NCBI RefSeq assembly: GCF_019112545.1
Contig: NW_025064897.1
Location: forward strand, 122,581-186,580
DNA: 64,000 bases
Source: Guyanagaster necrorhizus
Lineage: Eukaryota; Basidiomycota; Agaricomycetes; Agaricales; Physalacriaceae
Direction of reading: 5' to 3'
Shown here: positions 1-64,000 of the stretch, in pieces
Layout: the number at the start of each line of letters is the position of its first letter
Position numbering within the stretch: position 1 is the first letter of the stretch
Position numbers and translations under genes: made by a program
The notes under the pieces: model-generated
Told to the model about the DNA's origin: nothing
What the model saw: only the letters and a program-made list of their open reading frames with translations
Database searches by the model: none

Positions 1-159
1 AGTTCGGGGTCTAGATATTACAATGTGAAATACGGATGTGAAATGATACTGGTGAAATGAAATTAGTAGGTAATGGGAAGCGGTCGGAGTCCGGTGGGTG
101 GTGTGATTGGATTCGCGGTTGGTTGAGGTGACACGGAGGCCGGCGGCATGCACGTAACA
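1..159 (-). repeat. Family-2 LTR, partial (cut by window start)
   Basis: This stretch matches the inner end of the minus-oriented 492-bp LTR at 29890-30381 almost base for base and ends in the same TAACA terminus at 159. The few differences are transitions. Immediately after it a family-1 pol reading frame begins mid-protease, so a family-2 element or solo LTR, mostly outside the window, was inserted there. CpG content is high, so this insertion is comparatively young. Confidence 0.85.
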
Positions 160-3100
160 GCTAATCAGACACAACCCGTTAATCAATTAGAAGACCAGAT
201 GCATCATTTTCACTCGATGTCACTGCTAGAAGATTCCATTCAAATTACTGAATGAAGACCCAGACAACCGATGGGATAAAGAAATGGAAGAAGGCAAAAC
301 AATACTCGCCATTGATCTACAAAGGGCCATTAGCATCCGAGCAATGCACTATGCTAATGACCTGGTGGTGAAAGCTAATGCCAGAAAGGAGGAAAAGACA
401 TTTGAAGAGATGGTACCCACATGGGCATGCAACTACCGGGATTTATTCGAAAAGGAAAGTTTCAATGAACTACCTGATACAAAACTCTGGGATCATGCAA
501 TCAAATTAACTCCTAATGCTAATGCCAACCTAGATTGCAAGTGTTACCCACTTAGCAACAGCAAACAACAAGAACTGGACAGGTTCTTGAAAGAGAACCT
601 ATCCAGTGGAAGGATCTGGCCATCAAAGTCACCAATGGCATCACTCTTTTTTTTTGTTAAAAAGAAGGATGGGAAACTCCAACCAGTACAAGATTATCGG
701 AAGTTAAACGAGATGATGATCAAGAATCGTTATCCACTCTCTTTAATTGTGAAATTAATAGACAAACTCCGAGACACCAAGTATTACACCAAACTGGATG
801 TGCAATGGGGATACAACAACATATGGATCAAAGAAGGTGATGAATGGAAGGCAGCTTTTCGAACTAACCATAGTTTGTTTGAACCGACAGTTATGTTCTT
901 CGGATTGACCAACTCTCCAGTGACATTCCAGTGGATGATGAATGACATCTTCAAAGACCTCATCACCACTGGAAAAGTCACAATCTATTTGGATGATATC
1001 CTTATCATGACAAAGACCAAGGAAGAACACAGAATGATAGTACAATAAGTACTATCACAGATGAGGAAACACTGACTATTCCTTAAAGCTGAGAAATGTG
1101 AATTCAAAGTACTAGAAACAGAGTACCTCGGAGTCATTATCAGCAAAGGAAGCATTTGGATGGATCCCATCAAAATAGCAGGAGTAACCGAGTGGCCAGA
1201 ACCAACCAAAAAGAAGGAACTACAATCCTTCTTAGGGTTCATGAACTTCTACCGACAATTCATTCATGACTATAGCAAAATAGTTTGACCAATGATGCAA
1301 TTAACTGGAAATTCCCCATGGAGTTAGGGAATTTTCCAATGGGACATGTTTAACAACCTTAAATGCCAACTAGCCGAAGACATCATCCTGGCAATACCCA
1401 GTCAGGATGGAAAATTCCGAGTAGAAGCTGACTCCAGTGAAGGCACGATTGGGGCCATACTCTCACAGGAACAGAATGGCAAATGGTGACCAGTCATCTT
1501 TATGTCAAAGACGCTGACAGTCACTGAGTGCAACTACAAAATCTATGATAAGGAACTCCTCGCCATAATGCTTGCTCTTGCCAAATGGCGGCATTATCTC
1601 ATTGGAGCAGTCCAGACTTTCGAGATCTGGACAGATCACCAGAACCTCTGATACTTCCGACAACCTCAAAAGCTTAACTGCAGACAAGCCCGATGGATTA
1701 CAGAACTATCCAAGTATGAGTACATGCTGCACCACAAAGCTGGAGTAGCAAATAAGAAGGCTGATTTTCTCAGCTGCAGGGTGGATCATAACCAGAGAGG
1801 AGATGACAATAAAGAGGTCATATTATTACAGCCAGAACACTTCCGAGCAATGATCATGCCAATAGAAGAAGAGATGCATGAATGCATCAAGAGCGCTACC
1901 TGGGATCCACACAAATGAGATCAAAGGATTGCACCATCACTCAATCATGAGCGAGGCATGAAAAAAGAAGGAGGATTGATCTATTATGATAGATGAATCT
2001 ACATCTCCAGAGATCAAAAACTCCGTGGTGATATTATTGTCACATGTCATGATCATGTGACCGCCGGACATCCTGGGATCACAAAAACCAAGGAACTGGT
2101 CTTATGGGAGTATTGGTGGCCCAAAATAGACTATGATATCATCTGATATGTCAAAGCTTGCAAGGCTTGTCAACAAGATAAAACTTTAACACAATGCAAA
2201 GCAGCACCACTACACCCAAATGAGGTCTCTTCATCACTATGGACCCACATTTCAGTCGATATAATAACCGGGCTTCCCAAAAGTGACAGCTATGACACAA
2301 TTATCATCATCATCGATTGCTTCTCGAAGGCGATCATTTCAATTGCCTGCTCGACAGAATTGACATCTGAGAGATGGGCAAAAATACTACAGGATGAGGT
2401 CTATGCAAAGTATGGCATGCCTCAAGTAGTGATCTCAGACAGAGGACCACAATTCGTATCCAAATTCTTGGACGACTTATATCGACTCTTAAACATTAAA
2501 CGAAATGCCTCAACAGCATATCATCTGCAAACTGATGGCCAAACAGAATGGGTCAACCAAGAAATTGAAAAGTATCTCTGACTTTTCATCAGCTACAGAC
2601 AAGATGACTGGATGGAATGGCTAGCATTAATAGCATTCCAACACAACAACAGGATTCACTCAGCAACAGGTAAAACACCGTTCTTTATAAACTATGGATG
2701 AAACCCACCAGTTGCGCAAACCAAATAGGTTCACACAATAATACCAGCCTCTACAGACTTTGCATCAACGATGACAAAGATCCATAAAGAGACCAAAACT
2801 GCCCTTGACAAGGCTGCTTTCACAATGAAAAAGCAGTATGACAGACACAGGCAATGACAACATGAGTATTCAACCAATGACAAGGTTTGGTTGGATACAA
2901 CGAACCTCCACTTACCAAGACCAAAACAAAAACTGGCAGATAAACGAACAGGCCCCTTCAAGGTAATTAAAAAGATTGGAAAATCTGCATACAAACTCCA
3001 ACTTCTAGCAATCTGGAAAATTCATAATGTTTTTAATGAAACATTATTGACACCATATGTGGTGCCAGCCTTTCCAAACTAAGAACAACCACCTCCACCA

Positions 3101-3604
3101 CCAGCCAAACTCATCGACGATGAAGAACACTATGAAATCGATGAGGTGCTTAACCACAGAACCTGATGAGTTAAAGCATAAGGTGGAGGCATGACAACAA
3201 CCATTGACTACCTAGTCAGCTGGAAAGGTTACAGACTGGAATCAAACCAATAGGTCAACAAAAAACACATGAATGTGGAGGAGGCAATATGCAACTATGA
3301 ACATACGATCAATACATTGACCACGAAGGGGGTCATGTTCAATATCATATCTGCTCAACATAATGCAGCGACAAAAGATAGGAAGATGGTATCTAGCCAG
3401 ATATACATCAACCAACCTGCTGACAGCAGAGAACATGTAGCAGAGGATGATGAAAATGGCAGTTTGACAGATAAACCAGAAATGGTAGAGACATACAGCG
3501 AAGAGCAATATCAAGCACCATCGATGCATTTAAAGCCTGCTGATGATATGATGACAGGTCCAGCAGATCAGCCACCTCCTGCTGGGCATGATGACTTCTC
3601 CTAA
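160..3604 (+). pseudogene. Family-1 Pol (protease end, RT, RNase H, integrase, chromodomain), decayed
   Basis: Retrotransposon polyprotein remnant. Order along the strand: end of protease (160-280), RT with the palm motif YLDD intact at 986-997, RNase H (about 1390-1790), integrase HHCC zinc region (about 2040-2180), integrase core with an AYHLQTDGQTE-like motif near 2515-2550, and a chromodomain (about 3110-3290). It is broken by many in-frame TGA/TAG codons, for example after YYGTIVQ-like sequence near 1047, at 1286 and at 2580. It is the only readable RT in the window with both catalytic aspartates. After the chromodomain this copy runs on for about 100 extra residues (3269-3604), where other copies stop at LSLN. 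It is nested inside the family-2 element whose 3' end lies at 4157-4928. Confidence 0.85.
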
Positions 3605-3641
3605 CTTAACCATCAGGACAATGGTCTTAAGGAGAGGGTAA

Positions 3642-4156
3642 TATTACGATTTTTCCCATTTTCTTTCTTTTTTCTTTTCTTTTCTCTCAGAAATGACCCC
3701 TATCTTTGCTTAGTCAGAGTGTTTGACCAGCACTTAGAACTATGAGAATGCTTAGCTCAGCAGCCCAGTCGGTCACTCTCCTATCACAATGCTATGTGCT
3801 GTGAAGGGAGAGACAATGCCCCTTTTGTCCCTAAATTACAGTGCAGCAACAGCAGCACAACAGCTTTTGTGGAGAGCCTGGCAACAGCAGGGGTAACAGC
3901 TCCATGACAGACAATATCTTTTGTGAAACATTTATTTATAGCACAATAACAGAACAGTATTTAAGTAGCTTAGTTCTTGCTGTAACACCCCAGTCTTGAA
4001 CTAAAGTTTTACTTCACCATCTTATCTCAAGCAAACTGCAATGCCTTGACAACACAACACTAGTCACACACAAATGGACTCTGACAGTATAACCTGAAGT
4101 GTGAGGTTCTGTCAGTTTATCACATGTCTCTAGTCATGTGGAATTTGGGCTTAACA
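3642..4156 (+). repeat. Family-1 3' LTR (515 bp)
   Basis: Starts TATTACGATTTTT (family consensus TGTTACAATTTTT, first CpA/TpG lost) right after the purine-rich GGAGAGGGTAA and ends GGGCTTAACA. It contains the family landmarks CCCCTAT..TTGCTTAGTCAGAG, a TTTAAGTAG TATA-like box and TTTATCACATGT. It is the 3' LTR of the pol at 160-3604. It is longer and more diverged than the 435-bp LTRs of element B, so it belongs to a different subfamily. The sequence on its right is family-2 internal DNA, which shows nesting. Confidence 0.85.
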
Positions 4157-4430
4157 CTCCCCTTGCCATTCCAAATGGCTCTTCACAGCCTCCATGTATT
4201 CTTTCTCTATGGCTTGCTATTCTAGATGAAACAATTCCTTAGCCTCTTCAGAGCTGTCAGGAGTGGACCCCCTTACCAGAAGCTTAAGAGTGCATGAGCA
4301 ATGATATAGGTGATGATAGAGGTTTCAGATCAAGCTGTAAAACTCTCACAGCCACCAACAATCTTCCATGTGGCCCCACTGGCCATTAGGATCTGTGCTC
4401 TTGAGAGCAAGAATACTAAAGGAGGGATAC
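4157..4430 (-). pseudogene. Fragment of family-2 antisense gene plus polypurine tract
   Basis: On the minus strand this matches the N-terminal part of the antisense coiled-coil gene of element C (49080-49300), including the FHLEW-like start of the coiled coil. The start codon and several codons are lost. The last 15 bases before the LTR (CTAAAGGAGGGATAC) are the family-2 polypurine tract. The rest of the gene was separated by insertion of the family-1 element on the left. Confidence 0.7.
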
Positions 4431-4928
4431 TGTTACATGCATGCCACTGGCCTTCATATCACCTCAACCAACCATGAATCCAATCATGCTATCCACTAGA
4501 CTCCAGCCACTTCCCATTACTTACTAATTTCATTTCACCATTATCATTTCATCTCTGTATTTCACATTGTAATATCTAGACCCCAAACTCAGTAGTGAAT
4601 ACTGACACTGAAACCCAATGAAACCTGACTCAGAATTAGCCACCATTAGTATATAAAGCTATGTACATCATTGTAACTACTCAGTTCAAATATCAACTTG
4701 GATAAGCCATCTACACTTTGCACTCACTTCAACTTCTCCCTACCTCATCTATTGGATTCCACTCTGAAGGATATTCTGGTTTGCTTCTCTGATGGAAACT
4801 CTATTCTGTCCATCCAGATCCTGGGCTCTGACTCAAGGGTGATATTGCCAATAGCTTTGTCAATGCCTATGCACTCCACTGGACTCTGCATGTGCACTCA
4901 AGCCCACTCAATTGGCACATTCCTAACA
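4431..4928 (+). repeat. Family-2 3' LTR (about 498 bp)
   Basis: Begins TGTTACATGCATGCC and ends TTCCTAACA, as in the 492-bp LTRs of element C, with the same AGTATATAAAG box in the middle. It is strongly CpG-depleted. On its right lies the integrase region of a minus-strand family-1 pol, so this family-2 element had itself jumped into a family-1 element. Confidence 0.85.
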
Positions 4929-7260
4929 GTGCAGTACCTCATTAGGGTGAAGTGGTGCAGCTCATGCTTATGTTGCTGATTTCTCTCTTTGACAGGTCTT
5001 ACAGTCTTTGACATAGTGTTTGATATCCTGTCTCAGTTTCAGCCACCAATATTCTCATAGGACTAATTCCTTAGTTTTCATGATTTCTGAATATCCCTGA
5101 GTGGCATGATCATAGCATGTGGCTATGATCTTGTCTCATAGCATTTGGTCTCAGAGTATGTAGATCCATTCATTGTAGTGGATCAATCCCTCTTCTTTCA
5201 TCATTCTCTGCTTGTAGTTCAAGGATGGGGCTATACATTGGTCTTATTTGCTTGTGTCTCTCATTATGCTTTTGACCTTCTCATGTATTTCTTCCTCTGT
5301 TAGCATTATCATGGTGCAAAAGTGTTCTGGCTTTAATAATATGATCTCTTTATTGTCTTGGCCCTCTTGGTTATGATCAGTGCACTGACTGAGAAGATCA
5401 GCTTTTTTGTTCACCACCCTTGCCTTATGATGTAAGGTGTAGATGTATTAGCTGAGCTCCATTATTCAATGGGCTTAGTGGTGATTCAGTTTCTGGAGTT
5501 GCTGAAAGTATCTGAGATTCTGATGGTCTGTTCAGATCTCAAAGGTTTTGACAGCACTAGTAAGATAGTGTTGCCACTCTTCCAGAGTGAGTATTCTTAT
5601 GAGTAGTTCTTTGTCATAAATTTCATAGTTCTATTCAGTAACAGTTAAGGTTTTAGAAAGGAAGGCCATCAGTTGCCATTTCCCTTTCTGCTTCTGAGAG
5701 AGTACCACTCTGATGGCCTCTTCACTGGAGTCAGCTTCTATTCAGAACTTGTTGTTTTGGTCTGAAATGACAAGCATGATATCTTTTGTGAGTTGCCTTT
5801 TTAGATTGTTGAACACTAATTATTGTGATGGTTTCCATATCCATAGGGCATTGCTGGTCAATTGGGTCATCAGCCATACAATCTTGCTATAGTCATGGAT
5901 GAACCACTAATAGAAGTTGGTGAACTCCAAGAAGGATTGTAGTTCCTTTTTTCTCATTGGTTCTGGCCATTCAGTTATCCCAGCAACTTTGATCAGATCT
6001 ATGCAGATGCTTTCTTTGCTGATAATGACTCCTAGGTATTCTGTCTCAAATACTTCAAACTTGCATTTCTCAGCTTTGAGGAAGAGTTTGTGCTTTCTCA
6101 TCAAGGCTAAGACTTGCTATACCAGCTTTTGGTATTCCTCTCTGGTTTTTAACATGATGAGAATGTCATTGAGATAGATGGTGACTTTGCTGGTGACAAT
6201 AAGGTCTTTAAATATGTCATTCATCATCCACTGGAAGGTGGCAGGGGAATTTGTGAGGCCAAAAAATATGACTATCAGTTTGAACAACCTCCAGTTAGTC
6301 CTAAAAGTGGCCTTCCATTCATCTCCTTTCTTGATGCAGATATTATTATATCTCTATCAGACTACCAACTTTATGTAGTATTTGGCCTCATGGAGCTTGT
6401 CCATCAATTCTGAAATCAGAGGTAATAGATAGTGGTTTTTTATTGTTATCTCATTCAGCTTTCAATAATTCTGGATCAGTCAGAGTTTTTCATCTTTCTT
6501 CTTGACAAAGAAGAAGAGAGAGACCATGGGTGATTTAGACAGGCAAATTTGTCTGCTGGATAAGTTTTTGTCTAGGAACTTATCAAGTTCCTATTGTTTA
6601 TTGTTATCAAGTGGATATATGTTGCAGTCTAGACTAGCATTTGCATTGAGGATGAGCTTGATGGCATGGTCTCAGAGCTCGGGTTCTGAGAGTTCATCAA
6701 AACTTTCTTTCTCAAATAAGTCTTTGAAGTCTCATGCCCACTCAGAAACCATCTCTTCAAATGTTTTGATCTCTGTCTCCTCAGCTGCCTTTGCTGCTAG
6801 ATTGTTGGCATGATATACCACTCATATATGGATGGCCTTCTGGATATTGACAGCAAGAATAGTTTTGCTATCTTCTATCTCTTTATCTCATCTGTCCTTG
6901 GAGTCTTCATCTGGCAATTTGAACAGAATTTTTCAGCATTTACATTGTGTAAAGGTGATCCTCCCAGTCTTCCAGTTGATTAGCAGATTGTGGTGGATCA
7001 ATTAATTGTGATCAAGAAAGATTTTTTTCATTCTGAGGTCAGTGACTGCTAGATTGATATACTCTGAGTGATTGCTGATTGTGAGTTGTAATTTAATGAA
7101 CTTAGTGATTGATCTGGCTTGGTTTTTTGTCCTGTCTGTGTTATAGACTGGAATAGGGGCTGCTATGACTCAAATTAATAGTTTATGTTGGTTGATGAAG
7201 GCCTGGTTGATTGAGCTACTGGTGCAGCTACTGTCAATTAGAGTGGTGACCATATTGATA
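4929..7260 (-). pseudogene. Family-1 Pol on minus strand, protease to integrase zinc region
   Basis: Reading the minus strand from 7260 down: protease core TLIDSSCTSSS (glycine of DSG lost), connector, RT (about 6800-5900), RNase H (about 5750-5400) and the integrase zinc-binding region, cut at 4929 by a family-2 LTR. The RT palm motif at 6176-6165 reads YLND, so the first catalytic Asp is Asn. Many stops are present. The homology starts within a dozen bases of where the plus-strand pol at 11469-11972 stops, so the two look like separated halves of one element (see findings). Confidence 0.8.
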
Positions 7261-7801
7261 TGCAGAGTATATGTCTGGCTCTATAATTTGTGAATTCTGT
7301 ATAACACACTAGAATATACTAGTAACTGAGGATCATTAGCTAATAGAGGATTATGACTGAGGCTCTGAGCTGATAGTCATGCTAGTCACCAATACTAAGT
7401 CCAAAAGAGACTTTGTAAAATAATATAGCCTAAGGATAAAAATCCTAAGTCAGATTTGAACTTAGAAAAGTTCTGCACTATACCTTGAGAAATATTAAGT
7501 CCAAGTTGGACTTAGAAATAGTACCTCAAATGAGGCCAATTCTACATGCCACTAAGACAAGTATATTCTAAGACAGCTAGGAGCATAATACCATAGCCAG
7601 TTGTGGAGTATTGAGTAAAGATAGCATCATCCAGGAGCAGTAAGAAGAGAGATCCAATGATCTGTGGCTAGCACTCTGAGTTTTGACTCAAATGCCTAAG
7701 TCCAAATTTTCTAGGTATCAGGTGACCTAAGGGACTTAGAATTAAAAGGAATAGAGTGGATAGGACCAGTTGACCAGGCTTGGCCAAGCCTGATCAATCA
7801 A
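7261..7801. repeat. Inverted repeat arm r' (541 bp)
   Basis: Begins TGCAGAGTATATGTC and ends near TGATCAATCAA. The reverse complement reappears at 12831-13371 with the same length and only scattered, mainly transition, differences. It is rich in CTAAGTC/GACTTAG motifs and a TTGGCCAAGCC-type palindrome. No open reading frame of note. It borders the minus-strand pol on one side and a truncated family-1 LTR on the other. Confidence 0.8.
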
Positions 7802-8213
7802 ACTTATTCCTATTTATGCTTAGTCAGAGTGCCTAAGTCAGATGCTTAGAACTATGGAAAAGGCTTAGTCATCACAATGCCAATCCATCATTGTTTTCTG
7901 ATGCAGTGACCAGCCCTCAACAATGCACAATCAACCTTTTGTGTATAGTAGCAACACCCAAAGACAATAAGCATAAGGACTTGACAATATACAATAAGTA
8001 GTTGTATAATTAACCTCACCATATACAATATATAAGGAGGCTTGCTCTTGCTGGTAAATCCTCAGCTTCAAGCTGAAGTTTATCCACACCATTCTACTCT
8101 CAAGCCAATCACTAAGATCTTATCACATCAATAGACTCTGATGATCTCACTCAAAGTGTGAAGTGACATCAGTATATCATGTGTTTAAGATCACATGCAG
8201 CTTGAGTCTAATA
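7802..8213 (+). repeat. Family-1 5' LTR, 5' end truncated
   Basis: From CCTATTTATGCTTAGTCAGAG onward it follows the family-1 LTR to CTTGAGTCTAATA, where the final CA is mutated to TA. The first 40 or so bases of the LTR are missing at the junction with the repeat arm. The sequence just downstream, ATTAGCTTGAAGCTT, follows every family-1 5' LTR in the window (also 19639 and 38301) and would be the primer-binding/leader region. I did not recognise the primer tRNA. Confidence 0.75.
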
Positions 8214-8270
8214 ATTAGCTTGAAGCTTTCCCTTCTCTTTCCTCATACACAATAGTGTGAAGGAAACTGA

Positions 8271-11200
8271 ATGTCATCAATCAACCCAGAATCCCTAAAC
8301 TTTGATCATGAGTTCTTTGAACTTCTCACCTCTATTATTGGAACACTGTTAGGCTTGCTGGTCATCATCCAGCTTTGCAAAGAAAGACAATCCATTACTG
8401 CTTGAGCAGTCTGACACTACCAAGAATTCCAGAATATCTGATATATCCTAAGAAATGTCATCTCTGACCTTCTCCTCCACAGCATCTCAGCCTCCCCCTG
8501 GATCTCCCACCAGCCCAAGGACTGACCTGTACCCCAAGCTAAGTCTAGAGAAATGGATCTGTGAAGCACTCTGCAAGAAGAAGGACATACTTATCCTTCA
8601 CAGTCCCTAAAAAACCACAACTAAAACAGCAACCCTCACCTTGCTGGGTTTAGGAACCTATGAGTCCCACTGCTGGTTCCCAACTATGAGGATGAGGACC
8701 TTTCCAGCAACTTCTTTGATGATGTGCCCTCTGACAATCCCTCCTCCCCTATGTGGAGGGCTTGGAAACATCACTTGAGATTTTCTTGATGCTATTAGGG
8801 TGACTCCAAGATTTCAACCCATTTTATCTATGCACTCCAGACATGATTCTCTCTACACCACCCTGCAGTCCAGCCTGCATCTCTAGTCTTCAACCACCTA
8901 CTCCCCAGACATGAAGTCTAAGCAAAGACACTTCAGCTGGGAACCAACTATCCAGAATGAAATTGACTGCTATGCAGCAGAATTCACAGCAGAAGAGCTC
9001 AGAGCAGCCAGCAAGGAGATTCTTGAGGACCTCAACTGGACTGATAGAGAGCAGGCACAGAGGGAAGCCCTTCATTATGATGAGCTATATGATACACAGT
9101 ATTGTCAATGACAGCAAGAGCTTGAAGCTGCTGAGTGGAGCACTTCTAGTTTCCATGCCTCAGATCTACAGACTGACAGAATCCACTCTCTTCCAGGAGT
9201 CTAATACCCATCAGACATAAGAAACTGACCCATGGGCAGGGCCCTATAGCATAGTCACTCTCAGCAAAGTTAATAGAAGGAAAAATGGCAATAGAATTCC
9301 ATACTCCTCTTGATGAACTCCCAGTATCAATGAGGCTGCAAGGAGGGACTCTTGTTCCTCTCTCTGAGCCCTCAGTATCATGGACACTGAGACCATCCCC
9401 TCTGATGCTGACCTTATACTCAATGCCTATGGACTATGAGCTCTCTTCAATGCCCACATTCCTGATCAAGGTCTCTGATGATTCCTGAGCAGAAGAGTCA
9501 TGTGCCTCTTCCTCAATCCCCAGTTCTATGCCAACTTCTGTGTCTATAGCTGAGAACTGGAGGAAGTGTGAGCATGAGGCAGTGACAGGCTCAATCCCAG
9601 CATTGGCACCACCCCTCTCCAGCCTTCTCCTCTAGCCAATATTACTGGATCCAGTCATATTGATGACTAGCTCTCTAGCAACCATCCAACCTATAGAGCT
9701 AATCTACAACTCACATGACAACTTCTGCGAGAAGGACAGCAGGAGTGAGGTGGATGAGAGGAGCAGTGAGGATGACACAGGGGATGACATCTCACTTGAC
9801 TGGAAGCACTTTGGGGAGTATGCCAATGAAGACACTGACAAAGAAGCACTACTTGAAGAAGTACAGAGAGAGCAGATGAAGGAATACAATCAGCTATATC
9901 AGGATGGGGTAGCATTTTTATAGAGGAACATGGCTTAGCAAGTCTCACTCATGGGATATAAGTATATTGCAGTAGACAGTTAAGAACAAGAGGATATTTT
10001 ACAGTATGCAGCTACAGAATATGCCATTCTCATCTATAACAGGAGACACTCTGAAGATCAACTTGGAAGACTACCAGAATATGTCTCCAAGTATGATATC
10101 AAGCCAATACTATGGATGCCATTGGTAATCCTACAGCATGCTGTATACATAGCATCTTCTATTCAAACTCAAACAAGCTGATTCTCTCACATCATCATGA
10201 CCACCTGCACCTTGGCAACTTGGCTAGCACACCTCTGTCCTCAACCAGCCTCCTGAAAAACCAGCTTTAGAAATTCATGGATCAGCAAATAAAGCTGACT
10301 ACTCAGTAGACAGCCACCACCAGATGAGGCTAAGAGAAGTGTGACTGGCAAGAAACCAATCTGAGATGACCCAGAAGCAGTGAAACTAGGGTTCACCATT
10401 AGAAATGGGATTATAGTTCAAAAAGAAGCCATTCCCCAAGGAAGTCTGATGGCAGATGACAATTCTCTTTATTTTTTTTCTAGACTGCCCACAGAATTCC
10501 ACTAACTGCTATTTGATGAATATCTGAACCTGATGGAGGCATTAGCCCAGAATACCACTATACTTGCATGCAAACCTGATCTAGTATACACCCCCTGCTC
10601 TTTCAAGGACATATCTGATGATATTGATCACTTTTTAATTGATTGCAAATAATATTTTGAGATATGCATTATATACCTCAGAACCAACATGAATAAGGTC
10701 ACCTTCACCATCTCCTACTTTGAGAGTAAAGCAAAGTGCTGGTGGACTCTCATCTCCCCTACTCTCTACTCCTTGACTCAACAACACCACTGCTTTCCTT
10801 CATGGCCTGTGTTCAAGCAGATGGTACATGATAAGTTTGTTGATCCAGCCATTCAAGAAGTGCATAAGAACAAGATGAAGGAGTTATGAATGGCCAGTGA
10901 TAAAGTCACCAGCAAATACTTTGATGAGCTGGAATAGTTGGGAACATTGGCTGGAGTGTGAGATAGTACCAATGATGATGGAAGAATGGTCAAGTACCTC
11001 AAGCTTGGGGTACTGGTCTCATATACCTTCATGATCTTCAATATCAGCACCAATATCTCTAAGGGGTATGACACATGAAAAGATCAGATCATCAAAATAA
11101 ATAAGGAATGACTGCAGCAGAAGGCAGTGAGTGCAGGGTTATCACCTGATAAGAAGCAGAGCTAGTTGATAAATAGGAAAACCAGCACAGCTACTATGCA

Positions 11201-11468
11201 AAGCACTACCACATCTGCTTATACTGCATAGAAGACTGAAACTGATATGACTTACACTGGAATCAATAAATCTATGGACATTGACCAAATGAAGAAAGAG
11301 GGGAAGTGTTTCAATTATGAGCAGAAAGAGCATATGGCAAAGAACTGCATTAAAAAGAAGAGAACTCAAGAAGATATCCAGGCCCAAATTGCCAAATTGC
11401 AGAAGGAAGTGAAAGAACTTGGCACTGAAACAAAGATAGAGGAGATAAAAGACAGAGCCAATCAGTGA
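8271..11468 (+). pseudogene. Family-1 Gag, decayed
   Basis: Starts MSSINPESLNFDHEFFELL and runs into a hydrophobic stretch (SIIGTLLGLLVIIQLC), the conserved N-terminal membrane-like helix of this family. An acidic, proline-rich middle follows, then the capsid-like domain (MNKVTFTISYFESKAKCWW at about 10689) and a degraded CCHC knuckle near 11308 (CFNYEQKEHMAKNC, second Cys changed to Tyr). It ends at a TGA (11466-11468) where the Pol frame, -1 relative to Gag, takes over. Numerous stops and frameshifts are present. CpG is nearly absent. Confidence 0.75.
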
Positions 11469-11972
11469 GCAATTCCACTGGATTGGCCAAAGAACTTTAT
11501 AGTGTGCAACCAACAGCTGCTGAGTGGACTGATAGTGTATCTGTAGCTACTCCTATGCCTAAATTATGCATGCATTTGACTATACCTGAATCAAAACCTA
11601 TTTTGCACACCTAAGAATCACAAAAAGAAAAAAACTCAAATGCCTGAGGGCTGAACAGGGGGAGAGGCCTCCAAGGTATAGCTCAAACCATTCAACACAG
11701 AATGGACTTGGAGGGCCATACAAGAGGTGCCAATAGAGGAGGTGGCTAAAGTGATACTCAAAAACTAGGTACACAAGATCCAAGCTAAGGAAGTTGTCAA
11801 TGAAATGATCAAGGGAATGAAGAAAGCAGAAAGGTGCCAAGCCTTAGAATGGCTCAACAAGCTACAAGGATCTCAACAATATGTTTGTCACACCAGGACA
11901 CCAGGCTAAGATCTAACAATCAAGGCACAGATTGAAACACTCACAAACCACTCTACTCACACTGATGTGCTT
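11469..11972 (+). pseudogene. Start of family-1 Pol, truncated before protease
   Basis: Corresponds to the Pol N-terminus of element B (KELCGVQ.. and FNTEWTW.. equivalents) up to the residues just before the protease LIDSG motif. It stops in CACACTGATGTGCTT, where unrelated sequence begins. The missing remainder matches the start of the minus-strand pol that ends at 7260. Stops are present. Confidence 0.7.
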
Positions 11973-13371
11973 GGTAATGGCTAAGTGACTAGGAGAGGCA
12001 AATGAGGAATGAACTCTCAAACACCAACATCTAACCACTTAATACACAATCACCAAATACAGTTGAGGTTGGTTGTTTTGAGTACAATAGAAGCACTCTT
12101 ACAGTCTTAAGTAAAATCAAAGAAACAGTTAATAAAGACAGTTATTCAACTCTATCTTGCTTTTAAAGATGCAATACTCATGAGAGTAGTTTATAGCAAT
12201 GTTTAAGTATAATTAAGACTTAGAATCAATGCAAAATTGCGCTCCAAATCAACTTAGAATATTCTGAAATCCAATGAACTCTAAAACCCAAATACTAAGT
12301 CTATCAAGCACTTAGACTTGACTAGCTGCACTCTTGGCTGGCTAGCAGTCCTCAAAACCAAAGAACTTGTATTCTGATGCTGAAACCCTTATAGTTTAGA
12401 ATCCAAATTAATCCAAAACCCAAAATGCAGTTATCATTCCAGTCCAATCCTCTCTAAATGATAAAGCAACTTAAATAAATCACTAAGTCAAAGCAGAACT
12501 CAAAATCCATTGTCTCAGGGACTAGCAACAGTGGGCTAAAAGGCCTGAATGTGGGGATGAGTCTCTTGCTTGCTATTTCCCCCCTATTCCCTTCTTTTAT
12601 ACATCAACAACAGGTATAGAATCTATAAATAAAGCATTCAAAATAATATTTCTCCTGTTTAAAGCAGAATCACACCATTATTCCAGAATAGTGGCACTCC
12701 TGGACTCCTCTAGGCTTGCCCAGATCCACCTGGCCACTGCATGGCTTTATTTTAAGCCTATAGTGCCTGTGAGTACCTAACTCCTTTCTGTCTATCCAGA
12801 GTTTTAATCCTCTGAGTTATTCTTAGTAGCTTGATTGATCAGGCCTGGCCAGGCCTGGTCAACTGGTCCTATTCACTCTATTCCTCTTAATTCTAAGTCT
12901 CTTAGGTCACCTGATACCTAGAAAATTTGGACTTAGGCATTTGAGTCAAAACTCAGAGTGCTAGCCACAGATCATTGGATCTCTCTTCTTACTGCTCCTG
13001 GATGATGCTATCTTTACTCAATACTCCACAACTGGCTATGGTATTATGCTCCTAGCTGTCTTAGAATATACTTGTCTTAGTGGCATGTAGAATTGGCCTC
13101 ATTTGAGGTACTATTTCTAAGTCCAACTTAGACTTAATATTTCTCAAGGTATAGTGCAGAACTTTTCTAAGTTCAAATCTGACTTAGGATTTTTATCCTT
13201 AGGCTATATTATTTTACAAAGTCTCTTTTGGACTTAGTATTGGTGACTAGCATGACTATCAGCTCAGAGCCTCAGCCATAGTTCTCTACTGGCTAATGAT
13301 CCTCAGTTACTAGTATATTCTAGTGTGTTATACAGAATTCACAAATTATAGGGCTGGACATGTACTCTGCA
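11973..13371. mobile_element. Unclassified 1.4-kb insertion (U)
   Basis: Begins TGGTAATGGCTAAGTGAC and ends ACATGTACTCTGCA. No long open reading frame, no terminal inverted repeat and no poly-A were seen. AT-rich with many CTAAGTC/GACTTAG motifs. It separates family-1 pol sequence from family-2 sequence, and its last 541 bp recur inverted at 7261-7801. It could be a long solo LTR (TG...CA ends) or a non-autonomous element. The class is not recognisable from sequence alone. Confidence 0.5.
12831..13371. repeat. Inverted repeat arm r (541 bp)
   Basis: Reverse complement of 7261-7801, forming the last part of insertion U. The two arms lie about 5 kb apart in opposite orientation and enclose the family-1 LTR, gag and pol start. 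Homology ends sharply at GCTTGATTGATCAGG on the inner side. Confidence 0.8.
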
Positions 13372-14459
13372 CTACTGATCACCTCATTTGTGGTAACACT
13401 CTTGTTGAATGAACAAGTGGTTTTCTTGATCTTGCAGTGAGCACAAGTCTATCCTCAACTAGTGCCTTTGGTTACTGATCATGCATAACACCATGTGCCA
13501 TCTTGATGACAGCACACATAACTTCCTGAAAACAAAAGCTAAATCAAACCATGCAAGAAAATCAAGACACTTACTTTCACCATCCAACAACTCTTTATCC
13601 TTCACTGGCCCTGCAACTTCTAACTTCACCTGCTTTTTGAGACTAGCAATCATCTCTGTCCCACTGCCATTCACTACACTCCTCAATCTGAACTTACATT
13701 TATAGCTCTTCTCTGCTGGACCTGCTGCCCTCCTCTTCCCCTCTCACACTCTCTTTCTTCTCTCTAAGATCTCCTTGGATTCTTCCAACTCATCATCTCT
13801 CTTGGTTCTCTTGTCCTGCTCATCATTGGACTCTGGAGACATACAGCCAGTCACCCTCTTGAAGTGAAAACCAGGGCCAGAACCAAACTATTCTGCCAGC
13901 ACTTGATGCAGCCAAAAATCAATGGCCTCCATGAGAGTCATTTGCAACTCATCCTCTATAACTATCCCCTCCTACCCTACCTTCAAGGTCTCAGCCCTTG
14001 CTGTAGCCTCTGTGGCCTCCCTCTCCTCAGCCTCCCTCTGAGCTACCTCTCTCAAAGCTTTCTCTGCCTCCTTCACTCACCTCTCTGCCATCTGCCAAAC
14101 CTCCTCTCTTTTCTTCTCCAACTCCTCTTGCTGCTTCTTTCTCTGTGCCTTCCAGACCACATGATCCACTCAGACCTTCTCTTCTCTCTCCTGCTCCCTT
14201 TTCTACTCTGAGTGGACTTCTATGGCCTCCACATACTCTTCCTCCATGGTTTGCTATTTCAGATAAAATAATTCTTTAGTCTCTTCAAAGCCATCAAAGG
14301 TGGGTTCCCTCACCAAAGGCTCAGGAGTGCATGAGCAATAATATATAGTGAGAGGCAATATAGTTGCAAAAGTTTAGGCAATAGTGGTAGTATCTGATCA
14401 AGTTGCAAAATTTCCCACAGCTATCAACAATCTTCCATGTGGCCCCACTGGCCATCAAG
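13372..14459 (-). pseudogene. Family-2 antisense gene, decayed copy
   Basis: On the minus strand this follows the antisense gene of element C: start region ATGGCCAGTGGG near 14456, coiled-coil region (14300-13900), basic/acidic middle with a VVNGSGTE block (about 13680), the intron position (GTAAGTGTCTTG near 13575) and part of the zinc-cluster motif (CAHCKIKKTTC near 13420). Cut at 13372 by insertion U. Many codons are now stops. Confidence 0.7.
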
Positions 14460-14486
14460 ATCTGCACTCTTGAGAGCAAGAACACT

Positions 14487-14499
14487 AATAGGGGGATAC
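14487..14499 (+). promoter_or_regulatory. Family-2 polypurine tract
   Basis: AATAGGGGGATAC immediately precedes the 3' LTR. The equivalent tract is present before every family-2 3' LTR in the window and would prime plus-strand DNA synthesis. Confidence 0.6.
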
Positions 14500-14989
14500 T
14501 ATTATGTGCATGCTGCCAGCCTCTATGTCATCTCAATCAATCATGGATTCAATTGCCAAAACCCACTGGACTCTAGCTGCTTCTTATTACCTATTAATTT
14601 CATTTTCACCATTATCATTTCACATCTGTATTTTACATTGTAATATCTAGACTTTGAACTCAGTAGTGAATATTGACATTGGAATCCAACTCAGAATTAG
14701 CTACTATTAGTATATAAAGCCATGTATAACCATTATAACTACTCAGTTCAAATATCAACTTGGATAGCCATCTACACTTTGTACTCACTTCAACTCCTCT
14801 CTATCTCATCTGTCAGATTCTGCTCTAAAGAATACTCCTCTTTGCTTCTCCAATGGAACTCCACTCCATCTATCTAAACCCTTAAGCCCTGACTCAAAGG
14901 TGATGTTGCCAATAGCTTTGTTGATGCCCATGCATTCTACCAGTCTCTATGTGTGCATTCAAACCCACTCAATTGGCATATTCCTAACA
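14500..14989 (+). repeat. Family-2 3' LTR (490 bp)
   Basis: Starts TATTATGTGCATGC (TG mutated to TA) and ends TTCCTAACA, with the central AGTATATAAAGCCATGTA box. On the right it abuts the last codons of a family-1 pol, so this element had inserted near the end of that pol. Confidence 0.85.
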
Positions 14990-15052
14990 GTCAACAAGAA
15001 AAGGATAAATGCCATAGACATCATATGTGACTATAAATTATCTCTAAATTAA
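14990..15052 (+). pseudogene. Family-1 Pol, last 20 codons
   Basis: Reads VNKKRINAIDIICDYKLSLN then TAA, which matches the chromodomain C-terminus ending LSLN of elements A and B. The body of this pol lay to the left of the family-2 insertion and is not in place here. Confidence 0.7.
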
Positions 15053-15085
15053 GCTATTGGAATGATGGTCTTAAAGAGGAGGTAA

Positions 15086-15545
15086 TATTATAATTTTTCT
15101 ATCTTTTCCTTATATTAATCCCTATTTATGCTTAATCAGAGCACTTAAACCAGTGCTTAAAACTGTGGGATAGGCTTAGTCAGCACAACAAGCCTAGTGG
15201 GTCATTGTCTTTCAATGCAACAGCAATGCTTGATAATGCACAATGAACTTTTTGTAGATAGTAACAATGTCCAAGGATAAAGGACATTGCAATAGACAAT
15301 GACACAATAAATAGTCATATTTATAACCAAAATCTCTATAGTATATAAGTAGGACAGCTCTTGCTAGTAAAACCCCAGCTTTAAGCTAAAGTTTATTCCA
15401 CCTCATTCTACTCTCAAGCTATCTCTAAAGGCCTTGAAGCACTTGGTCAACAGAACACAATAAGTGAACTCTAGCACAAAGGTTCAAATACAAAACCATG
15501 CTAGTTTATCACATGCTTCTGATCATATGTGACTTGAGTCTAACA
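15086..15545 (+). repeat. Family-1 3' LTR (460 bp)
   Basis: Preceded by the purine-rich TTAAAGAGGAGGTAA. It starts TATTATAATTTTTC, carries TTATGCTTAATCAGAG, ATATAAGTAG and TTTATCACATGC, and ends TTGAGTCTAACA. It closes the element represented by the pol tail at 14990-15052. The sequence to the right (element F) is unrelated. Confidence 0.8.
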
Positions 15546-15730
15546 ATCCTCTTAACTCTACACTCTTTGTTGCCTTCTAGGATCCCAAAGTCTGATCAAT
15601 CAAGGATAATCCAAATCCTGATGAAGCATCAACTAACAACCCCAAAAAATCACTTTGCTCTCAATAAAGAATGTCTTGTTACAACCTTTGCAGTCAGTGA
15701 AGTTACACTACTGTCTCAGAGACACCTGAG

Positions 15731-18012
15731 ATGAACAGTCCTCTTTCAGAAGTACCAGGTGAATACTATTCATTTGAATCAAAGGCTGATTTATCAGTAG
15801 TCCAAAATAGCACTGTGAGTGCTCTGAAAAGCATTCTCCTACTGGCTGCAAGTTGTGAGCCAGCTATTGGAGACACAGAGCTGAGACATTCCAACTCCTC
15901 CTGTGCAACAGATGAGGATGAAAATTTCTCTGACCTCTCAGAAGAACCAGAGGAGATCAGAACCTCAAGAGATGAATCATCTCATCAGGATGTAATTAGT
16001 GAATTTAATGATGATTCTGATATTTCCAAATATTCTAGTACACCTGATAAGTCCACACAACTGTCAGATGGTAAGAAAACTCCTGTGGCCCCATGAGTTA
16101 GAGGGCTGCATCACACTCAGAGCTTGGATGATCTGATTATCTATAGTGTTCAATTTGCTAAACAACCAATCAAGAAGAGGCTTACCTGAGAACAGATATG
16201 GATAATCCAAGAGGCAGAATAGAACCTGACATGTGAACAACATGAGATCCTATGGAAATACAGGGATAGCATATCTAAAGACAAAAGTCAGGAACTATCC
16301 AGAAACTATGAGTCTCAAGCAGGTCTGAGTGCTGCAGTGTCAAAAGAAAAATTTGCTGATTGTCATCAAGAGATTGGAAATGCCAAATTAGACTCTAAAG
16401 CTCAATGGGAAGCACTGGAAACCTGAAATCAGATTCAAGCTATCAATGACAATGCAAATAACCAATTGGAAACTTATCTGGATGAATTCCAACTGATCAA
16501 GCAGAAATCTTATAAGAAACAAGAAATAATCAGTCAACTCAAACATAAAAAGAGGAATCACAACTGCTTTGAGGTACTTGATGTTGAAGAAACCTCAGAT
16601 GAATCTGAAGATGATCATGAGCTCTCTGAGATGACTAAAAAGACTAAGAGGTTCTTGAGTTCAAAAGATAAGGTGAAAAACAAAGGCTTCAAAGTCTATG
16701 AAATTGAATCACAGACTATAACCACTGACAGATATATTAGAGGCATTCTTCATGGCCAGTCCTTGCAATCCTCTGTCAGCAGACAGGGAAGCAGATTTGG
16801 TTTAGCATGTCCAGCTGATCGATTGCCTTCTGACAGCTTTTTAGCAGATGTCTTGAATCCAAGAGGCAAGAAGGCAGAAAAGTGCAAGGCCAAACACTGA
16901 GCAAGCATCTCTAGTTCTGAATCCTCAGAGTCTCTCTTAACTGATGAGTTGAAGTCTGATTCTGACAGTGACTACTCAGAGTCCTCAGATCCAGATTCCT
17001 CCAGCTTGAGTAGTGATCCATCTGAGGAATCTTCTAGCTCCAACAAGAGATCAGACTATAGTCAGTATAAGCAAAAATACAGATATCATAAGTATAGCCA
17101 AAAGAGACATAAACATCACCCAAAATAACTTATACAACTAATACCCTTTATGCCATATGATGGCACTGCTGATGGAGAGAAATTCCACAGATTTACAATA
17201 GAATTAACTCAATTCTGTAAAGAAAGACAGATTCTAGCAGATGAACAGGTATTTCTCACATCATAATACCTAAAGAAAAAAGCATTATTCTTTTTCATCC
17301 AGAAGGTATCCAAGAACCATGCAAATTGAACCTTATTAAAATTTCTATATGGCATTTTCAACTCATTTTTCCTCTTAAATTATCATAGTCAGCAGTGAGA
17401 TAAGATCAAAAAGTGCTATCAAAATAAACACACTGTATCTGAGTATATGTATGAGTTGGAGACCTTGTATAGCCTAGTAGGAGTTACTAGCAAGTGAGAA
17501 CATGTGATCAAGCTGTGAGATAGACTCTGCAAGGACATGCAGTGTGAACTTCATCAAGCTGAGCTCAACAAGGAGATACACAGCTGGTATCACATTGTTA
17601 AAAAAGCAGAACTTATCAAAATAGCTGATCTTGAAGCTGCCTCTTGAAGTACTAGAGAAAGGAAGTCAGAAGAGACTGGTAACAGCAATAGTGATAACTC
17701 CAGCCATCAGAGTTCTAACTCTGGGAGATCAAAACCTGGACATCACAACTGAAAGGGATACTCTCACAAGAAGAATGGACCTTGTAAAGAGAAACCAATC
17801 TTGCCAAGGTAATCACCAAAATATCTCTCAACATCATCAAGAGGCCAGAATTATCAAAACCAAGAAAATAACAGTCTGAAAAAGCCATCAACATCATTTT
17901 TTAGCCAAACTGAGTTATCAAAGGCTAGAAAAGCTAAGTTGGTAGTAGCCAACAAATGCTTTAACTGCAAAGAGGAAGGTCACATAATAATACAATCAAG
18001 GCAAATAGAAAG
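15731..18012 (+). pseudogene. Element F: Gag-like polyprotein of a third retroelement
   Basis: Successive frames read as one decayed protein. An acidic N-terminus (15731-16096) is followed by a charged coiled-coil-like stretch (16200-16560), a Ser/Asp-rich linker (16910-17050), and a retrotransposon capsid-like region near 17150-17600 containing PYDGTADGEKFHRF and YELETLYSLVG. Last comes a zinc-knuckle remnant CFNCKEEGH at about 17955 whose fourth ligand is lost. The family differs from families 1 and 2. Identification as Gag is an inference from motif order. CpG is almost absent, so it is old. 15546-15730 holds only weak coding traces. Confidence 0.6.
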
Positions 18013-19166
18013 TCAGAACCTTCAGGCTTCTCTGTGCATGGTATGCATTATGATCTGAGAAAAGAAGATCTAAATAACTTGGCTGAAACAACAGAGAGAG
18101 CAGATCATCTTACCTTCAGAATGATGACTTGGCAAGAGGATCTATATGGGGCTGAGGATGATCCAGATCTTCCAGATCTGAAATTGGTGTCTGAATCAGA
18201 GATCTACTCAGATAAGAAATCTAAGAGTGATGATAGCAAATGGAAATCTCAGGCTGTAGCAGAGATGTGTCAATCAGGGTCAGATAAAGATAATTTAGTC
18301 TCAGCTGACAATGAACCTTCTTCTGATGAGTTTCAGACTATGTCAGAGATCTTGCTTGAAGCTATTAAAGACAAATACATGCAGAAAAATATGGGTCATA
18401 TCTGGACTGATGAGAACACATATACTATAGACTAGAGAGGTGAACCCATATTCTGCTGAGTAGATAATATCAAAGAGGTGTTTGAATATCCTAATACAGA
18501 CTTCTTAGAGTTTGTTATAAGGCTAGCAAACTCCTTGGTATAAGAAAGATGTATCTGCTCTTGCAAGTTCTTTTATAATTGCAAGAGAAAAATCCAGCTG
18601 TTTAGAGCAGATCCAATAGAATCTGTCTGAGACAATGGCTCATTGATAGAACAAACTCTAGTGTTCATCTTGAGGGCAGATGGGCAGGACATGAGTGGGA
18701 TGTAAAAGGGATAAGAGAGAGATTCAAGGATTGCTCTAAACTGTCTGCTTGTGCAATACCAGGCTTAAAGGCTACTGGATATGCTTATAGCTTCTGCTTG
18801 TAGGAGACTAGCAGAATCTTATTCCTTAGCTTTGTACTATAAAATTTAGTCTCTTTCTATCTACAAGATTATTCTTTAAATACTGAGAGCCCAAAAGTCT
18901 GTTCTCTTATCTGTTGTGGCTCCTATGAGTGCTCAGACCACTTCTTTTTGGTTCTATCTGACTCATACCAGGGTGGCACCACCAATCCACTCTACAGATC
19001 TGCTATCCATGATTGAATCAGCTACACCTTCTATATCTAATGCCTTCTCAAATAGCTTTATAAGGCCATCTGTGTCCAATCCATCTGTGCATATACTCTA
19101 GCTGATAAGCATCTGCTTCTAAATGCAGATATAGCATTAAGTGTTCTATATCAGACACAAAGAGAG
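18013..19166 (+). pseudogene. Element F, region after the knuckle (unidentified)
   Basis: Contains an acidic open stretch at 18034-18435 and further stop-broken reading frames with no motif I recognise. The last frame before 19166 (ending ALSVLYQTQRE) continues without shift at 54239 once the 35-kb insertion and one 5-bp duplication are removed. That ties this region to 54234-54440. Function unknown. Confidence 0.5.
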
Positions 19167-19638
19167 TGTTATGACTTTTCCTATTTTTTCATCTTTTATT
19201 CAAGGGATTAACCCCTATTTTTGCTTAGTCAGAGTGTTTAGACCAGTGCTTAGGACCATGAGACCAGGGCTTAGTCATCACAACATGCCCAGTCAGTCAT
19301 TGTCCTTTGACACAATAGTAACTGCTCAATAACAGACAATACTCTTTTGTAGGTAGCTTAATGACATTGGACAAAATGCTCTATAATGTCAGGATGCACA
19401 ATTAGGTAGTTATATCTATAGAATGGATGATGACTAGTATATAAGTAGCATAGCTCTTGCTGTAGTACTCCAGCTTTAAGCTAAAGTTTATTCTTCACTA
19501 TCTTATTTTGAGCCAGTTGCAAGACCTTGCAATATATGGACAAACAAGATACATATAGTAAACTCTGACATGACTGCCCAAACATGAAGCAGCATCAGTT
19601 TATCATGTGTTTTCATCATATGTTATTTAGGCTTAACA
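19167..19638 (+). repeat. Family-1 5' LTR of element A (472 bp)
   Basis: Starts TGTTATGACTTTTCC, has TTTTGCTTAGTCAGAG, AGTATATAAGTAG and TTTATCATGTG, and ends TTAGGCTTAACA. It is followed by the conserved ATTAGCTTGAAGCTT leader. Compared by eye, it is much more diverged from the 3' LTR of A, with indels, than the LTR pair of element B. Confidence 0.85.
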
Positions 19639-19694
19639 ATTAGCTTGAAGCTTTTAGCTTCCCTTTCTTAAGTCCAATTATGCTAAGAAACTGA

Positions 19695-22600
19695 ATGCCC
19701 CCTGCCATCAACTCTTCAGATTCTAACTTTACTCACAAGTTCTTTGAACTCCTTGCTTCTATCATTGGAACATTGATGGGATTATTGGTGATCATACAGC
19801 TGTGCTATAGACACTAATCAATCATCATCTGGGCCATCCATCACTACTAAGAATTTTAGCATATACAATATATTCTGTGAAATGTCACCCTCAACCTCCC
19901 CCTCTATAATATCTCTCTCTCTGCCAGGCAGTTCTTTCAGTCTCCAGAAGGAACCATATCTGAAACCAACCCTAGGGATATGCCTTCAGAGTGTCTTTGG
20001 GAAGAAGAAGAACATCAATACCTGCTAAAACTCCTGATGGCTGTCATTTGAAACAATAACAACCTTTAGGCTACAGAGTTTCAAAGACCAAGGCCTGACA
20101 TGCTAATCCTATGAGTGGAGCACATGAACATCATCAGCCATATCCCTATAATGAGGGCTACCCTCTCAACTGCACCCTCTGAGCCTGGTATTAGATGCTG
20201 TGCCAGAGACTCTCTTGATGCCTCTGAGATGGCTCAAGGGAATGAAAGTCCCTCTGCTAACAGCAATCACAGATCCTTATATGCAATGCCTACAGGAAGT
20301 GGGAAGAGTATTTCCACTGAGTTATATATCAGAAACCAAAGTACTGACAGTGAGAGGAACAGAATGGAGATCATCAGAACTGATAACTCATTCTATGCCT
20401 ATGACTACAAGGCAGAAGAGCAATACTGGCAGGAGGCTGCTAGAGAAGCAGACCAACTAGAGCAGTGCCAGAGATGCCACAAGGCTCACTGAGCAAGAAG
20501 CATATCAGGCTCATCAAGTCCAGTACAACTGACTGACTCAGTTGACTCAGTTCTCCCCACAGAGAATGAAGTTCAATGTACTGACTCCTTTGCTGAGTAC
20601 ATCCAGGAGCAGGCACAAGTCGAGTATGAGACAGCCTGGGAGGACATCCTCTTTGAACAGTACCTCTAAGCTCAAGACAGAGTGGATTGGAGGAGAGGCT
20701 CAGAGAGCTTTGAAACCTCTACCATTGATCATACTCTTATTGATTCCCCTTCTCTGTTCCAAGAGTCCAGCACTCCTGCTATATCTGAGTCTGACCTATA
20801 GGCAGTATCCCCCAAGGGTATCATCCACATGAATGATGTCCACTAATGAGTATCACTCAACCTCAATGATAACTGCCTGCTATCATATAGGACTAATTTT
20901 ATCACCAAGACCAACAATATTTCAGACAGAGACAGAGAGCTTCCCAGTCACAGTGGAGACCTCAGAGGTGATGAGGAGCACATTGACCCTACTGGAGATT
21001 TCAAGCAGATCTTGGACAGATGCATCATGTCTCTCTTTCTCTGACCCCACTTCTACAGAAACTTCCACCAATATTGCAGAGCAGTGGTGATGGAAGCAGC
21101 ACAAATTGAAGTCCTTGAGGAGCAATGATGAAGATGACAGTCTCCTTCTTGCTCCAAACCAGACAATGCTAGATCCAGCACCCAGAAGCAACCAGGTTGA
21201 TCTGAAAATCTATGACCTGCTTGACAACAATTCTCTCATTGAGAGAAACAAGAAAGAGGATCCCCTCTCTGAATGGGAGAGCATATTCATGAAGCATCTG
21301 ACAGAAGAAGAACTAGCAAGAAAGGCACAGGAGGAGTGCCAGAAAGAGTTCTTATGGCTGTATCAAGAAGGAGCAGCCATGCTATGGAAGGACAACACCT
21401 GATTGGTGTTGCCTATAGGCTTAAGGTATACCACCACTGACTGAGTTGAGCATGCAGACATCATTCAATATACAGCCATAGAGCAGGTCATTCTGATTTA
21501 TAATAAAAAATATTTAGGACAACAATTAGTGCTGTTACCAGCATACAAGTCAAGGTTCAACATTGAGCCTATGCTATGGATGCCAAGCATGGCACCAAGT
21601 CAAGCCATCTACATAGCATCCTCAATCTAAACTGAGTCCTCTCAGTATATGTTTGCCACCTCCACTATCCACAGCATGGCATCTCAGCTTATGCAAAGCT
21701 GACCTTGGCTTCGAGACCTGTATTAGAATTTGTGAGCCCAACCTATGCACCAACCCTTTGCTGGCCAACTGCCATCAGATGAAGCCAAGGAAAGTGAGAG
21801 TGAAAAGGCCCCAGAAGCACTCTCACTGAAGGCTGATGACTCCAAGGCTATAGAACTCAGATTCACCATTCAGAATGGGCATATAGTGTGCAAGAAGGCA
21901 CTATCACTAGAGAGTTCTATCACTGATGATGGCTCCCTCTACTCATTTCTGAGACTCTCAACATCTTCAAATGTCTCATCTTTTGATGGGATCCTGAATC
22001 TGATGATGACACTCACAGCCAATGCTACTATTCTCAACTGCAAGCTGATTCTCATATATGAGCCCTGCTCCTTCAAGAGGGCATCTGAGGATATTGATTG
22101 ATTCCTCACCAACTGCAACTAATACTTCCAGGTCTTCACCTCATACTTCATGCTCAATATATATAAAGTAACATTTGCCATGACTCATATGAAAGACAAG
22201 GCAAAAATATGGTGGGTATTATTGGCCCTCATGTTTTAGTTTACAACACAGCAGTACCATTGAATGCTCTCATGGCTGGTGTTGAAACAGATGATCATCA
22301 ACAAGTTTATAGACCTGGCAATACAAGAAGTGCACAAACAAAAGATGAAGAAGTATGAGATGGCTGACAAACCAGCCACTAAGTACTTCAATGAGCTAGA
22401 GTGACTTGAGAAGCTTGCTGGAGTCTGAGATGACATTGCAGACATGAGCCATATAGTCAAGTATATGAAGATAGGAGCACCACCCTCCTATCTAAAGATC
22501 ATCTCAGATCTCAGCCAAAATATTCCAAAGGAATACAATGCATAGAAGGAACACATCATCATGATGTACAGGGAATGACAGCAGCAGAAGGCTGAACAGA

Positions 22601-22959
22601 TTACTCTGTCCACTAATGGACAGAAGCATCAGGAACAAGGGGCCAAGTCCAGCCTCTCCAGTATGACCATGTCTGCCAAGCCTGGTGGCTTGATCCCAAC
22701 TTTCTCCTATAGCAAGAAGAAAACCAGTATAGGCATGACATTTATCAGAATGGATAAGCCAATGGATATAGATCAGCTCAAGAAGAAGGGCAAATGCTTT
22801 AATTGTAGCTAGAAAGGCCACATAGCATGAGACTGCCTGCAAAAGAAAAATAAGCACACTCAAGAAGACTTATGGGTGCTGATTGCTGAGTTACAGAAAG
22901 AAGAAGACCTCAGACCAGAAATGAAGATCAAGGAGGTAAAAGGTCAGGCCAAGCAGTGA
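19695..22959 (+). pseudogene. Family-1 Gag of A1, decayed
   Basis: Begins MPPAINSSDSNFTHKFFELL followed by the hydrophobic SIIGTLMGLLVIIQLC segment. The proline/acidic middle survives in pieces (20115-20492, 21106-21402, 21745-22101). The capsid-like domain lies near 22150-22560 (KVTFAMTHMKDKAKIWW). The knuckle near 22797 reads CFNCS*KGHIA with a stop in it. It ends CAG-TGA at 22957-22959, where the Pol frame overlaps. Stops throughout. Length and layout equal the Gag of element B. Confidence 0.75.
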
Positions 22960-25061
22960 GTGATTCTGCTGACTTAGCCAGAATAAAGAGTGGTGTGTCA
23001 CAAGCAGATGCTGGATAGACTGATTCTGTCTCTATAGTAACACCTATGTTTAAATTATGCATGCATTCAAACATACCTGATATTACCACTTAACAACTGG
23101 AATCACCTAAGGAGAAAACTCAAATGCCTACAGGCTGAACAGGGGCAGAGAGCCCCACTGGCTGGCTCAAACTATTCAATACTGAATGAACTTGGTGGGC
23201 CATCAAGGATGTGAAGGATGAAGCTGCAGCAAAAGCCATGCTCCAGAACTGGATTCACAGAATCTGAGCTAAAGAAGTAGTGGATAAAGTGATAGAAGGA
23301 ATAAAGAAGACCAAACACTGCCAAGCCCTAGAATGGCTTGACAAACTTCAGAAACCACAAAAGTTCATCTGATGGTCCAAGACTCCAAGATGAGACCTAT
23401 TAGCTAAAGCCCAGATCAAGACACTTATGTCTTGAAGCATCTATGCTGTGACTGCTCTAATCAACAGTGGCTGCACAGGTAGCTTGATTAATCATGCTTT
23501 TGTCACTAAGCATAATCTCTCAACTTGGGCTACAGTGGCCTTGATACCAGTCTATAACATGGACAGCACTAAGAACCAAGCTGGTTCAATCACTAAGTTT
23601 ATTGAGCTTAGGCTTATAATTAGCAATCACTCTGAAAGAATCAACTTAGCTATTACTGACCTAGAAACCAAGGAGGTCTTTCTTAGTCACAACTGGCTGA
23701 TCTGCCATAATCTGCTTATCAATTGGAAAACTGATTGCATCATCTTTACAAGGCACTATTGCCCAAAGATTCCATTTGAATTACTCAACAAGGATCTGGA
23801 GAATCAATGGGATAAAGAGATGGAGGATGGCAAAATAATTCTTGCTATAGACCTGCAGAAAGTCATACACATCTATATCATACATCATGCCAATAACTTG
23901 GCTGTGAAGGCCAATGCAGAGAAGGAAGAAAGAATGTTTGAAGAAATAGTGCCTGAATGGGCACAAGACTATTAGGACTTGTTTGACAAAGAAAGCTTTG
24001 ATGAACTATCTGATCTGAAATCTTAAGATCATGCCATCAAGCTGATCTCCAATGCTAATGCTAACTTAAATTACAAGATATATCCACTTAGCAACAACAA
24101 TCAACAAGAACTCAACCAGTTCCTGGAAGAAAACCTCTCCAGTGGACAAATTTAGCTATCAAAGTCTCTGATGACCTCTTCTTTCTTCTTTGTCAAGAAG
24201 AAGAATGGTAAACTCTGACCAGTATAAGATTATTGAAAGCTTAATGAAATGATGATTAAAAATTATTATCTGCTTCTGTTAATCTCTGAGTTAATAGACA
24301 AGCTCTGAGGCATCTGATACTACACTAAATTGGACATCCAATAGGGCTACAACAATATACAGATCAAAGAGGGTGATGAATAGAAGGCCACCTTCTGCAC
24401 TAACCAGAGACTGTTTGAGCTCATAGTCATGTTCTTCAGTCTTACCAACTCACCAGCAACATTCCAATGGATGATGAACAACATATTCAAGGACCTTATC
24501 ACCACTGGAAAGGTCACAATTTATTTGGATAATATCCTCATTATGTCCAAAACCAAGAAGGAGCACCACCGGCTAGTATGACAAGTACTAGCTCTCATAA
24601 AGAAACATCAACTGTTTCTCAAGGCTGAGAAACGTAAATTCAAGATACTCAAAACTGAGTATCTCAGAGTCATTATCAGTGAAGAAAGCATCAGAATGGA
24701 TCCTGTCAAAGTGGCAGGAGTCACAGAATGGCTAGAACCAATGAAGAAGAAGAAACTTCAAGCATTCCTTGGCTTTACCAACTTCTACCACTGATTCATC
24801 TATGACTACAGCAAGATAGTCCACTCAATAACATAACTGACCAGCAATACTCCATGGATGTGAGGCCTATCCCAACAATCAGTATTCAACAACCTTAAAC
24901 ACTAGCTATCAGAGGATGTAATCCTTGCCATCCTGATGCAAGACAGAAAATTCCACATCAAAGCTGACTCAAGCAAGAGTGCTATAGACACCATCCTCTC
25001 TCAAGAATAGGACAGTTGATAGTATCCAGTTGTGTTCCTATCCAAAGCACTAACAGTGCAA
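22960..25061 (+). pseudogene. Family-1 Pol of A1, truncated in RNase H
   Basis: Protease core at 23448-23520 reads TALINSGCTGSLIN (catalytic Asp changed to Asn). RT follows (about 24030-24620) with palm motif YLDN at 24522-24533, then the start of RNase H ending at SKALTV. At about 25061 the sequence switches, with no LTR or linker, into the middle of a second Gag. Integrase and chromodomain are absent from this unit. Confidence 0.8.
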
Positions 25062-25971
25062 ATCCAATCTTCTCTAAACCTCTAAGCTATTCAAGGGCAC
25101 CTCTGATAATATTGACTGTTTTCTGATAGACTGTGAATAATATTTCAAGGTTTACATTATATATCTCAGAGCCAACATGAATAAGGTAGCCTTTGCTGCT
25201 TCATACTTCAAAAGCAAGGCTAAACAGTGATGGATACTCATCACTCTGATCTTCCATTCTACAACCTGCCAGCACTATTGCTATTCATCCTAGCCTGTCT
25301 TCAAACAGATGGTCTGAGATAAGTTCATCAACCTCATGGTCCAAGAGGTGTACAAGAACAAGATGAAGGAACTCTGCATAGGTGACAAGATTGCTAGTGA
25401 GTACTTCAATGAATTGGAGTGACTCAGAACCTTGGCCAGAGTATGAGACAGCACAGATGATAAGAGGCATATGATCAAGTATCTAAAGATGGAGGTGCCT
25501 CTGTCTTACATCAAAATGATCTCTGATATAGGCATCAACATTCTGAAGGGCTATGACACATGGAAGGATCAAATCACAGAGATAAACAAGGAAAGGCTGT
25601 AGCAGAAGGCAGCTAGTGCAGAGATGACAATTGAGCAGAAGAAGCTGGCAACATCCTCTAATAGGAAGACCAACAGTAGAACCAGATTGATGAAACTCAG
25701 CACTATCCCATCTTACATGGCCCAGAAGACCAGAACAGAAACTATGTATACTGGAAGCAGCAAGCCAATGGACATTGACCACTTCAAGAAAGAGGAAAAG
25801 TGCTTCAATTGTAGACAGAAGAGCCACATGTCAAGAGATTGTCTGAAGAAGAAGCAGATGTAAGAAGATATCAAAGCACAGATTGCTGAGTTACAGAAGG
25901 AGGCAGATGGACTTGAGGACCTTGGAAAGGAAACCAAAATTGAGAAGGTAAAAGATAAGGCTGACTAGTGA
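25062..25971 (+). pseudogene. Family-1 Gag of A2, N-terminally truncated
   Basis: Starts directly in the capsid-like part (DNIDCFLIDC.., NMNKVAFAASYFKSKAKQ) and runs to an intact CCHC knuckle, CFNCRQKSHMSRDC, near 25803-25844, then the Gag end at TAG-TGA (25966-25971). The first 800 or so residues, the leader and a 5' LTR are missing because the A1 pol is fused here. Several stops are present. Confidence 0.75.
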
Positions 25972-28900
25972 GTGATTCTGTTAGCTCAGCCAAAGAACTT
26001 ACTGGTGTGTCACAAGTAGCCATAGGTCAGACTCATATGCTCTCTGTATTTATTTATAAGCATTCAAATATACCTCTTTCCACTACTACTGCTGACACAC
26101 TTAAAGAATTGCCTACCTGATCCAAAAAAACTCAAATGCTCTTAGGCTGAACAAAGAGAGAGACTTTTTTCAACTGGCTGAAGCCATTCAATACTGAGTG
26201 GACCTGGCAAGCTGTCAGAAATGCATGAACAGAAGAAGAAGCAGTTGCTGTACTCAAAAACTGGATTCATTGAACCAGGACCAGCAAAGTAACCAGAAAA
26301 CTAGTAGAAGGACTACAAGCAGCCAGATAAGAAAGGTTCTAGAATGGTTAGATGAGCTACAAGGACCAAAGAAATATATTTGACAACAAAAAACATATGA
26401 ATGAAACCTTATAGCCAAAGTGCAGATCCAAACTCTCACCAATCAAGCCACATTTGCCATCACTGCACTAATTGACAGTGGCTGTATAGGGAGTTTGATC
26501 AACCAGGCCTTCATCAACAGGCACCATCTTCTCACTAAAGCTACTGCTGCTCTGATTCCTGTCTATAATGCTGATGGGACTAAGAACCAAGCAAGATCCA
26601 TCACCAAATTCATAGAGCTCTGATTGACCATTGGAGATCACTCAGAATGGATTGATTTAGCCATCACAGAACTAGGAACCAAGGAACTCTTCCTTGGACA
26701 TGACTGGCTCATCCACCATAATCCATTAATCAATTGGAAGACTGGCCACATCACTTTTGCTCACTACTAATGCTGAAAAATCCCATTCATCCTTTCTGAC
26801 ACTGACCCTGATGATCAATGGGACAAGGAGATGACAGATGGAGAGACTATTCTTGCTGTCAACCTTGATTAAGCAATACAATTACAAATAGTTTATTATA
26901 CCAATAAGCTAGCCACCAGAGCCAATGAAGGAAAAGAGACCAGGATATTTGAGGAAATGGTTTTCAAGTGAGCCCATGATTATCATGACCTATTTTCAAA
27001 GGAGAGCTTCAATGAGTTGCCAGAACCAAAACTGTAGGACCACACCATCAAATTAGTACCAAATGCTAATGCTAATCTTGATTGCAAGACCTATCCTCTC
27101 AGACATCATAAATAATAGAAACTCAATAAATTTCTGGATGAGAACCTCAGCAGCAGAAGGACCCATCCATCCAAATTGCCCATGGCATCACCCTTCTTTG
27201 TCAAAAAGGACAGCAAACTTTGTCCAGTTCAAGATTATCACAAACTAAACAAGATGACCATCAAAAACTGATACCCTCTGTCTCTCATCTCCAAGTTGAT
27301 GGACAAACTGTATAGTGCCCAATACTATACCAAGCTCAATGTCTGGTGGAGATATAACAACATCTGCATTAAGGAGAGTGATGAGTGAAAGGCAGCCTTC
27401 AGGATAAATTGGGGACTATTTGAACTAACTGTCATGTTTTTCAGGCTGATCAATTCCTCAGCTACCTTCCAATAGATGATGAACAATATCTTTAAGGACC
27501 TCATTGCCACTGGAAAGGTAACTAACTAACTATCTCAACAACATCCTTATCATGTCCAAAGACAAGAAAGAACACCAACAGCTGGTATGCCAAGTTCTTG
27601 AGCTGATGAGAAGGAACAAACTATTCCTCAAAGCCAAGAAGTGCAAGTTTGAGATGTTGAAGACAGAGTACTTAGAGGTTATTATCAGCAAAGAAAGTAT
27701 TTGAATGGACTCCATCAAGATAGCAGGAGTGACAAGTGGCCAGAGCCAATGAAGAAGAAGGAATTATAATCCTTCTTAGGATTTATAAACTTTTATTGCT
27801 GATTTATCCACAACTATAGCAAAGTGGTATGACCCATAATCCAACTGATGAAAAATGCTTCCTGAGCTTGGAGACTATCCCAGCAGATGGCTTTCAATGA
27901 TCTTAAATGATGATTGGCAGAGGACATGGTTCTAGCCATTCCCATACAGGAAGAGAGATTCAGAGTGGAGGCAGACTTAAGTGAAGGGGTGATCAGTGCC
28001 ATACTGTTCCAGGAGCAGGAAGGAAGATGGCAACCAGTGGTGTTTCTCTCCAAAGCCCTCATAGCCACAGAGAGAAACTAAGATCTACAACAAGGAATTA
28101 CTGGTTATTATGCTGGCACTTGCTGAATGGCATCACTATCTGATTAGAGCAGCACAGACTTTTAAAGTATAGATAGATCATCAGAATCTATAATAATTCC
28201 AACTCCCTCAAAAGCTAAACTGATAGCAAGTCTGATGAGTGACAGAACTCTCTGAATACTATTACACCCTGCACCACAAGACAGGAGTGGCCAATAGAAA
28301 AGCTGACCTCCTAAGCTGATGTGTAGATCATAACCAGGGGAGAGAAGACAATGAGAGAGTGGTACTGTTAAAACCAAAGCACTTCCATGCTATGATTATG
28401 CCAACAAAAGAGGAGATTCATGACAAAATTCAAAGTGCTGTATGACAGCTGAACCTGTGGGATCAAGAGATCATGATGTCTCTGAATCATGAGAGAGGCA
28501 TCACCAAGGTTGATGATCTTCTCCTCTATGATGGATGCATTTACATCCCACAAGAAATATGGCTGTGGGAGGAGATTATTGCTATAAGCCATGACTATAT
28601 GACAGCAGAATACCTGGAGATTTTTAAAACCAAGGAGTTAGTACTCTAAGAGTATTGATGGCTGAAGATGACAAAGGATATAAAGAAACACATCAAGAGG
28701 TGTAAAATATGTCAACAGACCAAAACATCAACATGCACTTATCCAGTACCTCTACATCCAAATGAGATCCCTGACAAATCATAGATCCACATCTCTGTCA
28801 ACATGATCACTGGCCTTCCTGACTATAGCAGCTATGATGTGATCATTGTCATTGTTGATCAATTCTCAAAGGTGATCATTCTGATCACCTGTTCAACAGA

Positions 28901-29857
28901 ACTCTCTTCTGAGGAGTGAGCAAAGATTTTTCAAGACAAAATCTAATTTAAGTATGGCATGCCACAAGTTATTATCTCTGACCATGAGCCTCAATTTATC
29001 TTGAAGTTCCTTGATGATCTCTATCAACTACTCAGGATCTGAAGTAATGCATTGACAGTCTACCACCCACAAATAGATAGGCAGACAGAGCATACCAACC
29101 AGAAAATCAAAAAGTATTTACACATGTTTATTGATTATCAACAGAATGATTGGATGAAATACCTTGCTCTCACAGCCTTCCAATATAATAATAGGATTTA
29201 TTCTGCCACTAGCAAAACTCCCTTCTTTGTCAACTATAGATGACACTCTGACATCACTCAGACATTCTAATATCACATGTCCACCTTTGCCTCTACAGAC
29301 TTTATGACCAAAATAACAAAAACTCATATCAAAACTTGGACCACCCTTGAGAAAGCCATCACAACAATAAAACTCCAATATGATAAACACTGCCAAGCCA
29401 CCCACACCTACAATATTAATGACAAGGTCTGACTAGACACCATCAATCTCCATCTCCCATGACTCAAACACAAACTGGCTGACAAACATATGGATCTTTT
29501 TCCAGTATTGGCCAAAGTCAGCACATCCATCTATAAACTCTGCTTACCACCTTCCTGGTGTATTCACAATATCTTCAACAAATCTCTTCTAACACCCTAC
29601 ATCATGTCTGCCTTCTCAAACCAGAAATACCTGTCTCTACCACCCTCAGACTTAATCAATAACAAAGAACACTATGAAATCAATCAAATACTGTACCACA
29701 AACACTGAAAAGTATGAGCATATGGGGAGAGCACCATGACAACCATCAACTACTTAGTCAGTTGGAAGAGATATGGATCAGAATCAAACCAGTGAGTAAT
29801 GAGAAGTGGATGAATGCAGACAATGCTATACATGAATATAAATTATCCCTAAATTAA
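25972..29857 (+). pseudogene. Family-1 Pol of A2, full length but decayed
   Basis: Protease TALIDSGCIGSLIN (26465-26510) is intact at the active site. RT follows with palm motif YLNN at 27531-27542, both catalytic aspartates replaced, then RNase H (27900-28220), integrase zinc region (28570-28720), integrase core (28780-29110) and a chromodomain tail ending KLSLN-TAA at 29855-29857. It is densely stop-ridden and nearly CpG-free, in sharp contrast to the CpG-rich element D that starts 33 bp later. Confidence 0.8.
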
Positions 29858-29889
29858 ACTATCAGGATGATGGTCTTAAGGAGGGGGTA

Positions 29890-30381
29890 TGTTAGGAACA
29901 TGCCAATCGAGTGGGCTTGAGTGTACGCGCGGAGTCCGGCGGAGTGCGTGGGCATTGACGAAGCTATTGGCAACGTCACCCTTGAGTCGGAGCCCAAGGA
30001 TCTGGATGGACAGAATGGAGTTCTGTCAGAGAAGTGAACAGGAGTATCCTTCAGAGCGGAATCCATCAGATGAGATAGGGAGGAGTGAGTACGAAGTGTA
30101 GATGGCTTATCCAAGTTGATATTCGAACTGAGTAGCTACGATGATGTACATGACTTTATATACTAATGGTAGCTAATTCCGAGTCGGGTTCCATTGGGTT
30201 CCGGTGTCGGTATTCGTTACCGAGTTCGGGGTCTAGATATTACAATGTGAAATACGGATGTGAAATGATACTGGTGAAATGAAATTAGTAGGTAATGGAA
30301 AGCGGTCGGAGTCTGGTGGGTGGTGTGATTGGATTCGCAGTTGGTTGAGGTGACACAGAGGCCGGTGGCATGTGCATAACA
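29890..30381 (-). repeat. Family-2 3' LTR of element D (492 bp)
   Basis: Plus-strand ends TGTTAGGAACATGCC and TGTGCATAACA. About 40 by-eye differences from the partner LTR at 37056-37547, mostly transitions but with about four transversions. At two of those transversion sites this LTR agrees with the separate LTR at 1-159 rather than with its own partner. Confidence 0.9.
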
Positions 30382-30394
30382 GTATCCCCCTCTT
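30382..30394 (-). promoter_or_regulatory. Family-2 polypurine tract of element D
   Basis: Plus-strand GTATCCCCCTCTT, read on the minus strand as a purine run immediately before the 3' LTR. The accessory gene on the plus strand starts within about 50 bp of it, so promoter signals for that gene would have to overlap this tract or the LTR. Confidence 0.5.
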
Positions 30395-30432
30395 AGCATT
30401 CTTGCCCTCAAGAGCGCAGATCCCGATGGCCG

Positions 30433-31329
30433 GTGGGGCCACATGGAAGATTGTTGGTGGAACAGTTTGGTCCTGGCCCCGGTCTTCGCTTCAAGAAGGT
30501 GACTCGCCTTATGCCTCCGGAATCCAATGATGAACAGGACAAGAGGACTGAGGGAGATGATGAGTCCGAGGAATCCGAGGGGACTCTGGAGGGGAGGAAG
30601 AGGGTGTGGGAGGGGAAGAGAAAGGCAGTGGGTCCGGCGGAGAAAGGCCGTAAATGCAAGTTCAGATCGAGGAGCGTAGTGGATGGCAGTGGGACAGAGG
30701 TGGTTGTTAGCCCCAAAAAGTGGGCAAAGTTGGAAGTGGCGGGACCAGTGGGGGGCGAGGAATTGTTAGATGGTGAAAGTAAGTGTCTTGGTTTTCTTTC
30801 ATGGCTCAACTTGGCTTTTTTGTTTTTAGGGAGTTGTGTGTGCTGTCGTCAAGATGGTGCCCAGTGTTATGCATGCCTGGTAACCGAAGGCACCGGTCGA
30901 GGGCAGACTTGCTCTCGCTGCAAGATCAAGAAAACTGCCTGTTCATTCAACAAGGGGGTCACCGTGAGCAAGGTGATCAGCAGTGTGGAGGTCTCTGCCA
31001 GTCTCCACCAACTTTCAAAATTGATACGCAAGTTGATGCGTCGTGTGGATGAGTTAGCGAATGAGGTGGCGGATGTTCGTGGTACTGTGGCAGGTCTTCA
31101 AGATGACTACAGTTCTGATGATATGTCGTCTCCTTCGGAGCTGTTTTCAGAGTCCGAGGTGGAGGCCTGGAAGAAGGCCTGACTGATTTTCAAGGATGAG
31201 AGAGATCAGGAGGTGGAGGATCTTTGGGAGGCGCTGTTGAAGGGGCTGGATGAGGATATAGAGGAGTTGAAGGAGTGGGGGGAGAGTTCGGGTTCCGGTG
31301 CAGGCCTATCAGGTTCTGCTTCTTTATAA
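30433..31329 (+). pseudogene. Antisense accessory gene of element D, coiled coil deleted
   Basis: Same gene as in element C but lying on + because D is inverted. Compared with C it jumps from the start region (about 30455) straight to the GPGLRFKKVTR block, losing roughly 190 codons that include the whole coiled coil. The remainder is well kept: basic/acidic middle, intron with GTAAGT at 30779 and TTTTTAG ending at 30829 (51 bp), zinc-cluster-like cysteines (30837-30965) and a C-terminal leucine-rich segment. TGA at 31180-31182 is followed by 48 open codons to TAA at 31327-31329, as in C. The frame that opens at 30433 begins with a GTG codon, so no good ATG start is left. Confidence 0.75.
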
Positions 31330-33670
31330 ATATTTTGTACAAAATGTATATAGAAAAGGGCGTCGGATGTTGGTGGTGGAAAAAAAAATGTACATGCAAA
31401 AAAAATTTTTTGACTTTGAAAGTGTAGGAAAGGTGATCGATTGGTGGTAATTAGTGGTTAGAATTGAAATGGTAAGGTGGGGCGATGGTGGTGTCCAGAG
31501 TAGCACTGTATTAGGAATGGGATGTTTGAATAACTTTGGATAAGGGTCCTGGTTTGTCTGGGTATCGGTGGTGGAATTCTTTGATAAATTCATCGGCGGA
31601 GAACTTGGAGGCCGGTAACCAAGCAAATTCTTCATTGGTACCTTCGTATCCTAGCCACTGGATTTTGTACAGCAGTGGGCAGCGGAACCGGCGGTCCAGT
31701 TTAGAGTCAAGGATTTGGGCTATTTCGAAATGTTCTTCTCCATCAACTTCGACTGGAGGTGGTGGTGGTTGGATTCGGTTGGGAATGGTGTTTTCTTCTA
31801 TGGGTTCCAATTGTGACACATGGAAGACGGGGTGAATGGACCGGAGGTCCAGCGGAAGCCTCAGGGTAAAGGAGTGGGTACCAGGTTGGGCTATGATTTC
31901 GAAAGGACCAAGGTATTTCTCCGAGAATTTTCTGGTCGGGCGGGTGGTTTTGATATGTTTGGAGCTGAGGTAGACCTTGTCTCCCACTGTGAATGGAGGT
32001 GCCAGAATCTAGTGCTTGTCTGCTTGGGTCTTGTAGCGAGACTGGGCTTCAGAAATTTCATCCTTCAGTAATTGATGGAGTTCATCAAGGTTGACCGTGA
32101 AATCTCGGGCCCGGGCAGAGGCGATATCCCTTTCAGAGTGAACGGTGATGTTGGGGTGGTAACCCTTGTTAGCGAAGAATGGGGAAATTCCGGTGGACGC
32201 GTTAGGGGCATTATTGTAGGCGAATTCAGCAATGGGTAAGAGGGTGTCCCAGTTGTCCTGCTGGTAGGAGCAGTAGATGCGGATGTATTGTTCCAGAGTT
32301 TGGTTTGCTCGTTCAGTTTGGCCGTCGGCCTCCAGATGATAACCAGAGGTAAGATGGAGTTCCATATCAAGAGCCATGGCTAAGGCGCGAGTAAATTGGG
32401 AGACGAATTTGGAGCTGCGGTCAGATGTGATGTGACTGGATACCCTATGTTTGGAGAATACGTGGATAAGAAAAAGTTGGGTGAGCTCCACGGAGTTGAT
32501 GGTGTCATGAGTGAGAATGAAGATGGCTTGCTTGCTAGCTCGGTCTATGACTACTAAGATGGCGGTGAATCCATTGGAGTCCGGTAGTTGTTCAATGAAG
32601 TCCATAGAAATGGAATCCCATGGCTGTTCGGGAACTGGCAGAGGTTTCAGTAACCCATAGGGGCGGTGTCTGGGTGCCTTGTTGCGCCCACAAACTGTGC
32701 AGGACTTAACATAGTGTCAGACATATTCATGCATCTTTGGCCAGGTGTAGTTCCGCCGGACTAGTTCTAATGTCCAGTTTTGACCAAAGTGACCTGCCAA
32801 GATGTGGTCATGATTGTTCTGTATTATACGGAGATAGAGATTGTCAGAGTCTGAGACGTGGATGCGGCCTTCGAAGTGAAGGATGTTGGATTCATCAATG
32901 GACCATTGAGAGGGAGAGGATTCGAAAGCGGCCTTGGCCTGGTGGAGGCTGTCGGAGGACATAGCATCAGAGGATTGTGCTTGTCTGATATCAGTGTGGA
33001 GTTTGTCGATATCCATGATGGCACTAGCCCATAGGGTGGAGCCTTTAAGATAGGTTGCTCAGAGTGACGTGGAGAGTTGTTCTTAGGTGAACACGGGTCG
33101 GAAATTGTGCAGGTTGATTTGGGCATATTGGCTATCCCCCTCTTTAGGGTAGACGTCCTATCGTCTAGTGAGCGCATCCGGTTTCCCACCAAGTTTTCCA
33201 GGGTGGAACCGGATTACTAGGTTGAACTGGGATAGGTATTCAGACCAGCGGACCTGTCGGCGGATTAGAATCTTAGTGGTGGCGAAGTATTCAAGGTTCT
33301 TGTGGTCTGTTACAACATCGATGGAGTCCACGAAGCCTTCGAGATAATGCCGCCAATGTTTAAAGGCTTCAAAAATGGCTAGAAGCTCTTTGTCATGGAT
33401 GTCATAGTTGAGTTCAGCATTGTGGAGGCTCCAGGAGCAGAAAGCGATGGGGTGAATTTCGCCATCTTCAAGATAGATGGAGAGGATAGCTGCAATTGCA
33501 TAGTCGGAGGCATCGGTTTCCACCACTATCTTTCGATCAGGGACCCAGTGGGTAAGGATGGAGGCGTGTGTAAAGGCCTGTTTCAACTCATTGAAGGTGG
33601 CCAAGCATTTGTCGTCAAATTTCCATGGGGTTCCCTTGCGGGTGAGTCGTGTAAGGGGGATGACGATGTC

Positions 33671-34065
33671 NNNNNNNNNNNNNNNNNNNNNNNNNNNNNN
33701 NNNNNNNNNNNNNNNNNNNNNNNNNNNNNNNNNNNNNNNNNNNNNNNNNNNNNNNNNNNNNNNNNNNNNNNNNNNNNNNNNNNNNNNNNNNNNNNNNNNN
33801 NNNNNNNNNNNNNNNNNNNNNNNNNNNNNNNNNNNNNNNNNNNNNNNNNNNNNNNNNNNNNNNNNNNNNNNNNNNNNNNNNNNNNNNNNNNNNNNNNNNN
33901 NNNNNNNNNNNNNNNNNNNNNNNNNNNNNNNNNNNNNNNNNNNNNNNNNNNNNNNNNNNNNNNNNNNNNNNNNNNNNNNNNNNNNNNNNNNNNNNNNNNN
34001 NNNNNNNNNNNNNNNNNNNNNNNNNNNNNNNNNNNNNNNNNNNNNNNNNNNNNNNNNNNNNNNNN
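33671..34065. other. Assembly gap (395 N)
   Basis: Run of N inside RT/RNase H of element D. The same segment in element C spans 45237-45518, about 282 bp, so the gap length here is probably not the true size unless D carries extra sequence. Confidence 0.95.
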
Positions 34066-34904
34066 GTCGAGGTAGACTACTACTGATATGTCGAGCATGT
34101 CTGAGAATATATCGTTCACAAATCATTGGAATGCCGCTGGAGCATTTGTGAGGCCAAAGGGCATGACGTGCCATTCGAAGGAACCGTAACAGATCCGGAA
34201 GGCTGTTTTCCATTCATTCCCCTTAGCTATGCGAACGAGATGGTAGGCATGCCGAAGGTTGAGCTTAGTGTAGATGCACGCAGAGCGGGCAGAGTCGAGG
34301 AGATCAGAAATGAGGGGGAGAGGATAGTGACCTTTCTTGGAGATTTTGTTTAGGCCATGGTAGTCAACGCAAAGTCGAAGTTCACCGGTCTTTTTCTTGA
34401 TGAATAGAACTGGAGCCCCATGTGAAAAGTGGGACAGAGTAATAAACCCATTGCACAGATTATCATCAATAAACTCTCATAGAGCTTTGAGTTCAGATTC
34501 TGAGAGAGAATAAATAGGTCCAAGTGGTGGGGATGTCCCTTCCTCAAGGTTGATTTTGAGGTCGTATGGTCTGTGTTCAGGTAGTTTTTCGGAGAGGGTA
34601 TCGCTGAAGACATCTGCAAAATCGTGGTACTCTACTGGCACTGATAAAAGATCTGCCGGTTCCGCGGATGCGGCTTTGGCTCCAATATTAGGCAAAGAAG
34701 GCTGCAGTGTGAACTGTTGGGCACCTTCTTCTGCACTGGCTTGGATGAATGCAGCAGCGGATATGATGGAGATCTTTGGGTGTGCTTTCCTAGTAAAAGA
34801 TTCTGAGGGAGGATAGGAGTAGATGGGTTCATATGGGAATGAAGTCCGCTGGTTATCCGATGTGGACTTGGAATGGGGTGAAGCCCCGGAAGTTGGACTG
34901 ATAG

Positions 34905-35050
34905 AGTCCGATGGGCACAGAAGTCCCGAAATTGAGCTGGAAGGCTCAGAAAGGGGTGGACTGTTGTCCTGTGGGCACGGAAGTCCCGGATTTGAGCTGG
35001 AAGGCTCGGAAAAAAATGGACTGTTGTCCTGTGGGCACGGAAGTCCCTGG
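34905..35050. repeat. 60-bp tandem repeat in Pol spacer of D
   Basis: Two and a half copies of a unit encoding GLPCPQDNSP..SEPSSS between protease and RT, with copies differing by a few bases. The same array is in element C at 44165-44340. Confidence 0.8.
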
Positions 35051-35576
35051 GATGCGGTGGAGGCCACAGAATTGGTTGGAGTGGGATCCTGGTAGCTTGA
35101 ACAGAAAATGATACTGTTCTCAGCCCAGTCAATCAGTGGATTGTAGCGGGAGAGCCAGTTGTATCCTAGGACAAGATTGCAAGACAAATCCAGAGGAGTG
35201 ACATAGAAGTCGATGGGGAAGGTGTCTCCGGACAGGAAACAGATGAGGATGGTTGCTATTTGAGATATATGGCTCCCGATGGAGCCATCAAATAATCGAA
35301 GTTGCACACTAGAGATGGTTTTAATGGGGATTTCATTGGCAGTTACATACTTAGTGTCAACAAAGCAGTGGCTAGAGCCAGAATCAATAAGGGCAAGAAA
35401 ATGTAGGATGATACAAGTTGGGGAACCATCGGGTTCCATAGTAGTCGGCAATTCTGCTGAGAGGGGAATGTGGAAGGAGTGATTGGAAAGGGATGTTGCA
35501 TTGAGAGTGATGACCTCTAGTGTGTGAATACAGTCGATGCAACCCCAAACTTGCACGGAGGGAACAGGGTTGCTTC

Positions 35577-37016
35577 TTAGTTTTCCGACTCTGTCGGAGC
35601 CAGTTCCACAGGAGCGGTGTCGACCTCTGCTGCACGCCCCTTGGCAGAGGCTGCTGCCTTCCGCTTGTTGCAGTCCTCGGTCTTGTGTTTGGCTCCACAG
35701 AACATGCAAAGGTTGTTCTGGCACCAGCGGTCTTTTTCTTCCTGGGTAAGATGGCCATCTTTGCCTAGCTTGTTGGCATAGAGCTTAGGGGCGGTAGATT
35801 TCGGTGTGGAGCTGGAGTCCGAGGGAGATGTGTTAGACCCCTTGGATTTGGGGTTGGAAAATTTATTGTCCTGGTTTTCACAGGCAATTTCGGTCTTCCA
35901 GGTCCAGTAGCGAGCATCAAGTTCTTGGGCAAGGAAGCACATATCACGAAGGTTGTTTGGCTTCCCATGGTGTGCCATGTCATCCTTGATACGGGTGCAG
36001 AGGCCACGGTAAAAGGCATGGCGGAGGGAGTTATCTCCGTACCCAATTTGTGAAGCATACTGGTTGAATTGGACCATATACTTCATGATCCGATCACCAT
36101 CGTGCATCCGAAGGTGTTCTAATGCATCTTCAGCATCTCCGATAGCATCAAAGAGGCCGAAGTTGCTACAAAGCTCATCTAAGAAGGCTGCATAGGAGAA
36201 TTGCCAGGCTGGTGGATTCTGCAGATTGGGGTTAAGAATGTCTGGTTCGAACCAGTTGAGCGCGGTGCCGGCCAAGAATGAAATGGCGTAGTTAACTTTG
36301 TTAGCGTCTGTTGCAAACGCGGTAGGTCTGTCGTTGAAGTTCAACTGAAGGGAGACAATGAAAGCCTTCAGTTTGCGAGGGTCAGAGCCATCAAATGGTT
36401 CTGGTTCCTTGACCTTGGTATGGACAGTGGCTGGTTTAGAGTTGTTGAGAGAGGTGGAGACTCCTCATAACAGGTTCATGAATTCTAGGAACATGTCCTG
36501 CTAGTTTGGATTGTTACTTTCTGTAGGGCCATTGGTGCTGCCTGGGCCATTGGGATCATCTGGTCCTCCTGGTCCACCTGGTCCACCTGGGAAAGGGTTT
36601 GGTGGATTGCCAGCTGGTTCCCATCGGATGGAAGTATGAGTAGGGGTGTCTTCATCTCTGCCCTCTGAGTCTGGGCTGTCTGGATTCCCATGGTTGTTGC
36701 CCAGGGATAAGGGGTCTATTGGGGGGTCGGTTCGGGCGCCATACATCAGGCTGGTCCATCGGGCCCCGTTGGTTGGGATGCTAGTGGCATCGAAAGGGTT
36801 AGGGGAATCGTCGTAATTAGATTGGCGGGCAGTGAAGCTAGAGTGATTGTAGGTTTCCCTACAGGAAGATTGTCCCCCACTGGAGGCTGATCTGAACAGG
36901 CCTGGTTGTTCCTTTGAGGCAGATGCTGGGATGTCTTCCATGGAAAACATGTTTGGATGGGTGGGCTGCCTTTGTTCAGGATCGGTCTCTGTGGGTTCGG
37001 TAAATGTGGTGGACAT
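35577..37016 (-). pseudogene. Family-2 Gag of element D
   Basis: Starts MSTTFTEPTETDPEQRQ at 37016, 40 bp inside the 5' LTR. It has an N-terminal disordered part with a Gly-Pro-rich collagen-like run (36560-36600), a retrotransposon capsid domain (NYAISFLAGTALNWFEPD) at 36344-35980, and a C-terminal knuckle CMFCGAKHKTEDC near 35703-35665. It ends ESEN-TAA. Two transitions make stops (near 36501 and 36467). Compared with element C it is otherwise about the same length, 479 residues. Confidence 0.85.
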
Positions 37017-37055
37017 GATAAAATTTTCGACTCAAGGGTTTGAGTTCGAATATAC

Positions 37056-37547
37056 TGTTAGGAACGTGCCAATCGAGTGGGCTTGAGTGCACGCGTGGAG
37101 TCCGGCGGAGTGCATGGGCATTGACGAAGCTATTGGCAACATCACCCTTGAGTCGGGGCCCAAGGATCTGGATGGACAGAACGGAGTTCTGTCAGAGAAG
37201 TGAACAGGAGTATCCTTCGGAGCGGAATCCAACGGATGAGATAGGGAGGAGTGAGTATGAAGTGTAGATGGCTTATCCAAGTTGATATTCGAACTAAGTA
37301 GTTATGGTGATATACATGGCTTTATATACTAATGGTAGCTAATTCTGAGTCGGGTTCCATTGGATTCCGGTGTGAATATTCGCTACCGAGTTCGGGGTCT
37401 AGGTATTACAATGTGAAATACAGATGTGAAATGATAATGGTGAAATGAAATTAGTAGGTAATGGGAAGCGGCCGGAGTCCAGTGGGTAGTGTGATAGAAT
37501 TCGTGGTTGGTTGAGGTGACATGGAGGCTGGCGGCATGCACGTAACA
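37056..37547 (-). repeat. Family-2 5' LTR of element D (492 bp)
   Basis: Plus-strand ends TGTTAGGAACGTGCC and GCACGTAACA, followed by the GGGTA target duplication. It keeps more CpG than the partner LTR in several places and fewer in others, as expected from independent decay. Confidence 0.9.
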
Positions 37548-37553
37548 GGGTAA

Positions 37554-37865
37554 TGTTATGGATTTTACTCTTTTCTTTTCTTTTACCCCTATTCATGCTT
37601 AGTCAGAGCATCTAGATCAGCACTTAGAACTGTGGGACAACCTTAATCAGCACAATCAACCATTGTCTCATGACACATAGCAATGCCTCAATAATAGGAC
37701 AATATCTCTTTTGTAGGGAGTAATGATACTCTAGGACAATGAGCACTATAGCCACAAAACACACAATTAGTAGTACTATATTTATCTATGAGGCAAGCAG
37801 TATATAAGTAGCACAGTTACCACTATGTATCCTAGCCTTGAGCTATCCTTTATTCTACCACTTTA
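37554..37865 (+). repeat. Family-1 3' LTR of element A, left part
   Basis: Starts TGTTATGGATTTTACTC and has TTCATGCTTAGTCAGAG and AGTATATAAGTAG. It breaks off at CCACTTTA where element B is inserted. It continues at 54104 after the repeated CTTTA. Confidence 0.85.
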
Positions 37866-38300
37866 TGTTACAATTTTTCCCTTCTCATTACCCTTTTACC
37901 CCTATTTACACTTAGTCAGAGGGTATAAGACCATGGGAGAGCTTAGTCAGCACAACTAACTCATCCATCAAGTCATCTCGACAATCAAGCTCAATGACGC
38001 ACAAAGCATCCTTTTATGTATGATAATGGTGCTTAAGGATAATGGGCACCATGGACACAGACAGACACAATAAGTAGTGATATAATTAGGAGCACCTGTA
38101 TAGTATTTAAGACCAATGCTCTCATTGATAAACCCCAGCTTCAAGCTAAAGTTTATACACACCATTCTACCTTGAGTCAACATCTGACCTTGTGTCACAT
38201 CAAACGAATATACAAACCAGTGAACTCAGATGATTCTTCGAAGTGCGAAGGAACATCTGTTTATCACATGTATCTGTCCACATGATGCTTGGGCTTAACA
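37866..38300 (+). repeat. Family-1 5' LTR of element B (435 bp)
   Basis: TGTTACAATTTTTCCC to GGGCTTAACA. A TATA-like GTATTTAAGACC lies in the middle. Followed by the leader ATTAGCTCGAAGCTTC. Confidence 0.92.
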
Positions 38301-38356
38301 ATTAGCTCGAAGCTTCTACCTTCTCTTTCTCAAGCCCAATTGTGCTGAGAAACCAA

Positions 38357-41300
38357 ATGCCTCCAGCAACAACCGCCGACCTAAACCATGACTTCTTCGA
38401 GCTTATTGCTTCTATTATTGGAACCTTACTTGGACTTCTCACCATCATCACCCTTTGCCATGGACGACAATCAATAACAGCTTGGATAGTCAGGCACTAT
38501 CAAGCGTTCTAGCAGATTCAACAAATACTATGCAATGTAACCCCTGACCTTCCTTTCTATGACATCCCCACCTCTGCTAGAACATCCTTCCAGCTGCAAG
38601 AGCAACCCCTATCAGAAGCCAGGAATAATGACTCGTATCCAGGGAGCCTTCATGAGAAAGAAGGACCTCAATACCCCCCCCAACAAAGCAGCAGAGACTG
38701 CCACCCTGCTCTCACAGGGTTCTGGAACCTGTGGACGACGAACGTCGCTCAGGAGCCTGAAGAGGTCCCTGATCATGTCGCTCCAACAGCCCCCCCCTCT
38801 GAGCATCCCCCCTTCTCAATTCCCTCAGAGATTGGAAACTGTGCTCAGGACTCCCTTGATGCCACTCAGATGGCTATGAGACTCCACAAAAGCCCCGACT
38901 CCCCCCATGACTCCCACTGAGCCCGACTCCAGCTCTAGCCAGTCCGTCAGTAGGCTGGGGATCGACAACCCACATGGAAGGACTATACACTCTGACTATG
39001 CGAACATCGAAATCGCTATCTCAGCAGCAGGGGACCCCTATCGACACCTCCATGTGGACAGCGAGCCCGAAGTCGGGACCACCAGCGAAAGAGGGAGAGC
39101 AGCCCAGGATAGAATCATCCAGCGGGTATTTCCAGATTGGAACCTTACGGTCTCTTTTAACTATGATGACGTAGTACAGCAGTAGCAGCAAGAAGAAATC
39201 AGGTGAACTCAGGAAGAGCTCACCGACTACGTATGGGAAGAAGCCCGAGAGCAGTATGAAGCCACAGAATACGACTGACAAGGAAGAGCACAGAGAAAGA
39301 GAGAGGAGGCTGAGCGAATGAGATCAGCCTCCCCAGGCTGGTATGGACTCCGCACAGACTCAGGAACCCCCTTTAGGGAGCCCAACTCAGATGAAGACCC
39401 ATGGTCAGGACCTGCCAGCATCGTTAGCAGAAACGAGGCCGTCAGGCGAGGATGAACCGAGAATGCTCGCTCTCTCACCTCCGAATATCCTGCCCAGACT
39501 GACACTATTTCCTCGGACGCCAACTCCATCCTCGGAGCCTATGGGCTCCGAGTATCAGACAATGCTCATGTCTCTGACTGGGCCCTCCAGTGATTCCTGG
39601 GCAGCAGAGTCGCTCAACAGTTCCTTAACCCCGAGTTCCAATGACACTTCAGCCTCTATAGCCGAGAACTGGAGGAGGCAAGAGCACAAGGGGGAACATA
39701 CTACAACTGACTCCAAGGTCCATCCATCCACCTAACAAGTCCCTGGAACGACTCTAATATTGCCAGGCCCAGCACCCAGAACAGCGCAGGGGTCCCCAGC
39801 AACCCTATGACCAGTTGTACCGTCCATCTATGACCTGCCCATCCGTTCTCTCCTCGAAGAAGAGGACAGCAGGGATGAGGGCAATGGGGAGAGCGACGAG
39901 GACAGTGAGGACCCATATTCAGGCAAACAATGACTCGAACGAGCGGGAGAAGACACCAACGAAGAAGCCTTGAAGGAAGAGATGGAAAGGACAAGAAATA
40001 GGGAGTATCAGGAATTGTATGAGCTGGGAAGGAATTTTCTATGGCGAGATGTGTGCTGGCAAGTGATGTCTCTAGGACTGGAATATCGGTATGCAGAGGA
40101 CACTGAAAAAAAAAGAATTTTGCAGTATGCCACGATGGAATATGCATGGAAAGAATATGGCTGGTGGCACCTAGAAGATCTGCTTGTGCCGATACCTCCG
40201 TATCAATCCAATAATAAGCCGAAGTCACCGGCACCAATGCCACAAACCCCACCCATACCACCCAAGCAGGCAATTTATATCGCCCCCTCAATCTGAAGCC
40301 GAGCCGAAACTAACCTCTCGGTCTGAAGCACAGCTTCACAGCTTAACCAAACCCAAAGTAGGCCAAGATGGCAACCCACCGAAATCTAAAACCCCTGGAC
40401 CAGCAGGGGAAGCTGACTCCTTGGGGGATAACCACCCCCGAATCAAGTCGGACCAAGTGGGAAAGGAAAGGAGCCCATACAAGATGACTCCAAGGCCATC
40501 TGTCTCGGGTTCACTGTGCAAGATGGAGTAATTGTGTGAGTCAATGAACCCAAGGGGAGTCCGGTCACTGATGACCATTTGTTGCACTCATTCCCAGGCC
40601 CACCAGTAGAATGGGGCCAACCACCATTCGATGGGTGGCTGAACCCAATAGATGCCCTACCCAACAACGCTAATGTCCTCCAATGCTGCCTCGACCTTCT
40701 CTGAAAGCCCCGTCCCTTTAAGGGACTGTCCAATGACATTGACTGATTCCTAGTGGACTGCAAACAATATTTTGAAGTCTACATTGGATATCTGAGAACA
40801 GATATGAACAAAGTCGCCTTTGCCATCTCCTATCTGGAAGATAAGGCTAAAACCTGGTGGATCCTCATTGCTCCTAACTTCTGGTCCACCACGAGGGAAC
40901 ACTATCATTACTCCTCCTGGCCAGTCTTCAAACGCATGCTTAATGATAAATTCATTGATCCAGCAGTATAGAAGGTACATAAACAGAAGATCAAGGAGTA
41001 TAAGATAAGAGACAAGGCGGCGACAGACTATTTTGATGAGTTGGAACAACTCACGAAACTGGCTGGAATATGGGAGGACGTGGCAAATGATGGCCAAATG
41101 GTGGAAGCCCTCAAATGAGGGGTCCTCTCCTCGTACCTCATGATGATTTCCGCAATGGGCATCAAAATGCTGATGCCAGTCAGATATGATGAATGGAAGG
41201 AAAGAATCATCGAGATGTACAAGGAGCAACAAAGGCAGAAAGCAGAAGCATCGACTCTGCAAGACTACGGCAAGAAGCTGACATCACCAACTCTGAACAA

Positions 41301-41598
41301 GTCAGGGCAAACTGCCGGGAAATCATCAGGAACCCCTGTAGTGACAACCTATGGCAGCCAGAAAACCGGAACTGAGACAATGTATACCAGCACTGGTAAA
41401 CCCATGAACATCAACCAAATGAAGAAGGAAGGCAAGTGTTTCAACTGTGGGCAGAAGGGGCATATGGCCAAAGACTGCCTAAAGAAGAAGAAAACCTGGG
41501 AAGACATATGGGTGCAAATCGCTGAGCTTCAAAAGGAAGAAGCTGAACTGGTGCTGGAGACCAAAGTGGAGGAGGTAAAAGATAGGGCTGATCAGTAA
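38357..41598 (+). pseudogene. Family-1 Gag of element B
   Basis: ATG at 38357 gives MPPATTADLNHDFFELIASI followed by a hydrophobic helix, about residues 13-34. TAG at 38510-38512 (CAG in the G copy) interrupts it. A long Pro/Ser/acidic region follows (38520-40700) with at least one frame change and several stops. The capsid-like domain is at 40741-41100 (NKVAFAISYLEDKAKTWW) and the CCHC knuckle CFNCGQKGHMAKDC at about 41437-41478. It ends with a charged tail and stop TAA at 41596-41598. The intact protein would be about 1,080 residues, large for a Gag. Confidence 0.8.
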
Positions 41599-41663
41599 GC
41601 GACTCTACTGGATCAGCCAAAGAACTTTGTGGTGTGCAAATCTCAGCCGTTGATCAGACTTAT
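41599..41663 (+). pseudogene. Family-1 Pol of B, N-terminal piece
   Basis: The Pol frame is -1 relative to Gag (SVSDSTGSAKELCGVQ.. read across the Gag stop). It runs to the CTTAT duplication at 41659-41663 and resumes at 49811 in frame with DTSVAMPMPL after removal of element C and one duplication copy. Confidence 0.8.
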
Positions 41664-42155
41664 TGTTACATGTATGCCGCCGGCCTCCGTGTCACCTCAA
41701 CCAACCACGAATTCTATCACGCTACCCACCGGACTCCGGCCACTTCCCATTACCTACTAATTTCATTTCACCATTATCATTTCATATCTGTATTTCACAT
41801 TGTAATACCTAGACCCCGAACTCGGTAGTGAATATTCACACCGGAATCCAATGGAACCCGACTCAGAATTAGCTACCATTAGTATATAAAGCCATGTATA
41901 TCACCATAACTACTTAGTTCGAATATCAACTTGGATAAGCCATCTACACTTCATACTCACTCCTCCCTATCTCATCCGTTGGATTCCGCTCCGAAGGATA
42001 CTCCTGTTCACTTCTCTGACAGAACTCCATTCTGTCCATCCAGATCCTTGGGCCCCGACTCAAGGGTGACGTTGCCAATAGCTTCATCAACGCCCACGCA
42101 CTCTGCTGGACTCCGCACGTGCACTCAAGCCCACTCGATTGGCACGTTCCTAACA
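41664..42155 (+). repeat. Family-2 5' LTR of element C (492 bp)
   Basis: TGTTACATGTATGCC to TTCCTAACA. AGTATATAAAGCCATG in the centre is the likely TATA box of the gag-pol transcript. The leader GTATATTCAAACTCAAACTC follows. No standard tRNA primer site was recognised. Confidence 0.95.
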
Positions 42156-42194
42156 GTATATTCAAACTCAAACTCTTGAGTCAAAAATTTTATC

Positions 42195-43634
42195 ATGTCC
42201 ACCACATTTACCAAACCCACAGAGACCGATCCTGAACAAAGGTAGCCCATCCATCCAAACATGTTTTCCATGGAAGACATCCCGGCATCTGCCTCAAAGG
42301 AACAACCAGGCCTGTTCGGATCAGCCTCCAGTGGGGGACAATCTTTCCATAGGGAAACCTACAATCACTCTAGCTTCACTGCCCACCAACCTAATTACGA
42401 TGATTCCCCTAACTCTTTCGATGCCACCAGCATCCCAACCAACAGGGCCCGATGGGCCAGCCTGATGTATGGCGCCCGAACCGACCCCCCAATAGACCCC
42501 TTATCCCTGGGCAACAACCATGGGAATCCAGACAGCCCAGACTCAGAGGGCAGAGATGAAGACACCCCTACTCATACTCCCATCCGACGGGAACCGGCTG
42601 GCAATCCACCAAACCCTTTCCCAGGTGGACCAGGTGGACCAGGAGGACCAGGTGGTCCCAATGGCCCAGGCAGTGCCGATGGCCCCACAGGAAGTAACAA
42701 TCCAAACCAGCAGGATATGTTCCTAGAATTCATGAACCTGTTACGAGGAGTCTCCACCTCCCTCAACAACCCTAAACCAGCCACTGTCCATACCAAGGTC
42801 AAGGAACCAGAACCATTTGATGGCTCTGACCCTTGCAAACTAAAGGCTTTCATTGTCTCCCTTCAGTTGAACTTCAACGACAGACCTACCACGTTTGCAA
42901 CAGATGCTAACAAGGTTAACTACGCCATTTCATTCCTGGCTGGCACCGTGCTCAACTGGTTCGAACCAGACATTCTTAACCCCAATCCGCGGAATTCACC
43001 AGCCTGGCAATTCTCCTACGCAGCCTTCTTAGATGAGCTTCATAGCAACTTCAGCCCCTTTGATGCTATCAGAGATGCTGAAGATGCATTAGAACACCTT
43101 CGGATGCGCGATGGTGATTGGATCATGAAGTATATGGTCCAATTCAACCAGTATGCTTCACAAATTGAGTACGGAGATAACTCCCTCCACCATGCCTTTT
43201 ACCATGGCCTCTGCACCCGTATCAAGGATGACATGGCACACCATGGGAAGCCAAACAACCTTCATGATATGCGCTTCCTTGCCCAAGAACTTGATGCTCG
43301 CTACTGGACCTGGAAGACCGAAATTGCCCGTGAAAACCAGGACAATAAATTCTCCAACCCCAAATCCAAGGGGTCTAACACATCTCCCTCGGACTCCAGC
43401 TCCACACCGAAATCTACCGCCCCTAAGCTCTATGCCAACAAGCTAGGCAAAGATGGCCATCTTACCCAGGAAGAAAAAGACCGCTGGTGCCAGAACAACC
43501 TTTGCATGTTCTGTGGAGCCAAACACAAGACCGAGGACTGCAACAAGCGGAAGGCAGCAGCCTCCGCCAAGGAGCATGCAGCAGAGGTCAACACCACTCC
43601 CATGGAACTGGCTCCGACAGAGTCAGAAAACTAA
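42195..43634 (+). pseudogene. Family-2 Gag of element C
   Basis: ATG at 42195 (MSTTFTKPTETDPEQR) is in frame with the long reading frame from 42261 but separated from it by a TAG at 42231-42233, where copy D has CAG. It holds a disordered N-terminus, a Gly-Pro run (PGGPGGPGGPGGPNGPG, 42618-42670), a capsid domain (VNYAISFLAGTVLNWFEPD, about 42915-43290) and a knuckle CMFCGAKHKTEDC (43504-43542) with only three residues between the second Cys and the His. It ends ESEN-TAA. From 42261 the frame is open, so a shortened 457-residue Gag starting at the second Met (MFSMEDIP) is possible. Confidence 0.85.
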
Positions 43635-44164
43635 GAAGCAACCCTGTTCCCTCCGTGCAAGTTCAGGGTTGCATCGACTGTATTCACACACCAGAGGTCA
43701 TCACTCTCAATGCAACATCCCTTTCCAATCACTCCTTCCACATTCCCCTCTCAGCAGAATTGCCGACTACTATGGAACCCGATGGTTCCCCAACTTGTAT
43801 CATCCTACATTTTCTTGCCCTTATTGATTCTGGCTCTAGCCACTGCTTTGTTGACACTAAGTATGTAACTGCCAATGAAATCCCCATTAAAACCATCTCT
43901 AGTATGCAACTTCGATTATTTGATGGCTCCATCGGGAGCCATATATCTCAAATAGCAACCATCCCCATCTGTTTCCCATCCAGAGACACCTTCCCCATCG
44001 ACTTCTATGTCACTCCTCTGGATTTGTCTTGCAATCTTGTCCTAGGATACAACTGGCTCTCCCGCTACAATCCACTGATTCACTGGGCTGAGAACAGTAT
44101 CATTTTCTGTTCAAGCTACCAGAATCCCACTCCAACCAATTCTGTGGCCTCCACCGCATCCCAG

Positions 44165-44340
44165 GGACTTCCGTGCCCACAGAACAACAGTCCATTTTTT
44201 TCCGAGCCTTCCAGCTCAAATCCAGGACTTCCGTGCCCACAGGACAACAGTCCACCCCTTTCTGAGCCTTCCAGCTCAATTTCGGGACTTCTGTGCCCAT
44301 CGGACTCTATCAGTCCAACTTCCGGGGCTTCACCCCATTC
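44165..44340. repeat. 60-bp tandem repeat in Pol spacer of C
   Basis: Units beginning at about 44165, 44225 and 44285 encode GLPCPQ.NSP..SEPSSS. The third copy is diverged. The array sits between protease and RT and abuts the assembly gap. Confidence 0.85.
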
Positions 44341-44354
44341 CAAGTCCACATCGG

Positions 44355-44764
44355 NNNNNNNNNNNNNNNNNNNNNNNNNNNNNNNNNNNNNNNNNNNNNN
44401 NNNNNNNNNNNNNNNNNNNNNNNNNNNNNNNNNNNNNNNNNNNNNNNNNNNNNNNNNNNNNNNNNNNNNNNNNNNNNNNNNNNNNNNNNNNNNNNNNNNN
44501 NNNNNNNNNNNNNNNNNNNNNNNNNNNNNNNNNNNNNNNNNNNNNNNNNNNNNNNNNNNNNNNNNNNNNNNNNNNNNNNNNNNNNNNNNNNNNNNNNNNN
44601 NNNNNNNNNNNNNNNNNNNNNNNNNNNNNNNNNNNNNNNNNNNNNNNNNNNNNNNNNNNNNNNNNNNNNNNNNNNNNNNNNNNNNNNNNNNNNNNNNNNN
44701 NNNNNNNNNNNNNNNNNNNNNNNNNNNNNNNNNNNNNNNNNNNNNNNNNNNNNNNNNNNNNNNN
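44355..44764. other. Assembly gap (410 N)
   Basis: Lies between the protease spacer and RT of element C. The matching stretch of element D is 34538-34856, about 319 bp, so the stated gap size is likely an estimate. Confidence 0.95.
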
Positions 44765-47700
44765 GACATCCCCACCACTTGGACCTATTTATTCTCTCTC
44801 AGAATCTGAACTCAAAGCTCTACGAGAGTTTATTGATGATAATCTGTGCAATGGGTTCATTACTCTGTCCCACTTTTCACACGGGGCTCCAGTTCTATTC
44901 ATCAAGAAAAAGACCGGTGAACTTCGACTTTGCGTTGACTACCATGGCCTAAACAAAATCTCCAAGAAAGATCACTATCCTCTCCCTCTCATTTCTGATC
45001 TCCTCGACTCTGCCCGCTCTGCGCGCATCTACACCAAGCTCGACCTTCGGCATGCCTACCATCTCGTTCACATAGCTAAGGGGGACGAATGGAAAACAGC
45101 CTTCCGGACCCGTTACGGTTCCTTTGAATAGCACGTCATGCCCTTTGGCCTCACAAATGCTCCAGCGGCATTCCAACGATTTGTGAACGATATATTCTCA
45201 GACATGCTCGACATATCAGTAGTAGTCTACCTCGACAACATCCTCATATATTCCGACAACCCGGAAGATCACCAGAAACATGTTCATGAGGTCCTACGCA
45301 GGCTTAGAGCTAATAGACTCTACTGCAAAGGTTCTAAATGCAAATTCAACCGGGACTCCATAGAGTACCTAGGCTACATCCTATCACCTGAAGGACTTCG
45401 CATGTCTGAAGAAAAAGTCAAGGCGATTGTTGACTGGCCGGTGCCGTGAAAAGTCAAGGACATCCAATCCTTCCTTGGCTTTGCCAACTTCTACCGTCGC
45501 TTCATACATGGATATAGCGACATCGTCATCCCCCTTACACGACTCACCCGCAAGGGAACCCCATGGAAATTTGACGACAAATGCTTGGCCACCTTCAATG
45601 AGTTGAAACAGGCCTTTACACACGCCCCCATCCTTACCCACTGAGTCCCCGATCGAAAGATAGTGGTGGAAACCGATGCCTCCGACTATGCAATTGCAGC
45701 TATCCTCTCCATCTATCTTGAAGATGGCGAAATTCACCCCATCGCTTTCTGCTCCTGGAGCCTCCACAATGCTGAACTCAACTATGACATCCATGACAAA
45801 GAGCTTCTAGCCATTTTTGAAGCCTTTAAACATTGGCAGCACTATCTCGAAGGCTCCGCGGACTCCATCGATGTCGTAACAGACCACAAGAACCTTGAAT
45901 ACTTCGCCACCACTAAGATTCTAATCCGCCGACAGGTCCGCTGGTCTGAATACCTATCCCAGTTCAACCTAGTAATCCGGTTCCACCCTGGAAAACTTGG
46001 TGGGAAACCGGATGCGCTCACTAGACGATAGGATGTCTACCCTAAAGAGGGGGATAGCCAATATGCCCAAATCAACCTGCACAATTTCCGACCCGTGTTC
46101 ACCCAAGAACAACTCTCCACATCACTCTGAGCAACCTATCTTAAAGGCTCCACCCTACGGGCTAGTGCCATCATGGATATCGACAAACTCCACACTGATA
46201 TCAGACAAGCACAATCCTCTGATGCTATGTCCTCCAACAGCCTCCGCCAGGCCAAGGCCGCCTCTGAATCCTCTCCCTCTCAATGGTCCATTGATGAATC
46301 CAACATCCTTCGCTTCGAAGGCCACATCCACATCCCGGACTCTGACGATCTCCGTCTCTGTATACTACAGAACAATCATGACCACATCTTGGCAGGTCAC
46401 TTTGGTCAAAACCGGACATTAGAACTAGTCCAGCAGAACTACACCTGGCCAAAGATGCGTGAATATGGCCGACACTATGTTAAGTCCTGCACAGTTTGTG
46501 AGCGCAACAAGGCACCCAGACACCGCCTCTATGGGTTACTGAAACCTCTGCCAGTTCCCGAACGGCCATGGGATTCCACTTCCATGGACTTCATTGAACA
46601 ACTACCGGACTCCAATGGATTCACCGCCATCTTAGTAGTCATAGACCGAGCTAGCAAGCAAGCCATCTTCATTCCCACTCATAACACCATCAACTCCGTG
46701 GAGCTCGCCCAACTTTTCCTTATCTATGTATTCTTCAAACATGGGGTACCCAGTCACATCACATCTGACCGCAGCTCCAAATTCGTCTCCCAATTTACTC
46801 GCGCCTTAGCCGTGGCTCTTGACATGGAACTCTACCTTACCTCTGGTTATCATCCGGAGGCCGACGGCCAAACTGAACGAGCAAACCAAACTCTGGAACA
46901 ATACATCCGCATCTACTGCTCCTATCAGCAGGACAACTGGGACACCCTCTTACCCATTGCTGAATTCGCCTACAATAATGCCCCTAACATGTCCACCGGA
47001 ATTTCCCCATTCTTCACTAACAAGGGTTACCACCCCAACATCACTGTTCACCCTGAAAGGGACATCGCCTCCACCCGGGCCCGTGATTTCACAGTCAACC
47101 TTGACAAACTCCATCAATTACTGAAGGATGAAATTTCCGAAGCTCAGTCTCGCTACAAGACCCAAGCAGACAAACATCGGATTCCGGCACCTCCGTTCAC
47201 AGTAGAGGACAAGGCCTACCTCAGCTCCAAACATATCAAAACCACCCGCCCAACCAGAAAATTTTCGGAGAAATACCTTGGTCCTTTCGAAATCATAGCC
47301 CAACCTGGTACCCACTCCTTTACCCTGAGTCTTCTGCCGGATCTCCAGTCCATTCACCCCATCTTCCATGTGTCACAATTGGAACCCATAGAAGAAAACA
47401 CCATTCCTAATCGAATCCAACCACCATCGCCTCCAGTCGAAGTCGACGGAGAAGAACATTTCGAAATAGCCCAAATCCTCGACTCTAAACTGGACCGCCA
47501 GTTCCGCTGCCCACTGCTGTACAAAATCCAGTGGCTAGGATACGAAGGTACCAATGAAGAGTTTGCTTAGTTACCAGCCTCTGAGTTCTCCACCGACGAA
47601 TTTATTGAAGAATTCCATCACTGATACCCAGACAAACCAGGACCCTTGTCCAAAGTCATTCAAACATCCTATTCCTAATACAATACTACTCTGGACACCA

Positions 47701-47822
47701 CCAGCCCCCACCTTACCATTTCAATCACTTTTACACTTTCAAATCGAAATCTTGTATTTACATTTCTTTTCTCCACTACCAACATCCGACGCCCTTTCTA
47801 TATACATTTCATACAAAAGATA

Positions 47823-49190
47823 TTACAAAGAAGCGGAATCCGAAGGACCCACACCGGAACCCAAACTCTCCCCCTGCTCCTTCAACTCCTCTATATCCTT
47901 GTCCAGCCCCTTCAACAGCGCCTCCCAAAGATCCTCCACCTCCTGATCCCTCTCATCCTTGAAAATCAGTCAGGCCTTCTTCCAGGCCTCCACCTCGGAC
48001 TCCAAAAACAGCTCCGAAGGAGACGACATATCATCAGAACCGTAGTCGTCTTGAAGACCTGCCACAGTACCACGAACATCCGCCACCTCGTTCGCCAACT
48101 CATCCACACGACGCATCAACTTGCGTATCAATTTTGAAAGTTGGTGGAGACTGGCAGAGACCTCCACACTGCTGATCACCTTGCTCATGGTGACCCTCTT
48201 GTTGAATGAACAGGCGGTTTTCTTGATCTTGCAGCGAGAGCAAGTCTGCCCTCGACCGGTGCCTTCGGTTACCAGGCATGCATAACACTGGGCACCATCT
48301 TGACGACAGCACACACAACTCCCTAAAAACAAAAAAGCTAAGTTGAGCCATGAAAGAAAACCAAGACACTTACTTTCACCATCTAACAATTCCTCGCCCC
48401 CCACTGGTCCCACCACTTCCAACTTTGCCCACTTTTTGGGGCTAACAACCACCTCTGTCCCACTGCCATCCACTACGCTCCTCGACCTGAACTTGCATTT
48501 ACGGCCTTTCTCCGCCGGACCCACTGCCTTTCTCTTCCCCTCCCACACCCTCTTCCTCCCCTCCAGAGTCCCCTCGGATTCCTCGGACTCATCATCTCCC
48601 TCAGTCCCCTTGTCCTGTTCATCATTGGATTCCGGAGGTGTAGGGCGAGTCACCTTCTTGAAGCGAAGACCAGGGCCAGGACCATACCATTCCGCCAAAA
48701 CTTGACGCAGCCAAAAATCAGTGGCCTCCGCGGGGGTCATCAGCAACCCATCCTCCATAACCATCCCCTCTGGCTCTACCTCCTCAGCCTCAGCCCTCAC
48801 CGCCGCCTCCGTGGCCTCTCTCTCCGCAGCCTCCCTCTCCGTGGCCTCCCTCTCCTCAGCCGCCCTCCGAGCCGCCTCCCTCAATGCCTCCTCTGCCTCC
48901 TTAGCCCACCTCTCCGTGGCTTGCCAAACCTCCTCCCTCTTCCTCTCCAATTCCTCCTTCTGCTCCTTTTTCCGTGCCTCCCAGGCCACATGGTCCGCTC
49001 GGACCTTTTCCTCCTGCTCTTGCTCCCTTTGCCATTCCACATGACTCTCCACGGCCTCCGTGTATTCTTCCTCCGCGGCCTCCCATTCTAGATGAAACAA
49101 TTCTTTGGCCTCTTCAGGGCCATCGGGGGTGGATCCCCTCACCAGAGGCTCGGGAGTGCATGAGTGACGATACGTGGTGAGTGATGACAT
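47823..49190 (-). CDS. Antisense accessory gene of family-2 element C: coiled coil + zinc-cluster-like protein
   Basis: Transcribed against gag-pol from next to the 3' LTR. Likely ATG at 49190 (MSSLTTYRHSCTPEPLV). Exon 1 is 49190-48374, the intron 48373-48323 (51 bp, GTAAGT...TTTTTAG), exon 2 48322-47970, giving about 389 residues to TGA. Domains: FHLEWEAAEEEY then about 110 residues of Glu/Lys/Ala/Arg coiled coil, an ETD-like helical block before GPGLRFKKVTR, an acidic patch, a basic nuclear-targeting-like stretch (KGRKCKFRSR), and, across the splice, cysteines spaced CX2CX6C-X14-CX2CX6C (CVCCRQDGAQC and CSRCKIKKTAC), reminiscent of fungal Zn2Cys6 clusters. A heptad-like C-terminus follows. 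TGA (47972-47970) is followed by 48 conserved codons to TAA at 47823. No stop interrupts the main frame although gag and pol are broken. DNA binding or regulation is an inference. Product unknown. Confidence 0.7.
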
Positions 49191-49300
49191 AGGCGATGAT
49201 GGTGGTTTCAGATCAAGATACAAAACTCCCACGGCCACCAACAATCCTCCATGTGGTCCCACCGGCCATCGGGATCAGCGCTCTTGAGGGCAAGAACGCT

Positions 49301-49313
49301 AAAGGGGGGATAC
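49301..49313 (+). promoter_or_regulatory. Family-2 polypurine tract of element C
   Basis: AAAGGGGGGATAC directly before the 3' LTR, conserved in all family-2 copies seen here. Confidence 0.65.
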
Positions 49314-49805
49314 TGTTACGCGCATGCCGCCAGCCTTCGTGTCACCTCAACCAACCACAAATTCTATCACGCTACCCACCGGACTCTGGCCGCTTCCCAT
49401 TACCTACTAATTTCATTTCACCATTATCATTTCACATCTGTATTTCACATTGTAATACCTAGACCCCGAACTCGGTAGCGAATATTCACACCGGAATCCA
49501 ATGGAACCCGACTTGGAATTAGCTACCATTAGTATATAAAGCCATGTATATCACCATAACTACTTAGTTCAAATATCAACTTGGATAAGCCATCTACACT
49601 TCATACTCACTCCTCCCTATCTCATCCGTCGGATTCCACTCCGAAGGATACTCCTGTTCACTTCTCTGACAGAACTCCGTTCTGTCCATCCAGATCCTTG
49701 GGCCCCGACTCAAGGGTGACGTTGCCAATAGCTTCATCAACGCCCATGCACTCCGCCGGACTCCGCACGTGCACTCAAGCCCACTCGATTGGCATGTTCC
49801 TAACA
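49314..49805 (+). repeat. Family-2 3' LTR of element C (492 bp)
   Basis: TGTTACGCGCATGCC to TTCCTAACA, same length as its partner with no indels. On its left it also lies at the 5' side of the antisense gene, so it may carry that gene's promoter. Confidence 0.95.
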
Positions 49806-49810
49806 CTTAT

Positions 49811-52800
49811 GATACTTCTGTAGCTATGCCTATGCCATTAAATATGCATTCAAATATACCAGCAGTTGACACACAACCTAAGAAGTCGCAAAGAAAAACT
49901 CAAACACCCATGAGCCGAACAGAGACAGAGAGTCCTTCAAGATGGCTTAAACCATTTGACACTGAATGGACCTGGAGGGCCATCAAAGGAGCAGTTGACA
50001 GGAATGCAGCCAGGGCCATCCTACGGGGATGGGTACATAAAACCAGGGGAGAAGAAGTCACAGAAGAAGTAGTGGAAGCATTGACAAATGCCGAACAAAG
50101 TAGAGCCCTTGAGTGGCTGGATGAACTGAAAGGGCCCCGAAAGTTCATCAGACGCGTCAAGACCCCGGGACGGGACCTAACAATAAAAGTGCAGATCGAA
50201 ACCCTAACCAACAGAGCAATGCATTCAGTAACCGCCCTGATTGACAGCAGATGTATGGGCAGTTCAATCAATCAAAGCTTTGTACTCTAAAATAAACTCC
50301 CCACCCAATCCACAGCCACCCCAATACCCATGTATAATGCCGATGGAACAAAGAATCAAGCTGAGTCCATTACAGAGTTTGTTGAACTTCAATTGACTAT
50401 TGGGAATCACTCTGAACGGATCGATCTCACTGTAACAGATCTAGGATCCAAGGAGTTATTCCTGGGACATGATTGGCTCATTCGACACAACCCATTTATC
50501 AACTGGAAGACCAGATGACTCATCTTCGCTCGGTGCCAATGTTGAAAAATCTCATTCAAGCTATCTGATGAAGACCCAGGGGACAGATGGGATGAAGAAA
50601 TGGAAGACAGCGAGACCATCCTAGCCGTTGACCTACAAAAAGAAATCCATATTCGGGCAGTACACTACACCAATAACCTGGCAGCCAAGGCCAACCAAAG
50701 AAAGGAGGAAAAGACATTTGAAGAGATGGTGCTAGAGTGGACATGGGACTACAGGGACCTCTTTGAAAAGGAAAGCTTCGACGAGCTTTCCAGTCCAAAA
50801 CCTTAGGATCATGCTATCGAGTTAATCCCTAATGCCAATGCTAATCTGGACTGCAAAACCTATCCCCTCGGTATCCAGGAACAGCAGGAACTTGACAGAT
50901 TCCTCAATGAAAACCTATCCAGCAGACGTATTCAGCCTTCCAAGTCTCCAATGGCATCACCATTCTTCTTCATAAAAAAGAAGGATGGCAAACTCCGACC
51001 TGTTCAGGACTACTGCAAGCTAAACGAAATGACCATCAAGAACCGATATCTGTTACCTCTGATCTCAGAACTTATGGACAAGCTTCATGAGGCTAAATAT
51101 TATACCAAGCTTGACGTCTGTTGGGAATACAATAACATTAGGATCAAGAAAGGAGACGAGTGGAAAGCAGCCTTCCAGACTAACCAAGACCTGTTCAAAC
51201 CAATGGTTATATTCTTTGGCTTGACTAACTCACCAGCCACCTTCCAATGGATGATGAATGATATATTCAAAAACCTCATCGCCACTGGGAAGGTCACGAT
51301 TTACCTAGACAATATCCTCATCATGTCTAAGACAAGAGAGGAGCACTGTGACCTGGTCCGACAAGTATTTGCTCTCATGAGAAAATACAAGTTGTTTCTC
51401 AAGGCAGAGAAGTGCGAGTTCAAGGTATTACAGACAGAATACCTCAGAGTAATCATTAGTGAAGGGAGCATCAGAATGGACCTGATTAAGATGGCAGAAG
51501 TGATGGAGTGGCCGACACTAGTCAAAAAGGAGCTACAATCCTTCCTTGGGTTCACGAACTTCTATCAATGGTTTATTTGGGACTATAGCAAAATCATCCA
51601 TCCCATGACCCAACTTACCGGTAACGCCCCTTGAAGATGAGGAAACCCTCAACAGCATGCCTTTGATGACCTAAAAAGGCAACTGGCTGAGGATGTGGTC
51701 CTAGCCATACCATCTCAAGAGGGGAAGTTTTGTATCAAGACTGATTCAAGCGATGGAGCCATAGGTGCTGTATTGTCGCAAGAGCAGGACGGGAAGTGGC
51801 AGCTGGTAGCCTTCCTCTCCAAAGCATTGACCATGACAGAGAGGAATTATGAGATCTATGATAAGGAACTACTGGCAATAATGATCGCCCTAGAAGAATG
51901 GCGACATTATTTGATCAGTACCCCCGAGACTTTCGAGATCTGGACAGATCACCAAAATCTCAGATATTTCCAACAGCTGCAAAAACTGAATCGCTGACAA
52001 GCCCGATGGGTCACTGAACTCGCCCAGTATCAATACACTCTCCATCATAAGGCTGAAGTGGCAAACAAGAAAGCCGACCTCCTTTTCCATCGGGCCGACC
52101 ATGACCAAGGAAGAGACGATAATGCAGGAGTCACAATACTCCAACCCCAACATTTCCGAGCATTGATTATGCCAACAGAAGAGGAGATTCATGAGCGGAT
52201 AAAAAGCACAACCCAAGACACCCATAAATGAGATCAAAGGATCACTCCCTCACTAAATCACAAATGAGAGATAACAAAAGAGGAAGGAATGATCCAATAC
52301 AATGGAAGAATTTATATCCTACGGGACTATAGTCTACACAGGGAAATCATTGCCACATGTCACAATCATGCTACAGCGAGACACTCAGGCATCACCAAAA
52401 CCAAGGAACTCATCCTGCAAAACTATTGGTGGCCAAAACTTGGCAATGACATCATGTCCTATGTCAAAGCCTGTGAAATGTGCCAAAGGGGAAAAGCCTC
52501 CATGCAGCCACGAGCAGCCCCCCTACACCCAAATGAAATACCATCATGCCTATGGACTCATATCTTGGTAGATATGATCACCAGGTTACTGGACTGCAAT
52601 GGCTATGATGCCATTCTCGTCATAGTCGATCAGTTCTCCAAAGCCATCATCCTGATCACATGCTCCACAGAGTTAACCTCAGAAGGATGGGCCAAAATCC
52701 TATGTGATAAAGTATATTCCAAATACAGGATGCCTCAAGTCATCATCTCGGATCAAGGACCCCAATTTGTCTCCAAGTTTCTCAATGACTTATATAAACT

Positions 52801-53629
52801 ACTCAACATCAAGCGAAACACTTCGACGGCTTATCACCCACAAACAGATAGGCAAACCGAATGCACCAATCAGGAGGTTGAAAAATACCTCTGACTGTTC
52901 ATTAACTACCACCAAGATGACTGAGTTGAATGGCTCACCTTAGCTGCCTTTCAACATAACAACTGAGTCTATTCCACCACTGGCCAGACCCCATTTTTCA
53001 TCAATCATGGGCGACATCCCCATGTCACCCACACAGCGCATTATAAAACCATGACACCTGCCTCTACAGACTTCGCTACAACTATGACAAAGATTCACAA
53101 CGAAACCAAGACTGCCCTCAAAAAGGCCACCTCCACAATGAAAAAACAGTATGACAAACATCATTGCCCAACACATACATATAATATCAATGATAAAGTA
53201 TGGCTGGATACAATGAATCTTCACTTGCCCCGACTAAAGCGGAAGCTCGCTGACAAACGAACTGGCCCTTTCCCTATCATGGCAAAAATAGGAGAAGCTG
53301 CCTACAAACTATGTCTACCAGCAGAATGGAAAATCCACGATGTGTTCAATGAAACACTTCTATCTTCATATATTGCCCCAGCCTTTCCTAATCAAGAACG
53401 TCCCCTGCTGCCACCGCCTGACCTAGTCAATGATGAAGAACACTACGAAATCGACCAAGTCCTGAACCATAAACTCCGAAAGGTCAAAGCACATGGCAGG
53501 GGAATGATGACGACAGTGGATTATCTCATAAGCTGGAAAGGTTACAGACCAGAATCCAACCAATGGATCAACGAAAAACACATGGCAGCAGATGAGGCCA
53601 TATATGAATACAAGCTTTCTCTTAATTAA
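49811..53629 (+). pseudogene. Family-1 Pol of element B, main part
   Basis: Continues from 41663. Protease TALIDSRCMGSSIN (50230-50280; the glycine of DSG is Arg). RT (50850-51450) with palm motif YLDN at 51302-51313. RNase H (51690-52000, KTDSSDGAIGAVLS). Integrase zinc region HNHAT..CEMCQRGKA (52355-52500) and core (52550-52890, AYHPQTDRQTE). Chromodomain near 53430-53610, ending KLSLN-TAA. Stops include 50288-50290, 50518, 50806, 51632, 51997, 52228 and 52894. From 52289 the integrase is open over 200 codons and from 53051 the C-terminal 192 codons are open, so this is the most complete family-1 Pol in the window. Confidence 0.88.
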
Positions 53630-53663
53630 AGCCATCAGGACAATAGTCTTAATGAGAGGGTAA

Positions 53664-54098
53664 TGTTACAATTTTTCTCTTCTCATTACTCTTTTACCCC
53701 TATTTATGCTTAGTCAGAGGGTATAAGACCATGGGAGAGCTTAGTCAGCATAACTAACTCATCCATCAAGTCATCTCAACAATCAAGCCCAACAATGCAC
53801 AAAGCATCCTTTTATGTACAGTAATGGTGCTCAAGGACAATGGACACCATGGACACAGACAGACACAATAAGTAGTGATATAATTAGGAGCACCTGTATA
53901 GTATTTAAGACCAATGCTCTCGCTGGTAAACTCCAGCTTCGAGCTAAAGTTTATACACACTATTCTACCTCGAGTCAACATCTGACCTTGTGTCACATCA
54001 AACGGATATACAAACCAGTGAACTCAGGTGATTCCTCGAAGTGCAAAGGAATGCCTGTTTATCACATGTATCTGTCCACGTGATGCTTGGGCTTAACA
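53664..54098 (+). repeat. Family-1 3' LTR of element B (435 bp)
   Basis: TGTTACAATTTTTCTC to GGGCTTAACA, preceded by the purine-rich AATGAGAGGGTAA. Same length as the 5' LTR. All visible differences are transitions. Confidence 0.92.
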
Positions 54099-54103
54099 CT
54101 TTA

Positions 54104-54233
54104 TCTTGAGTCAACTTGTATTGACCTTGAGACATAACACTGCTACATCTAGTGAACTCAAGCATAACTGTATAAACTCAATACAGCACTCATTTATCAT
54201 ATATTAGTGGTTATATGTCACTTGAGCCTAACA
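54104..54233 (+). repeat. Family-1 3' LTR of element A, right part
   Basis: Continuation of 37554-37865 after the CTTTA duplication: TCTTGAGTCAACTTG through TTTATCATATATTAG to TTGAGCCTAACA. Followed by GAAAG, the decayed copy of the GAGAG target duplication. Confidence 0.85.
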
Positions 54234-54439
54234 GAAAGACTGTCTTATAAGATTTTGGACTGACTCAGATCACATCATAGTTGACCCCATTACCTGTTAA
54301 AATCACACTTGATAACTTCCAGTCTCCAACCACTCAAGCTGAACATAATGAGATAGCAAACATTTCTTACTAAAATCTCCTTAGACATATCATGTGAAGA
54401 CAGTTGGCAACTCATTCTGATTTTTGTTATCTAGTCAGT
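54234..54439 (+). pseudogene. Element F, continuation
   Basis: After the duplication the frame reads TVL*DFGLTQITS*LTPLPV and runs on through about 60 residues with four TGA/TAG/TAA codons at likely Arg/Gln/Trp positions. It is in phase with ALSVLYQTQRE at the end of 19166. No domain recognised. Confidence 0.55.
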
Positions 54440-54603
54440 ATCTTGTCTTAGGTTAGAAATTTAAAATATGATATATGGATGTGAAATGCTGAGAGAAAAT
54501 CAAATGAAGAGAAATAGTAGATAGCCAGAGACCAGTGGAGTCTAAGAGACAGCAGTTTGATGTTTTGTTGGTGTGAAGCAGAGCCATTGGCATGTACATA
54601 ACA
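54440..54603 (-). repeat. Family-2 LTR fragment, minus orientation
   Basis: ATATGGATGTGAAATG...GGCATGTACATAACA resembles the last 150 bp of the minus-oriented family-2 LTR. The other end is missing or too diverged to see. Followed by the PPT complement GTATTCCCCCCTTAGC. Confidence 0.7.
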
Positions 54604-55345
54604 GTATTCCCCCCTTAGCATTCTTGCTCTCAAGAGCACAGATCCTGATGGCTAGTGGAGAAGCATATGGAAAATTTTTGCATGAGTGTGAGAATTTTGC
54701 AACTTAAACTGCTACCACCACTATCTCCATCAGCTCACTGTACCCTCTGTCATTATCTTTCTCCAATATCTACTATCACATCTTACCAATTGTCCATAAC
54801 CCCAGAGCCCTTTGTGCAGATGCTGATGCTGGATGGTTTCAAGAAAGAGCAAGAAATGTTTCATCTAGAGTGGACTATGGCAGAGGACAAGTATCAGGAG
54901 GCCATAGAGTGGCATTAGGAGTGGAAGGTGGTACAGGTCTGAAAGGATTGCAAAGTAAGAGTGAATGCAAAGTATATGGCTCATGCAGAAAAGGTGCAGG
55001 CATTGAAGAGAAGAAGGAGTCACTCAGATTGGAGCAGGAGCAGAAAGCTATAGAGACAGTGGAAAAGGCTAAAGCTGAGGCAAAGGAGCAGGTGGTGAGA
55101 CAGGGGAGGGAGGCAATGGAGGCCACAGCAAGAGAGAGCCAGAGTGAGGAAGGCATGGTGTCTGAGTTGACACTGGTGGAGGCCATGGAGAGGAGGTGAA
55201 ATGACTTATTGGTGGAGTATGGTGGGAGTATTTATGAGCACCTGCCTACTCCTCATCATCAGACTCTATCTTATAATCTCTCTTCTGCTTGACCCTATGG
55301 ACCTTCTGCCTTTATGCCTGCTATCTATCACACTCATAGATTTCT
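54604..55345 (+). pseudogene. Antisense accessory gene, copy in a minus family-2 fragment
   Basis: On + because its element is minus-oriented. It keeps TPEPFV..DGFKKEQEMFHLEW and the Glu/Lys/Ala coiled coil (54655-54918, frame change, then 54960-55199) and a VEAMERR block equivalent to the region after the coiled coil. The zinc-cluster part is missing: the sequence turns into an opposite-strand copy near 55345. The C-terminus is therefore lost. Confidence 0.65.
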
Positions 55346-55956
55346 TCTTTCCTACAGCATCTGAAGCTGCTCAATCTTTATCTTTCTCTCTCTTCTTCCT
55401 CTTCAACTCCTTGTGGGCCTGTCCTTTCAGCCTCTTGTCTCCACCTTCTGCTCCTTCATCCACCATCTCAGCCTCATTCTTATACCTTTTCTTCTCCTCT
55501 GTGGCTGCTTTGACTCTAGTTTCTTTTGCTCTCCTTTCCTTCTCTAACCTCACCTTCTCTGTGGCCTCTGCCTCTGCTCTTGCCTCCTCCTCCATGGCCT
55601 TCTTCAAGTCAGTTTCTGCTGCCTCACAGCAGTTGCAGCCTTCCATTCCAACCTCTTCTTCTTCTGTCATGCTTCCACAGCCTGCTGATACTCTTTCTCA
55701 GCAGCTTCATGCTTTAGGTAAAAAGGATGGCAACATTGATATCTTTGGGTGTCAGAGGGCATGCATAGAGCTCAGAGCTTATGGACACATGATAGTTGGA
55801 CATGTTCAATGTCAAGAAAAGAAAATCAAGAATCAATAGTGAAAGTAAGAGGTCAAGTTGTAAAACACCATGTAATTTCACTCCTACATTCTATGCAGTC
55901 TTGCTCAGCCATCAGGATCTGCACTCTTGAGGGCAAGAATGCTAAGAGGGAAATAC
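55346..55956 (-). pseudogene. Antisense accessory gene, copy in a plus family-2 fragment
   Basis: Minus strand from 55720 down: EAAEKEYQQAVEA, a stop, then 55670-55371 with about 100 residues of Glu/Lys/Arg coiled coil and a KRKKREK basic stretch. It is more lysine-rich than the other copies and looks like a diverged subfamily. The 5' end near 55945 adjoins the polypurine tract (CTAAGAGGGAAATAC) and LTR. Truncated at 55346 against the oppositely oriented copy. Confidence 0.65.
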
Positions 55957-56478
55957 TGTCACATGTATGCTATAGATCTCTGATTCACAAACCAACTTAA
56001 GAGTTTCCACATGATGAAGGAATACTGAGTGTCTCCCTTTTCCTTCAAATCATTGCACCTCATGGAATCCTGCAGCATACTACCATTTTATTTCTTATTT
56101 CAAACTATATTTCATTTACTAGCTTATTTCCAATCCAACTCTGAAATGGTAGTGAAGAGATTACCTATTGGAATCCATCAGACTCTGACTCAGATTAGCT
56201 ACTTAGTATATAAGCTATAGAAAATCTTGTACTACCTTGGTTTGAATATCAACTTGGTTCAGCCCAATAACTCTTTGACCTCCAGTCAATACTCTTGTCT
56301 GTGGATCTCTGACTCTATTGGACTCTTCACCTGCTATCTCTATCCATGGACTTCCATCTGCAGTTCTTCTTAGAGCTTCAGCTCAGAGATGACATTGCTA
56401 ATAGCTTTGCCTAAGCCCATGCACTTTGCACATCCTGCTACATGCATCTTTCTCTCTTCTATTGACATGTTCCTAACA
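55957..56478 (+). repeat. Family-2-like 3' LTR (522 bp), diverged
   Basis: Starts TGTCACATGTATGC and ends ACATGTTCCTAACA. The central TTAGTATATAAGC box and CCAATAACTCT-type segments are recognisable, but small indels make it longer than the 492-bp type. This is the rightmost repeat before host sequence. Confidence 0.75.
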
Positions 56479-56480
56479 AT

Positions 56481-56627
56481 GCTCTATGCCTGAGGAAGGT
56501 TTTCTCAACATCAGCCTTGGAAGCAAGTACTGGAGTGGTCTTTGCAGCACTGGTTGAGTCACCAACAGCATCGAGGCTTGCTAGCAATGTTGAGGGACTA
56601 GAAAGGGACATGGATGAGATTGATTAG
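56481..56627 (+). pseudogene. Possible C-terminal stub of a host gene cut by the LTR
   Basis: Directly after the LTR a 48-codon open frame reads LRKVFSTSALEASTGVVFAA and continues to ...RDMDEID and TAG at 56625-56627. The composition is like an ordinary soluble protein and unlike the repeats. No family recognised. If real, the upstream part of the gene lies beyond the left end of the repeat block. It may equally be chance. Confidence 0.3.
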
Positions 56628-56977
56628 GACAATATTTAATCTGTTCTTGATTTTTTTCACCAGCCTTTTGTTATTAACTCATTAGAAAGTCTGTTTTTCA
56701 CATCTTACTCACATTATTTCACAAAAATTTTATTAACAATTAATAACCTAGTGAATAAATACCCTCAAACCATGTCATTAACAGGACTACAGAACGAAAG
56801 CCAAGGCCGAGTGATGGGAGTGACAAAGCTATGTCACGCTGTCCCGTCACGTTCTGTGACAAAGACTCCTCTCAAGTGCTTATTGCTCTCCAGTGAGCTC
56901 ATCATCGTCCACGTTCTCCTCGCGCCTCCTATCGGCGTTTACTACACTGGAGAACCGTAAATATTTGCTGTACCACC
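56628..56977 (+). promoter_or_regulatory. 5' region of the LRG1-type gene
   Basis: No gene seen. CpG reappears from about 56790. A pyrimidine-rich stretch (CATCGTCCACGTTCTCCTCGC and neighbours, 56905-56930) lies about 50-70 bp before the ATG, a common core-promoter feature of basidiomycete genes. AATAAATACC at 56753 is a weak TATA-like candidate. Confidence 0.4.
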
Positions 56978-59900
56978 ATGAATAGAGACCAAGAAAGCAG
57001 GAGGTCACCGTCTCCATGGTCTAACGGTCAGTCTCGTGGACAGCCTCTGGGCCTCTCCGTCGATGCACGCAACGGCAAAGCCCCATCCCAGTCGACAGGC
57101 TCGAGCACAAGCCCATATTCCGCCCCTCCCACCAATGCTGCTCGCCTCCCTGACCGACCCCAAATCCCTACGAGATCATCCACCGTCGGCTCGAGTGAGC
57201 CTGATCGCAATACCGCACCAAAGGAGAGTAGACCAACAGCTCGTAGTGAAGATCTCAACCATTCAACCAGCTCACGACCTGCTCCTGGGTTCTTGAGAAC
57301 GAGTCGTTCTTCCACCCCTGCCGGATCAAGCTCGACCAGGCCGCATCCACCATCATCTTCAGGGCACTCCGACGATTCTACCCACTACACCAGTGAAAAG
57401 CGTAGGAGCGTTGCATCCTTTTCCTCAGCTCGCTCGACCTCGTCGACCTCCGAAAGGGCTCTCCCTCCTTCGTCTAGCGCTTCCTCCACCACAAACACAT
57501 CCACGGCCATGGTCACAGTTTCTGCGTGAGTACTATAACGCTCTCTCTGCGACACATTCCTAATATATTGCGTAGGACATGCTCGTCATGTGGTAAAGTA
57601 ATGCAGGGGCCGTTTGTTCGTGCGCTGGGAACCGTCTTCCACTTGAACTGTTTCAAGTGCATGGTACGTCTATCTGTTCATACTTATGTAGGGCACGACT
57701 CATGTCCGGTGTCTAGGACTGTGGCGATGTTGTGGCTTCCAAATTCTTCCCTATCGAAGGTCCAGAGGGGAAACAGCAGCCTCTGTGCGAGCGAGATTAC
57801 TTCCGGCGGCTCAATCTCATATGCGCGAAATGTGGGATGGCCCTGAGAGGCAGCTACATCACCGCATGCAACAAGAAATATCATGTCGAGCATTTTACAT
57901 GTTCGTTATGTCCCACTTTATTTGGACCCCAGGATTCGTACTACGAGCACGACGGTGATGTCTACTGCCATTTCCACTATTCAACCCGCTTCGCAACCAA
58001 GTGCGCCGGATGTAACAGCGCGATCTTGAAGCAATTTGTGGAGATCAACAGGAATATGCGGGATGAATGTTGGCATCCAGAGTGTTACATGATCAACAAG
58101 GTACGAACCGCATGCCTTTGTCATATCCCGACGACGGGCTGATGTCGGGTTTAGTTCTGGAACGTTAAAGTAGCATCGAGACGACCAAATAGTACAGCGT
58201 CGTTGGATGGAGATGAAGCATACATAGAAGATGAGCAGCGGGAGACACCTACATCACTGAAAGATAAACAGATTAGAATGGAGCAGCAGGTGTATAGGAT
58301 ATGGACGTACGTTTTCTCCTTCCTTCTCCTACACTCATGATTCTCATGAAGGCCGCGAAATAGGGTCCTCTCTGCATTTGAAGAGAGTAGTGCAGCCTGT
58401 ATCTCAGACATGCTTCGCCAAGTGAGCAACGGGCAGTACCTCGAGGCAATACGGATGGCTGAGAAATTCATACTGCACGTTGAAGTCCTTTTCGGAACTA
58501 TTGACGACTTGGAATATCAATTTGCCCGATTAAATATGAAAGGTGCGCTTGGCGCCTGCTTTACTTCAGGACCTACCCATTCAAGCCAATACGTTTCACT
58601 AGGCATGTCCCACGTTCGTGAAGCTCGGATGCTTTGTCGGAAAACGGTGGAACTTTTTACACTGCTGTCACACACACAAGAGACTGGTACTCGAAGGATG
58701 GGGATGACGCAAGAGCTCTTAGCCCTCGTGACGGGTCTCGCGCATTACTTGAAGATTCTAATACGCATAGCGCTCACCGGTGCATTAAAATTGGAGCGTG
58801 AAGGCAGCGTGCGAGAGGCCATGTCGTCGTTCTTGGACAAGTTGCATCTGCTGGCTGTGCAGGGAGGTAATCCAAGTGCGAGGAGGGTCATAAAAGGTCA
58901 TAATGGAGAGGCGCTGGCCGTCGTTAATGGCGGAGGCAATGCGGGCACACAGGGTGTGACATATGGTTTTAGGAGTCTTGCGCCTGAGAATGCGGGCGAA
59001 TCACCATTCTCTAGTTCTGGTTCTGGAGGGAGCGGTATGGGTCTAGGGTCGCTAAACTCGAACCATCCTCCATCGGATCTTTGCGTCAAGTGTAGTCAGA
59101 CGGTCGAGGAGGACTGCGTGAGGCTTGGAACTTACCAGAGATGGCATTCACAGTGCGTGCAGTGTGCCAAGTGTGGGAGAGTGGCGGCAGTTCCAATACT
59201 GAAGGAACGGTCAAATACCGTGGACGAGAAGCAGCTCGAATCCGCGAAGGAAGGGCAACCGAAATTGTCGACTGCACGGAGACCGCCGGCTAACGTCGCT
59301 CTCTTCGTATATGAAGTGGACTCCAAGAAAGACACAGCATCATTTGGAGAAGTTCCAACATTTATACTGTGTACAGAGCACGCCCATGCAGGATGTCGAG
59401 GGGGGTTCCAAGCCGTGCAGAGACTAGAGCAGTATGCGTTCCTCTTGAATGTAGCGCTGCGGAGATTATATCTGCTACTGAAGAGACAGGGTGTCGTTCC
59501 ACTATCTCCTGGTGAGTCTTATACGTCTAAGTCTTATTCAATGGACTTAACGCACGGCAACCAGAAACCGCTACGAATTCCAGTTCTGGCAAATCAGGGG
59601 AGATAGATCCCTATCGAAACTCTGCTGACATTATGCGGATGAAATCTGTGCATCTCGACCGAAAACTCTCAGCAACGGCTCGACTTCCCAAAAGATCGAC
59701 TATTGTGGAAAGTCCTGCCGGTCGGAGTGTGCATCCGTCCGATGTACTCAGCTCGCAAAAGTCCCAGGAGGTGCACGCTCATTCACATCCACATCACTCA
59801 CATTCGCACACGCAAGGACCACAGCATGGTCAAGTGAGCTCGTCGGCACAAGGCAGATCACCACCGCAGACATATCAAGCACCATCATCACTGCCCGCCA

Positions 59901-61642
59901 ATAACCGGCTGCATGTGGGGCATCTACCCACAGACGCCCAAGGGCAAATCTTGCGGCCTGCGTTTGCCAGGAATAATACTGAGGTGATGATTGTGGATGA
60001 AAGCGCTCCGAATTCGCCAGCATTGGGTGACGAGGCGGGCAATATGCAAGACCGCATTCCAACGCGGGATGACGGTATAACACTTGCTGATATTCCACAG
60101 TTGATGGAGGCTGCCCAAGCAAGGGAACAACAGCGGTCATTGCCGAGGCAGAGTTCGATACCGTACATCGCGGAATTGAGTGCTCTCGAATTAGCAATTG
60201 TCAAGCATAGCGCAGTACTTGCTCTTATACGATCTCCGCTGAAAGATCACATTGAGCTGGATGAGTTATTGGAGATGGTGGAGACGAAGAAGAGCGGGTT
60301 CTGGAATAAACTGTTTAAGGGTGATAAGAAGAATGTTAAGAAGAAAGGTACGTGCAGGCACTTTGATATCCGAGAGTTGGACCTGACCGTTGATCCAATG
60401 CGCAGGTGTATTTGGCGTTCCTTTGGAGTTGCTTGTGCAGGGAGAGGGCTCGGACTCTTTATTGGGAGCGTCGAGAGCTACCCTGAGGGTGCCGAGTTTT
60501 ATTGACGATGTTATATCTGCTATGAGACAAATGGGTACACTTTGAACACCTCTATATATCAAACCAAACTAACGTCTGCCGTACAGATATGTCGGTCGAG
60601 GGAATCTTCCGAAAGAATGGCAACATTCGGCGCTTAAAGGAGTTAACAGAGGCTATCGACAAGGATCCCTCGTCCGTAGATCTCACGACGGACAATCCTG
60701 TCCAGCTTGCAGCCCTGCTCAAGAAATTCTTGCGAGATCTACCCGATCCCCTGATGACCTACAAGCTACACAAAGCTTTGGTGGCTTCACAAGGTGAGTT
60801 GTTTTTCTCGGCGAACATTTGTTAGCTCATCCCGTCAACGTTTAGCGCTTCCAAATGAGGCAGACCGGAAGCGGCTTCTTCATATGCTGTCCATCATCAT
60901 GCCGAAGAGCCATCGGGATACAATGGAAGTCCTCTTCGTGTTCCTGAAATGGGTAGCATCATTTGCTCATATGGACGCTGAGACGGGGAGCAAGATGGAT
61001 CTAAGCAATCTGGCAACGGTGATCTGCCCAAGTATATTGTACTCTCGAGGCCGGGATGCCGTACGCGATGAGAGTTTCGGAGCCATTCGAGTGGTCACGG
61101 CTCTCTTGGAGAACCAAGACGAATTCTTCACTGTTCCTCAAGAATTCCTACCCATCCTGCATGATCAGGAATACTTCGCAAACTTGATGGAGCTTCCCGG
61201 CAAGGAATTCATGAAGAAATGTGATATGTATCAACGAGTTAAGGCGGTTAATGGACGGACGCCAGCACTCATGTACAACGTCCCTAACGGGAGCACTCCA
61301 CCTTTCCCTCAGCCGACCTCCCCAACATTACAGGAGCGGCCCAATTTAGGCTTGTCAATGCCGCAAAATGGCGCACGGCCTCATCCTGGTGGGATGCCCA
61401 TGTCCAACTCTCCTTATCCGTCGAACTTACCCTCATTACCGCCACCCCAGGGCCCGGGCGCGATCCAGAACCCGCAAAGGAACCAGGAGCAGGTAGATGA
61501 CTGGCCAAGTACTCCCCGACCGATTAATGCACCACCAAGGCCGGGATCACGACCTTCGTCATTTACGCAGGCCCGGCCGAGCGCAGACCAACTTTCATTT
61601 GTACCTACTGGATATCCTTCAGCGGTCCGGCAGCGAACATGA
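56978..61642 (+). CDS. lrg1: LIM-domain Rho GTPase-activating protein, LRG1 type
   Basis: Ten exons inferred: 56978-57525, 57576-57663, 57717-58100, 58155-58306, 58352-58542, 58603-59511, 59565-60347, 60406-60534, 60587-60793, 60846-61642. Together 4,188 nt, 1,395 residues, all junctions GT..AG. The Ser/Pro-rich N-terminus (1-180) looks disordered. LIM1 is at 185-239 (C185, C188, H205, C208, C211, C214, C236, D239), LIM2 at 248-299, a half LIM at 308-335, and a further LIM at about 615-715 with a long insert (CVKC...CTEHAH). A His-rich patch lies near 59780. RhoGAP domain about 1021-1220: arginine finger R1070 in EGIFRKNG, and NLATVICP near 61010. The tail is Pro-rich. In yeast Lrg1 stimulates GTP hydrolysis by Rho1 and so restrains cell-wall glucan synthesis. 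The same role is inferred here. The 60-bp fifth intron is in frame and could be retained; homology at MKG-MSHVREAR favours splicing. Confidence 0.92.
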
Positions 61643-62653
61643 TACATGTTGGGTCGTCTTTGTTTGTCATTTGTTCTCGCATTGATTGGATTAAACCACT
61701 CCCCATTTACACTCCACGAGGCTGGTGTTCATTGCATTCTTCCCGTATTATTCCTCTTGATTTCCATTATCTGTAGTTTACCATTGTCGCTTCTGTTTCT
61801 AACTCTTTCACGATCGCTTACTTTTCAGCTATTGATATGACAAGGACGATTTATCTCGCAGTACTTATGATACCCACAGGCATAGGAGATATTGCGTCCA
61901 AGTCCACAAGGACCTGGCGTTGTAGCATGCAGACTCTTAAGACTAAAATGTACCTATTTTTCAGCAGTGAAGCTGAGGCTCAACCAAGGAAGTGGGCTTG
62001 TCCGATGATGATTGGTGCGAAAGAGTATTGATTGTTTGATGAATTAACCTCCGAATCTCGAATATAAAACATAATGAGCGGTCTAGATAATGTACATAGA
62101 CGAAGAGTTTTCGAGAAAGTGTAGCGTCTCTGGTAAGGAACAAATCCCCACGTCAACGACAGCCCAAAAGGCTGGTGAACGCTCCAGCTGAGACGCATGG
62201 CATTGGTCTAGAACACGCGGTAGACTCCTGCAAGAAAAAGGGTAGAAATCGCAGGGGGACAATGTGCGAGTCCATGAAATGAGTTGAAGAAAGAAAAAAG
62301 CTTCCCACAAGATTTTTATAGGCATTTTTGTATACATTTATTTGGTCGCTCCCGTGACTGGTTTTCTGGACGATAATCCTGCTGCACCAAAATATTGTCA
62401 TAGCAATTCATCGGCAAGTCAGGCAACTATCTAAGATTATGAGACTACAACGCTAAATCCTTAACGGCACGAAGGCATAAGTGATCCAGGTGGTTAAGTT
62501 GGTCCTTGGATGAGGCAAGAAAATATTTCCATAGTATTGGTATAGCCTGTGCATAAAGTCCATAAAGTACTAAGCAAGGAAAGCAAACCATATATCCAGT
62601 ATGATTATGATGTCCCTAGACCAAAACAAAACAAAATGAGTCCGTCAACACCC
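61643..62653. other. Intergenic region between two convergent genes
   Basis: No credible gene. It presumably holds both 3' UTRs. Short frames here have no coding character. An AATATAAAAC stretch at about 62060 is the best poly-A-signal-like candidate on the plus strand. No hairpin terminator or RNA gene recognised. Confidence 0.5.
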
Positions 62654-64000
62654 TTATTTCTTATCCACTACATCATCCTCCGCATCACTGGCCATAGTTC
62701 TCCTGGAAAAGGCCGCGCTCCGTCCGAGAACGCTTGAGGGTCGCCTGCTGGGACTTCCAGACAACCGTTTGTAGGATGGGCTTGCGGACCTATTTGACGA
62801 TGTCGCACTGTTCCTGTTCAAATTGGATACCATGCTCGAAACTGTACCACCTCCCGTTGGTCTCGGCCCTCGTGCTACCCTAGGACCTTTTACTCCACCT
62901 GAAGCCGACCTCGAAATCTTCGCCGGGTCTTCTTTGGGTGGCGTTGGACTACGTGAACTGACTTTGCCTTGGTTTGACCTTGTAGAGATCGAAGAGCTTA
63001 CCCGCTTCAAGTCCGAAGGGACAGGAGAGCGAGGTGCAGCCGGAGGACTTTGCGCTTGTGCCGAAGAGACCATATCCCTAGCTGATGTCTCAGGATCTTC
63101 CGGAGGTGGATCAACGAACTTGGGCATGGGAGGTGTCACATCATCCTCTGGCTCTGGCAGAGGTTCCTTGAATGTCGGTCGTGGCGGAAGGTCGTCATCT
63201 TCAAGAGGTGGTTCCTTGAATGTAGGTCGAGGAGGCAAATCTGCATCCACAGGAGCCGGTGGTGGAGGCAGAGGAGGCAGCGGAGATGCCTCCACAACAG
63301 GTTCTGGTGTCTCCTCAAGAGAAGGTGGCGGAATGGACAGTACAGGGGGAGGTGGGAATGGAGGCAACGGTTCCGAAGACTTCTCAGGTGACTTCACGGA
63401 TTTCAGATTCTGTTGGGCAAAGAATTGATTGACGCCCCCAACAGAGATCCTGTTTCCTCTACTTTGCCTCATATCAACCGGCGCCGTACGCTTGCGAAGT
63501 GGTATTTTGCGTTCAGATTCGCGCTTTTTGCGCGCAATAGTGGCAGGCAGGATAGCATCATAGTTCTTAACCAGGTCGATGAAGAGTACTAGAAAGAAAG
63601 TTCAAGTCAAAGCAAGGTGCTTCATAAATAATCTCACATGCTGGATGTCTATCCTGAATTGATATTTCAGACTCGTATTTAGGCCGGAGGATAGCTTGAC
63701 AGAAATTAGTCTGCGATCTTGGCATGAAAATCTATGACCTACTGCGACTAATAGACAATGCAAGTTTCGTGATGTACACTTCGTTGGCTTCTTCGACGGT
63801 CGTTGACTCGATAAGCCTAACAGAATTTAATCAGTTCGCCTCTCCTAAGATATTATAATTATATGACCCACGTCTTCAAATGCCTTATGATAGCATCCAG
63901 AACATATAGATGCACCCTTGGAAGTTTCTGAAGTGCCGTACCGAGTTCGGTAATGTGTTGCTCTTCGGTATCCTCGCCTTCAGCCTTCATAGCTGAGCCG
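62654..64000 (-). CDS. RhoGAP-domain protein, C-terminal part (Rgd2-like)
   Basis: 3' end of a gene running off the window. Exons on minus: 64000-63872 (partial), 63816-63743, 63694-63638, 63588-62654. Introns are 55, 48 and 49 bp with GT..AG ends, and phases agree through to the stop. The first exons spell the C-terminal half of a RhoGAP domain: LPRVHLYVLDAIIRHLKT, YITKLALSISRTILRP, then SIQDRHPALLFIDLVKNYD followed by ILPATIARKKR. The tail of about 290 residues is Pro-rich with PPFPPPP/PPLPPPP runs, a duplicated DLPPRPTFKEP, and a Ser/Arg-rich basic end, likely SH3-ligand and phosphorylation sites. The domain style resembles fungal F-BAR/DEP-RhoGAPs (Rgd2 group), but the N-terminus is not in view, so the subfamily is tentative. 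Confidence 0.8.

What the first reader, a model, noticed from the sequence alone, without database searches (positions are those of the whole stretch)
47823..49190. Retrotransposon carrying a spliced antisense gene for a coiled-coil, zinc-cluster-like protein
In element C the region between pol and the 3' LTR encodes, on the opposite strand, a protein of about 389 residues with a long coiled coil, a basic stretch and cysteines spaced CX2CX6C-X14-CX2CX6C, close to fungal Zn2Cys6 clusters. The cysteine array is completed by removing a 51-bp intron with perfect GTAAGT/TTTTTAG ends; the same intron ends occur in element D, and the donor in the 13372-14459 copy. Seen directly: at least six copies (4157, 13372, 30433, 47823, 54604, 55346), always antisense at the same place. 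In C the frame is free of stops while gag and pol have several. An intron on the minus strand shows it is meant to be transcribed against the element. Inference: it could regulate the element, bind its DNA, counter silencing, or be a captured host gene.
Basis: partly seen in the sequence, partly recalled or inferred. Interest (0 to 1): 0.88.

Follow-up and report, generated by a model that had tools for sequence, protein, structure and literature searches.

The report
Spliced antisense gene in fungal retrotransposon
A family of jumping genes in a mushroom-type fungus carries an extra, intron-containing gene written backwards on the opposite strand, and comparison of many copies shows that both the protein and its splice sites have been kept by selection, so the element very probably makes this protein, most likely a DNA- or chromatin-binding regulator of itself.

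Summary
Element C (41664-49805, target duplication CTTAT) is a Ty3/gypsy element with an antisense gene between pol and its 3' LTR: exon 1 49190-48374, a 51-nt intron, exon 2 to 47970, 389 aa. The genome holds about 100 or more copies; 60 of 91 integrase copies have it antisense downstream, none in sense.

In 45 introns read, GT is kept in 44 and AG in 44; twelve (49 or 52 nt) keep exon 2 in frame only if spliced. Between subfamilies dN/dS is 0.35-0.42 against 0.55-0.59 in neutral shuffles (integrase 0.28-0.33 against 0.49-0.51); within subfamilies it is near neutral. Six cysteines (CX2CX6C-X14-CX2CX6C) are kept in 27-30 of 30 copies, two others in 12; Armillaria has relatives.

So it is a real, selected, presumably spliced accessory gene. 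The kind is known (plant antisense ORFs, Boty brtn, HTLV HBZ); this family and its conserved intron are new to our searches. Zn2Cys6 membership fails the Pfam cut-off; host capture has no support. Transcription and function are untested; a nuclear dimeric regulator of the element is my inference.

The parts
41664..49805 (+). Element C, Ty3/gypsy LTR retrotransposon, TGTTA...TAACA, target duplication CTTAT at 41659-41663 and 49806-49810
   Evidence: Gag, protease, integrase Pfam hits
41664..42155 (+). 5' LTR of C
   Evidence: 95.9% to the 3' LTR
49314..49805 (+). 3' LTR of C
49301..49309 (+). polypurine tract AAAGGGGGG just inside the 3' LTR
   Evidence: sequence
42261..43634 (+). gag ORF (Ty3_capsid / Retrotrans_gag)
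43487..44809 (+). protease-containing pol ORF (RVP_2)
44901..45383 (+). reverse transcriptase domain, one stop inside
   Evidence: row C18:167481-167963
46173..47570 (+). integrase ORF (H2C2, rve, SH3_Tf2-1) ending within a chromodomain-like stretch (sub-threshold)
48374..49190 (-). antisense gene, exon 1 (817 nt, ATG at 49190)
48323..48373 (-). intron, 51 nt, GTAAGT...TTTTTAG
47970..48322 (-). antisense gene, exon 2 to the stop used in C
47823..47969 (-). stretch homologous to the C-terminal tail read in 17 of 22 copies; only slightly below the neutral null
48777..49115 (-). predicted 113-residue helix (residues 26-138)
   Evidence: AlphaFold2
48477..48560 (-). basic stretch (12 K/R in residues 211-240)
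48210..48317 (-). six-cysteine motif CX2CX6C-X14-CX2CX6C
48039..48170 (-). 44-residue helix, high confidence over most of its length, coiled-coil-like
29890..37547 (-). Element D, same family, inverted
30447..31329 (+). antisense gene of D, 5' part of exon 1 missing; intron 30779-30829
13353..14361 (-). older copy of the gene next to LTR 14502-14989; 49-nt intron 13526-13574
4142..4321 (-). fragment of the gene next to LTR 4431-4928
54766..55152 (+). very degenerate N-terminal fragment of the gene

Best explanation
It is a genuine accessory gene of a Ty3/gypsy family whose pol ends in a chromodomain-like stretch; it lies between pol and the 3' LTR and is read from the opposite strand. Shown here by comparison: fixed place and orientation, purifying selection on the antisense frame between subfamilies, conserved splice sites, six conserved cysteines followed by a coiled-coil-like helix, and a homologous protein family in Armillaria. 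Inferred: transcription starts in or next to the 3' LTR (the ATG lies about 120 bp from it), the pre-mRNA is spliced, and the protein enters the nucleus by its basic stretch, dimerises through the coiled coil and uses a zinc-cluster-like domain to bind DNA or chromatin, probably to tune expression or silencing of the element's own LTRs. The intron would survive retrotransposition because the sense genomic RNA carries it reversed and cannot splice it out.
For: Fixed position: 60 of 91 integrase copies have the gene antisense within 2.5 kb downstream, 0 in sense. Intron: GT 44 of 45, exact GTAAGT 42 of 45, AG 44 of 45; 12 of 45 introns are 49 or 52 nt; the donor with its flank is the longest invariant stretch (11 bases, the next 10; 19 of 1362 six-base windows are invariant in 28 copies); 62 of 101 tBLASTn rows end at residues 285-320, the intron's place (8 fragment rows of 109 left out). 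Selection: dN/dS 0.424, 0.348 and 0.357 between subfamilies against null 0.587, 0.555 and 0.557, lowest of six frames; with 12 lower-identity copies 0.358 and 0.380 against 0.56, 0 of 40 shuffles reach it; integrase of the same copies 0.327, 0.298, 0.283 against 0.489, 0.505, 0.504. Six motif cysteines 27-30 of 30, two extra ones 12 of 30. 23 relatives, 22 of them named as Armillaria. Gene and integrase distances correlate, r 0.938 in 27 copies.
Against: No RNA data. Within subfamilies dN/dS of the gene is close to the null (0.542 against 0.571; 0.508 against 0.566), while integrase pieces of the same copies are still clearly below theirs (0.437 against 0.515; 0.278 against 0.514): recent constraint on the gene looks weaker than on integrase. 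The intron body diverges no faster than the exons (pairwise identity 0.889 against 0.852 and 0.873), and in the C-type subfamily the intron is stop-free in most copies and in frame, so retention is possible there. Of eight complete 49-nt copies, six have one internal stop even when spliced. Pfam Zn_clus below cut-off. No CGG-type site in the LTR is clearly spared from CpG decay. No PDB fold match. A 17-bp frame-breaking deletion near the start is shared by 5 of 30 copies.
Confidence: 0.57

Rival explanations
1. The antisense RNA, not the protein, matters: it pairs with the sense RNA and feeds RNA silencing; the reading frame is incidental.
For: A review raises dsRNA from antisense transcripts as a possible role (PMC7264820, read in part). 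Antisense position is fixed. Within subfamilies the frame is near neutral.
Against: Between subfamilies constraint follows codons in the antisense frame, the six motif cysteines resist decay while two neighbouring cysteines do not, and the protein family is kept across genera. A pure RNA role needs neither a frame nor a splice site.
Confidence: 0.13
2. The protein is an anti-silencing factor that removes DNA methylation or heterochromatin from its own family, as VANC proteins do for VANDAL elements.
For: LTR CpGs of the family have decayed to TG/CA in a large share of 34 LTRs, which suggests that the copies are methylated; a DNA-binding-like protein in the element would fit.
Against: No specific target motif found; no methylation data; no relation to VANC was tested directly.
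Confidence: 0.2
3. A captured host gene (transduction) carried as cargo, with its intron as a relic.
For: It has an intron, and Armillaria holds many annotated members whose genomic setting I could not read.
Against: Of 29 further loci held with flanks (L010-L038), 28 have integrase DNA of the family beside the gene and the 29th, at a contig end, has the LTR; two copies that looked free-standing lie in elements. No stand-alone gene was seen, though the searches score only the best candidates.
Confidence: 0.1
4. Chance antisense frame in a decayed non-coding spacer.
For: Many copies are decayed, and within subfamilies the frame is near neutral.
Against: Frame-specific constraint between subfamilies against shuffles, exon indels mostly multiples of three (exceptions a 17-bp deletion in 5 copies, single bases in 2, and truncations), splice-site invariance, cross-genus conservation.
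Confidence: 0.02

Closest known systems
[quoted passage not shown]
   Same: Same place, same orientation, in most copies, conservation like other element proteins; Grande protein nuclear, TRP28 probably DNA-binding (PMC7264820, parts 1-2 of 3; PMC11963269, abstract and passages)
   Different: No sequence comparison with those proteins was made; here a six-cysteine domain and a conserved intron ('intron' does not occur in the main text of either paper); basidiomycete host
brtn, antisense gene of Boty-like elements in Botrytis
   Same: Fungal Ty3/gypsy element with an added antisense gene; its pol also ends in a chromodomain (PMC4227169 passages; PMC8365987 passages)
   Different: Ascomycete; sequence of brtn not seen here (Zhao 2011 known only by citation), so homology is untested
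HBZ and relatives of HTLV
   Same: Antisense, spliced, next to the 3' LTR; regulatory protein with a leucine zipper (PMC3185765, passages)
   Different: HBZ is a bZIP with its first exon in the 3' LTR; here no bZIP hit, ATG lies outside the LTR, intron is mid-gene
Fungal Zn2Cys6 transcription factors (Gal4 type, PF00172)
   Same: Six cysteines in two CX2CX6C halves followed by a linker and coiled coil (Gal4 layout recalled); one Armillaria relative is labelled Zn(2)-C6 by UniRef (P0005)
   Different: X14 between halves; below the Pfam cut-off in every test
VANC anti-silencing proteins of VANDAL elements (PMC5735166, abstract)
   Same: Element-encoded; chromatin role proposed for both
   Different: VANDALs are DNA transposons (recalled); no sequence comparison was made

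Membership tests
antisense accessory ORF (aORF-3R) of LTR retrotransposons | lies between pol and 3' LTR, antisense to gag-pol | tested here: met
antisense accessory ORF (aORF-3R) of LTR retrotransposons | present in most copies of the family | tested here: met
   60 of 91 integrase copies, a lower bound because both lists are capped
antisense accessory ORF (aORF-3R) of LTR retrotransposons | conserved like the element's other proteins | tested here: inconclusive
   between subfamilies observed/null dN/dS 0.63-0.72 against 0.56-0.67 for integrase; within subfamilies 0.90-0.95 against 0.54-0.85
antisense accessory ORF (aORF-3R) of LTR retrotransposons | antisense transcription | not testable with these tools
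   no RNA data; conserved splice sites are indirect evidence
Zn2Cys6 (PF00172) | score over the curated Pfam cut-off (21 bits) | tested here: not met
   not listed for whole proteins; exact 44-residue pieces hit in 4 of 10, 9.8-14.0 bits
Zn2Cys6 (PF00172) | six conserved cysteines, CX2CX6C twice | tested here: met
   linker of 14 is longer than in the usual pattern (recalled)
Zn2Cys6 (PF00172) | binds two zinc ions and CGG-type DNA | not testable with these tools
   AlphaFold model of the region is low confidence
HBZ-type antisense gene | spliced antisense transcript | tested here: inconclusive
   comparative evidence only
HBZ-type antisense gene | bZIP domain | tested here: not met
   no bZIP in the Pfam scan of P0001 up to E 1
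captured host gene | related stand-alone gene in the host genome | tested here: inconclusive
   none seen; searches score only the best candidates and context was read for part of the copies only
VANC-like anti-silencing | lowers methylation of its own family | not testable with these tools
   no methylation data

The most novel reading that the evidence does not exclude
The element encodes its own Gal4-like dimeric DNA-binding regulator on the antisense strand, from a spliced transcript driven from the 3' LTR, and uses it in trans to switch its LTRs or lift their silencing: a fungal counterpart of HBZ that arose independently, with splicing as a strand-specific mark that lets only the antisense reading make the protein in a large part of the family.
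Probability: 0.3. Interest if true: 0.8.

Novelty: new variant of a known kind. Interest (0 to 1): 0.6.

Why it matters
Antisense extra genes of LTR elements are known, mostly in plants, but their role is open. Here splice sites kept across dozens of copies, often around an intron whose length breaks the frame unless it is removed, give sequence-level evidence that the antisense strand is, or was, transcribed, spliced and translated. That makes a long-standing question testable in fungi, where expression, deletion and methylation can be followed.

Tried and rejected
Chance ORF: rejected by frame-specific constraint and splice-site conservation. Stand-alone host copies: C9:939274-940017 and C10:1093666-1094115 looked like candidates but lie in elements with LTR and pol matches. 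CGG-type target sites in the LTR: at the sites listed (CG in over 25% of sequences) CG is kept in 26-74% of 34 LTRs, none clearly spared for a motif. A swapped order of the two zinc half-sites was suggested but not upheld with exact strings: 2 of the 4 Zn_clus hits align in normal order, halves alone give no Zn_clus hit. Structure: exon 2 model mean pLDDT 66, cysteine part below 50, no PDB match; exon 1 model mean pLDDT 69. Sequence search of the PDB gave no significant hit; the best are coiled-coil chains, E 0.03 and 0.1. NCBIfam gave only weak coiled-coil-like or unrelated hits. IMG/VR scan found no relative. First protein search was swamped by candidates and gave one hit; a region search with P0001 gave none; one with the Armillaria protein gave 23. 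'Fewer stops in the gene than in pol' was not used: the copies were ranked by similarity to the gene, which favours intact ones.

Dropped rows: one search used 8, 10 and 4 copies of three subfamilies and left out L013, L015, L017, L019, L020, L021 (frame-breaking changes), the truncated D copy (L026) and the contig-end copy L038; L027 and L029, which also carry frame-breaking indels, stayed in (codons are read by C's columns). One search left out L026 and L038; the correlation left out L015, L030 and L038; one search left out C from the 51-nt set; one search counted 101 of 109 rows.

Full report
WHAT IS THERE. Element C runs from 41664 to 49805 with 492-bp LTRs ending TGTTA...TAACA, 95.9% alike, and a 5-bp target duplication CTTAT on both sides. 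It has gag, protease, RT and integrase in Ty3/gypsy order; the integrase ORF ends within a chromodomain-like, sub-threshold stretch. The target duplication puts the gene inside the element. Between the integrase ORF (end 47570) and the polypurine tract (49301-49309) a minus-strand gene starts at 49190, has a 51-nt intron 48373-48323 and stops at 47970, giving 389 residues after splicing.

COPIES. A six-frame search of the same genome (53.3 Mb, 109 contigs, unnamed) listed 109 rows from 102 scored candidates, a lower bound because only the best candidates are scored. A search with integrase listed 91 copies; 60 have the antisense gene within 2.5 kb downstream, 0 have it in sense, and 1 has a listed gene upstream. 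The 31 others have no listed gene, which is not proof of absence. In the window a profile finds five copies: C, D, 13353-14361, 4142-4321 and a degenerate one at 54766-55152; nothing at 55346. Of 29 further loci held with flanks (L010-L038), 28 have integrase DNA of the family beside the gene and 26 a near-complete LTR, two a partial one, one (L025) none found. Two copies that looked free-standing lie in elements. Over 27 copies, gene and integrase distances correlate (r 0.938, 0 of 999 permutations reach it), so the gene descends with its element.

THE INTRON. I read the intron in 45 copies: 30, 14, and the 13.5-kb window copy. GT is kept in 44 (exception L054), exact GTAAGT in 42, AG in 44 (exception L011; L024 counted as kept, its AG is shifted by two bases in the alignment). 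Lengths are 48, 49, 51, 52 and 54 nt (53 in L024). Twelve copies have 49 or 52 nt. In eight of the nine 49-nt copies an unspliced reading meets a stop 25-63 codons after exon 1 (the ninth, L038, is cut by its contig end), while the spliced reading enters the frame of the cysteine domain; it is open to the terminal stop in L032 and L035, and the other six have one internal stop each. Of 101 protein-match rows (8 fragment rows left out) 62 end at residues 285-320, where the intron lies. The donor with its flank (AAAGTAAGTGT, 11 bases) is the longest invariant stretch of the gene in 28 copies, the next being 10; 19 of 1362 six-base windows are invariant. Against: the intron body is not more variable than the exons, and in C and its nearest kin the intron could be retained without breaking the frame. 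An Armillaria ostoyae gene model (39% identity over 220 columns) aligns across the junction with a gap of 17 residues, the length of the intron; whether that model was spliced by its annotators I could not see.

SELECTION. With a codon count (Nei-Gojobori) and a null that reshuffles each pair's differences among sites of the same base and CpG context, dN/dS between subfamilies is 0.424, 0.348 and 0.357 against 0.587, 0.555 and 0.557 (20 shuffles each, standard deviation 0.009). The antisense frame is the lowest of six frames in all three comparisons; the next lowest is a sense-strand frame (0.48-0.59). With 12 copies from the low-identity end of the lists it is 0.358 and 0.380 against 0.56 (0 of 40 shuffles). 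Integrase pieces of the same copies give 0.327, 0.298 and 0.283 against 0.489, 0.505 and 0.504. So between subfamilies the gene is held nearly as firmly as integrase. Within subfamilies it is near the null (0.542 against 0.571; 0.508 against 0.566), whereas integrase is still below its null (0.437 against 0.515; 0.278 against 0.514; integrase pieces of the 49-nt set are short). Neutral decay after insertion explains part of this, but the contrast with integrase suggests weaker recent constraint on the gene. By part, observed over null is lowest in codons 321-389 (coiled coil, 0.56) and the cysteine domain (0.60), 0.70 and 0.64 in the two parts of exon 1, and 0.95 in the tail that C lacks, which is still below all 10 shuffles. 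Caveats: pairs are not independent, and copies were found by similarity to C's protein or its relative, which could lower dN; the low-identity set and the run without C reduce but do not remove this.

THE PROTEIN. Predicted architecture: a 113-residue helix (26-138), a short helix, an acidic low-confidence stretch, a basic stretch, the six-cysteine motif, and a 44-residue helix with pLDDT 87-98 over its main blocks. The six motif cysteines are kept in 27-30 of 30 copies; two further cysteines of C, at exon-2 offsets 3 and 14, in only 12 of 30. This internal control singles out CX2CX6C-X14-CX2CX6C. In the 23 relatives the six positions are cysteine in 16-21, most misses being gaps. Of these, 22 are named as A. 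ostoyae, A. solidipes or A. borealis and one is unnamed; they are the only relatives found, several per species on different contigs, and their genomic setting could not be read. Pfam Zn_clus appears for 4 of 10 exact cysteine pieces at 9.8-14.0 bits, below the cut-off of 21, and not for whole proteins; UniRef labels one Armillaria member Zn(2)-C6. I therefore call it zinc-cluster-like, not a member.

HOW IT MIGHT WORK. Shown: gene, frame, splice sites and constraint. Inferred: antisense promoter in or near the 3' LTR; nuclear, dimeric, DNA- or chromatin-binding protein acting on the family. The CpG decay of LTRs hints at methylation, so an anti-silencing role is open. A silencing role of the RNA alone does not explain codon-level constraint between subfamilies.

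WHAT IS KNOWN. Antisense additional ORFs between pol and the 3' LTR are a known class in plants, and Boty of Botrytis is cited as a fungal case (PMC7264820, parts 1-2 of 3). Retand clusters carry antisense TRP28 ORFs in 97% of cases, probably DNA-binding (PMC11963269, abstract and passages). HTLV-1 makes spliced antisense HBZ from the 3' LTR (PMC3185765, passages). Abstracts only were seen of PMC5735166 and PMC8156140, passages of PMC8365987, PMC4227169 and PMC5408684. The word 'intron' does not occur in the main text of the two plant papers. Ten paper searches were made; no title or abstract start in their listings showed this family or a conserved intron in an antisense retrotransposon gene of a basidiomycete. 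Most subscription papers are not held.

VERDICT. A real, selected, presumably spliced antisense accessory gene: a new variant of a known kind, with an unusually clear sequence case for antisense expression. Interest 0.6. On checking, the within-subfamily contrast with integrase, left out at first, was added and the confidence lowered from 0.60 to 0.57.

Noticed in passing
LTRs of the family, e.g. window 49314-49805 and loci L010-L048: CpG sites have decayed to TG/CA in a large share of 34 LTR copies, which suggests CpG methylation of the elements.
   Followed up: partly
codons 2-7 of the gene in L013, L015, L017, L020, L021: Five of 30 copies share a 17-bp deletion between short direct repeats just after the start codon, which shifts the frame; they may use another start or be dead.
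   Followed up: no
window 50951-53629 (+): A second gypsy family with RT, integrase, SH3_Tf2-1 and a clear chromodomain lies next to element C.
   Followed up: no
window 58410-61642 (+): ORFs with a sub-threshold LIM hit and a RhoGAP domain, probably a host gene.
   Followed up: no
Armillaria proteins P0002-P0024: The longer relatives carry roughly 160-200 extra C-terminal residues with an acidic end that the window family lacks.
   Followed up: partly
window intron 48323-48373 and homologues of 51 nt: In this subfamily the intron is in frame and stop-free in most copies and would encode a hydrophobic segment if retained; alternative retention is possible.
   Followed up: no
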